A DNA stretch of 64,000 nt from Meloidogyne chitwoodi (taxonomy: Eukaryota; Nematoda; Chromadorea; Rhabditida; Meloidogynidae). The notes under the pieces are model-generated. The model was not told the origin of the DNA. It saw only the letters and a list, made by a program, of their open reading frames with translations, and did not search any database. The position numbers were made by a program, and so were the translations under genes. How positions within the stretch are numbered: the first letter of the stretch is position 1; each line of letters opens with the position of its first letter. Shown here in pieces: positions 1 to 64,000 of the stretch. Location: assembly GCA_015183035.1 (NCBI GenBank), contig JACZZP010000002.1, forward strand, positions 2,108,001 to 2,172,000, written 5' to 3'.

Positions 1-160
1 CCAAGGTTTTGAGAATTATAAGGTTTAGACGTATTTAAACAATTGATAACTGAATTTTATAAAATTTATTCTCATTATAAGAACACTTAAAAGGATTATC
101 CAGTGAAGGATTAGGTGCTCTTATAATGGAATTCAACAATTTTTATTTAAATAATTTTAT

Positions 161-2785
<2,625 letters not shown>

Positions 2786-5303
2786 AATGAATTCCTTAAA
2801 TATTTTTTAAACAATCTATAAAAGACAAAAAATTATAAAAAATTAAACTTGAAAATAAGAAGAAAATATGAAACAAATAAACTTGTAAATAAACTTAAAA
2901 TAATAAAAGATATATACATACTACAATATGTAGCAAAAATAAACTTGACAATATAAACTTGTTGCTAACAAAGGAGAGAAACTCTTCTTTGTATAAATAA
3001 ACTTAAAATATAAAATAAACTTAAAATAAGATTATTTTCTTTATAGTATATAAAAGCTTCTTAAATACAGAATATTTAAGAAAATTAATTAATTTGTGTT
3101 TATTTTGTGTTAAATATTATTTAATTTATTTTACAAAACAATTTTTATTTTTTTTAATAATTAAAAAATTAAGTAAAAATATGAGTAATTAAATTTTATT
3201 TTATTTTTTTAATTTCAATAAGTAAAATTGATTGACAGTAATAAACATTAAGTAGTTCTACTAAAAATAAATGTTACTAGTAAAATAAATAAATAAATAT
3301 TTGTATTTTTTAATATAAATCATAAATAGTATTTATTAAAGTTATATTTTCGATACTAGTTTTCCAAATAAATGAGTTATATTATTTTATTTATTTATAT
3401 AAATCTTATGAGCAACACCGCTATCGAAAAAAATGAGGAAATAAAAATTAAGTTTTAAAATAAAATAATTTTATTGATAATTTTTAAAAAATAAAATTGA
3501 AATATTTAGTTTGCAAATAAATATACGTAAAAATAGAAAAAACATAAATATGGGTGATCTTGCTTGTCCAATATTTAAATATCAACTAAAATTTTATTTT
3601 TATTTTAAAGAAAAAATTGAATAATTCAACTAATATGCACATCAAACTTTCAGATTTTTGTATATTTATGAAGTTTTTGCATAAAATAAAGTAGTAAATA
3701 ATTAAACCCCTTTAATATATTATGGAAATTCGGTATTAGGACCAAATTTTTCAGCAAATTTCAGTTAAGGGTAAAATTTTTGGCTGCTTTCTCATAACCT
3801 AACTTCTCAATCAATAAAAGAAATGTTAGAAAAAATAATTTTTAGAGAGATAGACTGAGAAAATGAAGGAAAATAGATGGGATGAATGCAACGTCTCCTT
3901 AGCAATGCTGCGTATAGCTTACCCAAAAAATCAACAAAAATATGATAAAATCCATAAAGGATTTTTAAAAATTCATAGAATTGGTCTTTTGGATTAAACC
4001 AATGCATAGCACTATTTTTGTTGTCCTCCAAAACCTCGTCCTTTTTGAAGGACAAAAAACTTTAATAAATATGTATATTTATTGACCTTAATCTTTGGAA
4101 AGCAAAATTTTGTTCGTTCAAAATCAGAAAATCTCAAAAAGAGAAAAATTATTGGATAATTATTTTTTAAAAAAGTGATTGAAGATAATTCCATTCGATT
4201 CGTCACGTCGAGTTGAATCGAATAGTTGAATAATAATAATTAATAAGCTAAAGGCCCTTAAAAAATCGAAAAACTATAGGGGGGAGTAAGCTCATTTTAT
4301 GTGATTACGAGGCTGCTCCCATAAAAATAAAAGGTGCACTGAAAAACGTTTTATTGAAATTAAAAAAAAAGTCAATCGAACTTCAATTTAATTTTGCATT
4401 TATTTTTAGATTATTTTTTTATTTTAAAGTTTTTAAATATTCTAATAATAATGCAAAAACCTTTTAAAATAGAATTTTCGCGGGATTAACATAATTTAAT
4501 GTTTTCAAAACAGTCTAATATTGAATTAAAAATAAAAATTAACTTTAATAGGATTTGAATGAATTTTTAATAAGAGTATAAAAAATTAAAAATTGAAAGG
4601 ATTATTTAGTTAAAAAATTTAATAAAATTAAACAAAAATTTTTTAATTAGCTAAATAAACTAACAATAAGCACAAATATAAATTGAAACAAAAAAATGTG
4701 ACAAATAATTTAAATTTTATATATTTATTTGCGTGTTATTTTACAAAATTTACTCTAATAAATTTTAATAAAAAATTCTCAAACAAATATTTGTGTGGGA
4801 AAATATATTTATTTTTTTTAAAAGTCACTGTGGTAAGCTGGACTTAATTTCGGATTGCGCAAAATTTTTTTTGCGATTGCATACACACTGATTTCTCCCG
4901 GAATGCATCATTAACCTTGTCAGTCAGAGTAAAATAAATAAATAAATACTAAATAATTGAATAAATTTTTTTTTGAGGTTTTCTATTGAAAATATATTTT
5001 ATTATCAATGAGGAATTCTATTAAACTCGTGGCTTTTACATTTTAAAATAAAAGTGCAATTTTAGAAATAATATAAGGTATAGTCTAGACATTATAATAA
5101 TAAGCAGGTGTGTATCTTAATTTGAAAAAGGCAACAAAGTGCAGTTAAATTATTTATAAAATTTTAAATTTAATTTTATTATACAATTTTAGGTTAAAAA
5201 TAACTATAATTTTATTATTTATTCAATTTTATTTAAAATTATTATACAAAGTTCTAAACTTTTAAATATATAATTTTATATAATCAATTAATTTATTTAT
5301 TTA
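2786..5303. other. AT-rich spacer without a convincing gene
   Basis: This stretch is mostly A/T runs. A more complex segment at about 3700-4330 has short open frames with no recognisable domain. About 4266-4320 resembles 61713-61770, inside a fold-back repeat at the other end of the window, so it is probably a dispersed repeat fragment. I see no gene. Confidence 0.5.
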
Positions 5304-5713
5304 TTATCCACTACTATAATAACAACAAGTAACACATCCACAACTTCCATCACAGCAATCACAACATCCTCCATAACGTCGCGTAAATCGATTTAATAAA
5401 TGTTGACTAGCATCAATTAGTGAACCATCAGAATTTAAATGAGCAGCATGTTCCATAACTATTAAAAATTAAAAAGAATTAAAATATTAAAAAGGCTCAA
5501 CTTATCCCAAGAAATAAAAATGATGATAGCTTTCAAAGAATTTTTTTATTAATCACACCATTCTTTGGATATACTTTCCCTTTATTTTATTAAATAAGTT
5601 GGAACGAAACTTAAATAACGCCTGAATTTAAACAAACTTGGATCAGAATTTGAATATTCCGGAAGAATTATAAAAGCCAAAAGAAGAATAAAAGCAAAGC
5701 AAAATTTGTTCAT
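5304..5713 (-). CDS. Small secreted Cys-rich peptide, paralogue B (two exons)
   Basis: Exon 1 (5713-5638) encodes a signal peptide, MNKFCFAFILLLAFIILPEY. A 179-bp intron follows, and exon 2 (5458-5304) completes a 76-residue precursor in phase. The mature part has a helical-looking stretch (HLNSDGSLIDASQHLLNRF), a dibasic TRR site, and a Cys-dense tail, GGCCDCCDGSCGCVTCCYYS. The tail and the 3' flank match the neighbouring gene at 6774-7093, so the two arose by tandem duplication. I do not recognise the family. A secreted antimicrobial-like, cuticle-associated or effector peptide is possible. Compared with its neighbour it lacks the long Gly run. Confidence 0.68.
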
Positions 5714-6773
5714 TATTATTCTGAAATAGTAATTTTTTTCTAAATTATTAAAAAATAAAACAATAATAAAAAAATTGGCACAAAAATGAATTGTTAAAAT
5801 TTGAAGGTCTATAAACTAGTTTTGGCCCCGTTCCCCTCCCACTAAGGGTTGTCCTGACACTTTTACTCTAGGCATAAGATGTCCCCAGCAATTGATAATC
5901 TACCCTATCCTCGGCAACCTTTCTCGTCCCCATTTCCCGTTAAAACTCTTCCTACCCTGCGGGGACAAACCCTATTTTAAAGAGTTATTTAAAATTATCT
6001 CAATTATAAATAAAAAAATTTTTATAAACTCTTAAAATGACAAAATCTTGCTATAATTAATTAATATTTATATGACTGAATTACACAACAATTAAAAAAT
6101 AACAAAAACTTTAAATAGTTAAATGTACTTTTAAATATTTAAAATAAATAAAATGAAAAAAGAAAAGTTTCAATTTTAGTGTAAAAAGGAAATATTTTTA
6201 AATTAATTCAATAATATTATTTTAAAATATTTTTAATTAAAAAAAGTAAACACAAATATAAATCAAAAAAGTTAATTAAAATTTAATTTAAAATAATTTT
6301 TTTAAACAATGAACTTTTTATTTTTAATTAATTATTTTATTTAGATAAGTAGGAAGTAAAAGTTGGCATAGGGGATTTCGTTACTGTATCCTCTCCTATT
6401 TAATTATTTCAAGGTTTTTTTGAGATTATCTATTAAATGTGTTACGAGGCTAAAATTTGTTTTTTGTTTTCTTCTCATAAAATATATTTAATTTTTGATT
6501 TCCCTTTAAATTTACTTTAAGGCCAATTTTTCGAATATTTTGGAACAATTTTTAATTTAATTAATTTAATATTTTAATTGTTAAAGACTACAAAGCAGTG
6601 AAGAAAGGTTACATGATTTAAGATTTCCCAATAATTATTAACAAAATAATGTTACTTAATAATTATTTAAAATATTTTAAATGTTTATTCAATTTTATTT
6701 AAAATTATTATACAAAGTTCTAAACTTTTAAATATATAATTTTATATAATCAATTAATTAATTTATTTATTTA
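5714..6773. other. Spacer between the peptide paralogues, with a GC-rich patch
   Basis: This is AT-rich DNA with one unusual GC-rich patch at about 5824-5976, rich in CCCC and GGGG, which has no recognisable gene. About 6683-6773 duplicates the 3' flank of the first paralogue (5218-5303), which marks the extent of the tandem duplication. Confidence 0.5.
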
Positions 6774-7093
6774 TTATCCACTACTATAATAACAACAAGT
6801 AACACATCCACAACTTCCATCACAACAATCACAACATCCTCCGCCTCCACCACCTCCTCCTCCACCCCCACAACCACATCCTTGTCCCCAACGCTTAAAT
6901 CGTTTTAATAAATGTTCACTAGCCTCAATTAGTGAACCATCAGAATTTAAATGAGCAGCATATTCCATAACTAATAAAAATAAAAATTAAAAAAAATATA
7001 TTTAAATTAACTTGGATCAGCATTGGAATACTCTGGAAGAGTTATAAAAGCCAAAAGAAGAATAAAAGCTAAGCAAAATAAAAATTTGTTCAT
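6774..7093 (-). CDS. Small secreted Gly/Cys-rich peptide, paralogue A (two exons)
   Basis: Exon 1 (7093-7012) encodes the signal peptide MNKFLFCLAFILLLAFITLP. A 41-bp intron and exon 2 (6970-6774) complete a 92-residue precursor in phase. After the conserved segment AAHLNSDGSLIEASEHLLKR there is FKRWGQGCGC, then a run of about eleven glycines, then the same Cys-dense tail as paralogue B (CCDCCDGSCGCVTCCYYSSG). The Gly run is the main difference from paralogue B and looks like a repeat expansion in coding DNA. The protein is likely secreted and disulfide-rich. The family is not recognised. Confidence 0.7.
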
Positions 7094-7334
7094 TATATTT
7101 TAAAGAATATTAAGTTTTTCTGAATTTTATTAAAATATAAAAACAATTCAATTGGAAAAAACAGGAAAGGAAACGGGAATTAAAGTTGATTAGCCTGGAC
7201 ACGGAGGAAATCGAAAAGGAAATTCCCTGGTTCATCGGACTATTTCCAGAAAATTCAAAAAATATCCCTTAAACCGTGGAAAGGGACATAAATCGAAATA
7301 TTTTCCCTTATCGGACTTTTATAATAATAAAATA

Positions 7335-7709
7335 GATAATCTGGTACTTGTGTGTTATCCCCCGACATTGCGGACAAATTTATTTATATAAAACAACTAA
7401 AATAAAAAGTTACTCCAATGGCCAATATTTTCCCCAAGCAATCATAATTTCTTCAAAAACGTCTCTACATCTTTTTCAGTTGCTGGCAAATCCCAAATTT
7501 TCATTATAAAGGTAAAGTAGAATATTAAAAATCAAATATAAAATGATAGAATGACTAAATAAAATAGTAAATTAAAAATAAATAAAATTTAATGAATATA
7601 AAATAATAGACTGCATTTTTTTATTATTAAAATTGTCTATTTATATATAAATTTGTCCGCAAAAGTTTGTCCGCAATGTTGGGGGATAACACACAAGTAC
7701 CGATAATCT
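7335..7709. mobile_element. Merlin-type MITE, copy 1, with 8-bp TSD
   Basis: The element (7343-7701, 359 bp) has inverted ends that begin GGTACTTGTGTGTTATCCCC on both sides, including the motif GCGGACAAA. It is flanked by an exact 8-bp duplication, GATAATCT (7335-7342 and 7702-7709). The interior shares sequence with the second copy at 8155-8528 in the opposite orientation, including the stretch read there as IWDLPTTEKDAIEFLQ. The 8-bp duplication and that remnant point to the Merlin (IS1016-like) superfamily. Confidence 0.82.
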
Positions 7710-8146
7710 TTTAGTACTCCTTATTTTTTATAAATAAATTAATTATTTTAGCCTTAATTTAAAATTTTTGCCTAAAATCAATAAAAATAAAATTAATTTA
7801 AAGAAAATTAATTAATAAATATTAGAGAGTTGTTTTTTTAATTTTTTTTAAATAATTTATAAATTAATAAACAAAGTCTGGGTTAAATAAATTTATATTT
7901 ATAAGACTATTTTGTTTAAAAATAATTAATTATTAAATTTAATTAAATTTTTTTAATAATAAAAAATAACTGAAAAGAAAAAAACAAGTTTATTTATTTA
8001 TTATTTTTATTTTTTTTTAATTTAAGATTTAATAAATTAATTTTCTATTAAATTAAATTCTTCAATAAAACTTTTAATTAATTAAAAGTAAATTAAAAAA
8101 AAATATTCAAATTAATAAAATGAATCAAACCTTCCCTAAATTAATA
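7710..8146. other. AT-rich spacer between two MITEs
   Basis: This stretch is almost only A and T, with no open frame of note. Confidence 0.6.
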
Positions 8147-8536
8147 TTTTTTCAGATACTTAGGTGTTATCTCTAAGCACTTTTGCGGACTTTTTTTTTG
8201 CGGACAAAATTTATTTTTTAAAAGAGAAAATTTGACTAATAAAAAAGTAGTCTATTATTTATACATAAATATCATTAAATTTTATTTATTTTTAATTTAG
8301 TTTTTATATAGTCATTCTATCATTTTTTATTTAATTTTCTAGTATATTTTTATTTATAAAGAAAATTTGGGATTTGCCAACAACTGAAAAAGATGCCATC
8401 GAATTCTTACAAGATCGTGGTCTAGACTGTACTTTTTTATTAGTCAAATTTTCTCTTTTAAAAAATAAATGTTGTCCGCAAAAATAAAGTCCGCAAAAGT
8501 GCTTAGGGATAACACGTACATAAGTACCTTTTTTCA
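8147..8536. mobile_element. Merlin-type MITE, copy 2, with transposase remnant
   Basis: The element (8155-8528, 374 bp) has inverted ends rich in AAGCACTTTTGCGGAC and an exact 8-bp duplication TTTTTTCA (8147-8154 and 8529-8536). On the plus strand about 8360-8420 reads IWDLPTTEKDAIEFLQDRGL, which resembles the start of Merlin/ISXO2-like transposases (a family resemblance recalled, not searched). Only this fragment remains, so the copy is non-autonomous. Orientation is opposite to copy 1. Confidence 0.82.
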
Positions 8537-8643
8537 ATTATATTTTAAATATTTTATAAAAACAAAACAAAAAAACAAATATATAAAATTAAAATATAAA
8601 TAATATAGAGAGTGAAGCGACATTTGCGGCTCTCATCCAGTGA

Positions 8644-8872
8644 TGGGAAAGTTCCAAAATTTCCACGGAACTAGTTCCAGTTCCGAAACTGCATTTTTAA
8701 TTTTCATAGTTCCAGTTCCGGAACTATTGTGGGGTGAGGAACTAGTTCCGGACCAGTTCAAGTTCCTGAACTAGTTCTGGAACAAGTTCCAGTTCCAAAT
8801 CAGTTCTAGAAATTTGGTAGTTCCATAGTTCCAGTTCCGGAACTTGAACTATGGAACTTTCCCTTCACTTCT
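8644..8872. repeat. Fold-back repeat built on AGTTCC units
   Basis: The stretch begins with GGGAAAGTTCC and ends with GGAACTTTCCC. Between these inverted ends it is filled with AGTTCC and GGAACT units in both orientations. It could form many alternative hairpins. I see no target duplication. Confidence 0.7.
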
Positions 8873-8950
8873 CTCACCCTATATTTACATTTGCGACTCA
8901 AAATAATTAATAAAAAATTAATTTTTAAATAAAGTTGATTAAAGAGTTAT

Positions 8951-10461
8951 TTATATTTGAGGGCTCATCACTTGATTTATATTTCCTTTCTCATCCAAAT
9001 TATATTTATAATTACCATCATTAAAATAAGGTGTTATTCTTGCCAAAAAAATCAAATAATAAGAATTATTAATTTCATTTTCATTTAAATCATTAATTAT
9101 TTCCATAGAACCATCTTCTTCTTCTTCTCTATTTTCATCCGTTTTTAATATATTTATTGAAATAGAACATCTTAACCGTTCTAAAATATTTTTTTCATTA
9201 ATTTCAAGTCTTCTAAACATTTTAAATACACATTTTTCTTTTTTTGTATTTTTAATTTTAACAAAAAATTGAAACCAAATTTTGTCATTTAAATGTCTTT
9301 TAATTATTATAAAATAATTCCCTTTATTTTTAAATTTTATACAAATTTCAAAATGTGAAAATTCCATTTTTTCTTCAATTCTTTTGTCTTGTATAATTAA
9401 AGGATTTATAAAATTATTATTTATTTTTCCTTTTTTAATTTTATTATTAATTATTTTTTTACTCCCCAAAGGATTAATAAAAAATATTAATTTTGTTAAT
9501 TTAAATGGAATATTAATTTTTAAATTTAAAATTGTATTTATTTCATTTATTTTGATTAATTTATTTATTATATTATTATTAATTGGAATATTTTCTAATA
9601 TTACATTTTTAGTTTCTAATTCAATTTTAGCAGTAAAAATAGGAATTATTTGTATTAATATCTAAAAAAACTTTTTTTATTTAATTAAAAAGGTACAAAA
9701 CAAAAAGCCTATTTTGTTGCAATTAACTTTTTTATAAAATTAATTTTTCTATTTTTCAGTTTTTAATATTTTATTTTTATAATAAATATTTGTTTATTTA
9801 AAAATAAAATAATAAAAATACTCGGTTATTTTATTCTTTTTTTAATAATTAATCGTAAAATTAAATAAAAAAATAATTAATTATTTCAAAAAAAAATAAA
9901 AATCACAGTGTCAATAGTCAAATAATTTTTAAAAAATATAATTAGCAGTGGAATATAAAAATATTTATAAAAAATACAAAATTTAGATTACCTTTTTGCT
10001 AAATTAAAAATAACAAAATAACATACTTTTGTAGAAATAAATTTTTTAATTTTTTCTTTTAAACAAATATCAATTCCAAATTTAAATTTATTATCATTAT
10101 TTTCTTCTTTAATTTTAATTATTTTTTTTTCGTTTGTAATATTTACTACTACAATATTATTTTTATAATTATAATTAAATTTAAAATCACAAGCCAAAGC
10201 TTTTGGTGTAATAAAAAATAAATAATTATTATCATATTTATTATCAATTTCAATTAATATTTCTATTATATTTTGACCATTTAAATTTAATTTATTAAAT
10301 TCCATTTTTAGTAAATTGACTAAAAGTTTACCATTTTCTTTTGTTATATTATCCTTTGTTGAGTTGACTAAAATTTGTTGATTAGGGAAAATATTTAAAG
10401 AAAAATGTGAAAATATTTTTAAAAATAATATTTGAGTAAAAAATATTATTTTTAAATACAT
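8951..10461 (-). CDS. Secreted protein of unknown family (two exons, about 381 aa)
   Basis: Exon 1 (10461-10027) begins with a hydrophobic signal-like segment, MYLKIIFFTQILFLKIFSHF. A donor gtatgt at 10026 and an acceptor before 9661 join it in phase 0 to exon 2 (9661-8951), giving about 381 residues. Both halves are rich in Lys, Asn and Ile and appear to alternate beta-like segments (NNIVVVNITNEKKIIKI; NYFIIIKRHLNDKIWFQFF). I recognise no catalytic motif or domain. The phase-consistent junction supports one gene rather than two separate frames. It could be a parasite-specific secreted protein. Function is unknown. Confidence 0.55.
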
Positions 10462-11097
10462 TTAATTAATTAATTTAAATTTAATAATTTTCCTAAAATA
10501 AAAAATAAATTTAAAAAAATTTTTTTAGATTTTCTTTTATATTGCATGTAATAAGTTAATTAAATTTTTAAATTTAAATATTTTTATAAAAATTGTTGAA
10601 TTTCTGTTAGAGATAGTTGTTTATTAAAAAAGAGAATTAAGGGAAAAAAGAATTTTATAAATTAATTTTATAATCACTTGAAATGTTTTAATTTGAAAAA
10701 AAGTCTTAAACAAAGGCAGACAAAAAGTCTCGAGTTATATTTATTCTTGGTCAAATGTACTTTAAATAAATATATTATATGTTTTATATTCACATGATAC
10801 TTTTTAAAAAAAAAAAGAAAAGAAATTACCTAAGTGCATCTAGAATATGTCTTCAAGTGATTCTAAAAGTCCTATGATTTTAAATTTTTTGGGCAATAAA
10901 TTTTAAATTAAATTAAAATTTAGAAAAAATTAATTTTGAATATAATATTAGTTTCAGATAAGTTTTTGAAAAGAAATTATACTTGAAATATTTATTGGAA
11001 CTTGCGTAATTTAGATAGACACTAGGTATTCACAGGAAAACTTTTTACACAAAAAATGTTTTGAAGATAAAAGAAATTTTCTTGCGAATAATTAAAT
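10462..11097. other. AT-rich spacer before the minisatellite
   Basis: I see no gene or clear repeat here before the tandem array begins at about 11098. Confidence 0.5.
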
Positions 11098-11484
11098 TTT
11101 TTAATGTTTGTAAGGAATGTTTTAAATAAATTAAAAGTTTAAGGAATGTTTTAATGTTTGTAAGGAATGTTTTAAATAAATTAAAAGTTTAAGGAATGTT
11201 TTGAATGTTTTAATGTTTGTAAGGAATGTTTTAAATAAATTAAAAGTTTAAGGAATGTTTTAATGTTTGTAAGGAATGTTTTAAATAAATTAAAAGTTTA
11301 AGGAATGTTTTGAATGTTTTAATGTTTGTAAGGAATGTTTTAAATAAATTAAAAGTTTAAGGAATGTTTTAATGTTTGTAAGGAATGTTTTAAATAAATT
11401 AAAAGTTTAAGGAATGTTTTGAATGTTTTAATGTTTGTAAGGAATGTTTTAAATAAATTAAAAGTTTAAGGAATGTTTTGAATG
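11098..11484. repeat. Host minisatellite, left part (50/59-bp units)
   Basis: Tandem units of 50 bp begin GTTTGTAAGGAATGTTTTAA, and 59-bp variants carry an extra GAATGTTTT. The same array in the same orientation resumes at 33173, right of the Polinton. The array is therefore a host repeat split by the insertion, not part of the element's inverted ends. Confidence 0.92.
11479..11484. other. 6-bp target site duplication, left (TGAATG)
   Basis: TGAATG directly precedes the left terminal repeat and is repeated directly after the right one (33173-33178). Six bp is the duplication length known for Polinton/Maverick integrases. Removing the element and one copy restores a perfect 59-bp satellite unit. 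Confidence 0.92.
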
Positions 11485-11854
11485 ACTACTATCTCTCCAC
11501 TATTAAATTATTGATTGAAAAATCAACAATTTAATAGTGGAGAGACGTAGGGGTTATGGGTGGGCAGGCGAGAGAGTGGTAGCTGGGCAGAGAAGGAGAG
11601 TGGCTGTGAAGTGAAGGAATGGCCAGGCCGGGGAGAGAGATTAGTCGAAATGTCAACGTTGAAAATGCCAATTGTCAAAATGTCCAAATTTCAAAATGTC
11701 CAAATTTCAAAATGTCCAAAGTTCAAAACGTCTAGATTTAAAAATGTCCAATTCAAGTGTGAGCTACAGCCTTTAACCCAAGTAGATAGGATCTAACCAT
11801 TCGCCATAGCGCTCAATAAATTTTAATTACAATTTTTTAAATATAAATCTACCA
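11485..11854 (+). repeat. Left terminal inverted repeat of the Polinton
   Basis: It matches the reverse complement of 32756-33172. The outer 217 bp (to 11701) look identical. The inner part contains 15-16 bp subrepeats around CAAAATGTCCAAATTT whose copy number differs between the ends. The unique middle part is GC-rich compared with the rest of the window. Confidence 0.94.
11493..11544. promoter_or_regulatory. Terminal hairpin, left end of the Polinton
   Basis: Two 24-nt arms (11493-11516 and 11521-11544) pair at 23 of 24 positions around a GAAA loop, eight nt from the element end. The same structure lies at the right end (33113-33164). It may serve as a replication origin, a binding site for terminal protein or integrase, or a virion-end structure. 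The role is inferred. Confidence 0.75.
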
Positions 11855-12078
11855 AAGAAATAAATTTTTTATTTGGTGAAAAAATATTTTCTTTCGAATG
11901 TGGGTGTCTAACTTTTCTCTTTTTCTATGATTGGCTTTTTTTTCAATTTTTTTCTTTTGCTTTTCTTTTAAATTTTTAAACGCCATTAATTTTAAGAGTA
12001 AAAGCAGCATGCCATCAAATAATGATGAGCTTTATTTTTTACAAAAACAATTTAATATTTAATATTTTTAACTTTCAG

Positions 12079-12967
12079 ATGTGTTTGACAGTTCAGGACA
12101 GAATAGCAGAATTGAAGAAACATTTGGGTAAGACTTAAAAATAATGATGTTGTGAAATAGCCTCAATTTTATATTTCTAAAAAAATTCTTTCAATTTTTT
12201 AAATTTACTCAATAGTATTTTTAATTCTATTTTATAGATGAAATTGTTCCACGTTTTAAACAAGATAGTCATGTATTTCGCTGTATGCGAATCAATGAAA
12301 TGTTTTTTGATGATATTTATGCTCTAAACGGATTTACTCGCCAATTAACTAAAGCAGCAGATTTTTATCAAGGTGGAATTCTTGGTTATGATAAAGATGG
12401 AAATTTACTTGCTTTGCAAAAAATGGGAAGGTCTAATTCAAAACAACTTAAAAAACGTGGTCGAGTTAGTGATGTTTATCATTTATGTGTTGTGGAAATG
12501 GAATTATTTTATAAGGTAAAAAATCTAGGATAATGATTTTTGACCTAAGTTTTATATTTTGTTAAAATATACTCTTTTTTTAAGCTTATTCAATTGCAAG
12601 AGCGTAAACATCATAGAAAACGGGGCCTTAGTGTGATTATAGACCTAGAATGTTTCAATACTGATCATTTAACTAATTGTGGTTTGAAAGTTTATTCAGC
12701 CTTGTTAAAAGATTTATTTTCTGATATGCTGTGTCAAGTATGTTTTTTTTAATTATCTGGGATTAGTTTTATTTATTCCATTTTTTTTTTCGTCATTTTT
12801 TTTGTTAATTAATAATTTTTTTAAATTTTAATTTAAAGGTGATATTTTCAAGCAAAAGGAGTAGCAGTAAAAAGGCAGAACCAAAAGCGAAAGGCAATGA
12901 AGCAGAAAAAAAAGACCTGGTTCAGCATTTAGCCGTGAATTTCAACATATTCGTCATCAAAATATAA
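12079..12967 (+). CDS. Truncated CRAL-TRIO (Sec14-like) protein inside the Polinton
   Basis: Four exons (12079-12127, 12238-12515, 12585-12737, 12839-12967) join in phase into about 202 residues. Exon 1 starts MCLTVQDRIAELKKHL. Exons 2-3 carry GGILGYDKDGNLLALQKMGR and RKRGLSVIIDLECFNTDHL, which match the first half of a CRAL-TRIO lipid-binding domain (GYDKDG...; the VI.D.E.F strand). The homology stops at DLFSDMLCQ, where a full domain would go on to the asparagine-alanine-proline strand. Exon 4 instead gives a Lys/Ser-rich tail and a stop. Full Sec14-like proteins bind hydrophobic ligands; a half domain may not. It lies between the left terminal repeat and the RING gene, so it looks like a captured host gene, perhaps decaying. 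Confidence 0.55.
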
Positions 12968-13330
12968 ATTTTGTTTGGAGACAAAGAGTTGGGGTTTTGT
13001 TTTATGATTTTTTTAAAATGTAAACATTATACCTAACTGTATAAGTTTCAGCATGAACATTCGGTTAATAAACAGCCACAGCAAATATATGGTTTTGTAC
13101 TTGTAAAGGACTCAACTAAAACATCTTTGTATGGTATGGTGATAAGACCTAGCCCTCAAAAGCCTGTTATTTTCTTACATTCAGGTAAATATTCATGCAT
13201 TCAATAAATGTAAATTAAAATAGATTACGCTACTCCAAATATGGTTAGTCAAATTCGTCACAGTGATAATAGCACAATTTTTCGAGGTCTGCAAATGAAA
13301 TTTCAGGATGTGGTTGGTTATTTTTTTTTT
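12885..13330 (+). other. Unassigned coding-looking exons after the CRAL-TRIO gene
   Basis: In another frame, about 12920-12990 reads SAFSREFQHIRHQNINFVWR. After an apparent acceptor at 13050, 13051-13183 reads HSVNKQPQQIYGFVLVKD and then SLYGMVIRPSPQKPVIFLHS. After a short intron, 13226-13315 reads YATPNMVSQIRHSDNSTIFR. Codon use and intron signs look like exons, but I cannot find a first exon, a stop or a family. It could be the 3' part of the upstream gene by alternative splicing, or a relic. Confidence 0.3.
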
Positions 13331-13834
13331 TATTAAAAAAATTTTTTTTTTAAATATGCCGCCTACTATTTTATATAGTTAAAATTTTTTTCCCATCATT
13401 TTTTTTATCTTTTTGTTAATTAAAGTTGTAAAAATAAAAATCTTTTATTCTCTATTTCCGGCTACTTTTTTTTTAAAGTACTAAATTTTTCCTTTCAAAA
13501 TTGTTTTCAATTTGTAATGGCTAAACTTTTTCATAAAGCGGATCTTATTGGCTTTTATAAAAGAATTTTATTTTCAGCAAATTCTAATTTTAAATTCATT
13601 TTTATTTTTAATTAAAAATTTTTTATTTTATTTTATTTTTAAATTTATTTTTAATTAAAAAAAAATTATTTTAATTTTATTTTTAAAATGTATTTTTAAT
13701 TAATTATTTAAAAAAAAAAATTTTTTAATTTTTTTTGTTACTAGTTTTTTAAATCATTTTTAATTAAGAGTTTTTTTTAATTTTATTTTCTATATTAATT
13801 CATTTTCTTTTTTTTTTTAGAAAAAAAAAAAATT
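13331..13834. other. AT-rich spacer
   Basis: The stretch consists of long T and A runs ending in a pyrimidine-rich AG acceptor-like tract (13807-13820) just before the next ATG, which may be a trans-splice or cis-splice acceptor. Confidence 0.45.
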
Positions 13835-16800
13835 ATGAGCAATCGTCGGCGAAACGCAACTCCTTTAAATGAGGGGGGTCCTCCAAGTTCGAGACCACGT
13901 ATGGAAAACAACATTTTAAATAATAATAATAATTCAACAAATTCAATAAATTTAACAAATGCAACAAATTCAACAAATTCAACAAATTCAAATAATTCAA
14001 CAAATTCAAATACTAATGCTATTGATGTATTTAATTTTTAAATTTAATATAAATTATAAAAAAAAATTTTTGAATAATTAAGATCAACGCAATAATTGCT
14101 GCAGAACGTGCAAGAGCTGAGTTTGTAAACATTCCTCCAGCGGCTAAAATGATAAATAAAATTGATCCAATTACACAAATGACTTGTGTAAACTACCTTT
14201 TTTGTGGTTGGCGTGGATCTTTCACATTTGAGTAAAATTTTTAGTTGAATTAAAAAAAAAAAATTTTTTTTAGCACGATAACTGGATTAGTCCTTTTTTC
14301 CCATAGGGGAGCGACCGCCCGTAGATCGTTCGATAGAGCGGATGTTCGTCTTCAAATTGGTAGAGGTAACGACGCGCAAATTGTGGCAATTTATGCCTAC
14401 GATTCTTGTGCAGCAATATTATCACGTGCTAATGTGGATGATGTATTTATATATATTTTAATATTTAAAACAAAAAATTTTTTTTTAGATAATTTGTTTA
14501 ACTACACTTGCTGTTATAGATCAAGCAGGTGATAAGAGCAAATGGAATGGCTCTGTGCCATTCTGCCTTCGCTTTTCGCGTGCAAGTTCTTTGCAAGTTG
14601 TAATTGCTGGACCAAATAATAATAATGGAACTAACAACAACAATGATCTTGCCAATGCCCAGGAGATCAACAACAACAACAACACTGTTATTGGCAATCG
14701 TAATAATTACAACAACAATAACAATTGTTTACCGATTGGAGGAAATTATAATGCTGGAATTGGAAATGGAGATGGAAATAATAATAATACTGGATTTTCT
14801 GGAATTGCTGGGTGTAGTGGAGGTGCAATTCGCCAGGTCATTTTTGTTATAAATTAAAATTTAATTAGGTAAAAAATTTTTTTTTAAAAGTAAATTTAAA
14901 TACAAAAAAAAAAATATAATTTGAAAAAATATTTATTTTTGAATTTTGTAGATATGATGAGCAATAATAATAAGATAGAAGAAAAAAATTTTTAATGGTG
15001 TGGAATATTTTTTTGATTGGAGAAAAAAATGAATTTTAATATAATTTTTTTTTATATATTAATAATTAATTTTTTGTTGCAATTAATTTTTATTAATTTA
15101 ATTATTTTATAAATCTTCTTTTATCAATTTAATGTTAATGAATAATAATTATTAAAGAAAATAGTTTTTTTATGATAAATATTTTTTTGAAATAGAATAT
15201 AATAAAATAATGTTTGAATTAATTTTGAAATAATTTAATTTAATTAATGATGTTGTTTTCAATTTATTTAATTAATGTTTTTTAATTTTATTAAAACAAA
15301 TTTATTAATTTTTTTTAAAATTTAATTAATAATTTTTTTTTTAATATAATTAATAATTTTTTTTTAAATTTAATTAATTAATGTTTTTTCTAATTTAATT
15401 TTTAAAAATAAATTAATTTTATTAATGTTTTAAATAAATTTAATGAATTTTTAATTAATTAATTAATTTTTTTTTTTAAATGTAAATTTATTAAAATAAT
15501 TTAATTTAATTTTTTTTTTTTTAAATAAATTTAATTAATGATTATTTTTTAATTTAATTAATTAATTTTTTTTTAATTTAATTTTATTAAAATAAATTTA
15601 ATTTATTAATTTTTAAATAAATTTAATTAATTAATTAATGTTTTTGTTTAATTTAATTATTAAAATAAATTAATGATGTTTTTTAATTTAATTAATTGTT
15701 TTTTTAAATTTTATTAAAACAAATTTATTAATTTTAATTAATAATTTTTTAATTCAATAATATTAATTTATATTTTTTTTTCCAAGTTTTATTAAAATAT
15801 AATTAAATTTTTTATGTTTCATATTTTTTTTTAATATAATAAAATTTTTAAATAATTAATGTCCTTCCATATTATTTTTCTTTGTTTGCAATAAAAAAAA
15901 AAGTTTAATGAAATGAAGTAATTGAATTTAAATAAATTTAAAAATTAATTAATTAAATTTGAATTAATAAAAAAAATTTTTAATTATTTTACTTAAATAA
16001 TAAATTATTTAATTTAAATAAATGAATCTTAAAATTGATTGCCTAAATTTGATCAATAAGTAATAAAAATATATATTTTCATTAAAAAAAAAGTTAATTA
16101 GGTATTTTCTTTACAAAAATTAAATAATTGATTTAATTTAATTAAAGTTAAAAATTAATTGATTAAATTTGAATTAAAAAAAAATTTAACTATTTTCCTA
16201 AAAAAAAATTAAAATAAGTTAATTAATTTAAAAAATTGATTAAATTTGAATTAATAAAATAATTAAATTATTTTCCTTAAAAAAAAATTAAATAAATTAT
16301 TTAATTTAAATTAATTAATTTAAATTTGAATTAATAAAAAAAATTAATTATTTTCCTTAAAAAATTAAATAAAATAAAATAAATGATTTGTAAATAAAAC
16401 TAAAAAATTGATTGACTAATGAATTATAAGTAATAAAAAAAAATTTATTTTCTATTAATAAATTATTTAATTAAAAAAAAATTATTTTCTTTAAAAATTA
16501 AATAAATTAATTAAATAGATTAAATTTGAATTAAAAAAAAAATGATGTATTTTTCCTCAAAATTTGGCTCCCCGACTTTTCGTCAATGGACTTTACGTCA
16601 ACGGACCATCCGTCAATACTTTTAGTCAATGGACTTTATGTCAACGGACTTTTCGTCAATGAACAAATATTTTTTAAAAAAGTTAAACGAGAATTTCGTT
16701 TTAAATGTTACAGTTTATTGTAAAATATACTTATATTAGTTATAGTATGTATTTAGTTATTGTAATTAGTAATGGAGTGGTTATGGTAACTTAAATTGCG

Positions 16801-18249
16801 TGTTGATCTTATTGGTGGTGATTTCTAGGGAGGTCAGTCCAGTTATGCTTCTTTTTAACGGTAAAGGACGATTCAGAGTCGGCTGATTCAGAGTAGCTCG
16901 TATAACTTTTTTCATTTTAAACTTTTTCAAATAATTTTTATATCATTCGAAAGAGCTCCAAAAGTGGAGTCTTTTCATCAATTGGACCGATCAGATCAGT
17001 TGATTTTAGAAAAAGTTACGCCCGAAAAACTCGAAAATCAAAATTTTCCACTTATCACGCTATTACTTTTTGTTGAGTGATCTGATTGGATCGGTCAAAT
17101 TAGATAACTTTATCCGCTTATCGGATGCTTTCGATTAATAAAAGAACTATTCAGATCGGTTAAGAAATAAAAAAGTTATGACCAAAAACAACCTGCTACT
17201 CTGAATCGGCCGACTGAATCATCCCCTACCCTCTTTTTAATTAATATTATTTTCTTTAATTTTTTAAAAAATATTTGTTCATTGACGAAAAGTCCGTTGA
17301 CATAAAGTCCATTGACGAAAAGTATTGACGGAAGGTCCGTTGACGTAAAGTCCGTTGCGAAAAGTCGTGCCACCCAAAATTTAATTAATAATATAAAAAT
17401 TTTTTATTTAAAATTTAAATAATATAAACTTTTTTATTTAAAATATACTTAAATGATAATGTAAAAAAATTTTTGTAATTAAATAATTATATTAAATTAT
17501 TTTTTTCTTTATTTAAATTAAAAATATTTTTTTACAGACGCCTTCGTTGTTTTGGGCGTTTCAAAATGCCGGAAGAGGAGGAGACTCTGGTGGTCGGCGG
17601 TCCTCCCCGCGTCTTAGGGGACGTTTGGGGAGGACCCCACCACCAGGAACGAGCAGTAGTCTCTCCCAAGATGATGGTAGGTATATTTTAAAAAAAAATT
17701 TTGGAGGTTATTAGGTGAGATGAAAGGTGGGTAGGGAAGGGGAGGGGATATTTAAAAAAAAATTGTGGGTAGTAGTAAATAACGGGTATGGTAGGGAAGG
17801 GTTTTTTTTGAATTTGAAAAAAAAATTGTAGGAAGTAAATACGGGGTAGGGAAGGTGGGTGGGAATGCTCGTGCTTAATTAAAAAAATTATTTTAGTGCG
17901 CTTCCATGATGGAGAGGAGGATGATGATGATGACGTGGTTGTGGTGGAGGAGGTTTCAGGCCCGCTCCTGGAACCTCCTCCCTTCCGTCCTGGTATCGGT
18001 CTCCGGGAGGACGAGATACAAAAATTCGTGGCGTCTGCGGAAATGCTGCCACCGACCTACACGGATCAAGAAGGGGAGGGAGAGGTGGGAATTAATTGCA
18101 CAATATGCCACCTAGGATTTGAACCAGCTATGTTTGTGGTCTGGCCAGCGTGCCTGCATAAATTGCACTGGGAGTGTTTTGTGGGTCTTTCTCGGAACTA
18201 CCGGGTCTGCCCTATTTGTCGCCGTGATATGGTTCGCGGGACAATATAG
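13835..18249 (+). CDS. RING-H2 finger protein with Asn-rich N-terminal half (six exons)
   Basis: Six exons (13835-14026, 14083-14231, 14274-14442, 14489-14836, 17538-17676, 17897-18249) join with matching phase at every junction into 449 residues. The first exon is Asn/Ser/Thr-rich. Exons 2-4 contain an unrecognised globular-looking part (INAIIAAERARAEFV; VRLQIGRGNDAQIVAIYAYD), followed by Asn/Gly-rich linker. Exon 6 starts with an acidic stretch and ends in a RING-H2 finger: C400, C403, C418, H420, H423, C426, C437, C440. RING-H2 proteins are usually ubiquitin E3 ligases, so the product may target a host factor. The fourth intron is 2.7 kb and hosts two nested MITEs; the fifth is G-rich. The last two exons are strikingly GC-rich. 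The join across the large intron rests on phase only. Confidence 0.65.
16558..17382. mobile_element. hAT-like MITE (809 bp) with 8-bp TSD
   Basis: The element (16566-17374) has inverted ends of over 100 bp carrying repeated motifs such as GACTTTTCGTCAATGGAC and TTTATGTCAACGGAC. It is flanked by CAAAATTT on both sides (16558-16565 and 17375-17382). An 8-bp duplication with long inverted ends suggests a hAT-type non-autonomous element. No transposase is present. It has itself been invaded by another element at 16859-17231. Confidence 0.8.
16850..17240. mobile_element. Second MITE nested within the first, with 9-bp TSD
   Basis: The element (16859-17231, 373 bp) has imperfect inverted ends sharing GATTCAG and GATTCAGAGTAGC. 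It is flanked by TCTTTTTAA on each side (16850-16858 and 17232-17240). A 9-bp duplication would fit a Mutator-like element, but the ends are too diverged for a firm class. Confidence 0.68.
17729..17863 (+). other. Two G-quadruplex motifs in the RING-gene intron
   Basis: 17729-17747 reads GGGTAGGGAAGGGGAGGGG, and 17843-17863 has four G-runs of at least three separated by short loops. Both meet the usual four-run quadruplex rule on the transcribed plus strand, in a window where G-runs are otherwise rare. Confidence 0.75.
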
Positions 18250-18264
18250 GGCAGATCCGGTAGG

Positions 18265-18337
18265 CCCCAGGGATCCCGATAAAAAAAAACTTTTATTTTA
18301 ATTTTTTTAATGTCTTTATTTATCGGGATCCCTGGGG
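18265..18337. terminator. Perfect 19-bp hairpin after the RING gene
   Basis: The arms CCCCAGGGATCCCGATAAA (18265-18283) and its exact reverse complement (18319-18337) flank a 35-nt AT-rich loop, starting 16 nt after the stop codon. It may stabilise or end the mRNA, or be the ends of a tiny fold-back insertion. A second inverted pair (TGTCATTTA / TAAATGACA) follows at about 18376-18435. Confidence 0.6.
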
Positions 18338-18857
18338 AGGGAGGGAGGGTGGGCCTTATTTTTTTGTAATTGTTGTGTCATTTAAAAAAAAATTTTATTA
18401 AAAAAAATGTTTTATTAAAAAAAAATAAATAAATGACACCCAAAAATATTTCTGCCTTTAAAAAAAAATTATTTAAATTGCCTTTAAAAAATTAATTAAA
18501 TTATATTTTTTTTTTGCTTTATTATTATTTTATAATATTTTACTGCCTTTTATAATTTTTTATTTTTTTCAGAATAAAGTAATAAAAAAAAATTTTTCCT
18601 TTATTTGGTTAAAAATTAGTTTTTCCTTTATTTGGTTAAAAATTTAGGATATAATAATAATAATAAATTTTAAATTAAAAAAAAATTTTTTAATGGTAAA
18701 GAAAGAACTTTTTAAATTCATCATTAACATTTCTATAAAATTTTTCCACTTATATGTCAACTTTTAACTTTATATAAAATAGTTCTATTTTTTACTTCGA
18801 GCACTTGTAATATGTAAAAAAAATATTATTTTTAAATTTCAGATAAATCAACAACAA
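18338..18857. promoter_or_regulatory. Spacer with TATA-like promoter of the polymerase gene
   Basis: This AT-rich spacer includes TATATAAAATAG at about 18771-18782. A possible 36-bp 5' intron or trans-splice acceptor (gtaatatg at 18807 to ttcag at 18842) lies between it and the ATG at 18858. Without that intron the TATA-to-ATG distance is about 50 nt, similar to the late genes of the element. Confidence 0.4.
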
Positions 18858-21800
18858 ATGAATAACGATCCATTTGTGATTGAATCAGTTCGTGAACTAA
18901 GATCCAGGTCCAGAAACACAAACGGCGAAATTTGCAACGTTAGATTTGCTCCTTTAGAGGATCAGCCACGCCCTGATCTTACTTTAACAACACTTATTGC
19001 CCGTCTCCTAGCACGGGTTGTGGGTGATCGCCCTTCGCCTATGCGCATTGGCCTACAATTACACCCACCCGCTTTTCATAATCCATTTACCGTGCCACTT
19101 CGCCCTCCATCTCAGAATAATGCCGCCGCTTTAGCCGCAGCTATTGAACGGTTGAATGAGATTAGCCAGGCTGGCATTGATCTTTTACAGGGCACGACTA
19201 CTACTAAGGTTATAGCAGTATGGCTACTAAATTCTCATCGGACAGGAAATCCAGATGATCATAGTGGTGAGTAACAGTTTTGATTTTTACATTTTTTTAA
19301 AATAATTATGTAAGGCATTTCTGTTATTCAAGGTGCATGTAATATTGATCAAGAACATGTCATCACTCCACAATGTCGATCCATTGTCAAAGTAATTAAT
19401 CCAAATGACCGTTTTTGCCTTGCTCGCTCTGTTTATATTGGTCTTACAAAAATAAATGTAATTGATTTAAATGTAAGAAGGATCACACCTCGACAACAAA
19501 AAGATCAATTTAGAGCGTTTTGTAGACAACAGGAAGAACATTTAAATGATGTAATTGAACTAATGCAAAATTCGGGTCTCCCTCTCGATTTACAAGAATA
19601 TTCGCTTACACATGTCGCCGCTTTGCAACGTTATGTCAATGAAAATGTAGGAGGTTCTGGACTTATAAGAATTGTTGTATTTAGCAAAGAGCAACAATAC
19701 AAGATTATTTTCAAAGGTAAACAGGAATATAGTTTAATATTATTTTTTAAATTTATTTCAGGAGAGGGACGTGCTGCGCGTTACAACATTTGTATTCTAC
19801 TACAAAATGGTCATTATAACTATATTACAAGGCCTGAACAACTTTTCAGTGCTCATCGCTTCTGCATCGATTGTGAAAAAAGTGTAACACGATCCTATCA
19901 CTGGGCTGGCTGTACCATTGTTTGTCGACTCTGCATGCGTTATGGAGCAAATTATCCATGTCAATTGATTGAAAGAATTCCATGTACTGATTGCGGTTTT
20001 GTTTTTCCTCAACGGGCGTGTTATGAATATCATCTGAATAATCAAGTCCCGGAGGAAATGGTCGGCCCACGAACACGAACTTTTGCTTCAATTTGCCAAT
20101 CTCGACGCATTTGTTCACTGTGTAATCGGATTATTTTTGGTCTACAACAACAACAACTTCATGACTGCATTACAGAGCAGCAGAATCAACAACAACAACA
20201 ACAACAGTTTAATGGCCAATTGATCGATTGTGCAAAATGTCGGGGTCCTCATTTACCAGAACATCCATGTTTTATTCAGCCACTCAATTCTACTGAAAAT
20301 TCTATAATTACCGAAGAAGAGGAAGAAAATGTTTTTGAATCTTCTATAGGTATTTTTGTTTCTCTTATACAATATATTATTTTTTTTTATTTTAGGAATT
20401 GAAAATGAACAAAATCAGCCACCACAACAACAGCAACAAGTAAATTCACAGAGGCGTAATAAGAAAAAATTACCTTTACGGTTTTGCTTTTTCGACGCCG
20501 AAACATCTCAGGAACAACCTATGGCTGTTGGTGCAAACAACGCAGGGTATAAACACATTCCGGTGCTTTTGATTGCTGAAGTTCTATGTGAAAAATGTAT
20601 TAATAAGGGTATAGGCATCAAAGATATTGGTCAGCGTGCAACAGGATGCTTCTGTGGCAAACCAAGAGGTGAAAGATGGCAAAGATGGTGCTCTCCACCT
20701 TTTAAAAATGCACCTGGTGACAACACGCCTTTGCCTTCTAATTTATTTTATAATCCACGCCGAATGTATTTTCATAGTTTTGATAATGAAGAAGAAAGTC
20801 CTGTTGATCAATTTCTGGATTATCTTCTATCAGTAATTTTTTTTAATTTTGTTCAATTTTTATATTCAGTATGGTTCTCAAAAAATGTTAACAGTCTGCA
20901 TAGCCCATAATGGAGGCAAGTATGACTTCCACCTAATACTTGAGGCACTCCACAAGCGAAATTTACCTCCAACAAGTCTGTGTTCAACAGGCTTAAAAAT
21001 TTATTCAATGCGTTTGGGAGGCAACCACCAAAGGAAAATACTTTTTAAGGACTCGCTCAATTTTTTCATCTGTGAGCTTGATGCCCTTACTAATGTATTT
21101 TCACTGCCTGTTGATGTTGCTACTTCAAAACCGTTCTTTCCATACCTTTATATAAAGCGACAAAATCTGCATTTGAGAATTCAAGGTCTACCGGCAATTG
21201 ACTACTATCAGCCGGACTTTAAAAAACCTGAAAAAAGAGCCCAGCTTCTTGAATGGCATCAACAACAACAACTGAATAATACAACAAATTTCCAACTCCG
21301 TGAGCAGCTTCTTCTCTATTGCGCAAACGATGTTGCTATCCTACGTGAGAGTGTTATTCGCTATCGCCGTCTTATTGGGGAACACACGGCCGGGCTTGAT
21401 CCATTTTTAGCTTCTTCGACCGCAGCAGGACTCGCACTGTCAACAATGCGACGTTGTTTTCTGCCTGAGAACTGGCTTGTACACTCACCAGAAGGAGGTA
21501 AAAAAAAACTAATCTTTTACATTTATTTTATTGAAAAAAAATATATTTATTTCAGGCTTTCTGCGTGGTAGGAGAGCCTCCGCAGAGTCGCAGCGTTATA
21601 TTAGATTATTTGAATTGGAAAATAAGGAAGCTCAAGGAAAAGTTCAGTGTGCCCAGTGGGCTATTGGTGAAGCTAATGTTGAGGATTGTGGATTTAGACT
21701 TGACGGTCTTTGGTATCGGGCACCTCCATTAAAACCCTTGGCCATAGAATACAATGGGTGTTTTTACCACGGTAATATCTATTCATTATTTAAAAAAAAA

Positions 21801-23957
21801 AGTTTTTTCTCACTAGGTTGTCCTCGATGCTTTCCAACACGGAACCAACGACTAGCCGGGGGGCGTACTGCAGAGGAACTTTACGAGCGCACACAATTGC
21901 GCCTATACGAACTTGAACAACAAGGATATTCCTTACATGTAATTTGGGGGCATGAGATGAAAGAAAGGCTTCGTTTCAATCAGCAGCTGAGGCAAACATG
22001 GAATGAAATAGATGTTGTAAGGCCGATGGATCCAAGGAAGGACTGTCTTAGAGGAGGGAGAACGGAGCCTTTCAAACTTCATCATATTTGTACATCTGAT
22101 GAGGAAATTATCTACATTGATATTGTATTTGTTAAAAAAAATTTTTTTTCTACAAAAAAAATTTTTCAGGTAAGCCTTTATCCATATGTAATGAAGTCAA
22201 GAGAATTTCCAATTGGGTGTCCTGTTGTTCTAACAAGAGAAACACTGTTGCAACCACCTAATGCTCCTTTACCATGGACTCGGCCTCATCACAACATTTA
22301 TAAGGGCCTTTTGTTAGTCCGAGTTCTTCCACCAACATCAATGAATGGTCTTCCACCACTTCTTGGATATCGAACGCATGATGGAAGACTAACATTTCCT
22401 CTTTGCGCTTTATGCGCAGACAATAAACACCAACAACAATGTCGTCATCAAAAGGAGAAACGATCATGGATAAGCGGCTATACACATGTTGAGTTAAATA
22501 AAGCGCTAGAATTAGGTTATCAGATATTGGATGTTCATGAGGTTTTTTATTTTAATTTCACTTTATTTTTTGAACTTTAATATTTTAGGTGTGGAATTAT
22601 GAGCGTTGGGATCCTCAACTGTTTAAAGGATATGTCAATACGTTTGTAGGACTTAAACAACAGGCGAGTGGATGGCCCCAAAATTGCGATTCACAAGAGG
22701 CGCGTCAAAATTACATTGACGAATTTGATCGCATCGAGGGCATTAGAATTGATCCAACAAAAGTGGAAGTAAATCCTGGACTAAGGATGATTGCGGTGTG
22801 TATAATTTTACAATTATTTATTCAAGAAAAAAAATTATTATTCCAGAAAAAAAAAAATTTTTCTTTGTTTAAAAATTTTTTTTATCAATTTTTAGAAAAT
22901 ATTGGCAAATTCTTTATGGGGAAAATTGGCTCAACGTGTTGGCAGTACTGAAGTAAAGTATGCACAAACACCAGAAGAATTCCATCAATTACTGGATGAC
23001 CCGACGCTCGAAACTCTTGATTTTGAGCATGTGAGTGAATATATGGACCGTTGCGTTGTACGGAAAAAGGAAGAATTTGCTAAGCCGCCTGACACTAATT
23101 GTCTTCATGTGGCAGCGTTTGTAACATCCTATGCCCGACTTCATTTATATCAATATATGGAGGAACTTAGGCGCGTTGGTGGTCAGTTACTCTATTGTGA
23201 CACTGATTCGATCTTTTATGTTACAAAACGTGGAGCTAATAGAGTGATAGAGGGTGAAGCTTTGGGTCAAATGAAGCGTGAACATCCAACTAGACGCATT
23301 ATTGAATTTATTGCAGGAGGTCCTAAAAATTATGGGTTCAGGCATATTGATGCGACAACTGGAAATGATGAAAGGGCAGAACTTAAAATTAGATCTTTTC
23401 CACTCTCTTATGCGACCCATCAACTGATAAATTTTCAAACAATGAAAGAACTTGTTATTTGTCAGTTTAATATCGATGGAGAAATGTAAGTTTAAAATTA
23501 AAAAAAAAATTTTTTAAACAATATATTTAGTGATGAAACTCTGTCCGAAAGTTTTATGGATGTTTCTAACAACAGCAACAACATGATTATGGTAGAATTT
23601 CCACAAATTGGACGTACACAACGTTCCGATTTATACACAATGATGACTAGGAAAGAATACAGGACTTGTTTTGAAAAGGGGAGGATTAGACCAAATATGG
23701 AAACACTTCCATTTGGACACAGAAATGTTCAAGAACAGCAAACAGAAGTACCTTTTTAAATTTATTAAAGTTTTAATTACAATTTTTTCTTTAAGTTTAC
23801 TCCAACTTCACTACTTTCTATTCAACCAATTGCAATATCTACACCAGTTATTCGTCAACAAAATTCACAAAGACAAGAACTGGATTTACAGGATATTCCG
23901 GGATCTTCAGGTTGGACAAATGTTGATTATTTACAAAGATATCCCCCACCATTTTAA
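18858..23957 (+). CDS. Protein-primed family B DNA polymerase (12 exons, about 1,500 aa)
   Basis: This is the replicase of the element. The N-terminal third has a CLARSVYIGL segment typical of Maverick polymerases and several Cys/His pairs (CIDCEKS, CRLCMRYG, CTDCGF, CSLCNRI, CAKCRG) that look like zinc fingers, plus Gln runs. The 3'-5' exonuclease motifs are present: DAE in FFDAET (about 20493), HNGGKYDFHL (about 20905), and YCANDVAIL (about 21317). The polymerase motifs are DIVSLYP split across the intron ending at 22168 (motif A), KILANSLWGKL (about 22895, motif B) and YCDTDS (about 23194, motif C). All catalytic carboxylates are kept. Eleven short introns break the gene. Such enzymes start synthesis from a terminal protein bound to the DNA ends. 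Exon limits were placed by eye. Confidence 0.94.
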
Positions 23958-24047
23958 TTAATTATTTTAAATTTTATTGATATTATTTTTTCAAAAATGT
24001 ATTTAATAATAAATGTATTTAATAATAATAATAATAAATGTTTTCTA

Positions 24048-24677
24048 TTATATTCTTGGAAATTTTATAAGTAGGGGTAAAATTATATTATCAAATAAAT
24101 CTTTCATATGTTTAGTACAAGTTAATCCTGTTAATATAACCCGTCCAGAGATGTATATAAGACAAGAAGCTTCTCTTTTATCCCCATCTTTCATCTTGAA
24201 TCGAAATGCTGGAAATATTGTAGGCTCATAGGAAGCTTTTGTAATTTTTTCGAATAGTTTTTCTTGTTGTTGTTGTCGTTTAAAGTGTTTATAAATCAAT
24301 TCAATGGCGACTTTGTTCATATATCGATACGAACCAACAATGTTTGTAACTCTGAGATTTAAAATTCCAATTTCACAAAATTCTTGTATTTTTGCTGCTG
24401 TAATAGAAGCTTTTATTCTTTTTATCACCCTATAAGCCATTATTCTTGCCATATTGATGCTAGGAACACCTGTTAATACCACTTTACTAGATTGAAAAAT
24501 TAATGCGGCTGTTGTTCTATTATGTTTATGGCGAATACGCATTATTATTGAATGGAATCGCTTAGGATTATATTCAGTATTTATTCCATTTTGAGCTATT
24601 TTAAGAAAATTTTCTGATGTAAATCTTTGAATACCAGGCAAAAGTTTAAAAACACATGTACAATTTTCAATATTCAT
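24048..24677 (-). CDS. TATA-box-binding protein (TBP) encoded by the Polinton
   Basis: A single-exon ORF of 209 residues begins at the ATG at 24677; the frame is open a little further upstream but has no earlier ATG there. It has both TBP repeats. Repeat 1 contains YNPKRFHSIIMRIR and TTAALIFQSSKVVLTG, matching the near-invariant TBP signature. Repeat 2 contains NIVGSYRYMNKVAIEL, YEPTIFPAFRFKM and CLIYISGRVILTG. Of the four DNA-intercalating Phe positions, three are Phe (F41, F61, F155) and the fourth is Tyr (Y175). A Gln-rich insertion (RQQQQEK, about 134-140) lies in repeat 2. There is no long N-terminal extension. It is clearly diverged from a housekeeping TBP yet intact. It is co-directional with the PAZ gene 124 bp upstream, a spacing seen in nematode operons. 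A role in transcribing the element's own TATA-led genes is inferred. Confidence 0.93.
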   Translation of the reverse strand: MNIENCTCVFKLLPGIQRFTSENFLKIAQNGINTEYNPKRFHSIIMRIRHKHNRTTAALIFQSSKVVLTGVPSINMARIMAYRVIKRIKASITAAKIQEFCEIGILNLRVTNIVGSYRYMNKVAIELIYKHFKRQQQQEKLFEKITKASYEPTIFPAFRFKMKDGDKREASCLIYISGRVILTGLTCTKHMKDLFDNIILPLLIKFPRI

Positions 24678-24801
24678 ATTTACTTTATAAAATAATAATA
24701 ACAAATACAATATAGATGGAAAAATATAAATAAATAAATGGTAAATAAAAATTATTAATTGTTTGATTAAATTTAAAAAAATAATAAATTATCTATAATA
24801 A

Positions 24802-25732
24802 TTAACATTGTTTCATTTGCTTATTTTTCATAGAAACACTAATAACTTCAAGCGGGTAGTAAGATCGATGATGGCCTCCTCCAAATTCAATTATACATGG
24901 CAAATAAGGATGTCGTAATTTGAAAGAGTGCTTTACGTAGTAATACCCACGAACCTTAATTTTGATTTTTATTTTAGTTTACTTTTTGAGCTCTTACCGT
25001 TATTCCCAAATATCCACCCAAAGCAGGAACCATACCTGCTGGTTGAACAGTAAAATCATTACAACGAATAACAAAATTTTTTGAAGGATGTAAATGTGTT
25101 GTACGCAGTTGAACATGATTTTGAAGATGACAAATTATTTCACGTCGTTTTTCGATGTTATAAAAAAGTACATGAAGCTCTTTGAATAAACATTTATGTA
25201 ACTGGCATAGATAATCTATCAATGGCACTGATCGACGTTTAAAAATTGACAGCTGAAGCGGGTTTTGTATTTCAACTGATTTGGGCTCAATAAACGGGTT
25301 TTCAGGTTCTTTCTCTTCTTTTTTCTCTTCTTTCTTTTTATCGTGTTCTGCTGTCCAATCCAATTTTTCATCATCATCATCGCTTTCAAGGACTATTTGA
25401 AGTATTTTTTCACGCGTATCATTCAAAATATCATCCTCTTTATTCTTATTTACAATCATCTCGGTTAAGAAAGAGCCTATTTCAAGTGAAGGTACTACAA
25501 CATCAATTTCCTTTAAATTAACAATTTATTTATTTATTTAAAAATATTAATAATAAATTACTTTTTGTTCCATTTTTTCATTTGCTGGAGTTATTTCGTA
25601 CGTTGTCTGTTCTTGTTGTTTTTGCCTTTGGCGTCTTTGTTCTTCTTCTTCATGTTCTTTTTGTTCACGTTCTTGCTTTTCTTCACTTGTTTCAATTACG
25701 CCATAAAGACCGAAATTGTTGATAAAGTTCAT
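24802..25732 (-). CDS. Argonaute-type PAZ-domain protein without MID/PIWI
   Basis: Three exons (25732-25562, 25510-24998, 24954-24802) join in phase 0 into 278 residues. The N-terminal part is acidic and coiled-coil-like (Glu/Gln/Arg-rich, then an acidic Asp/Glu region). From about residue 145 it reads like a PAZ domain: VPLIDYLCQL (first helix), LRTTHLHPSKNFVIRCNDFT (the beta strands), YYYVKHSFKLRHPYLPCI, and HHRSYYPLEVISV, the hallmark end of Argonaute PAZ. It then stops 10 residues later, so no MID or PIWI domain is present in it or nearby. PAZ domains hold the 3' end of small RNAs. A free PAZ could compete for small RNAs or guide-loading partners and blunt silencing of the element; this is inference. 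It faces the ATPase gene across an 88-bp TATA-rich gap. Confidence 0.82.
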
Positions 25733-25820
25733 TTAAAAATAGATTTTTTTTAAGGAAAAAAACTTTATATATATATATATATATAATGCTGAAAATTATT
25801 TTTTTTATTTCGAAATCAAA
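25733..25820. promoter_or_regulatory. Divergent TATA-rich promoter between PAZ and ATPase genes
   Basis: The 88-bp gap holds a TA repeat at about 25764-25786, readable as TATATAAAG on the minus strand and TATATAATG on the plus strand. It lies about 40 nt from each start codon. It is the only gap between these opposed genes, so it must serve both. Confidence 0.6.
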
Positions 25821-26522
25821 ATGGAAGGATTTGAAAAAATCGATTATTTACATACACGTTTCAAACACCCTTTTACAATGATAGTTTCGGGAAGTACTGG
25901 TTCTGGAAAATCTGAATGGGTAAAATTTTTTTTAGAAAATTTAACAGAAATGGTTAATTCTGAAAAAAATATTTCGCTAGTATTTTACTGTTACGGAGAA
26001 TTAAATAAAAATATTTTACTTATGCAGAGAAAAGGATTTGTTGATAAAGGAAAAACACGTGTTATTGTTTCAAAGGGAGTTCCAAATGGGGGAGAGGACT
26101 TTATACATAAACAGGCAGTTCAATCAAAAGGTTCGATGCTATTGGTTCTTGATGATTTAATGGTTGGAATTGATCAAAGATTTATTGAAACTATATTTAC
26201 ACGGGGGTCTCATAATTGGAAAATGAGTATTATTTTGATCAGTCAGCATTTATTCAGTAAAGAACTTAAAATTCCTCGTAATAATTCCCATTATTTATTA
26301 TTAATGCGAAACCCTGCAGGAGCTTTACAAATTCGAACACTTGCCATGCAGCTTTTCCCCACGCGTTCAAAATATTTTTTGGAAGCATATGCTGACGCAA
26401 CAAAAGAGAATTTTGGGTATTTATTGGTTGATATACACCCGAGCACTCCTGAATTTCTTAGGCTGAGAACACATATATATCAAAATGATAATGAAAATAC
26501 AATTATTTATCTTCCAAAATGA
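25821..26522 (+). CDS. FtsK/HerA (A32-like) genome-packaging ATPase
   Basis: The 233-residue intact ORF has a Walker A motif GSTGSGKS (residues 24-31) and a Walker B motif LLVLDD (about 106-112), followed by FTRGSHNWKMSIILISQHLF, the arginine/sensor region typical of A32-like ATPases. These enzymes push DNA into capsids in Polintons, adintoviruses and large DNA viruses. The stop overlaps the next start as ATGA (26519-26522), which makes the two genes a tight pair. No intron. Confidence 0.93.
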   Translation: MEGFEKIDYLHTRFKHPFTMIVSGSTGSGKSEWVKFFLENLTEMVNSEKNISLVFYCYGELNKNILLMQRKGFVDKGKTRVIVSKGVPNGGEDFIHKQAVQSKGSMLLVLDDLMVGIDQRFIETIFTRGSHNWKMSIILISQHLFSKELKIPRNNSHYLLLMRNPAGALQIRTLAMQLFPTRSKYFLEAYADATKENFGYLLVDIHPSTPEFLRLRTHIYQNDNENTIIYLPK

Positions 26523-26890
26523 AAAAAAACTTTTCTACTAGTTTACTAATTGAAAAGAACGCAATCTTTCTTAATAATTTATTAACCCTCTCAAAATCAA
26601 AAAAAGCCGTTAATAAAATTATTTCTCAAGCTTCTGATGAACAACTGTTATGCCTTGTTGAAATTTGTTTGAATTTGTTAAAAGGGCGATTACCATTTCA
26701 TAAAAATAGAATACAAAGTTTAAAAAAACAAGCATCGTTATTGCGTAAAATTAGTCGCTCTCGCAGTGCTTCTTCCACAAAAAAACTATTACTTAATGAG
26801 GAAATTCAAAAGGGGCGTGGTTTTCCACCTGTGGCTGGTCTTCTTGCTAGTATTGTTGTTCCCCTAATTGCGGAGCATTTTATTAAGTAA
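26519..26890 (+). CDS. Small basic Polinton protein with C-terminal hydrophobic segment
   Basis: This 123-residue ORF starts within the ATPase stop codon. It has a helical N-terminal half (LLCLVEICLNLLKGRLPFHK), a basic middle (SLLRKISRSRSASSTKKLL), and an end reading KGRGFPPVAGLLASIVVPLI, which is hydrophobic and membrane-active looking. Small proteins of this build occur in many Polintons and adintoviruses and have been compared with the adenovirus core peptide pX. I base the call on build and position, not on a match. KGRGF could be a protease site. Confidence 0.6.
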   Translation: MKKNFSTSLLIEKNAIFLNNLLTLSKSKKAVNKIISQASDEQLLCLVEICLNLLKGRLPFHKNRIQSLKKQASLLRKISRSRSASSTKKLLLNEEIQKGRGFPPVAGLLASIVVPLIAEHFIK

Positions 26891-26893
26891 TAA

Positions 26894-26902
26894 TATAAAT
26901 AG
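26894..26902 (+). promoter_or_regulatory. TATA box TATAAATAG, unit starting at 26939
   Basis: It sits 45 nt before the ATG, in the 48-bp gap after a gene pair. The same word occurs before 30448 and a one-base variant before 28903. Confidence 0.65.
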
Positions 26903-26938
26903 CAAAATTTTATAAAGTTAATTAAATTTAAAAAAAAA

Positions 26939-27736
26939 ATGCATCATGCATCTCGAATGCTTTTAATACCTGAAGATTTTTTTAAAAGTTTAATAGGTTC
27001 AGAGGGAACAGAAGAAAGAATTAATGCTAACAGTGATGGAACATCAATAGGTTTAATTCGTGAGCGTTTACAAAATACTAGAGATAATCATAAATTAGAT
27101 CCAAATACAAAAGCTATTAATTATGAGCAGGATTTTAAAAGATATAATAAACTTATTAGAGAAAAAGAAGAAAAACCTATTGATGTTAAACTTAAAAATT
27201 TTGGAGAAATTGCTGAAAAAATATTAAATAATAATAATAATAATGATGAAAAAAATTTAAAACCTCAACAAAATATTATTATTAAGAGAATTAAGAAAAA
27301 AGTTCCATTTCGAAAATTTAATAGAAAACCAATAGAAAACATTGTACGGAAGCCTCTCGAGTCTTTAGTTGATAAAAATATTGAAGTCGAAGAACATGAA
27401 TATTTTTCTGCAGATAGTGAACAAGACTTAAATGAACAAGTCCTTAAATATGTTCGAGAAAATTCTGAATCATTAGGAATAACACCTGACTTAAGATTAA
27501 AGAGAAAAATAGGTGGCAAATCCCCACTTATTACAAGTAATGTTGAGGATATTATAAATCATATAATTAATAATAATGGTGTCCGAAAGAAACCATTACC
27601 TACAGGTTATGACCAATTTCTTCGTAGAATTGATCAACATCAATTTTTACAAAATTTACTTTTTCCTTCAACAAAATCGCCAAACCAATTTGGTAAAGGA
27701 ATTTTTTCATTTAAGCCTTCGTTATGGAAAAATTAA
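26939..27736 (+). CDS. Conserved-position Polinton protein of unknown function
   Basis: The 265-residue ORF is intact and rich in Lys, Asn and Glu, with a basic stretch (IIIKRIKKKVPFRKFNRK), a segment PTGYDQFLRRIDQHQFLQ, and a C terminus ending KPSLWKN. It lies between the ATPase pair and the integrase, whose start codon is 13 nt inside its end. Position and composition suggest a virion-associated or accessory protein. I recognise no domain and no enzyme motif. Confidence 0.6.
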   Translation: MHHASRMLLIPEDFFKSLIGSEGTEERINANSDGTSIGLIRERLQNTRDNHKLDPNTKAINYEQDFKRYNKLIREKEEKPIDVKLKNFGEIAEKILNNNNNNDEKNLKPQQNIIIKRIKKKVPFRKFNRKPIENIVRKPLESLVDKNIEVEEHEYFSADSEQDLNEQVLKYVRENSESLGITPDLRLKRKIGGKSPLITSNVEDIINHIINNNGVRKKPLPTGYDQFLRRIDQHQFLQNLLFPSTKSPNQFGKGIFSFKPSLWKN

Positions 27737-28854
27737 AAATAAAACAAATAAAAATTCTTGATCGATTATATAAAGATGTAAACTCCGCAACATGTTTTAC
27801 TTCTATCGAACCACTTTTACGAGAGGCAAGCCGTTTAGACAAAAGTATTACTCGTGAACATGTCAAGGAATATCTTTCAACTCAGAATACTTACACATTA
27901 CATAGGCGGGCAGTTAGAAAATATAAACGAATGCATACGCTCGCAGCGGGGTTACATACTGAATGGCAAGCTGATTTAAGTATTTTTGATCGTTTAGCAA
28001 GTCAAAATAAAGGGTTTAAATATCTTCTTGTCTGTATAGACACACTTAGCCGTCAGATTTTTGTTGAACCAGTTATGAGTAAACATAGTGAAAAAATGAT
28101 TGAAGCTTTTAAGAGATTATTTTTAAGAATAAAAATTGTTCCTTGGAAATTATTAACAGATCAGGGACTAGAGTTTACAGCAAAAGAAGTACAAAAATAT
28201 TTCAAATCTATAGATATGGAACATTTTTCAATGGTTACATCCCCCCAATGGCATGCAGGAATGGCAGAAAGAGCTAATCGAAGTATAAAAGAAAGACTTT
28301 ATCGTTATTTTACTGAAAAACGAACATTAAAATGGGTAGACGTTATTCAAGATATTGTTAGCGCAATAAATAACTCTTTTAGTTCAGGTATTGGAATGCG
28401 ACCTGTCGATGTCAATTATAAAAATGCGGAAGGTTTAAGACAAAAATTAAAAGATCAAGCACTAGAGGAATTTGCTCCAAAACGTTGGAAAACCACAAAT
28501 TTTTCAATTGGCGATAAAGTTAGAATAGAAAAATATAAACATGTTTTTCAAAAAGGATATTTGCCAAATTTTACAAATGAAATTTTTATTATCAAACAGG
28601 TACGACTTGTTCCCCACCAGCCTCCAACATATAGAATATGTGATCAAAATGGAGAAATAATTCGAGGCTGGTTTTATGCGAATGATTTTTGTTTAGTAAG
28701 AGATCGTAACAAGGATGAAGATATCCTATATGATATAGAAAAAGTTTTGAAAAAGAGAAAATTTGACGGTGAAGATCAATGTTTTGTAAAATGGAAGGGG
28801 TATAGTTCCCTATATAATAGTTGGATTCCAGCAAGCTCAGTTAGTTGGAAATAG
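27724..28854 (+). CDS. Retroviral-type integrase with C-terminal chromodomain
   Basis: The 376-residue ORF has an rve core with D84 (WQADLS), D146 (LLTDQGLEF) and E182 (GMAERANRSIK), with exactly 35 residues between D146 and E182 (D,D35E). The C terminus (about 333-376) is a chromodomain: ILYDIEKVLKKRK, QCFVKWKGYSSLYNSWIPAS. The integrase inserts the element and makes 6-bp target duplications, as seen at the two ends. The chromodomain may guide insertion to marked chromatin, of interest because this copy sits in a satellite. It overlaps the preceding gene by 13 nt. No intron. Confidence 0.96.
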   Translation: MEKLKIKQIKILDRLYKDVNSATCFTSIEPLLREASRLDKSITREHVKEYLSTQNTYTLHRRAVRKYKRMHTLAAGLHTEWQADLSIFDRLASQNKGFKYLLVCIDTLSRQIFVEPVMSKHSEKMIEAFKRLFLRIKIVPWKLLTDQGLEFTAKEVQKYFKSIDMEHFSMVTSPQWHAGMAERANRSIKERLYRYFTEKRTLKWVDVIQDIVSAINNSFSSGIGMRPVDVNYKNAEGLRQKLKDQALEEFAPKRWKTTNFSIGDKVRIEKYKHVFQKGYLPNFTNEIFIIKQVRLVPHQPPTYRICDQNGEIIRGWFYANDFCLVRDRNKDEDILYDIEKVLKKRKFDGEDQCFVKWKGYSSLYNSWIPASSVSWK

Positions 28855-28863
28855 TATAAATAA
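28855..28863 (+). promoter_or_regulatory. TATA box TATAAATAA, unit starting at 28903
   Basis: It lies 48 nt before the ATG of the minor capsid gene and begins 1 nt after the integrase stop codon. Confidence 0.6.
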
Positions 28864-28902
28864 TAAATTTTAATAAAATATTAAAATAATTTTAAATAAA
28901 AT

Positions 28903-29949
28903 ATGACTTCTTTCTATATAGTTCTTCCTTCTAACACTAATGTTGAGGGAAATAAAACAAATTCATTCAGAGTTCGCTTACCGCAGAAATTACAATTTAA
29001 TTCCGAATGGTCAGTAGGTTTGGCTGTGATGGTTTATCCTTATTCATGGCCATCTCTTGGTACTACTACCGAACAATTTTTTACAGTAACATGGCAAACT
29101 GATGAGAGTGTCCGCTTGAATGTACCTTCTTCTAGTTTCTTAAACCCCCAGCAGTTGAAAGAAAGTTTAAATAGATCCCTTAATGAAGGCTGTGAGGAGT
29201 TATCTAATAAAATGAAAACAATTCAATTAGAATATACTGGTAACTTAAAAGAACTTAAATTACAAGCTAAACAAGAGTATAAACGTCTTAATGAATTGAA
29301 AAAGAAAGAATCCTATGAAAATACAACAAAGGCTGCACATGATGCTAAAGAACTCTCCTATGATTATATTCCCTTAAAAAATGAATCTGAAATCTATACA
29401 GATTTATTATCTAAGATGAATGAAAATGCAAACAAAGTAATAAAATTTTTATTAACTAGTGGAAATGATTTTGATTCTTGGGTAAATATCTATCGCAAAC
29501 CAGGCTCTGTATGTAACTTTGAGTTCCACGAAAAGAAAAATCGCTTCTCAATATTTTTGGATACAAAATATATAAAGAGTGTAAGCATGACAGAACAACT
29601 TGCGTATATTTTAGGTTTTGATAAATGTGATATATTTGAAACATCTATTTCTAAATTTATGCCTGATATGAAGGGTGGTGTATCGTCATTTCATGTTTAT
29701 GCTCCAGGATTAATTGAACCAATGATTATAGGGGATGTAACTGCACCTGTATTACGAATTGTAAATATTAGAGGGAAGCAGGATGAGATTATAGAAGAAC
29801 AATTTATCTTTATACAATATCACAAATTGTTAATTAAAGAAATTAATGAAATTTTTATTGAAATAAGAACTTCCAGTGGGACATTAATGCCTTTCCAGTA
29901 TGGATCATGTACATTAACCTTACATTTTAAAAAGTCAACATATTTTTAA
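28903..29949 (+). CDS. Minor capsid (penton-like) protein
   Basis: The 348-residue ORF opens with FYIVLPSNTNVEGNKTNSFR and RLPQKLQFNSEWSVGLA, the pattern of Polinton/adintovirus minor capsid proteins, in which the strands of a single jelly roll begin. It ends GTLMPFQYGSCTLTLHF, again typical. A Lys/Glu-rich helical insertion occupies about 95-150. The protein would form capsid vertices. It is followed 6 nt later by the protease gene. The frame is intact without introns. Confidence 0.88.
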   Translation: MTSFYIVLPSNTNVEGNKTNSFRVRLPQKLQFNSEWSVGLAVMVYPYSWPSLGTTTEQFFTVTWQTDESVRLNVPSSSFLNPQQLKESLNRSLNEGCEELSNKMKTIQLEYTGNLKELKLQAKQEYKRLNELKKKESYENTTKAAHDAKELSYDYIPLKNESEIYTDLLSKMNENANKVIKFLLTSGNDFDSWVNIYRKPGSVCNFEFHEKKNRFSIFLDTKYIKSVSMTEQLAYILGFDKCDIFETSISKFMPDMKGGVSSFHVYAPGLIEPMIIGDVTAPVLRIVNIRGKQDEIIEEQFIFIQYHKLLIKEINEIFIEIRTSSGTLMPFQYGSCTLTLHFKKSTYF

Positions 29950-29955
29950 AATATT

Positions 29956-30414
29956 ATGAATACCCTTCAAATAAATAAAATTTTGTATAGAAATCGTATT
30001 ACAAAAGATTATTACATTGGTTGTTTTGCCTCAGATTCTATTCCGGTTTCAATTAATTTTACTCCTTTTTGTATGGTTGTAAATATTGATCCAAGTAGTG
30101 CAGATGGTAGTCACTGGATTGGAATATTTTGTGAAAATCCTTCAACTATAGAATATTATGATTCCTTAGGCATATGGCCCCCAATTAGCCCTTATATTCG
30201 AAATTATCTGAATAACTTTGAAAGTGTTCGTTTCAATTCTATTCAGGTGCAGAACTCGTTAAGACATACATGTGGAAAACATGTAATATGCTTCCTGTTT
30301 CTAAGATGTAAGGGTTATTCCATGGATAAAATAATTCAATTTTTAAAAAGAGTAAAGGCTGATAATTTTGTTTCTGAATTTATAAAATTGCATATATTTA
30401 ATATAAATAGTTGA
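29956..30414 (+). CDS. Adenain-like cysteine protease
   Basis: The 152-residue ORF has the C5/Ulp1-type triad and oxyanion residues in order: H53 in GSHWIGIF, D69 in EYYDSLG, Q99 and C106 in QVQNSLRHTCGKHV. The Q-to-C distance of seven equals that of adenain. The enzyme matures capsid proteins in adenoviruses and is a core Polinton gene. It is 6 nt behind the minor capsid gene and probably shares its transcript. All catalytic residues are present. Confidence 0.92.
   Translation: MNTLQINKILYRNRITKDYYIGCFASDSIPVSINFTPFCMVVNIDPSSADGSHWIGIFCENPSTIEYYDSLGIWPPISPYIRNYLNNFESVRFNSIQVQNSLRHTCGKHVICFLFLRCKGYSMDKIIQFLKRVKADNFVSEFIKLHIFNINS
30402..30410 (+). promoter_or_regulatory. TATA box TATAAATAG, unit starting at 30448
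   Basis: It lies 46 nt before the next ATG and overlaps the last codons of the protease gene, so it is the same word at nearly the same distance as at 26894. Confidence 0.62.
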
Positions 30415-30447
30415 GAAAAAAAATTAAAAAAATTTTTTATTTAAAAA

Positions 30448-31008
30448 ATGCACATTGATTTTGATCCCTCACACATTGATTGGTCAACATTGACCGAACA
30501 ATCAACAGATAATAATTCTTATTTGCAATGGGGAGGTTATAATGTATTTCGGGGTATCCCTTATCAAAGAGGTAATGGTTTAGGCTCCGTGCTTAGGAGT
30601 TTCATGCGATATCTTATTCCTTATGGTAAACAAATTGGTAGTGCAATTGGTAAACAAGGATTAGAATCTGGCAATCGTATTTTAAGTAATGTTTTAGAAG
30701 GGAAAGATCTTAAAGAATCACTTGTAGATGAGGGAAAGTCTGGATTGAAGAATTTACTTCAGAAAGCATCAGAGAATCTTGATAAACAAAAAGGAAAGGG
30801 TTTCGATTTTAAACGTTACAAAAATATAAAAAATAATCACGCTATAGGTCAGATGAACACCAAAGAGCCAGATATTCATTTAAATACTATAAATAAACGA
30901 CCTTATTCTAAAATTGGCCCTCCTAATTTTATTCCAAAGCCTTTACAAAAATCCCCCAAAAAATCAATAAAAAAACGAATTCGCATAGACACCCTAGGTA
31001 CTTATTAA
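30448..31008 (+). CDS. pVI-like membrane-active virion protein
   Basis: The 186-residue ORF has YQRGNGLGSVLRSFMRYLIP near residue 40, an amphipathic segment after a Gly-rich site that suits protease cleavage. Helical repeats follow (GKQIGSAIGKQGLESGNRIL; GLKNLLQKASENLDKQKGKG), and the C-terminal tail is strongly basic (KSPKKSIKKRIRID). Polintons and adintoviruses often place such a protein, comparable to adenovirus pVI, next to the major capsid gene; here the gap is 1 nt. The call rests on build and position. Confidence 0.7.
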   Translation: MHIDFDPSHIDWSTLTEQSTDNNSYLQWGGYNVFRGIPYQRGNGLGSVLRSFMRYLIPYGKQIGSAIGKQGLESGNRILSNVLEGKDLKESLVDEGKSGLKNLLQKASENLDKQKGKGFDFKRYKNIKNNHAIGQMNTKEPDIHLNTINKRPYSKIGPPNFIPKPLQKSPKKSIKKRIRIDTLGTY

Positions 31009-31009
31009 A

Positions 31010-32335
31010 ATGAGTTGCACCAAAAAAATTAATGAAAATAGCCCTTTAGCTTTAAACAGTGCATTGAGTATATTCACTGTTCCACCCACAAATGTCTCAG
31101 TTGTTCGTTCCTTTTTTCGCGAAATTCTTCCCCTAAGTACAATTACTCAAGATTCCCCGTATCTATTTCGTTTATTTAGCGATAATCTATGGACTGATTT
31201 ATCTCGTACATATCTTTATCTTGAGCTCTCCATTGAAAAATTTGGAGCAGATAATAAATGGAGTGCCATTGGTGCTGGAGATACTAATATTGGTTCAATT
31301 CAAGGTATTGGACAAACATTTGTTCAACAGTTAAAAGTGACTGTGGGTAATACCGAGGTTTATGACAGCGGTACTCTTTATCCATTTAAGAGTTACATAA
31401 CAAATGAACTTTCATTCCCAGATAATGTTAAATATAATTTTCTCGCTTCAATTGGGTATTATAAAAGTGATAAACATGATGATAGCACAGATCTTGGTTT
31501 TCAAAAACGCTGTTCTTTATTTACTACAGGTAAACATTCCCAATTCCTGTCACGTTTAGATTTTGATATAGGAAACCAAGAATTGTATTTATTAAATAAT
31601 TTAGACGTTAATTTTAATATTTATCGTTCAAAAAATTCATTTGTATTGCAAAAATTAAATGCTGCTGACGAGGGGCAGTATAGAATTTATGTTCATGATG
31701 TAAAGCTATTTGTGAAAATGATTGAAGTTCAGCCTTCACTTAACATGAATATTTACAAAACTTTAGAATCAAAGCCCGCAACATATGCAGTACGTAAAAC
31801 AGAAATAAAATCTACTTTCCTTACTGCAGGGCGAACTGAAATTGAATATAATGCGTTCAGTGCAAGCATTCCGCGACGCATCACTGTTGCTTTAATATCT
31901 AATAAAGCATTCAATGGAGACTTTGGTTTATCCCCTTTTAATTTCCAGCCTTATGATTTGAGGGATATCTCTATTCATACTGGAGGACATATCTACCCTT
32001 TGGTCGCGTATAAATTAAAATTTAACGATAATCTTTTTGTTCGCGCTTTTGTTGACATGTATGAAGCACTGGGGATGGCTAATTCTGACCGATCAATCGA
32101 TATTTCTATGGAAAAATTTAAGAATGGTTGGACATTTTTTGTCATTCCCCTTACCTCCACACTTGATGATTCGTGCGGATTTGAACTTTTAAGAAGCGGT
32201 ACAACTAGTATACGCCTAGAATTTAATACCCCAATTCCTGCCGGCGGTGTTGAAATGATTGTTCTAGGAGAATTTGACCAAATGTTAATGATTGACTATA
32301 ACCGTCATATTGTATCAGATTCAAATTTAGGTTAA
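31010..32335 (+). CDS. Major capsid protein (hexon-like, double jelly roll)
   Basis: The 441-residue intact ORF begins SPLALNSALSIFTVPPTNVS and has SPYLFRLFSDNLWTDLSRTY, then LKVTVGNTEVYDSGTLYPFK and YITNELSFPDNVK, all typical of Polinton/adintovirus major capsid proteins in the first jelly roll. The second half has RRITVALISNKAFNGDFGLS, NFQPYDLRDISIHTGG and a final VEMIVLGEFDQMLMIDYNR, as in that family. It would form the capsid hexons. It starts 1 nt after the pVI-like gene. No intron and no break, although it is on the short side for the family. Confidence 0.93.
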   Translation: MSCTKKINENSPLALNSALSIFTVPPTNVSVVRSFFREILPLSTITQDSPYLFRLFSDNLWTDLSRTYLYLELSIEKFGADNKWSAIGAGDTNIGSIQGIGQTFVQQLKVTVGNTEVYDSGTLYPFKSYITNELSFPDNVKYNFLASIGYYKSDKHDDSTDLGFQKRCSLFTTGKHSQFLSRLDFDIGNQELYLLNNLDVNFNIYRSKNSFVLQKLNAADEGQYRIYVHDVKLFVKMIEVQPSLNMNIYKTLESKPATYAVRKTEIKSTFLTAGRTEIEYNAFSASIPRRITVALISNKAFNGDFGLSPFNFQPYDLRDISIHTGGHIYPLVAYKLKFNDNLFVRAFVDMYEALGMANSDRSIDISMEKFKNGWTFFVIPLTSTLDDSCGFELLRSGTTSIRLEFNTPIPAGGVEMIVLGEFDQMLMIDYNRHIVSDSNLG

Positions 32336-32369
32336 ATACATAATAGAATAATTTTTTAATTTTAATAAA

Positions 32370-32660
32370 ATGCAGAATTTATCTCAATTTTACTTTTTTT
32401 CAAATAACTCTTATGATTATTTGTCTTCAGATAAAGAATATGATAAAACCCATATGAATAATATACCGTATGGATTATTAATTTTATTAATACAATACAC
32501 ACTTTTATTACCCATAGTTATACTTTGTTGGGTTTTTATGCTTAAATTTTTACGCGCCCATGGGTACATATCCCAGGTACAAGCCGATGAAATTGTTCAA
32601 ACAATACAGAACATACCTCTTCGCGATATTCAAAGATTTACTCAACTTCCCAGAATTTAA
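32370..32660 (+). CDS. Small single-pass membrane protein of the Polinton
   Basis: The 96-residue ORF has one strong membrane segment (YGLLILLIQYTLLLPIVILC, then WVFML) and a short polar tail (VQADEIVQTIQNIPLRDIQR). It is the last gene before the right terminal repeat, 34 nt after the major capsid gene. Small membrane proteins are common in Polintons. The function is unknown; a role in virion membrane contact is conceivable. Confidence 0.6.
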   Translation: MQNLSQFYFFSNNSYDYLSSDKEYDKTHMNNIPYGLLILLIQYTLLLPIVILCWVFMLKFLRAHGYISQVQADEIVQTIQNIPLRDIQRFTQLPRI

Positions 32661-32755
32661 AAAATTAACATCCTTTTTCTCTCTACTAGAACTGCCTCAA
32701 GCCTTTTGGCTATATGCCAGCCACGATCAGGGACATAAAAAAACAAGCAAAAAAA

Positions 32756-33172
32756 TGGTAAATTTATATTCAACAAATTGTAATTCAAATTTGTTGAACA
32801 CGGTGGCGAGTGGTTAGATCCTATCTCTTTGGGTTAAGGACCGTAGCTCAATTTGAATGGGACGTTTTTAAGTTTTGACATTTTGAACTTTGGTCATTTT
32901 GAAATTTGGACGTTTTGAAAATTGGACATTTTGAGCTTTGGACATTTTAAAATTAGGACATTTTGAAATTTGGACATTTTGACAATTGGCATTTTCAACG
33001 TTGACATTTCGACTAATCTCTCTCCCCGGCCTGGCCATTCCTTCACTTCACAGCCACTCTCCTTCTCTGCCCAGCTACCACTCTCTCGCCTGCCCACCCA
33101 TAACCCCTACGTCTCTCCACTATTAAATTGTTGATTTTTCAATCAATAATTTAATAGTGGAGAGATAGTAGT
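32756..33172 (-). repeat. Right terminal inverted repeat of the Polinton
   Basis: It is the inverse of 11485-11854. It is longer than the left copy because it has more of the CAAAATGTCC-type subrepeats (about 32880-32985). The outer 217 bp, including the terminal hairpin at 33113-33164, look identical to the left end. Confidence 0.94.
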
Positions 33173-33178
33173 TGAATG
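33173..33178. other. 6-bp target site duplication, right (TGAATG)
   Basis: This is an exact copy of 11479-11484, directly outside the right terminal repeat. Confidence 0.92.
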
Positions 33179-33790
33179 TTTTAATGTTTGTAAGGAATGT
33201 TTTAAATAAATTAAAAGTTTAAGGAATGTTTTGAATGTTTTAATGCTTGTAAGGAATGTTTTAAATAAATTAAAAGTTTAAGGAATGTTTTAATGTTTGT
33301 AAGGAATGTTTTAAATAAATTAAAAGTTTAAGGAATGTTTTGAATGTTTTAATGTTTGTAAGGAATGTTTTAAATAAATTAAAAGTTTAAGGAATGTTTT
33401 AATGTTTGTAAGGAATGTTTTAAATAAATTAAAAGTTTAAGGAATGTTTTGAATGTTTTAATGTTTGTAAGGAATGTTTTAAATAAATTAAAAGTTTAAG
33501 GAATGTTTTAATGTTTGTAAGGAATGTTTTAAATAAATTAAAAGTTTAAGGAATGTTTTGAATGTTTTAATGTTTGTAAGGAATGTTTTAAATAAATTAA
33601 AAGTTTAAGGAATGTTTTAATGTTTGTAAGGAATGTTTTAAATAAATTAAAAGTTTAAGGAATGTTTTGAATGTTTTAATGTTTGTAAGGAATGTTTTAA
33701 ATAAATTAAAAGTTTAAGGAATGTTTTGAATGTTTTAATGTTTGTAAGGAATGTTTTAAATAAATTAAAAGTTTAAGGAATGTTTTGAAT
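33173..33790. repeat. Host minisatellite, right part
   Basis: It has the same 50/59-bp units in the same orientation as 11098-11484. Copies are nearly uniform, with a rare variant (TGCTTG for TGTTTG at about 33245). Confidence 0.92.
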
Positions 33791-34402
33791 GAGTAAAATT
33801 GATAACATAAAAAAGAGAAAGTTAGATAAAAATGAAAATTGATTTAACAACATAAAATTGACGATCGTATCATTCCCCAAATTAAAAAAAAAATAAAAGA
33901 AAAACTTTTTTGGCCTCTCTTTTAAATTGCACTTTTTATTTTTTATTTAATTTTCTCTCTTTTCGAAATTATTTTTTAAACAAATCGATCAAAAATCAAA
34001 AATACCTAATTATATGAGTAGGATATTGATAAACTTTCATAAGTTGGGGATTACCCAACATTTTACTTATACATTTATCACTTTAAAGTTTTCATTTTCC
34101 GGAACACATAAGACAATTAGACTCGTAAACAAATGTGTGAGTTTCGTAAATAAATTACAAACATTTAAATTAAAAAATTAAAAGTGCAAATTTCGTGCCA
34201 CTGTTTACAATAAAATTAAACTAAATAAATTATAGCTGATGTTTTTATTTATTAATTTAAAAAGTACATTAAAAATTTTTAAAAATAATAAAAAAAGGTT
34301 ATTTCCTTTTTTATAAATAATTTAAAATATTTAATAAAATAAAATTTAAATATTTATATAAAATAAATACAAAAATATTTAAAATATTTAAGCTATTTAT
34401 AA
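33791..34402. other. Spacer after the minisatellite
   Basis: The stretch is AT-rich with slightly more complex sequence at 33791-34200. I see no gene or clear repeat. Confidence 0.5.
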
Positions 34403-35952
34403 TTAATTCCATTGAGAATTTAATTTTTTAAAATAAAGTTCAGAGTTCAAATTTAAACTATTTTTAATAAAATTTTGTTTAATTTCATTTTGTCTTTTTA
34501 AAAAATAATCATATACAATTAATGTTATTAATGCATGAAGAAAAATTAACTTAAATTAAAAAAATTATCTTTAATTAATTTTTAACTTAAAAAAAGTTTA
34601 ATTTTAATGTTTATTATTCACCAAAATTATTGTATCAATTGAACGAATATAAAAAAGTTGGCCATATTCTTCACGTTTTGAACGCAAATAAACTGCTATA
34701 ATATTATAAATTACAAACACAAAAGTATAAGAAAAATCAAGAGGAAAAATTATTTTCATAACAAGAATGTTTTGTTTGGCCTGATAACTTTGGCTTAGGT
34801 TATAATTTGTTACTGAACTGAAACTTTAATTTTAAAATAAATTTAAATGTTTATTATTTTAAAATTCTTACAAATTTGATTTAATTTTTTTATTCACTAA
34901 AATCAAAAAATAATCAGCTATAGATACAAACAAAACAAAAAATACAAAAAATCCATGTAAGTAAATAAGAATTTGAGCATTGTAAATGCTTGTTACTGTC
35001 ACATAAACCATTGGATGACCAAATGTTTCAACATCCATAATATCAGTAATGTAAATCAAAAGAGCAAATAATGCCAGTATTAACCACTAAAATTGGTTAA
35101 AAATTTTTTTTTTTAAGGGAATTATTTAATTTATAATTTTATGGGAGACTCTAATGTCCAAATTAGGATATTAAATTTACCTGAATAATCCACTCATGTA
35201 TTCTGATTTACAATTTTATCTTTTTTCTTATTTTATAAAATATTAAAAATTAATAAAAATAATTAAAAATAATTAATTAATTAATTTACCACAATAATTG
35301 TACTAACAACAGCAATGTTTTTTCCTTTATTTTCATAAATTCTAACAAAAATAGTAGCCAAAACACGTTCAATCATTATAGCAAAATGAAATAGAGGAGA
35401 GCCAGCGACGTAAATAAAAAATGGAATTCTGATTAAATAAACTATCCAAAATTGTGTTAAACAATCACAAGGGTTTTTATATGTAAATAAAACAATCTAG
35501 AAAAATAAAAAGTAATTTTTTTAATTTTTAATTTTTTTTATAAAAATAAAAATTAATTTATTTAAAAAACTTACAAAATTTAATATTACTCCAAAAATGG
35601 TAGAACACACCAAAAACGTGTAAAGAAGTAAAATATTGCTAATTAATATCTTAAAAAATTAAAAATTAATTTTTAAATTTAAATAAAATAATTTTAAATT
35701 TAATATTAAATTTTTAAATATTTTAATTTAAATTTAAAATTAATTTTTTTAAATTATTTTAAATATAATTTATTAAAAATTTACAATAAGATTTTTATGT
35801 AATTTAAATGATTTATTTTTATAAGAAAAAACAATTTTAATTAGCATAATTAAAATAATAATTGAAAATAATAATTGAAATATTCTAATAATATTATAAA
35901 AAGTATCTCTAATATTTGCTTCAGCAGAAATACATTTTGTTGTTAAATTCAT
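34403..35952 (-). CDS. Sra-superfamily-like chemoreceptor 1 (7TM, about six exons)
   Basis: The gene starts at 35952 with a short Cys-containing N terminus (MNLTTKCISAEANIRD) and a first membrane segment (LLFSIIILIMLIKIVF). The exon at about 35291-35500 carries SPLFHFAIMIERVLATIFVR and IYENKGK, the conserved IER...YEN motif after TM3. The exon at 34868-35085 carries TM4-TM5, the exon at about 34620-34840 has YQAKQNILVMKIIFPLDF, and the last exon ends FKKLNSQWN. This motif order is that of nematode serpentine receptors of the Sra/Srab/Sre group. Its central exon is almost identical to that of the neighbour at 38096-40212 although the first exons differ. The ligand is unknown; exon edges are approximate. 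Confidence 0.72.
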
Positions 35953-38095
35953 TTTTTAATTTTATTATTTAATAAATAAAATTAAAAAATAATGATTAAT
36001 TTAATTAATTTTTGTTTTTTAATTTAAAACAAATTTTTAAATTTATTTAAATATTTTAATATATTTTCTGACAGCAAATTAAAAATAAATTGAAAAAAAT
36101 ATTATTTAATTAATTTAATTTTATTAAAAAATAAAAAGAAAAATATTTGAAATATAGGTATGTACTATAACCTAATATTATTTTTATAAAATATTTCCTT
36201 TTAAAAAGAATATATATTTATTTAAAATAAAAAAGAATTTATTCAAAAAAATAAACACTCACCTGCTTATTTAATATTAATTATTAATTTAATTTTTTTT
36301 TAAAGATTTTTTGAAACAAACAAATTGCGTAAGACAAATTAAATTTAAAAAATATTTTTTAAATAAAATTTTGAGAAAAAATATTTTTTTACGGTAATAT
36401 TAAGAATTTTTATTTTAAAAAATTAATAAAATATTTTTTTCCTATAAAAATTAATTTAATAAATTCTTTTAAATGGATTTTAAATAAGTAAACAAAAAAT
36501 TATATTTAAAACAATTAAGCCATGGGAGTTTTTGAAAAGTGACTTTAAACTTATTTATATTTTAATGGGAATAAAATTAAAAAAAAAATTTTTTTTTTAT
36601 ATTTTTTAAATAAATAGTACCTATAGAAATTAAACATTTATTTAAAATATTAAAAAATTTTAATTAATTTTTTTTACATTATTTAAAATTATAGAGGAGT
36701 AAAGATATAAATACCTATTTATTTAAAAAAATGTCTCAATTTTTACTTATAAATAAATTAATAATATATAATTTAGCAACTTTAAATTATGAAACTTTAA
36801 AACTTTTTACATACAGTAATATTAATAATTATTTAAAACATCAAATTATAAAATATCCCAATGGAATAATTATAAAAGAAACTTTTAATGTGTTTGTGAA
36901 TAATTTTTTTTTAATTTTTAATTTTAATATATTTAAATATATATATATAATTTTATATTAATTTTAATATTATAAAGTACCACTTTAGTATATATTTAAT
37001 TTTTATAAGAGTGTTAAAATTTATTTAAACATCAAAAAACATAATTTATTTAAATTATTTTAGTTAATAAAATAAAGAATTTTTAAAAAAATATTTTTTG
37101 GTCAGAAAATCGGTAAAAAACTAACAAGGCTTAAAATAAATATATATTACTTACATTATATTTTAATTTTATTTTGATTAAAACCAATAGTAACGTACTT
37201 TTTTTTTAAATTTTAATTTAATTAAATTAAAATTTAATTAAAAATAATAACTTAATAATAGTTTTTATTGTTCCAACATTTAAAAACTTTTAAAAATATA
37301 TTATAATTTTTTAAAATATAAAAATCTTAAATTAATTAAATATAACATAAATATATTATTTTAATTCATTTCCGTTGAACTACCAAAATGTCCATACAAT
37401 TTTTTATGCGCGTAAACATTAACATTATTTTTTTAAGTTTTTTTGTAAACTAACAATTTAATAATAACTCTTTTTTATAATTAATACTTGCATTTTTCTT
37501 TTTTTTTCTAAAATAAGTAAATATATTATTTTATAAAAAATGTTTATCAGGCAAATATTAAACTAACACACTTCCCTTTACTTGACGCAAGCCAATTTTA
37601 TTTCCATTTTATTTTTTATGGGGATTTGGATTTAAGAAATTATAAAATTTGTTTAGTAAAAAATTAATTGGAAAAAAATTATTTTATTCTTATTATTAAC
37701 CTTTTTTGTAGTTAAAGTGAAAATTTTTTTTAAATTAGTGGAAAAACATAAATAAAATTAAAATTAATTAAAATTAAAGATTTAGACTTTAAACAAATTC
37801 ATCTGTAAAATAACGTTTTTAAATTAAAATATATTTATTTTAAATTTAACAATTCTTCTTTTTAACCGTCACATTTTTTTAAGTAAAATAATTAAAATAA
37901 TAAAAAAATTAACTCTTCTTTTGTTTTTTCCCTTATAAATCATTAAGAATTATGAAAATCTCAGCAAAAATAACCAATAAGATTCCCCCAAAAATCCAAA
38001 AAAATTTTTTGATACACTCCAACATGTAAATATAATAATATTATTTTATCCTTTCACTAATTATAAAATATTTAAAAAAATTTTTAGTTAAAAAA
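35953..38095. other. AT-rich spacer between divergent receptor genes
   Basis: This 2.1-kb stretch is dominated by A/T runs. A 76-codon frame at 36731-36961 is the only candidate gene and is listed separately. It would hold the promoters of two divergent receptors. Confidence 0.45.
36731..36961 (+). CDS. Doubtful small hypothetical protein
   Basis: The 76-codon frame has an ATG and reads MSQFLLINKLIIYNLATLNY at its start, with no known domain. A possible donor near 36897 suggests that it could be a first exon, but no second exon is visible. It may be chance in AT-rich DNA. Confidence 0.2.
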   Translation: MSQFLLINKLIIYNLATLNYETLKLFTYSNINNYLKHQIIKYPNGIIIKETFNVFVNNFFLIFNFNIFKYIYIILY

Positions 38096-40212
38096 ATGCC
38101 AAATCAAACACAATGTATTTATGCAGAAGCATCAGTATTAGATATTTTCTATAATATTATAAGGTCATTTCATCTTATTTTTGGAATTATTATTTTAATA
38201 TTAATTTTAAAAATTGTTTGGTATTACAAAATAAAACCTTTAAAATTACATACAAATTTAGTTGTAAGTTTTAAATAATTAAATTAATTAAATAATTAAT
38301 TTTTAAAAATAGATTAATTTTCTAAAAATTAATTTAGTATTAAATAAATTATAAATATTTTTATTAAAAATTAAAATCTTGAAAATAAATTAAAATTTTT
38401 AGCAAAATATTAATTATAGATATTAGTAGCTAATATATTAATACTTAATGCGCTTTTTGTTTTGTCATTTATTGGTTCAGCTACAATGAATTTTGTGAGA
38501 TTAATGTTTTTTTTAATAAAAAAAATTAATTTTATATTATAATAATTAACAAATGATTTTAAAAATTAAAAAAAAATTACTTATTATTTTCTAGATTGTT
38601 TTATTTACATATAAAAACCCTTGTGATTGTTTAACACAAGTTTGGGTAGTTTATTTAATCAGAATTCCATTTTTTATTTACGTCGCTGGCTCTCCTCTAT
38701 TTCATTTTGCTATAATGATTGAACGTGTTTTGGCTACTATTTTTGTTAGAATTTATGAAAATAAAGGAAAAAACATTGCTGTTGTTAGTACAATTATTGT
38801 GGTAAATTAATTAATTAGTACTTTATTCCGTACTTCTTATGTGTATCAGTTCCTTCTTTTGTACGAATAAGAGATAGACTTTTAATGTTTTTGCCTTTAA
38901 GATGATGTTTTTGTTAATTTCTGTTTTTATTATGATGTTTTTGATTATGTTTTTGTTAACTTGTTTTTATGATGATGTTTTTGTTTATGTTTTATTCTGT
39001 TTTTATTATGATGTTTTTGAGTATGTTTTTGTTAATTTCTGTTTTTATTATGATGTTTTGTTAATTTGTTTTTATGATTATGATTATTTTTTTTGTTTAT
39101 GTTTTAGTTAATTGGTTTTTGTTTAATTATGAATAAGATTCTGATTTGATTTTCGTTTTATAAATACTTGTTTGAACTGATACATAAATGAGGGTGAGGA
39201 GGAATAACTGTTTGTACAATTATTTTTATATAAATTTTAATAAATTTTAGTGGTCATTAAATTCATTATTTGCCCTATATGTATATTTAAGCTCTAAAGC
39301 TGATGTTGATACGTTTAGCCATCCAATGGTTTATATAAATTTAACAAGCATTTACAATTCTCAAATATTAATTATTGTCCATTATTTTTTCTTGGGCTTA
39401 GTTATTTTTATTGCTATTACCGATTATGTATTGATTTGTCGAAACAAATTAATTAAATCAGATTTGTAAGAATTTTAATCTTCATTTTTTATATTTTTTT
39501 AAAGTTTCAGTTCGGTAGCAACCTACAGCCTAAGCCAAAGTTATCAGGCCAAACAAAATATTCTTGTAATGAAAATTATTTTTCCACTTGATTTTTCATA
39601 TACTTTTGTTTTTTCAATATATAATATTCTTTCGGGGTTTATTCGATCAAGACGAGAAGAATCTGGCCAACTTATTTATGTACGCACCTATGACGGAATA
39701 ACTTTGGTAATAAAAATTAAAATTTAGTTTTAAAATAATAATTTTTAATATTTTTAAGGACGTTTTTCTGATTTTTTTTTCTGTTATGTTTCACGTTTTT
39801 CTGATTTTCTAACATTTTTCTGACGTTTTTACGTTTTTCTGATTTTCTGTCGTTTTTCTGATTTTCTAATGTTTTTTTGATTTTCTGTCGTTTTTCTGAT
39901 TTTCTAATGTTTTTTTGATTTTTTAGTTAAATCAGTTCTTACTTGAATATAAATACATAGGAATAAAGACATAATTAATATATAAAATGCTAGGTATTTT
40001 AAGAATAATCTGCAAACTTATATTTTGAGGAGATTTAATACCCAATAAATTAATTTTAATTTAAGTTGCTCTTCGTTCATTCAATAATAACTTTACTTGT
40101 ATACAATTATTTTCTCATAAAGCAAAATGATCTAAGACAAAACTTTATTAAAACAACAAAGAAAGTAACATCTGAAATGTATTTTAAAAAGCTTAATAAT
40201 TCATGGAAATGA
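38096..40212 (+). CDS. Sra-superfamily-like chemoreceptor 2 (7TM, six exons)
   Basis: Exons at about 38096-38262, 38420-38505, 38596-38800, 39251-39468, 39507-39708 and 40062-40212 encode about 340 residues. They include NQTQCIYAEASVLDIFYNII at the N terminus, SPLFHFAIMIERVLATIFVR, FSHPMVYINLTSIYNSQILI, YQAKQNILVMKIIFPLDFSY and a C terminus ending KKLNNSWK. These are the same landmarks as in the five other copies here. Introns 3 and 5 hold simple repeats (38898-39112; 39770-39925). It lies head-to-head with receptor 1 and shares an almost identical central exon with it. Likely a neuronal surface receptor; the family is inferred from motifs. Confidence 0.72.
38898..39112 (+). repeat. Intronic simple repeat (TGATGTTTTTG-type)
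   Basis: This is a degenerate tandem of TTATGATGTTTTTG units within intron 3 of receptor 2. It creates a spurious open frame. Confidence 0.7.
39770..39925 (+). repeat. Intronic tandem repeat (GTTTTTCTGATTTTCT units)
   Basis: Units of about 16-27 bp repeat within intron 5 of receptor 2. Related arrays occupy introns of the other receptor copies but have a different core. Confidence 0.72.
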
Positions 40213-40780
40213 ATATATTTGCAATAATTTATATTTTTAAATATAATATTTGTATTTCTTATTTTAATAAATTTTAATTTGAACAGTTTTTGAATTAATA
40301 AAAATTTTACAATTAATTTTAAAAAATAAAATTAAAAAAATTCTGTTTTTTGGGAAGGACGAGAAGAGAGTTTGATTGTTGTTGTTGATTCATTTAGGCG
40401 TTGTAGCTTATTTATAAAATATTATTCAATATAATACATACATTAAAAAAATTTATAAAAAGGTAATTATGTTGAATATTAAAATTATTATTTTTGAAAA
40501 TTTTATTTAAATTGCGTGATAAAACAAGGAACTTAACATTTAAAATAAATAAAACTTTAAATTTTTTAGTTATAAAATTAAAATATATAATTCACTTAAA
40601 ATTATTTATAAAATTTAAAAATGATATAACTCTATGAACTCATTTTTTTAATAAACCGGAGTTTATTTTAGTTATTTTATTTATAAATTAAATTTATATA
40701 TTTATTATTGTTTAAAAAGACTTAAATATTAACAAAAAAATTTTAGAAATTTTAAAAGTCAATAAATAAATAAATAAAAA
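40213..40780. other. AT-rich spacer
   Basis: This is the 3' flank of receptor 2 and the promoter of receptor 3. I see no gene. Confidence 0.5.
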
Positions 40781-42821
40781 ATGTCAAATGAAACACAATG
40801 TACAATTGCTGAAACTATTGTTAACGATAAAGTTTACAACATTTTAAGAATATTCCAAATTATTTTAGGAAATATAATTTTATTTTTGATATTACGAATT
40901 GTATGTTTTTACAAAACAAAAACTTTGAAATTACATATAAATTTAATTGTAAGTTTATTAATTGATTAAAAATTAAATTAAATAATAATCTTAAAAACCA
41001 AAAGGCAATTTAAAATTATATAAAAATATTTATTATTTTTTCGAAAATAGTATTTGTTTAATAAAGAATGTAGAATATTTTAGAAGGGGTTTATTTAAAC
41101 AATTTAAGCTATTTAATAAATAAAATAATTTTTTTAAAGGTCTTGGTGAGCAATATATTAATATTAAATGCTATCTTTGTTATCTCTTTTATTATTGCAG
41201 CAATAATGAATTTTGTAAGTTTATTATTATTTTAAAATTTAGATTGAAAAAAATGTATAAAGAAATTAAATTATTTAAAATAAAATACATAAGTACTTAT
41301 ATCTGACTAGAAACAAATTTTAAGGAAATACATATACACCAACCAGTCTTAATTTAAAAATGATTTTGCTAATTTAAAATTTAAGGAAAATATTAAAATT
41401 AGATAATTGACCTAATTAAATTCGTATAAAGAGTTTTGACATAAAATTTAAAAGAATACATAAAATAATTTATTTTTAAATTTTCTAGATTGTTCTATTG
41501 ACATATAAAAATTCTTGTGATTGTTTAATTCAAGTTTGGGTTGTCTATTTAATTAGAATTCCCTTTTATCTTTACATTGCTGGTTCTCCTTTATTTCATT
41601 TTGCTATAATGATTGAACGTGTTTTGGCTACTATTTTTGTTAAAATCTATGAAAATCAAGGAAAAAAGATTGCTGTTGTTAGTACAATTATTGTGGTAAA
41701 TTAGTTAATTAAATTTTAAAATTATTTTTTAATTTTTAGTGGTTATTAATATTACTTTTTGGTCTTTATATTTATTTAAGTTCAATTGAAGATATTAACA
41801 CATTTGGACATCCATTACCATTTCTAACCTTAACAAGCATTTATAATTCACAAATTCTAATTAATTTACATTTATTTTTCTTATTTTTGGTTATTTGTAT
41901 TGCTATAGCAGATTATTTTTTAATTCATCGAAATAAAAAAATTAAATCAAATTTGTAGGTTTGTTTGATTAATTGTGTTTAAAATGCTTTTTTTAATAAT
42001 ATTAAGTTCTTGTAATTTTTTCCGGAACATGTTTTTATTTAATTGAAAAGTTTCCGGAACATGTTTTTAATTTAAATTTTCCGGAACATGTTTTTATTTA
42101 ATTTAAAAGTTTCCGGAACATGTTTTTAATTTAAATTTTCCGAAACATGTTTTTATTTAATTTAAAAGTTTCCGGAACATGTTTTTAATTTAAATTTTCC
42201 GAAACATGTTTTTATTTAATTTAAAAGTTTCCGGAACATGTTTTTAATTAATATAAAAGTTTCCGGAACATGTTTTTAATTAAAATTTTCTGGAACATGT
42301 TTTTATTTAATTTAAAATTTTCTGGAACATGTTTTTATTTAATTTAAAATTTTCCGGAACATTCTATATATAATTTTTAGTTTAAGTTCAGTAACAAATT
42401 ATAGCCTAAGCCAAAGTTATCAGGCAAAACAAAATATTCTTGTAATGAAAATTATTTTTCCACTTGATTTTTTTTATTCTTTTGGTTTTGCAATTTTTAA
42501 TATTTTTTCAACATTTATTCGATTAAAACGTTCTGAATATGGTCAACTTGTTTATATAAGAAATTATGAAATAATAATTATGGTAATTTAATTTAAAAAA
42601 ATTAATTAATTTTTTAATATTTAAGTTACCAATTATTTATATATTAATTACTTTAATAATTTATGAACAATTTTTAAAAAAACAAATTGAATTAAATCAA
42701 ACATTTATTGAAAAAACGCAACAAAAACTGTCTTCAGAAGTGTATTTTAAAAAAATAAATTCTGCATGGAACTTTAATGAAAATAAAAAATTGAAATTAA
42801 AGTTTGGAAGAAAAATTTAAT
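40781..42821 (+). CDS. Sra-superfamily-like chemoreceptor 3 (7TM, six exons)
   Basis: The gene starts MSNETQCTIAETIVNDKVYN and follows the same exon plan as its neighbours. The central exon (about 41490-41696) has SPLFHFAIMIERVLATIFVK and is nearly identical to that of receptor 4 (about 47281-47491). The next exon has FGHPLPFLTLTSIYNSQILI, then YQAKQNILVMKIIFPLDFFY at about 42380-42580. The final exon ends LKFGRKI, unlike the QWK/SWK endings of the other copies. A TTCCGGAACATG array fills the intron at 42017-42362. Exon edges are approximate. Confidence 0.7.
42017..42362 (+). repeat. Intronic minisatellite with TCCGGAACATG core
   Basis: About eleven units of TTTCCGGAACATGTTTTTA plus an AT linker lie in intron 4 of receptor 3, with a few variants (CCGAAA, CTGGAA). 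Confidence 0.85.
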
Positions 42822-43141
42822 AAAATTTAAATAAAAATAAATAAATATTATAATTTGTTTTTTATATGTATATTTTTAAAATTATCCTCTGATTAAAACT
42901 ATCAATTTAAAATTATTGTGCTAAAGAAAAGAAAATTCTCTTATTTGTTAGTTTATAAGAATACCTAGAAAATGATTGTACATATACCTACTTTAATTTA
43001 AAATTACCTAATTTATATAATTATTTTTTTAATTTTTCTTTTTATTTTAGAGCAACACTTTTAAAATTTTTTTTTAATTTTATTTTATTATTGTGCTGAT
43101 TAAAAAAATTTTTTAAATTAATGTAAAATAAAATTAAAATT
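42822..43141. other. AT-rich spacer between convergent genes
   Basis: This is the shared 3' flank of receptor 3 and the small membrane protein gene. I see nothing else. Confidence 0.5.
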
Positions 43142-43815
43142 TTATTCCATTTTATAAGTAATATTTCTCCTTTCCAACATAATTCTTTTAGTAACTTCTC
43201 TTTCAATAACTTTATATACAACTATAACAAAAATTATTAGAAAAAGTCCCATAAATAATATTCTAATCAATGAACGTTGTAACATTTGTTTTTCGTTGTA
43301 ATCATCATCTTCTCTACTATCTTTAATAAAAAAAAATTATTATTTATTATTTGAAATTTAATTTTATGATAACTTTTATTAATAAATGGATATAGGAGAT
43401 ATAATCTAGAATTTTTAAATATAATCTAGAATTCCCCTCAATTGGAGATTGTTTATATTTTAAATTTTATTAAAATAGAAGAACCCCTCGAATAAAATGG
43501 TTACACTCTTAAAGTCTTCATTAAGGTTGATCGGATATTCTAAAAATTGAAAAAAAAATTATTTTACAGTTCTATGTCAAAAATACCCATAAAATATCCC
43601 AAGGACACCAATCCTATTATTTATAAAATTAAAAAAAATTAACCAAATGATTGACTACTTGAAGAAGGTAAATAATAAGAAACACATTCATGTGCCATTA
43701 AAACCTTTACAGGAGATTGTTGATTAGAATTTGTATTTAAATCTTGTTCTATAAAAATATTTTGAACATGTGGACCGTATGAAGTTGAATTTAAATTAAT
43801 ATTATTTTCTTGCAT
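43142..43815 (-). CDS. Small single-pass membrane protein (two exons, 116 aa)
   Basis: Exon 1 (43815-43644) and exon 2 (43320-43142) join in phase into 116 residues. The N-terminal part is polar and Asn/Ser-rich (MQENNINLNSTSYGPHVQNI). Near the C terminus one membrane segment follows (LIRILFMGLFLIIFVIVVYK), with a basic tail (VTKRIMLERRNITYK). No signal peptide is seen, so it may be a tail-anchored or type II protein. I recognise no family. It lies inside the receptor cluster in the opposite orientation. Confidence 0.55.
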
Positions 43816-46473
43816 TTTTTCAATTATATAAACTAAATTATTAATTTAATTTTGTAATTAAGTAATTAAAAATAATATTTATTTATTTATTTATTTACCT
43901 ATTTATTTTTATTAATACATATTATAAGAGGATTAAAGAAAGAGGAAGTTTTTAAGCAGAACTAAAAATAAATAAAATATTTGCACAATTTTAATCGCTA
44001 CCATTTCCTACGAATTTTAGTTAATAAAGGGAAGCTGGATAATTTTAAAATTAGCGTTAGGGGGAAGATTTGAAATTTTGTGATTTTTATGTGGTAAAAA
44101 TAAGGAAAAAACTTAACCAAAAATTTAAATTTACGCTTGGAAAATTAAAAAAAAATATTTTTTTTTTAAATAAATATTTATTAAAACGTATATAGTTAAA
44201 ATAATAATATTTTATAAAATCTTTTTTTTATGACATTCTTAGTATTTCCCTATACAAAAAATGGCAAGCAAAATATTGAAAGAAAAAAATATGCGTATGA
44301 TTCATCACAACTAAAATTTATTTTTTTATTGATTTGTAAAATGTAAAAATGAATAATGACATAAAAAAGTGAGTAAACATTTGTTTTTAATTTTAAAATA
44401 TTTACTAATTTATTTTAAAAATATTTATTAATTATTTACTCGAAGAAAGGACATATACTGATCGAGGAACTTGAGAAATTATAAAAAATTAAATATTTAA
44501 ATAATTTTAAGTTTTATGGTACTATTGAATAGAGCATAAAATTTGTTACAAAATACCAAAAATACAAATTTTTATTTAAAAAATAAAAAAAGTTATAGTC
44601 AAAAAACTGTAAGTTTTTAGAAAATTGTATTTTTTGGAGGTTTTTCTTCTATAACTTTTTTTTTAATTTTTATAAAAATTTTATTTTTTTGTTATTTTGT
44701 AGCAAATTTTCTGCTCTATCCAATGGTACCATAAACAAATAAAATGACTCAAGCATTAATTTATTATATTTAAAAAAGCTGAACTGTCCATACGCCCAAT
44801 ATCGCAAATGTTTTGATATTTACAAATATTTAACAGAAAGAAAATTAAATTTAAATATATTTTAATAAATTATAAAGATCAGATCTCAATTAAATAATTA
44901 TCATATTTATATAAATAATTAATGGAGTCAGTGACATTTAAAAGTAATAAAAGCCTTAAAAACATTTTGAACTTTTTATTAATTAATAATATTAAAATAA
45001 TTTTATAATAATATAAATCTAAATATGTATCGTGAGAAATAGTGATATTTATAATTGTATATAATTCTTTTGTAAAAATAAATAAATAAATAAATTATTT
45101 TTTAATAATAATAATTTTAGTTTAATTTAACAGTTGGGTAACTATAGCGATTTAATAAAATTAATTTTTAAAAAGAATATTTTAATACCTAAAATACAAA
45201 TATATGTACTTCCATTTTTCGTCAATTTATATTTTCCTAAATTATAAAAAAAATTTTATTCCAGTTATTACTTAAATTTATTAAAAATTTTGTTGGAATT
45301 GTTTAAATTTATAACAAGTGGATTTATTAATAAATTTGTATTTTTCTTTGATTTTTTTTTAAATTTCTATTTTTAATTAATTTGTAAAAAAAGAGATTAA
45401 TCTTTAATTAATGTACAATTTATTTTAGATTTTTTTTAATTAAATATTTATTAAAAAAATTTTTTATTTTTTTTCCTTTGCAGCTCCTTTAATTAATTTT
45501 TAATCAGTTCTAAAAATATTTTTTATTAAATTAATAATTTAAAAATTCAACTATACGTATCTTACATTAAGTTATTTCTTAAATTTTATTTTTAAACTTT
45601 TAAAATAATTTTTAAATAATTTTGAGTATTATTTGGATTAATTAGGAAATCCATAAAAAATAAGAAAAAACATTTAATGTTGAATTTTTGAGAAATTATA
45701 TTTTGTTATTTTTTCATTTTTTTTTTAAATTTAGTTTATTCTAATTTTTATTTAACTTGAAATAATTTAATTTTTCTTAATATTAATTTAATTTTATATA
45801 TATTTAATTTTATATATATGTTTCTTTTAAATGTCTATTTAAATTATTAATTTTTTTAAATTAATTATTCAAATATTGCTTGATTTAATTAAAAATCTGG
45901 CAGTCTGTTTTTATTTTTAAATTAAATTATTTAATTTTATAAGATAATTAAATTTAAAAAAATTGTGTTTTATTTAATAAATAATAAAATTTTTAAAATT
46001 GATAAATTAAATAAATTCCGAATTTATTATTTTAATACAATGTTTATATTATTTTCGTTTTATATCTAAACAAAATTCTATAAAATTTCTTACGCTAAAT
46101 AAATTTTAATTTTTTAAAATTTTTTAAAATATAAGTTATGTGTAAATTTCATTTCTCATACAAATTTAATTATTTCGGTAGAAATTTTCAAATCAAAAAT
46201 AAAATCTTTAACTCATTAAAAATTACTAAAAATTTTCTATTTTAAAACTCGTTATTATTATTTATTTATAAGGCAAAAAATTAAATAGGAAAAATTAAAG
46301 TTTCACTATTAATAAATATGTACATACTTAGTTATGTTTCTAATAATTTTCATAAAAAGGGCAGGTGAAGATAAATCCATTTTTTACTTATAACATTTAA
46401 TTCTTTTTGTTGAACATTAAATAAAATTAATTTTTAAATATTAAAAATAAAATATTTAAAGAATAAATATAAA
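43816..46473. other. Long AT-rich spacer
   Basis: Apart from the fold-back repeat at 44512-44736, I see only A/T-rich DNA with no supported gene. The last 150 bp should contain the promoter of receptor 4. Confidence 0.5.
44512..44736. mobile_element. Fold-back MITE-like repeat
   Basis: The inverted arms start TTTATGGTACTATTGAATAG and end with the complementary CTATCCAATGGTACCATAAA. The arms extend about 100 bp each with mismatches. No clear target duplication is visible. Confidence 0.65.
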
Positions 46474-48193
46474 ATGAATCAAACACAATGTATTGCTGCT
46501 GAAGCTTCAGTATTAGATATTGGCTATAATATTGTAAGGGCATTAAATCTTATTTTTGGAATTATTGTTTTAATATTGTTAATAAAAGTTGTTTGGTCAT
46601 ACAAAACAAAAACAATAAAATTACACAAAAATTTAGTTGTAAGTTTAATTTATTTTATAACATCATAAAACAAAACTTTTCCTGAAAACATAAAAATATT
46701 TTCACAAACATTCCGGAAACATTGCAATATTATCACAAACATTCCGGAAACATTGCAATATTATCACAAACATTCCGGAAACATTGCAATATTATCACAA
46801 ACATTCCGGAAACATTAAAATATTTTTACAAACATTCCGGAAACATTAAAATATTTTTACAAACATTCCGGAAACATTAAAATATTTTTACAAACATTCC
46901 GGAAACATTAAAATATTTTTACAAACATTCCGGAAACATTAAAATATTTTTACAAACATTCCGGAAACATTAAAATATTTTTACAAACATTCCGGAAACA
47001 AAAAAAAATAGCATTATTACTGAATATATAATAAAATCAGAGTAAAGTTAAGCAAACATAAAATTATTAATTATTTTAACTAAATTTTTTTTAGATATTA
47101 ATAATCAATTTGTTTTTTCTTTATGTAATTTTTGCATTGTCATTTATTGGAGAAGCTTTTGTTAGTTTTGTAAGTCATTTTAATTTTATTTAATTATAAA
47201 ACCTTAGAAAAGAAAATGTGTTTTAAATAATAAAATAATTTTAAATATTATTTTTAATTTTTTAAACTCATTTTCCCTCAGCTTACACTATTAACATATA
47301 AAAATTCATGTGATTGTTTAATCCAAGTTTGGCTAGTTTATTTAATTAGAATGCCAGCTTATATTTACGTCGCTGGTTCTCCTTTATTTCATTTTGCTAT
47401 AATGATAGAACGTGTTTTGGCTACTATTTTTGTTAAAATCTATGAAAATCAAGGAAAAAAGATTGCTGTTATTAGCACAATTATTGTGGTAAATTAATTA
47501 ATTATTTTTTATTAATTTTTAAAATATTTTTAGTGGTTATTAATATTACTTTTTGGTCTTTATATTTATTTAAGTTCAATAGAAGATGTTAATACATTTA
47601 GCCATCCATTAGTTTATCTTTCACTTGTTAGCATTTACAATTCACATGTGCTTAGCTATGCTCATTATTTTTTCTTAATTTTGGTTATTTGTATTGCTAT
47701 AGCAGATTATTTTTTAATTCATCGAAATGAAAAAATTAAATCAAATTTGTAAGAATTTTAAAATAATAAACATTTAAATTTATTTTACAAATACTAAAGT
47801 TTTAGTTCTGTAACAAGCTACAGCCTAAGCCAGAGTTATCAGGCCAAACAAAATATTCTTGTAATGAAAATTATTTTTCCTCTTGATTTTTCATATACCT
47901 TTGTTTTTGCAATTTTTAATATTTATTCTGGGTTTATTCGTTCAAAACGAGAAGAATATGGCCAACTTATTTATTTAAGATCAATTGATGGCATTTCTTT
48001 GGTATTTAAATTAAAAATATTTTTTTAATTTATTTTTATTAAGCTACTCGTTTTTCATGCTGTCCTAACTTTATTTGTCTACAACTATTTTTTAAAAAGG
48101 CAAAATGATTTAAATAAGAACTTTATTAAAAATAGTGCAAGGAACATTAGTCCTGATATTTATTTTAAAAATTTAAATATTCAATGGAAATAA
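46474..48193 (+). CDS. Sra-superfamily-like chemoreceptor 4 (7TM, six exons)
   Basis: The first exon (MNQTQCIAAEASVLDIGYNI) is nearly identical to those of receptors 5 and 6, so these three are recent duplicates. Later exons show IRMPAYIYVAGSPLFHFAIM, MIERVLATIFVKIYENQGKK, FSHPLVYLSLVSIYNSHVLS, and YQAKQNILVMKIIFPLDFSY, with the end at 48193 after FKNLNIQWK. Intron 1 holds a TTCCGGAA minisatellite. It is likely a chemosensory receptor; the family is inferred from motif order. Confidence 0.73.
46699..47000 (+). repeat. Intronic minisatellite with ACATTCCGGAAACATT core
   Basis: Around ten units of about 31 bp (ACAAACATTCCGGAAACATT plus an AT linker) lie in intron 1 of receptor 4. The same array, in the same sense relative to the gene, is in intron 1 of receptors 5 and 6. 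Confidence 0.88.
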
Positions 48194-48613
48194 ATTTTTA
48201 TTTAATATTTAAATATATTTATTATTTTTAATGTGTTTCTAATAAATTTTATTTTAAAAATTAATTACTATAAACCCACTTTTCTATAAAAAATTCTAAC
48301 ACCATCAGTCCGTGTAGAGACAAAAAACCTTTCAGACAAATCATCCTCATCTCAAAATACATTAAAAAAATATTTTGAAATATTTTGTAGGGTGTTATGT
48401 CTGTAAGGTGTTTAATAAAGTGGGCTCTTACCCGTGACTATCACTTTTCTAAATTTATAATTCACGTGATTATTATTTAAAATTTATTTTAAATATTTCA
48501 AAATTGCACTTTTCTGTCTATACAAAATTGTAAAAAGGAAAAAATTCAAAAAATAATTTTTATCTTTTTTATATAATAAAAATTTAAAAAATTTAAAAGA
48601 AATTATTTAAAAA
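48194..48613. other. Spacer with a weak inverted repeat
   Basis: ACCCACTTT near 48277 and AAAGTGGG near 48418 could form the ends of a small degenerate fold-back element of about 150 bp. No gene is visible. Confidence 0.35.
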
Positions 48614-48949
48614 ATGCAATTAATTTTATTATTTTTAATTTTATTTATTTTTCAATATTTTAACAAAATAAAAAACCAAAATACCGAAAATAAAAAATTA
48701 ATATATGAATTAATGGAAGCTTATGAAATAAATAATAATGAAAAAGAAAGTTTGTATAATGAATTTATTAATATAAATTTTAAAATAATGAAAAATAAAA
48801 ATATTAAACACATTGTTTATGAATTTGAAAATTTTTTAGATGCAAGAAAAAAGAAAGAAATTTTGGAAGATATTTTTCTCAATGAAGGTAAAAAATTGTT
48901 TTTAACGGAATTAATTTCAAGATGCTTTTTTCAAGAAAAAAATATTTAA
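48614..48949 (+). CDS. Small secreted or membrane-tethered helical protein (111 aa)
   Basis: A single-exon ORF begins with a strongly hydrophobic segment (MQLILLFLILFIFQYFNKIK) that could be a signal peptide. The rest is charged and probably helical (ELMEAYEINNNEKESLYNEF; FENFLDARKKKEILEDIF), ending with CFFQEKNI. It has an ATG after an A-rich leader. I recognise no family; in plant-parasitic nematodes such short secreted helical proteins are often lineage-specific. Confidence 0.5.
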   Translation: MQLILLFLILFIFQYFNKIKNQNTENKKLIYELMEAYEINNNEKESLYNEFININFKIMKNKNIKHIVYEFENFLDARKKKEILEDIFLNEGKKLFLTELISRCFFQEKNI

Positions 48950-49534
48950 ATGAAAAAATAAAATTATAAATAAAAATTTCAAAATTCTAAGGGAAGATTT
49001 AGGTATATTCATAAATATTCAGAATTAAGTGTCAGGCTATTGTTGCCAAAAAAACCTTAAACATTAGTAGCACGTTGTTTTCCTAGTCATGAAGCAGGTT
49101 ATGTATTAATTCGACTTTTTATTTTATTTTCCTGAAAACATTCATGTTTATTTTCCTGAAAACATTCAAGTTTATTTTCTTGAAAATTTTTAGTTTATTT
49201 TCCTGAAAAATTCAAGTTTATTTTCCTGAAAATTTTTAGTTTATTTTCCTGAAAATTCAAGTTTATTTTCTTGAAAATTTTTGGTTTATTTTCCTGAAAA
49301 ATTCAAGTTTATTGTCCTGAAAATATTCAAGCTCATTTTCCTGAAAACATTCAAGTTTATTATGAGCTTTAGCGAATTTTCACTTAACTTTCATTTTTTA
49401 TTAAGTATGCATATGTAGTAACAAATATATAACCTATTACAAACATCTTGCATTAAATACTTAGATAATATACCTAATTACTAATTAAATAATAATTAAA
49501 TTTCATAGGTATAACAAATAATTTTGACAAAAAA
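48950..49534. other. Spacer with a TTTTCCTGAAAA tandem repeat
   Basis: From about 49127 to 49360 a degenerate repeat of TTTTCCTGAAAACATTCAAG units occurs, akin to the receptor-intron arrays but outside a gene. The rest is AT-rich. Confidence 0.65.
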
Positions 49535-49960
49535 ATGTTTGAAGAAAAAATAAAAAATAAATTATTTGAAAAAGGATATATTAAAACAACAGAATTTGGT
49601 GTTTCACTCGAAAATTATTTTTATGCAGCAAATAATGTAAAAATAAGAGATAAAATAAGAAAATTAATTATTAGTGGAGAACAAGTTTTACCTTTGGAAA
49701 ATACTAAAGAATTAACAAAAATTTTTAATTTATATATTTATTGTGATCAGAGAGGACTTTTATATTTTTTTAAAAATCAAAATAAATTGGAAAAAGATAT
49801 TGAAAATTTAAATAAAAAAATTGAACAAAATCAATTTAATAAAAATTTAAATAAAAATTATGAATATGGAAGCACAAGCAAAATTTCAGAAATATTTGAA
49901 TTAAATGATAAAAGTGCAGAAAAATCAAATTCTGAATATTCATTTAATAAATGGCTATAG
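49535..49960 (+). CDS. Hypothetical protein (141 aa)
   Basis: A single-exon ORF with ATG reads MFEEKIKNKLFEKGYIKTTE and continues with mixed helix and strand segments (KIRDKIRKLIISGEQVLPLE; LYIYCDQRGLLYFF) and a coiled-coil-like part (KLEKDIENLNKKIEQNQF). No signal peptide or known domain is seen. It is richer in charged residues than chance AT-rich frames, so it is probably real. Confidence 0.45.
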   Translation: MFEEKIKNKLFEKGYIKTTEFGVSLENYFYAANNVKIRDKIRKLIISGEQVLPLENTKELTKIFNLYIYCDQRGLLYFFKNQNKLEKDIENLNKKIEQNQFNKNLNKNYEYGSTSKISEIFELNDKSAEKSNSEYSFNKWL

Positions 49961-50153
49961 AATAGGTGAAAAAACTAGATATTTTGATTGAATAATTTCT
50001 ATACTGAATTTAAAGAGAAATAAAAATTAAATCCTCTAGTTTATTAAATGCGTCCATGGTATAATTGTTACTCTATTTTGCTCAATTGTACCATTGAAAA
50101 ATATAAATTTTTCGTAACTATTACAAGAATAAATTTAAAATAATATTTTTTAA

Positions 50154-51826
50154 TCATTTCCATGCATAATTTAAATTTTTAAAATAAATATCAGCATATA
50201 AATTCAAATTCTTTTTAATAAAATTTTTATTTAAATCATTCTGCTTTTTTAAAAAATAATCATAGACAATTAATGTTATTATTGAATGAAGGGAAAGTAA
50301 CTTAAATTAAAAATTAAATTTTTTTATTTTATTTACCAATATCAAGCCATCAAATGTACGCACGTAATCGAGTATACCAGATTCTTCGCGTTTTGAACGA
50401 ATAAACCACGAAAGAATATTATAAATTGCAAAAACAAAAGAATAAGAAAAATCAAGAGGAAAAATAATTTTCATTACAAGAATATTTTGTTTTGCTTGAT
50501 AACTTTGACTAAGGCTATAATTTGTTACTGAACTAAAACTTAATTTTTAAAATAGTTTAAATGTTTAATTTAAAATTATTACAAATTTGATTTAATTTTT
50601 TTATTCATTCGAATTAAAAAATAATCTGCTATAGCAATAGAAATAACCAAAAATACTGAAAAATAATGCAAGTCAATAAGTATTTGAGCATTATAACTGT
50701 TTGTTAAACTTAAATAAACCATTTGATGGTTAACTATATCAATATCAATTATTGAACTTAAATAAACAAAAAGACCATAAAGTAATATTATTAACCACTA
50801 AAAATATTTTAAAAATTAATAAAAAATAATTAATTAATTTACCACAATAATTGTGCTAATAACTGCAATCTTTTTTCCTTGATTTTCATAAATTTTAACA
50901 AAAATAGTAGCCAAAACACGTTCTATCATTATAGCAAAATGAAATAAAGGAGAAGCAGCAATATAAATATAGGCTGGCATTCTAATTAAATAAACTAACC
51001 AAACTTGTGTTAAACAATCACATGAATTTTTATACGTTAATAAAACAATCTAAAATATTAAAAATGCCATTTTTAATTTTAATTAACTCACAAAATTTCT
51101 AACAGATCCAATTACATAAGAAATTGCAAAAACAGAAGCAAGAGCAAATATATTGCATGTTAATATCTTAATTATTTTTTAATTTTTTTGAAAATATTTT
51201 TATGTTTCCGGAATATTTGTGAAATTATTACAATGTTTCCAGAATATTTTAATGCTTCCGGAATATTTTGAAAATATTGCAATATTTCCGGAATGTTTGT
51301 AAAAATATTTTAATGTTTCCGTAATGTTTGTAAAAATATTTTAATGTTTCCGGAATATTTGTGAAATTATTACAATGTTTCCAGAATATTTTAATGCTTC
51401 CGGAATATTTTGAAAATATTGCAATATTTCCGGAATGTTTGTAAAAATATTTTAATGTTTCCGGAATATTTTGAAAATATTGCAATATTTCCGGAATGTT
51501 TGTAAAAATTGTTTAAAGTTTCCGGAATGTTTGTGAAAATATTGCAATGTTTCTGTAATGTTTGTAAAAATATTGCAATGTTTTCGCAATATTTGTGAAA
51601 ATATTTTAATGTTTTCAGGAAAAGTTTTGTTTATGATGTAATAAAAATAAATTAAACTTACAACTAAATTTTTGTGCAATTTTATTGTTTTTGTTTTGTA
51701 TGACCAAACAACTTTTATTAACAATATTAAAACAATAATTCCAAAAATAAGATGTAATGCCCTTACAATATTATAGCCAATATCTAATACTGAAGCTTCA
51801 GCAGCAATACATTGTGTTTGATTCAT
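50154..51826 (-). CDS. Sra-superfamily-like chemoreceptor 5 (7TM, six exons)
   Basis: The first exon (51826 downward, MNQTQCIAAEASVLDIGYNI) matches receptors 4 and 6 almost perfectly. Further exons show IRMPAYIYIAASPLFHFAIM with the IER...YEN motif at about 50843-51050, NHQMVYLSLTNSYNAQILID at about 50590-50800, YQAKQNILVMKIIFPLDFSY at about 50340-50540, and the end FKNLNYAWK at 50154. AASPLF replaces AGSPLF of the other copies. Intron 1 carries the TTCCGGAA array (51195-51625). Confidence 0.73.
51195..51625 (-). repeat. Intronic TTCCGGAA minisatellite of receptor 5
   Basis: Read on the gene's strand, units run ACAAACATTCCGGAAACATT, as in receptor 4. A higher-order pattern is visible: 51200-51330 resembles 51345-51460. 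Confidence 0.85.
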
Positions 51827-52417
51827 TCTATATTTATTCTTTAAATATTTTTTTATTATAAAAAAATATTCTTAGGTATATTATTTTAATAAAAAAATAA
51901 ATAATTTATTTTTTAATTAATAAAAAATTTCTATTTAATAATTAAATACCTTTAAATATAATTTAATCCTTTTTAAATAAACTATATTTAGAATTGCAAA
52001 ATTTTGTATCTAAATATAAATAATATTTAGTTTATTAAAAAAAAGATAAAATTATTTTTTAAAGTTAGAAGAACATCTATCAAATTTGAATATACCTATC
52101 AATTTAAAAAATTTAAAATATGTTTTGTATTTATCTAATTTTATCAGAGCTTTTAATTATGTATACATACATTTAACATTTTTCTAACAATTATAACTTA
52201 TTTAAGAGAATAAAAAAATATTGATGCGGAAATAAATATTTAGAATAAATTTAATTTTGTTGTTACTATTTTTAATTTATTTTAAATGTCAAAAACGTGG
52301 GAACTATTGCTAAGGCAATGATTAAACTTGTAAAAAATTAAAAAACTAGCGGAAAATTTGAAGTTTGAAAAATATATGAAAGAAAAGACAGCATAGAGAG
52401 GGTTTTATAATTTATAA
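51827..52417. other. AT-rich spacer
   Basis: This is the promoter side of receptor 5 and the 3' side of the first esterase. I see no gene. Confidence 0.5.
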
Positions 52418-55400
52418 TTATTTTTTATTTGCTTCAATAACACTCTTTACAAAATCAATCTTTTTATCCTGTTGTTTATCTGCTAAAGGAATTTCTCCAA
52501 ATGAATTTCCAAGGCCCATAATTGTTTTTTGATTAATAATTTGTTTTGACCATTTAGGTAGTTGACTATTATTAGGATCATAATTATTAACAAAATTAAT
52601 AATATAAGAAGACATTTTGTCAGCTAAATTAAGTTCAGATGAATTCATTTTAATTTGAGGAAACATATAAAGTGTATTTTCAAAATAAGAAATTTCAGCC
52701 CCATGAAAAGTACCAGCTTTATTTTCTGTGTCTATTTTAAAAAAATATATTTAAAAAAAATTAATTAAATTACTTGGAAGGGCATGATTCCACTTGTACT
52801 GGTACAAAGATTTTTTAGCAGTTTTTAGCCAAAGTTGTGCCCATAGATACTGTAAAATATTACTGTGTTCTCTAAGTTCGTTATTTACAACATTTGCTAA
52901 AATGAATAATATTTTTTTAAAATTATTTAAATTATCAGATGAGTAAATTTAAACGAACTATTAATATTCTCGTATGAGAATGTTAACAGGGTAATGATAA
53001 AACACTTGATAATATAATAGATATTTATACAATAATAAAGTTAAATTCTAGTATGCCCATGACTGAATGACCTAAAGATCTGTTAATAACTAAATTATGG
53101 TTACGGAATCGGTAGTTTAGAACTATTCAATTTGTTTAAAATCAAAATTATATTTTTTTTAATATTTTTTAGATTCCTTACTTGCAGATATATCATCAGT
53201 TGCAGGGTAAAGTTGGAAATACTCATCTGCAAGCTGTCCAAAAGTAATTGTAGCATTTTGTTTATATTGTTCTAAAGTGAATTTATTAGATGGTGAAGCA
53301 CCAAATTCATCTTGATTTAGTCCTTTAATTTAATTTTATTAAAGTTAAAAAAATAAAATACCCATTAACATATAAACTTGATTTTGTAGTCCTTGTTCTA
53401 TTGTTTGTTTAATTGGACGTTCAATAACATAACCATCTAGAACTGGATGCCATAAAAATCCTTGAGTTTTGAGCCATTTCCTTTCAAACTAAGAAAAAAA
53501 TTTTTGATTATTCGAAACAAATGTTCTCATGACCTAAAAATGACAAAAAAGACTGCCGGTCAACATTTCCAAATATTGAATCTAAACTAATTGAAAAACT
53601 AAATAAATTGTTTTGTAATCTGTTTAGTTTGTTTCTTATCTTCTTACAAAAATCAGAATTTCTGGAATATCAGAACATGTTTAAAACATCTTCGGTCATT
53701 TCTGTTACATGACCGAAAAACAACAAACTAAAAATGTTTGTAAAATGTTTTAAACATGTTCCCAATGTACAGAAATTCTGATTTTTTATAACGAAATAAC
53801 GAACAGTCTAAACAAGCTAATAAAACAAATTATTTTGTTTGTTTATTAGTTTTGATCCAATGTTTGGCAATGTCGTCGGCAGAAAAATTACGTCTTTCCG
53901 CCTATAAGAGAAAAATAGGTTTTTTTTGATGGAATAACTTTTTAAATTTTGATTTTTTTGTATATAAATGTATATCCATTCGATAGCTTTTTGAAAGGGC
54001 TATCGAATTTATATAAACGTTTTTTGAAAAAGTTTTAAAATTGTTGAAAAAATGTCAAAAAACGTGTTTTTTTACAAGAGAAAAAGGGCAGTAGTTGCGG
54101 TTTTTGAACCACAACTTTTTTGTGGATAAAGGTACAGAGTTGGTCCCAGCGGTAGGGCACACCTTCAGACCTTGGGCTATCTAATGGTATAAAAATTGTT
54201 AGGATAGGATAAAGATAAAAGGTAGATCTCCTCTGCAAGGGAATTCAAAAATTGAGATTTATGAGATGGGAGGCAAAGTCAAAAGCAAGTTTATTTTAAA
54301 TTGGGTAAGATGAGGTGTTGTGTAGTGGTAGTGTGCGTGATTTGCTAATTTGAGTGCGGGTTCGAACTTGAAGGTTGAAAATATTTTTAAAAATGTTTCA
54401 AGAAAGGCCATCTATTCGCAAGACATTTTCTATAATTAGTGTTACAAGCGCGAAGCGGTTTCGGAATAAAGATTCGTAAAAAGATAATTCTCCAATCTTT
54501 GTATGTATTCCACTAGTTTCTGTAAGAATAAACATTGATCGGAACATGTCTACTTTTGGTGAATACCTAATTTATTCGCACCAAAATATTTCTCACAAAA
54601 ATAAAATATTTTCTTGCTTATAAATGGTGTATTTACCCAAACTAGAAAAGTTTTATTATTTTATAATAAATATACAACATACAATTTTATCAATAGAGAT
54701 ATCACGTAATTGTTTTGCTGTAGCATCATTGCCTATAACTGAGGAGAGATGAAATGTACCAACTTTTTCTGCTTCTTTTATAGAATAAATATCAGTCCAA
54801 TTTCTATCTTTTTGAGGATCACCAGGATAAAAAATACCTCCACTTTCACAAATTATAGCATTAAAAAGATTAGAAGCTAAAGGGGAATTAGCTAACATAT
54901 ATGTAGATATTGCACCTTTAGAGATAGTTAAAATAAAATTAATTTTTAAAAATAATAAAAATATACCAGCAGAATGTCCTCCAACAGTAATACGTTCTGG
55001 ATCTCCTCCAAAATTTATAATATTATTTTTGACCCATTTAATCGCAAATAATTGATCTAAAAGTCCATAATTTCCATGTATTTTTGGATTTTCTTTTGAC
55101 AATGCTGGATGTGCCAAAAATCCAAGTGGTCCAAGTCGATAATTAATTGAAACATAAATTATTCCTTTATTTGCCAATCCTTCTCCATCGGTCAACTCAG
55201 CAAAACCAATACTAAAAGCACCACCATGTATATAAATTAATACTGCACTGAGATTATTATTATTTGTTTTTCCAATATTAGATGATACTTAAATGTTATT
55301 TTTTGTTCAAAAATTAAATTGAAAATTATTAATTATATTTGGCTTTTCAGTTATTGGAGACTTTTTTATTATGTTACTAAATACTCTACATAATTCTAAA

Positions 55401-56076
55401 GACACTGCGAAATTAATTAACAGATAATTATTTAAGATTAATCTTAAAAGAGAAAGAGAGAGATAGACCTGGTAGTTCAGTGGTTAAATCTCAGATTATT
55501 GTGTGGGCGCTTCATGAGGTAAAAATATTGATACCTACAAGGAGACGAAAATTTACTCAACTTTTAATTTAATAGAAAGGATGGTAAAAAGTATACACAT
55601 AAAATAAATATCTTAATTTATTTAAAATTTTATAAATTTTATTTTACTTACAAGTAAAAATATTTAAGAAAAGACAATCCTCTGATCCAATAAATAGACC
55701 TAATTCAGTATAATCAGTCTGAGCACATTTAGGACCATAATTTGTTGCGTTCAAAATACCTTCCCAATTTAATGCTGGTTGGGGCTCTTTCCATCTTAAA
55801 TTACCTACAGGAGGAGCAGCATAAGGAATACCTTAATTAATAAATATTAATTAAATTAATTATTTTATTACCCTTAAAAAATAAAACATTTGGATATTGT
55901 TTTCCTTTTGCTCCACTAACATAACCATTTTCTGTATATACAATAAACTCAGAAGATTCTGAAATGTTTTGTTTGTCTGGTTTTCGTTTATTACATTTTA
56001 TTGCTAAATTGAATAAATCACTAAAAATAGTGAAGATAATAATAACAAAAAGGATTGAATTAATTAAAGAAAACAT
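52418..56076 (-). CDS. Type-B carboxylesterase 1 (multi-exon)
   Basis: The gene starts at 56076 with a signal or anchor segment (INSILFVIIIFTIFSDLF). It then shows the family landmarks: NVLFFKG-IPYAAPPVGNLRW, SEDCLFLNIFT, oxyanion-hole IHGGAF, LGPLGFLAHPAL, GNYGLLDQLFAIKWVKNNI, FGGDPERITVGGHSAG with the nucleophile Ser, LNQDEFG for the acidic residue, and TFHGAEISYF for the catalytic His. All triad positions seem present. The nucleophile elbow is GGHSAG rather than the usual GESAG. Such alpha/beta hydrolases cleave carboxylic esters, in gut or as secreted enzymes. The intron between about 53490 and 54680 is unusually large and holds mobile-element-like DNA. It is a tandem paralogue of 56979-59675. 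Confidence 0.85.
53564..53870. mobile_element. Fold-back element in the esterase intron
   Basis: Two diverged inverted arms share AATCAGAATTTCTG, GAACATGTTTAAAACAT and TTTTCGGTCAT-like blocks and span about 300 bp. No transposase is seen. Target duplication is not clear. Confidence 0.6.
54304..54376 (+). repeat. tRNA-like sequence, possible SINE head
   Basis: The stretch contains a box-A-like TGTAGTGGTAGTGTGCG and, 26 nt on, a box-B-like GCGGGTTCGAAC, the internal promoter signals of RNA polymerase III. No good acceptor stem is visible, so it is better seen as a tRNA-derived SINE or pseudogene than a working tRNA. It lies antisense in an esterase intron. Confidence 0.45.
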
Positions 56077-56978
56077 TTCTTCAAAGTAAAAATATTAAAA
56101 ATCAAATAACTAAAATTAAAATAAATATAAAATTAAAATATTTAATAAAATAAATAAAACAGTGAATTTTATTTAATAAATATCTAAAAAATAAGTCACG
56201 AGAAATATAAAAATAAGTAAATATTTAATAAATAAAAAAATTATTTAATAAATTAAATAATATATTAGAGATTAAATATATTTAAATATCAAATTTTATT
56301 TTATTTATAATATTTTAATTTTTTGCCAGCAAATATATTAATTTTTTAGTTAATAAATTCTATTAAATTAAAAAAAAAGTTAGTTTAGCTTAGAAAAAAA
56401 TCTAAAACTGAAAAATAATTTTAGTTAACATAAAATTTAATTTTATTTTGAATTAATTTTTTATTTTTTATTAAATAGGTATAAATTAATTAAAATATTA
56501 ATCAATTATTAGATTTATTATTAAATTAAATTGCAGTAATTAACTTAAATTTTATTTTAAAATAAAATATTTCTAAATTTATTCAATTAATTTTATTAAA
56601 AAAAACTTAATGGTCCCGAGGTAATCCAAAGCTTTAGGGTCACATACGAGTGAAGGAGAGGGGAGAGGTGTTATTTGGATTAACCCTGGTAGGACCTTCT
56701 GGTTGATCATACCCTTTTAGCATACTAAACACATAAATTTAACAAAATTTTATTTATTTCAATTTTAAATAATTCTTAGTTATGTGTAAGGAAAATAGTA
56801 TGAATCTGTTAAATAATAGGACATTCAACGATAAAAATAATAAAATAATTAAAAGGTATATTAAAGAGGCAGAGTTAATAAACTGATCAGACTTAAATTA
56901 TCATTAAATAAATTTAAATTAATTTTTTAAATTAATAATTATTTAAATATTAAAAAAATAAATTTAACACTTTTTTCT
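56077..56978. other. Spacer between esterase paralogues
   Basis: The stretch is AT-rich except for about 56609-56697, where GGTCC...TAATCCAAA and TTTGGATTA...GGACC form an inverted pair around a purine-rich core, perhaps a small fold-back insertion. I see no gene. Confidence 0.45.
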
Positions 56979-59675
56979 TCACAGAACATTTTTTGAAGCC
57001 AAATATTTTTTTACAAAATCAATCTTTTTATCCTGTTGTTTATCTGCTAAAGGAATTTCTCCAAATGAATTTCCAAGGCCCATAATTGTTTTTTGATTAA
57101 TAATTTGTTTTGACCATTTAGGTAATTGACTATTATTAGGATCATATTTATTAACAAAATTAATAATATAAGAAGACATTTTGTCAGCTATAGAACGTTC
57201 ATTTTGATTATTTTTAATAACAGAATTAGTATAGTATGTATTTAGAAAATAAGGTATTTCTTCTCCATGGTCTGACCCAACAGTATTTTCTGTGCCTAAA
57301 TTTTAATTTTTTTAATTAAAAAATAAAATTAAGTAAAAATTATTTTTAAATAAATTTAAAATATTTTTTTACCAGGAATTGGATGATTCCATATATATTG
57401 ATATAATGACCGTTTAGAAGTTTTTAACCAAAGTTGTCCCCACATATTTTGAGTAATTTTATTATATTCTCTAATTGCATTGTTAGTAACTGTTGCTAAA
57501 AAATATTTATTTTTTAAATATTTTTTATTTTAAATAATTTAATTGTACTAAAGAGACCTTCAATATCTCTAGAGAATTATAAATACGTGAAATTAAAATT
57601 AAATTAAAAAATAAAATAAATTTACTAGCAGAAGAATCGTCAGATGCTGGATAAAGCTGAAAATAAGTGCTTGCAAGATTTCTATACATATTATTTCCAT
57701 TTTGTTTATATTTTTGTAAATTGACTTTATTTGTTGGAGATGCACCAAATTCGTCATAATTAAAACCTTTTTAAATAAATTTAATTAAATTTTATTTAAA
57801 AATTTAAATAAAATACCCATTAATATGTGAACTTGGTTTGGTAGGCCATTTTGTAATGATTGCTTAAATGACTGTTTAATTACATAACCATCTAGAACGG
57901 GATGCCATTGAAAGCCTCCCCATTTTGGTATAAACTGTGAAAATTTAATAATTAAATAAAATTAAAATTAAACATTTTTTGGTAATTCATTATCTTTATA
58001 TAATTAAATCATCCCATTTAAACTTCCTAGTTTAAGTATTCCTTATAGTATTCTCCTTTTTCAGTTATTTAACACAATACTTAAATGTTCACTACTGATA
58101 TTGCCTTGGTAAAGAATCACAATGAGTGTAGTGAAAAGTATATTTAATTATAAAAAGAAATGAGAGATATAAGGAGAAAAGTAAGTACCACAAAGTTGTA
58201 TTTTTTTCTCAAACTTGAAAAAGATACAAACTTAAGTGTTTAAGATAAGTTAGGAGAATTTTTGAGTTAAGTGTAAAACTTAAGTTATTAATATTTATAT
58301 TTTTAAAATTAATTAATTAATTACAAGTTTTTCCAAAGGGATAGCACGTAACTGATTTGCATTGACATTTTTGTCAATATTTGCTTTAGAAAGATGATTA
58401 ATTCCAGTATTTTCAGCTTCTTGGATAGTGTAAAGACTAAGCCAATTTATTATGTCATCACCTGGATAAAAACAACCACTACTTTCTACAATTGCTGCTT
58501 TAAATAAATTTGATGATAAGGGGGAAAAGGTAAGCGCATATGTTGACATTGCACCTAAAATATTTAAATATAATCTTTTTTAAATTACCAGCAGATTGTC
58601 CTCCAACAGTAATACGTTCTGGATCTCCTCCAAAATTTATAATATTATTTTTGACCCATTTAATCGCAAATAATTGATCTAAAAGTCCATAATTTCCATG
58701 TATTTTTGGATTTTCTTTTGACAATGCTGGATGTGCCAAAAACCCAAGTGGTCCAAGTCGATATTGGATTGAGACAAATATTATGCCCTTATTAGCCAAT
58801 GCTTCACCATCCCATGCTCCTCCTGGAGCTGAACCAATACTAAAGGCACCTCCATGTATCCAGACAAATACAGCACTTAAATTATTTGTTTTTCCAATCG
58901 AAGAAGAGGCTTAAATAAAATTTATATAATTAAATTGATTTTACGTAAAAATAAAGAAATTAAAATATATAATTCAATAAATTCCCAAAAGTTATTAATT
59001 TAAAAAATAATAATTTATTAAATTATTGGGCATTTTAATTTAACAATTATCACAGTGTTTAACATTTGACTTGCATTTATTAGATTTCTTGCGAAAGTAG
59101 CTAGCTGCTTTGATGTTGTCTTTGTCTTAATAAATGTTTTAAGAGGGGAAATACAGTCAAATATTGTCTGCATACTCCCTTCACATTTAACACAAAAATA
59201 TAAACCAAAATAATCCCCAGAAATTTTTTATTAATTTTTTCTTAAAATAATTAATTAATTAAATTTATTACTTGTAAAAACATTTAAAAATAGGCAATCT
59301 TCTGATCCAACAAAAGTAGAACGATCACTAGGCTGAGCACAGGGGGAACCATAATTTGTTGTATCTTTAATTCCATTCCAATTTGAAGCGGATTGTGGCT
59401 CTTTCCATCTTAAATTATTTAAAGGTGGAGAAGCATAGGGAATACCTTTTAATTAAATTAAATTAAAATTAATTTAAATATTTACCTTTAAAAAATACAA
59501 CATTTGAAAATTGTCCACTTTTTCTTCCTCTAACAAGACCATTTTCTGTACATGCGATGGGATCATTACCAGAATTTGATGGAAGATTACATTTAATGCT
59601 TGCTCCAAGTATTAATTGTCTAAGTTCAATAAATAAATAAATATTAATTAAAATAAAAAAATATTTTGATGACAT
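56979..59675 (-). CDS. Type-B carboxylesterase 2 (multi-exon)
   Basis: I place the start at 59675 (MSSKYFFILINIYLF, a signal segment); an upstream in-frame stretch exists but lacks signal character. The landmarks follow the same order as in the neighbour: NVVFFKG-IPYASPPLNNLRW, SEDCLFLNVFT, WIHGGAFSIG, LGPLGFLAHPAL, FGGDPERITVGGQSAG with the nucleophile Ser, FNYDEFG, and SDHGEEIPYF for the His. The triad seems complete; the elbow reads GGQSAG. Segments at 58597-58763 and 57011-57190 are almost identical in DNA to the first paralogue, while the rest has diverged. Exon edges are approximate. Confidence 0.85.
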
Positions 59676-60695
59676 TTTATTTCTAAAAAAATTAAATAAA
59701 TTATTTAAAACATTTCTGGACATTTCTAGCATTTAAAAACATTTTTGTCATTTAATGCTTTGCCTAAAAAATTTAAAGTTTATTTGTTCAAATGGGACTT
59801 AATTTTTTTAATTTTAAATAAATTCATTAAAAATTGACCGATTTTTTTAAACTTTAATTTTTAAATAAATTTAATTTTGATCTTTATTTTTTAAAATTTA
59901 AATTATATTTTTATCTAAATTTAAAAAAAAGTTAGGATTAAATAACAAATTTGGGGTAATATGTTTGACGCACAGAGTAAATTATTTTTCTCTTTTCACT
60001 GCAAGATTTCTTTATTTATAAATATTTTTTAATTTATTTTTTTTTATTTCTTTTAAAAATAATTAATTATTTATTGTTATTATTAAATTTTAAAAAAATT
60101 TGTAGATTATTTAAAGAGGATTAAATGTTTGTTTTATTCCTTTAAGGGTAAATAATATTTTATAAAATTAAATTATTTTAAATAAGAAGGTATTAATTTT
60201 AAAATTTAAAATTTGAATAATGTGAGTTATTTTTCTATTTCTTAAGTACTTCATATACCTTTTTAAAAAAAAATTTGCCAACACTCACTTTTTTAGAAAT
60301 AAAAAACTTGTTCAAAAATTATTAAATCGAAAGTTGTTTAGCTTAAATAATTTAAAGCATTACTATTAAATTTAAAAAAATTTGATAAAAAATTATATTA
60401 ATTTTTTATTTGTACATATTTTTATTACCTGTCATACCAAAAATTTGTTTAATTTATTGAACTTTTTTAAATTTTTATATATTTTTTAGATAACGGAAAT
60501 TTAAATATATTAAAAAATGTGGCTTTTATTATTAATAAACGGAAAAAAAGTAAAAAAATTTTTTTGAATATTAATTGTATAATCGATTAAAATATTCTAG
60601 GGCTTCATTTTATAAATTAAATAAAAAAAATTTCGTATATAATCAGTTGAGGCTATTTTCAAAATGTTAAGACATTTATTTTAATAATTTCCAAT
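59676..60695. other. AT-rich spacer
   Basis: This is the promoter side of esterase 2 and the 3' side of receptor 6. I see no gene or clear repeat. Confidence 0.5.
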
Positions 60696-62681
60696 TTATT
60701 TCCATTGATTATTCAAATTTTTAAAATAAATATTAGAATTATGGTTATTCATTCTATTTTTAATAAAATTTAGATTTAAATCATTTTGCTTATTTAAAAA
60801 ATAGTTGTAAACAATTAAAGTTAAAATTGCATGAATAATAAGTAACTTTAAATTAAAAATAAATTTAAATAAAATTATAAATTTATTTACTATAATTATT
60901 CCATCTAATGCACGTACATAAATAAGTTGACCATATTCTTCTCGTTTTGAACGAATAAAAGTTGAGAGAAGATTATATAACGTAAATGCTATAGTATAAG
61001 AAAAATCAAGTGGAAAAATTATTTTCATTACTAGAATGTTTTGTTTTGCCTGATAACTTTGACTTAAGCTGTAGGTAGATATTGAACTGAAACTTTAATG
61101 AACAATAAAATAAAAACATTTTCCGGAAAAATTATAATAAAATAAAAACATTTTCAGGAAAAATTATAATAAAATAAAAACATTTTCTTGAAAAATTATA
61201 ATATAAAAACATTTTCCGGAAAAATTATAATAAAATAAAAACATTTTCCGGAAAAGTAAAACAAATCGGAACTAATTAAACAAACTTTATAAGAGCTAAC
61301 ATGATAAAAGGGTTAGATACAAATTATGAATAAAATAAGTTAAATTCTTACAAATTTGAGTTGATTGTTTTATTCCTCTTAATTAAATCATAATCAGCAA
61401 TAGAAATACAAATGACCAAAAATAGAAAAAAAAAGTGAAAAAAAATTAAAGTTTGAGAGTTATAAATGTTTGTTAAAGTTAAGTAGACCATTGGATGATT
61501 AAATGTATTAACATCTTCATTTGTTGTTATGTAAATATATAAACCAAAAATTAAAGTTAATAACCACTAAAAATTAATAAAAAGGTACTTTTCAGTTTTG
61601 AGGTTACAAGTTCAAATTTTTAAAAAATCCAGAAAGCACGTTTATGATTAAATGAGTTGAATGGTACTTCTTTCATAGTCCAAAACTGAATATGAGTCGA
61701 GATACAGCGCCGAAAATTGAAAAACCATAGAGGGAGTAAGCTAATTTAAGGTGATAACCGAGGCTGAGCCGAACAGAGTGAGAGTTCATAATTGGTTTTT
61801 TCACCTCAAAGCAGAAAAGTCCCCCTACTGTTTTTGATTTTCAGGGACCTGTATCTCGGCTTATATTCAATTATGGATATGAGAGAAGTACCATTAAATT
61901 TAGCTCGTTTAAATTCACGCTTTTCTGGCTTTTTAAAAAATTCGATGTGTGACTTCAAAACCGAAAAGTACCAATAAAATTATTTAAATTTTAAAATAAT
62001 TAATTTACCACAATAATTGTGCTAATAACACCAATCTTTTTCCCTTGCTTCTCATAAATTCTAACGAAAATAGTAGCCAAAATACGTTCTATCATTATAG
62101 CAAAATGAAATAGAGGAGAACCAGCAATGTAAATATAGGCTGGCATTCGAATTAAATAAACTAACCAAACTTGAATTAAACAATCACAAGGATCAGAATA
62201 TGTTAATAAAATTATCTATATTTATAAAAATTATTTTTTATTCAGAATTTAGATAGAAAACTGGCAGAATTAGTAACTTACAAAATTCATAACAGCTTCA
62301 CTGATATATGAAATAACAAACATTGCATAAAGAATGAATATATTTGTTAATAATATCTAAATTTATTAAATGTTTCCGGAATGTTTGTAAAAATATTTTA
62401 ATGTTTCCGGAATGTTTGTAAAAATATTTTAATGTTTCCGGAATGTTTGTAAAAATATTTTAATGTTTCCGTAAAATGTTTTATGTTTATGATATAAAAA
62501 AATAAATTAAACTTACAACTAAGTTTTTGTGTAATTTTATTGTTTTTGTTTTGTATGACCAAACAACTTTTATTAACAATATTAAAACAATAATTCCAAA
62601 AATAAGATGTAATGCCCTTACAATATTATAGCCAATATCTAATACTGAAGCTTCAGCAGCAATACATTGTGTTTGATTCAT
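60696..62681 (-). CDS. Sra-superfamily-like chemoreceptor 6 (7TM, six exons)
   Basis: The first exon (62681 downward) is nearly identical to those of receptors 4 and 5 (MNQTQCIAAEASVLDIGYNI). The central exon (about 62008-62216) has the IER...YE region in the form MIERILATIFVRIYEKQGKK. The following exon is at about 61345-61567, and the next contains YQAKQNILVMKIIFPLDFSY at about 60890-61085, with the end FKNLNNQWK at 60696. One intron has been enlarged by a 389-bp fold-back element (61584-61972); two others hold TTCCGGAA arrays. Confidence 0.72.
61111..61256 (-). repeat. Intronic ACATTTTCCGGAAAA minisatellite
   Basis: Five units of AAAACATTTTCCGGAAAAAT plus an AT linker lie in an intron of receptor 6. 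The core is related to the intron-1 arrays. Confidence 0.8.
61584..61972. mobile_element. Fold-back MITE in an intron of receptor 6
   Basis: Long imperfect inverted arms start GGTACTTTTCAGTTTTGAGG on one side and end with the complementary AAAACCGAAAAGTACC. Both arms share CGAGATACAG-like and TTAATGGTACTTCT-like blocks. AATAAAA flanks both sides and might be the target duplication, but it is low complexity. Part of it (61713-61770) resembles 4266-4320. Confidence 0.72.
62368..62476 (-). repeat. Intronic TTCCGGAA minisatellite of receptor 6
   Basis: About three and a half units of the same 31-bp repeat as in receptors 4 and 5, in the same intron and the same sense. Confidence 0.82.
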
Positions 62682-64000
62682 TTTATATTTATTCTTAAAT
62701 ATTTTATTTTTTTAATATTTTATTTTTTATAAAAATAAAAAAATTTTTTTTAACATAAATTATAAATTTTTTAATTAAAAAAATCTATTTAATAATTAAA
62801 TCTAAATATATGTGATTTAATCCTTTTTAAATTAACTAAATTTAGAAATACAAATTTTGTATCTAAATATTTTATAAAATTTATAATTTGAGCTGGCTTT
62901 TAAAAAATATTTTATAAAATTTATAATTTGAGCTGGCTTTTAAAAAAAAATATTTTCTTAAAAAAGAGGTTTAAAATAAAAAATATTTTTATTATAATGT
63001 GAAAATTATATTCTAAATAACTTAGAAATTATATTCCCACAATCAACACAAATTCCACGCAAATAAAAAATTAATATTTAAAAAATTATTTTAATTTAAT
63101 AAACAAGAAAAATAGAATAATATATTTTTTAAATTTAGAAATAATTAATTAATTAATTTGTTTAATCTTTTATTTTTAATACTAATTTGGAATATTTAAA
63201 TAATAATGTTAAATTGTTGTACATTTGTACATATTTATCACGCAATAATTTTTTTCTTTTAATGTATTTTGAATAAAAATTGTTTTTTTTAAATTTTATT
63301 ATGTACAAAAAAGAAAATATTTGAAGATTCAAATTAACTATAAATTTATTTATGTATTAGAAAATGACTAGAACGGTTATTTTTTCGGTATTCTTTTCGG
63401 TTTTTAACCGAAAAAGACAACTTTTTTTCGTTATTTTGCTTAACAATAAATAAAATGAGATACATCATAAAAATAATATTGTAATAATGAAATAATTTTT
63501 ATTTTATTTTTAAGAATAAATATACAAAGAGGATTTAATAATTTTATCTGCATTTAAATGAAAAATAAAAAATTAAAATATTATTTTATTTTAAGCTCAA
63601 AACTTATAATAAAATAGTGGTTTATAAAAAATTAGACAAAAATGTCAATTTATTAATTTAATATAACTTAAAAAAATTGTTTTATATTTAATTAAAATTA
63701 AAAAAGGTACCAAGAATAGAAAACTTTTAATTAATTTATTTATTAAAATAAAAAGATATATATATATTTCCTAAAAAAGGTCAATTTATTAAATTATTAT
63801 AAATTAAATTAATTTTTATTTTAAGTCAACAATAAAATTTGATATAAAAAAATAAAAAAAAATATAAGGCTAAATGTTAATGTTTATATTTTTTAAAAGG
63901 ACTAGAAATTTTTATTATTATTAATGTCAATATTTTAAATTAAATACTAACCTTAAAATTATTTTATTATTCAAGCATTTAATTATAAACATCAAATACA
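62682..64000. other. AT-rich spacer to the window end
   Basis: I see no gene. A 40-45 bp duplication containing TTGAGCTGGCTTTTAAAAA occurs at about 62865-62955. Confidence 0.5.

Follow-up and report, generated by a model that had tools for sequence, protein, structure and literature searches.

The window studied here is a stretch of 64,000 nucleotides from Meloidogyne chitwoodi. It carries a Polinton of 21,688 bp (11485..33172, without strand), bounded by terminal inverted repeats (TIRs) and a 6-bp target-site duplication. The left repeat (11485..11854, plus strand) has 370 bp and the right one (32756..33172, minus strand) 417 bp; both ends match over 417 columns with 83% identity. The duplication, TGAATG, is found at 11479..11484 and again at 33173..33178. 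A protein-primed DNA polymerase B (PolB) extends over 19314..23486 on the plus strand in several exons, with its ends unmapped. It matches PF03175 at 20900-21493 and weakly at 22896-23486 (E 0.011). Three further genes follow on the plus strand: an A32-like packaging ATPase (25824..26522; PF04665 E 6.3e-4, under the Pfam cut-off), an integrase (rve) with a chromodomain (27724..28854; PF00665 E 3.1e-11, PF00385 E 4.5e-7) and a putative cysteine protease (29953..30414), which weakly matches the S273R protease (E 0.0052) and has no Pfam match. The open reading frame at 31010..32335 (plus) encodes a putative major capsid protein, a label taken from gene order; profile-library and PDB sequence searches with it gave no fitting family. 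Across the genome, at least 62 stretches match the ATPase and at least 63 match this putative capsid frame. The element was classed as a Polinton by its PolB, rve integrase, ATPase (below the cut-off), protease (weak match), TIRs and 6-bp duplication. It also contains a RING-finger frame at 17839-18249 on the plus strand (Pfam zf-RING_2, E 1.9e-6). Just beyond it, at 34620-39708, lie nested inverted repeats with 263-nt arms, 95% complementary and 3 kb apart.

The assembly comprises 47.5 Mb in 30 contigs. Two near-identical copies of the Polinton are present elsewhere. The copy on contig C25 is 100% identical over 9.5 kb and 99.94% over 7.1 kb compared; the copy on C3 is 99.1% identical over 8.3 kb and 99.6% over 7.6 kb, and has a frameshift in exon 3 of the PAZ gene described below. 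The right flanks differ among the three, so the element moved recently. The genome also gave ten SL1-like RNA matches, all under Rfam's cut-off. One that was inspected contains GGTTTAAATACCCAAGTTTGAG, which we take to be a nematode spliced leader.

Between PolB and the ATPase, on the minus strand, the Polinton encodes a protein of 278 amino acids in three exons. Exon 1 (25562..25732) encodes residues 1-57, exon 2 (24998..25510) residues 58-228, and exon 3 (24802..24954) residues 229-278 and the stop. The introns have 51 and 43 nt, both GT-AG. A PAZ domain occupies about residues 152-271. It corresponds to 24826..25228 on the minus strand (coordinates derived from the exons) and is interrupted by the second intron. 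Immediately downstream, on the same strand, is a TATA-binding-protein-like (TBP) gene with two TBP repeats (24048..24677; Pfam TBP E 1.2e-21, TBP structures E 1.6e-16). The independently annotated Meloidogyne incognita protein P0103 matches the window protein end to end with 70% identity, across both splice joins, and has the identical end point. P0102 likewise matches end to end, with 71%. These full-length matches make the gene model and its early stop very likely correct, as judged from protein comparison, and the three exons ending after PAZ, as drawn by the first-pass annotation, were confirmed in their exact place. The protein terminates directly after PAZ, without the PIWI that an Argonaute has. 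No PIWI match was found inside the Polinton, and the gene lies within the TIRs. The proposal that this Polinton encodes an Argonaute PAZ domain on its own was right.

Taken alone, the window protein scores 19.7 bits against Pfam PAZ, whose cut-off is 28.8. Five of the nine relatives tested pass this cut-off. The PAZ fold was found in predicted structures of orthologs, so the domain assignment made from the letters passed its structural check. The structural match lists also include Hiwi1 and MILI at lower Z. In the P0103 model, the exon 1 region (residues 1-57) has low confidence and one helix. The fold by itself shows no function.

We compared the residues that hold the RNA end. In human Ago2, according to PMC5896489, H271, R315, H316 and Y311 touch the terminal phosphodiester and Y338 the 3'-OH; R277, P295, Q297, K335 and T337 are named as further contacts. 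The pair F294A/Y311A has been used to impair 3'-end binding by AGO2 (PMC13083262). At H271, Y311, R315, H316 and Y338 the window protein has H, Y, K, H and Y. An alignment of 127 proteins, which includes the window protein and many close relatives, has H or Y at H271 in 126, Y or H at Y311 in 122, R or K at R315 in 119, H at H316 in 120, and Y or F at Y338 in 116. Several of these inner contacts are similar and not identical: H271 is replaced by tyrosine in 82 of the 127 rows. Identical residues fill 61% of the family cells at the inner five contacts versus 22% across the 116 PAZ positions compared (p 0.004 by identity, 0.005 by entropy), the p values coming from random sets of five drawn from those 116 positions. 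When histidine is grouped as basic, p is 0.013; grouped as aromatic, it is 3e-5 (0 of 50,000 in a second run). With 26 representatives below 60% identity, the values are 64% versus 22% (p 0.002; entropy p 0.004).

On the other hand, all ten named contacts taken together are not clearly conserved, either in the 127 rows (identity p 0.08, entropy p 0.04) or in the 26 representatives (0.06 and 0.08). At F294, the contact to the last base, the window protein has valine and no family member has an aromatic residue; K278, R280 and K335 have disappeared from almost all members. The alignment is less sure at these positions. Thus, the inner end-binding pocket appears to be kept, while base stacking and the outer contacts are not. 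These losses would suit a dominant-negative Argonaute fragment, one that ties up a partner or loading factor by protein contact and holds no RNA. We consider this improbable, given that the inner five contacts are better conserved than the remainder of the domain. Retention of the residues that contact the phosphate and the 3'-OH makes a small-RNA decoy the leading idea.

The dN/dS ratio was 0.11-0.19 in 8 of 12 pairs of open reading frames from relatives. Three distant pairs gave 0.27-0.36, and a near-identical pair, in which hardly anything has changed, gave 0.55; dS exceeds 1 in several pairs, and some sequences serve in more than one pair. The codon comparisons show that relatives of the window PAZ gene are subject to purifying selection.

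The gene is not the oddity of a single element. Merged matches of two genome searches gave 64 PAZ loci. A Polinton marker lies within 12 kb of 47 of them, and a PIWI match within 8 kb of 11 (Argonautes); six belong to neither class. PAZ lies within 9 kb in 44 of at least 65 Polinton marker clusters and, among the matches listed, in 31 of the 33 clusters having all three markers; in these counts C16, C17, C22, C24 and other small contigs may duplicate others, and palindromes are counted twice. The two exceptions look decayed, with two stops in the PolB stretch at C7:277843 and a shortened capsid match at C30:2388836. Matches to the window's protease, PolB exon, the capsid or the penton-position protein lie near the PAZ frame at 18 of 22 loci that are not of the window type. 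The remaining ones (L008 and L027, which are one place, L023 and L030) have no such matches nearby, though the genome-wide map puts PolB near them. A host gene, or the chance insertion of an Argonaute fragment, would fit the six loci in neither class, at least one of which is a host-like gene joining an F-box to PAZ. This explanation is contradicted, and we hold it for very improbable: most loci lie near Polinton genes, the PAZ-only domains form one clade (see below), and the gene sits within TIRs in an element with two near-identical copies.

Several other arrangements were seen. The PAZ-only matches at C2:1660824 and C25:897490, the latter in a 201-aa open frame, are more than 40 kb from any Polinton marker and are candidate solo remnants or domesticated copies. 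At C12:2248700-2254900 (L058) there is a mirror-image PolB-PAZ-PAZ-PolB unit. Its 2,995-bp arms make a perfect palindrome, and it may be an inverted Polinton dimer or an assembly artefact. By match positions, similar layouts occur at C26:1779-1790 kb, C6:111-118 kb and C6:133-141 kb. Such capsid-less units were dropped as evidence on function, because the perfect palindrome may be artefactual. In two host-like genes, L045 (C11:621-628 kb) and L046 (C25:527-534 kb), the first PAZ half comes after an F-box-like stretch and the second half lies in a later exon; no PIWI match is near. The L046 piece matches Pfam F-box-like (E 4.9e-7); the L045 piece has no match. A related PAZ exon at C11:459-466 kb (L044) shows no F-box. 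An F-box adaptor with PAZ could tag small-RNA or Argonaute complexes for degradation.

In protein databases, three profiles gave 84, at least 50 and 23 family matches, sets that overlap. Among the matches listed by three protein searches, the named ones belong only to Meloidogyne, Heterodera, Globodera and Ditylenchus, and the closest are from Meloidogyne. Databases already call such proteins 'PAZ domain-containing protein', with no Polinton link in the entries examined. Three Meloidogyne enterolobii models (P0105, P0127 and P0134) fuse PAZ with TBP, which is the gene order of the window. TBP matches occur in 18 of at least 65 Polinton clusters of the M. chitwoodi genome. No viral relative was among 110 pattern matches in IMG/VR, phage records gave none, and predicted viral structures gave none at E 0.001 or better (best E 0.06). 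We found no literature joining Polintons with a PAZ gene, in a search whose coverage excluded most subscription papers and which is thus no proof of novelty.

A tree separated 27 PAZ-only domains, nine of them from this genome and 18 from database proteins, from nine others with support 100/97. These others were human Ago2, fly Ago1, five host Argonautes and two host F-box and PAZ genes. The five host Argonautes stand for 11 loci; their domains were put together approximately from separate exon parts, and several of them sit on long branches. The PAZ-only clade contains the window type, a sister type behind the capsid gene (L018 and L021, 35% identical to the window protein) and a type beside PolB (ten of them 21-28% identical). 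The ATPase shows 48-50% identity in those TBP-bearing elements that are not of the window type, and 39-47% in most other elements. This agrees with a PAZ gene inherited together with its element, as far as sequence identity can tell.

The first reading had taken the introns as a trace of capture from a host gene. No clear trace was seen: among the relatives inspected, introns within the PAZ frame occur in the window type only, upstream exons being possible in the L018 type, and 13 of 14 relative frames run from ATG to stop uninterrupted. A recent capture marked by introns was therefore rejected. Single-frame relatives, together with one PAZ-only clade apart from the tested Argonautes, make the capture look old.

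Family profiles matched chains of human AGO1-4, fly Ago1 and plant AGO10, with best E values of 2.5e-13 and 8.9e-13 (AGO2 8.9e-13). Among the matches listed by these profile sequence searches there were neither PIWI-clade nor Dicer chains, and fly Ago2 appeared only at E 0.41. In the host, the best match was the Argonaute at C28:1692-1694 kb (60 bits), with a profile that itself contained two AGO sequences; the two PAZ exons of the C30 Argonaute scored 39 and 34 bits. The tree does not join the C28 gene to the PAZ-only clade. Of the host donor sought, the AGO type is upheld by the profile matches, and a specific gene is not.

PAZ lies in different places in different lineages: next to PolB in a large one, behind the putative capsid gene, or next to TBP. 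PAZ domains recognise the 3' ends of nucleic acids, including deoxynucleotide overhangs (structure titles 1t2r and 1si2). Its neighbours, PolB in that large lineage and TBP in the window, would fit an accessory of replication or transcription that grips the 3' ends of DNA or RNA single strands made during protein-primed replication, unrelated to silencing. We regard this as the strongest of the alternatives, though unlikely: the domain is of the AGO type and its position is not constant. Polintons elsewhere, to our knowledge, replicate without a described PAZ. A protein that recruits or steers the host small-RNA machinery to the benefit of the element, either to hold down the element's copy number or to silence rival Polintons, is about as improbable as the protein-contact explanation, or slightly more so. 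The several diverged Polinton lineages in one genome make rivalry plausible; the element, however, has no PIWI match.

The silencing to be overcome in these nematodes is probably not that of piRNAs, which had been suggested as the target. According to PMC5934874, a look for PRG-1/2 in root-knot nematodes and cyst nematodes found neither. Clade IV nematodes are described as without PIWI, and their RdRP-made 5'-triphosphate siRNAs target transposons; in Globodera pallida, 22-26 nt 5'-triphosphate RNAs have an antisense bias on transposons (PMC4323106). For these reasons we set the piRNA target aside as unlikely.

We infer the RNA binding and the anti-silencing purpose of the PAZ protein. Our main reading is that a stand-alone PAZ was taken long ago from an AGO-type Argonaute, became a core gene inherited with these nematode Polintons, and acts as a brake on RNA silencing. 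The protein would hold small RNAs, single-stranded or with overhangs (RdRP-made siRNAs, Dicer siRNAs), by their 3' ends or, alternatively, block their hand-over to host AGO/WAGO proteins. By competing with AGO/WAGO loading, or by sheltering 3' ends, it would lower the silencing of the Polinton. The acidic extension might serve contacts or solubility. We give this reading a probability of roughly 0.46. A little less probable is the narrower statement that a severed Argonaute PAZ, as a core gene of an animal virus-like transposon lineage, caps small-RNA 3' ends and so counters the RdRP/WAGO pathway that took the place of piRNAs in these nematodes.

A PAZ-only gene under selection, present in almost all marker-complete Polintons of one genome, is a concrete and testable candidate for the means by which animal DNA transposons and Polintons survive small-RNA silencing, and it may help to explain dozens of Polinton loci in a 47-Mb genome. 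If the brake is real, a part of Argonaute is able to work alone.

Compared with known systems, the window element shares PolB, chromodomain integrase, ATPase, TIRs and the 6-bp duplication with Polinton/Maverick elements, and differs in its PAZ and TBP genes. Compared with the AGO-clade PAZ of human AGO1-4 and fly Ago1, the window protein ends after the domain and has no PIWI; the Polinton family has lost F294 and the outer basic contacts, and carries an extension of its own at the N or C terminus. Some viral suppressors of RNA silencing, such as tombusvirus p19, bind small RNAs. Sequestration is the likeness, for the Polinton PAZ a proposed one, and no viral suppressor is known to us to be a PAZ domain. 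The transposon-encoded anti-silencing proteins that we know of are plant ones, and we know of no relation between one of them, VANC, and PAZ. In Arabidopsis, the VANC protein of VANDAL transposons is anti-silencing and makes its target elements lose DNA methylation (PMC5735166). A transposon-encoded counter to host silencing would be common to both systems; VANC acts on the DNA methylation of its targets, unlike the role that we propose for the Polinton PAZ.
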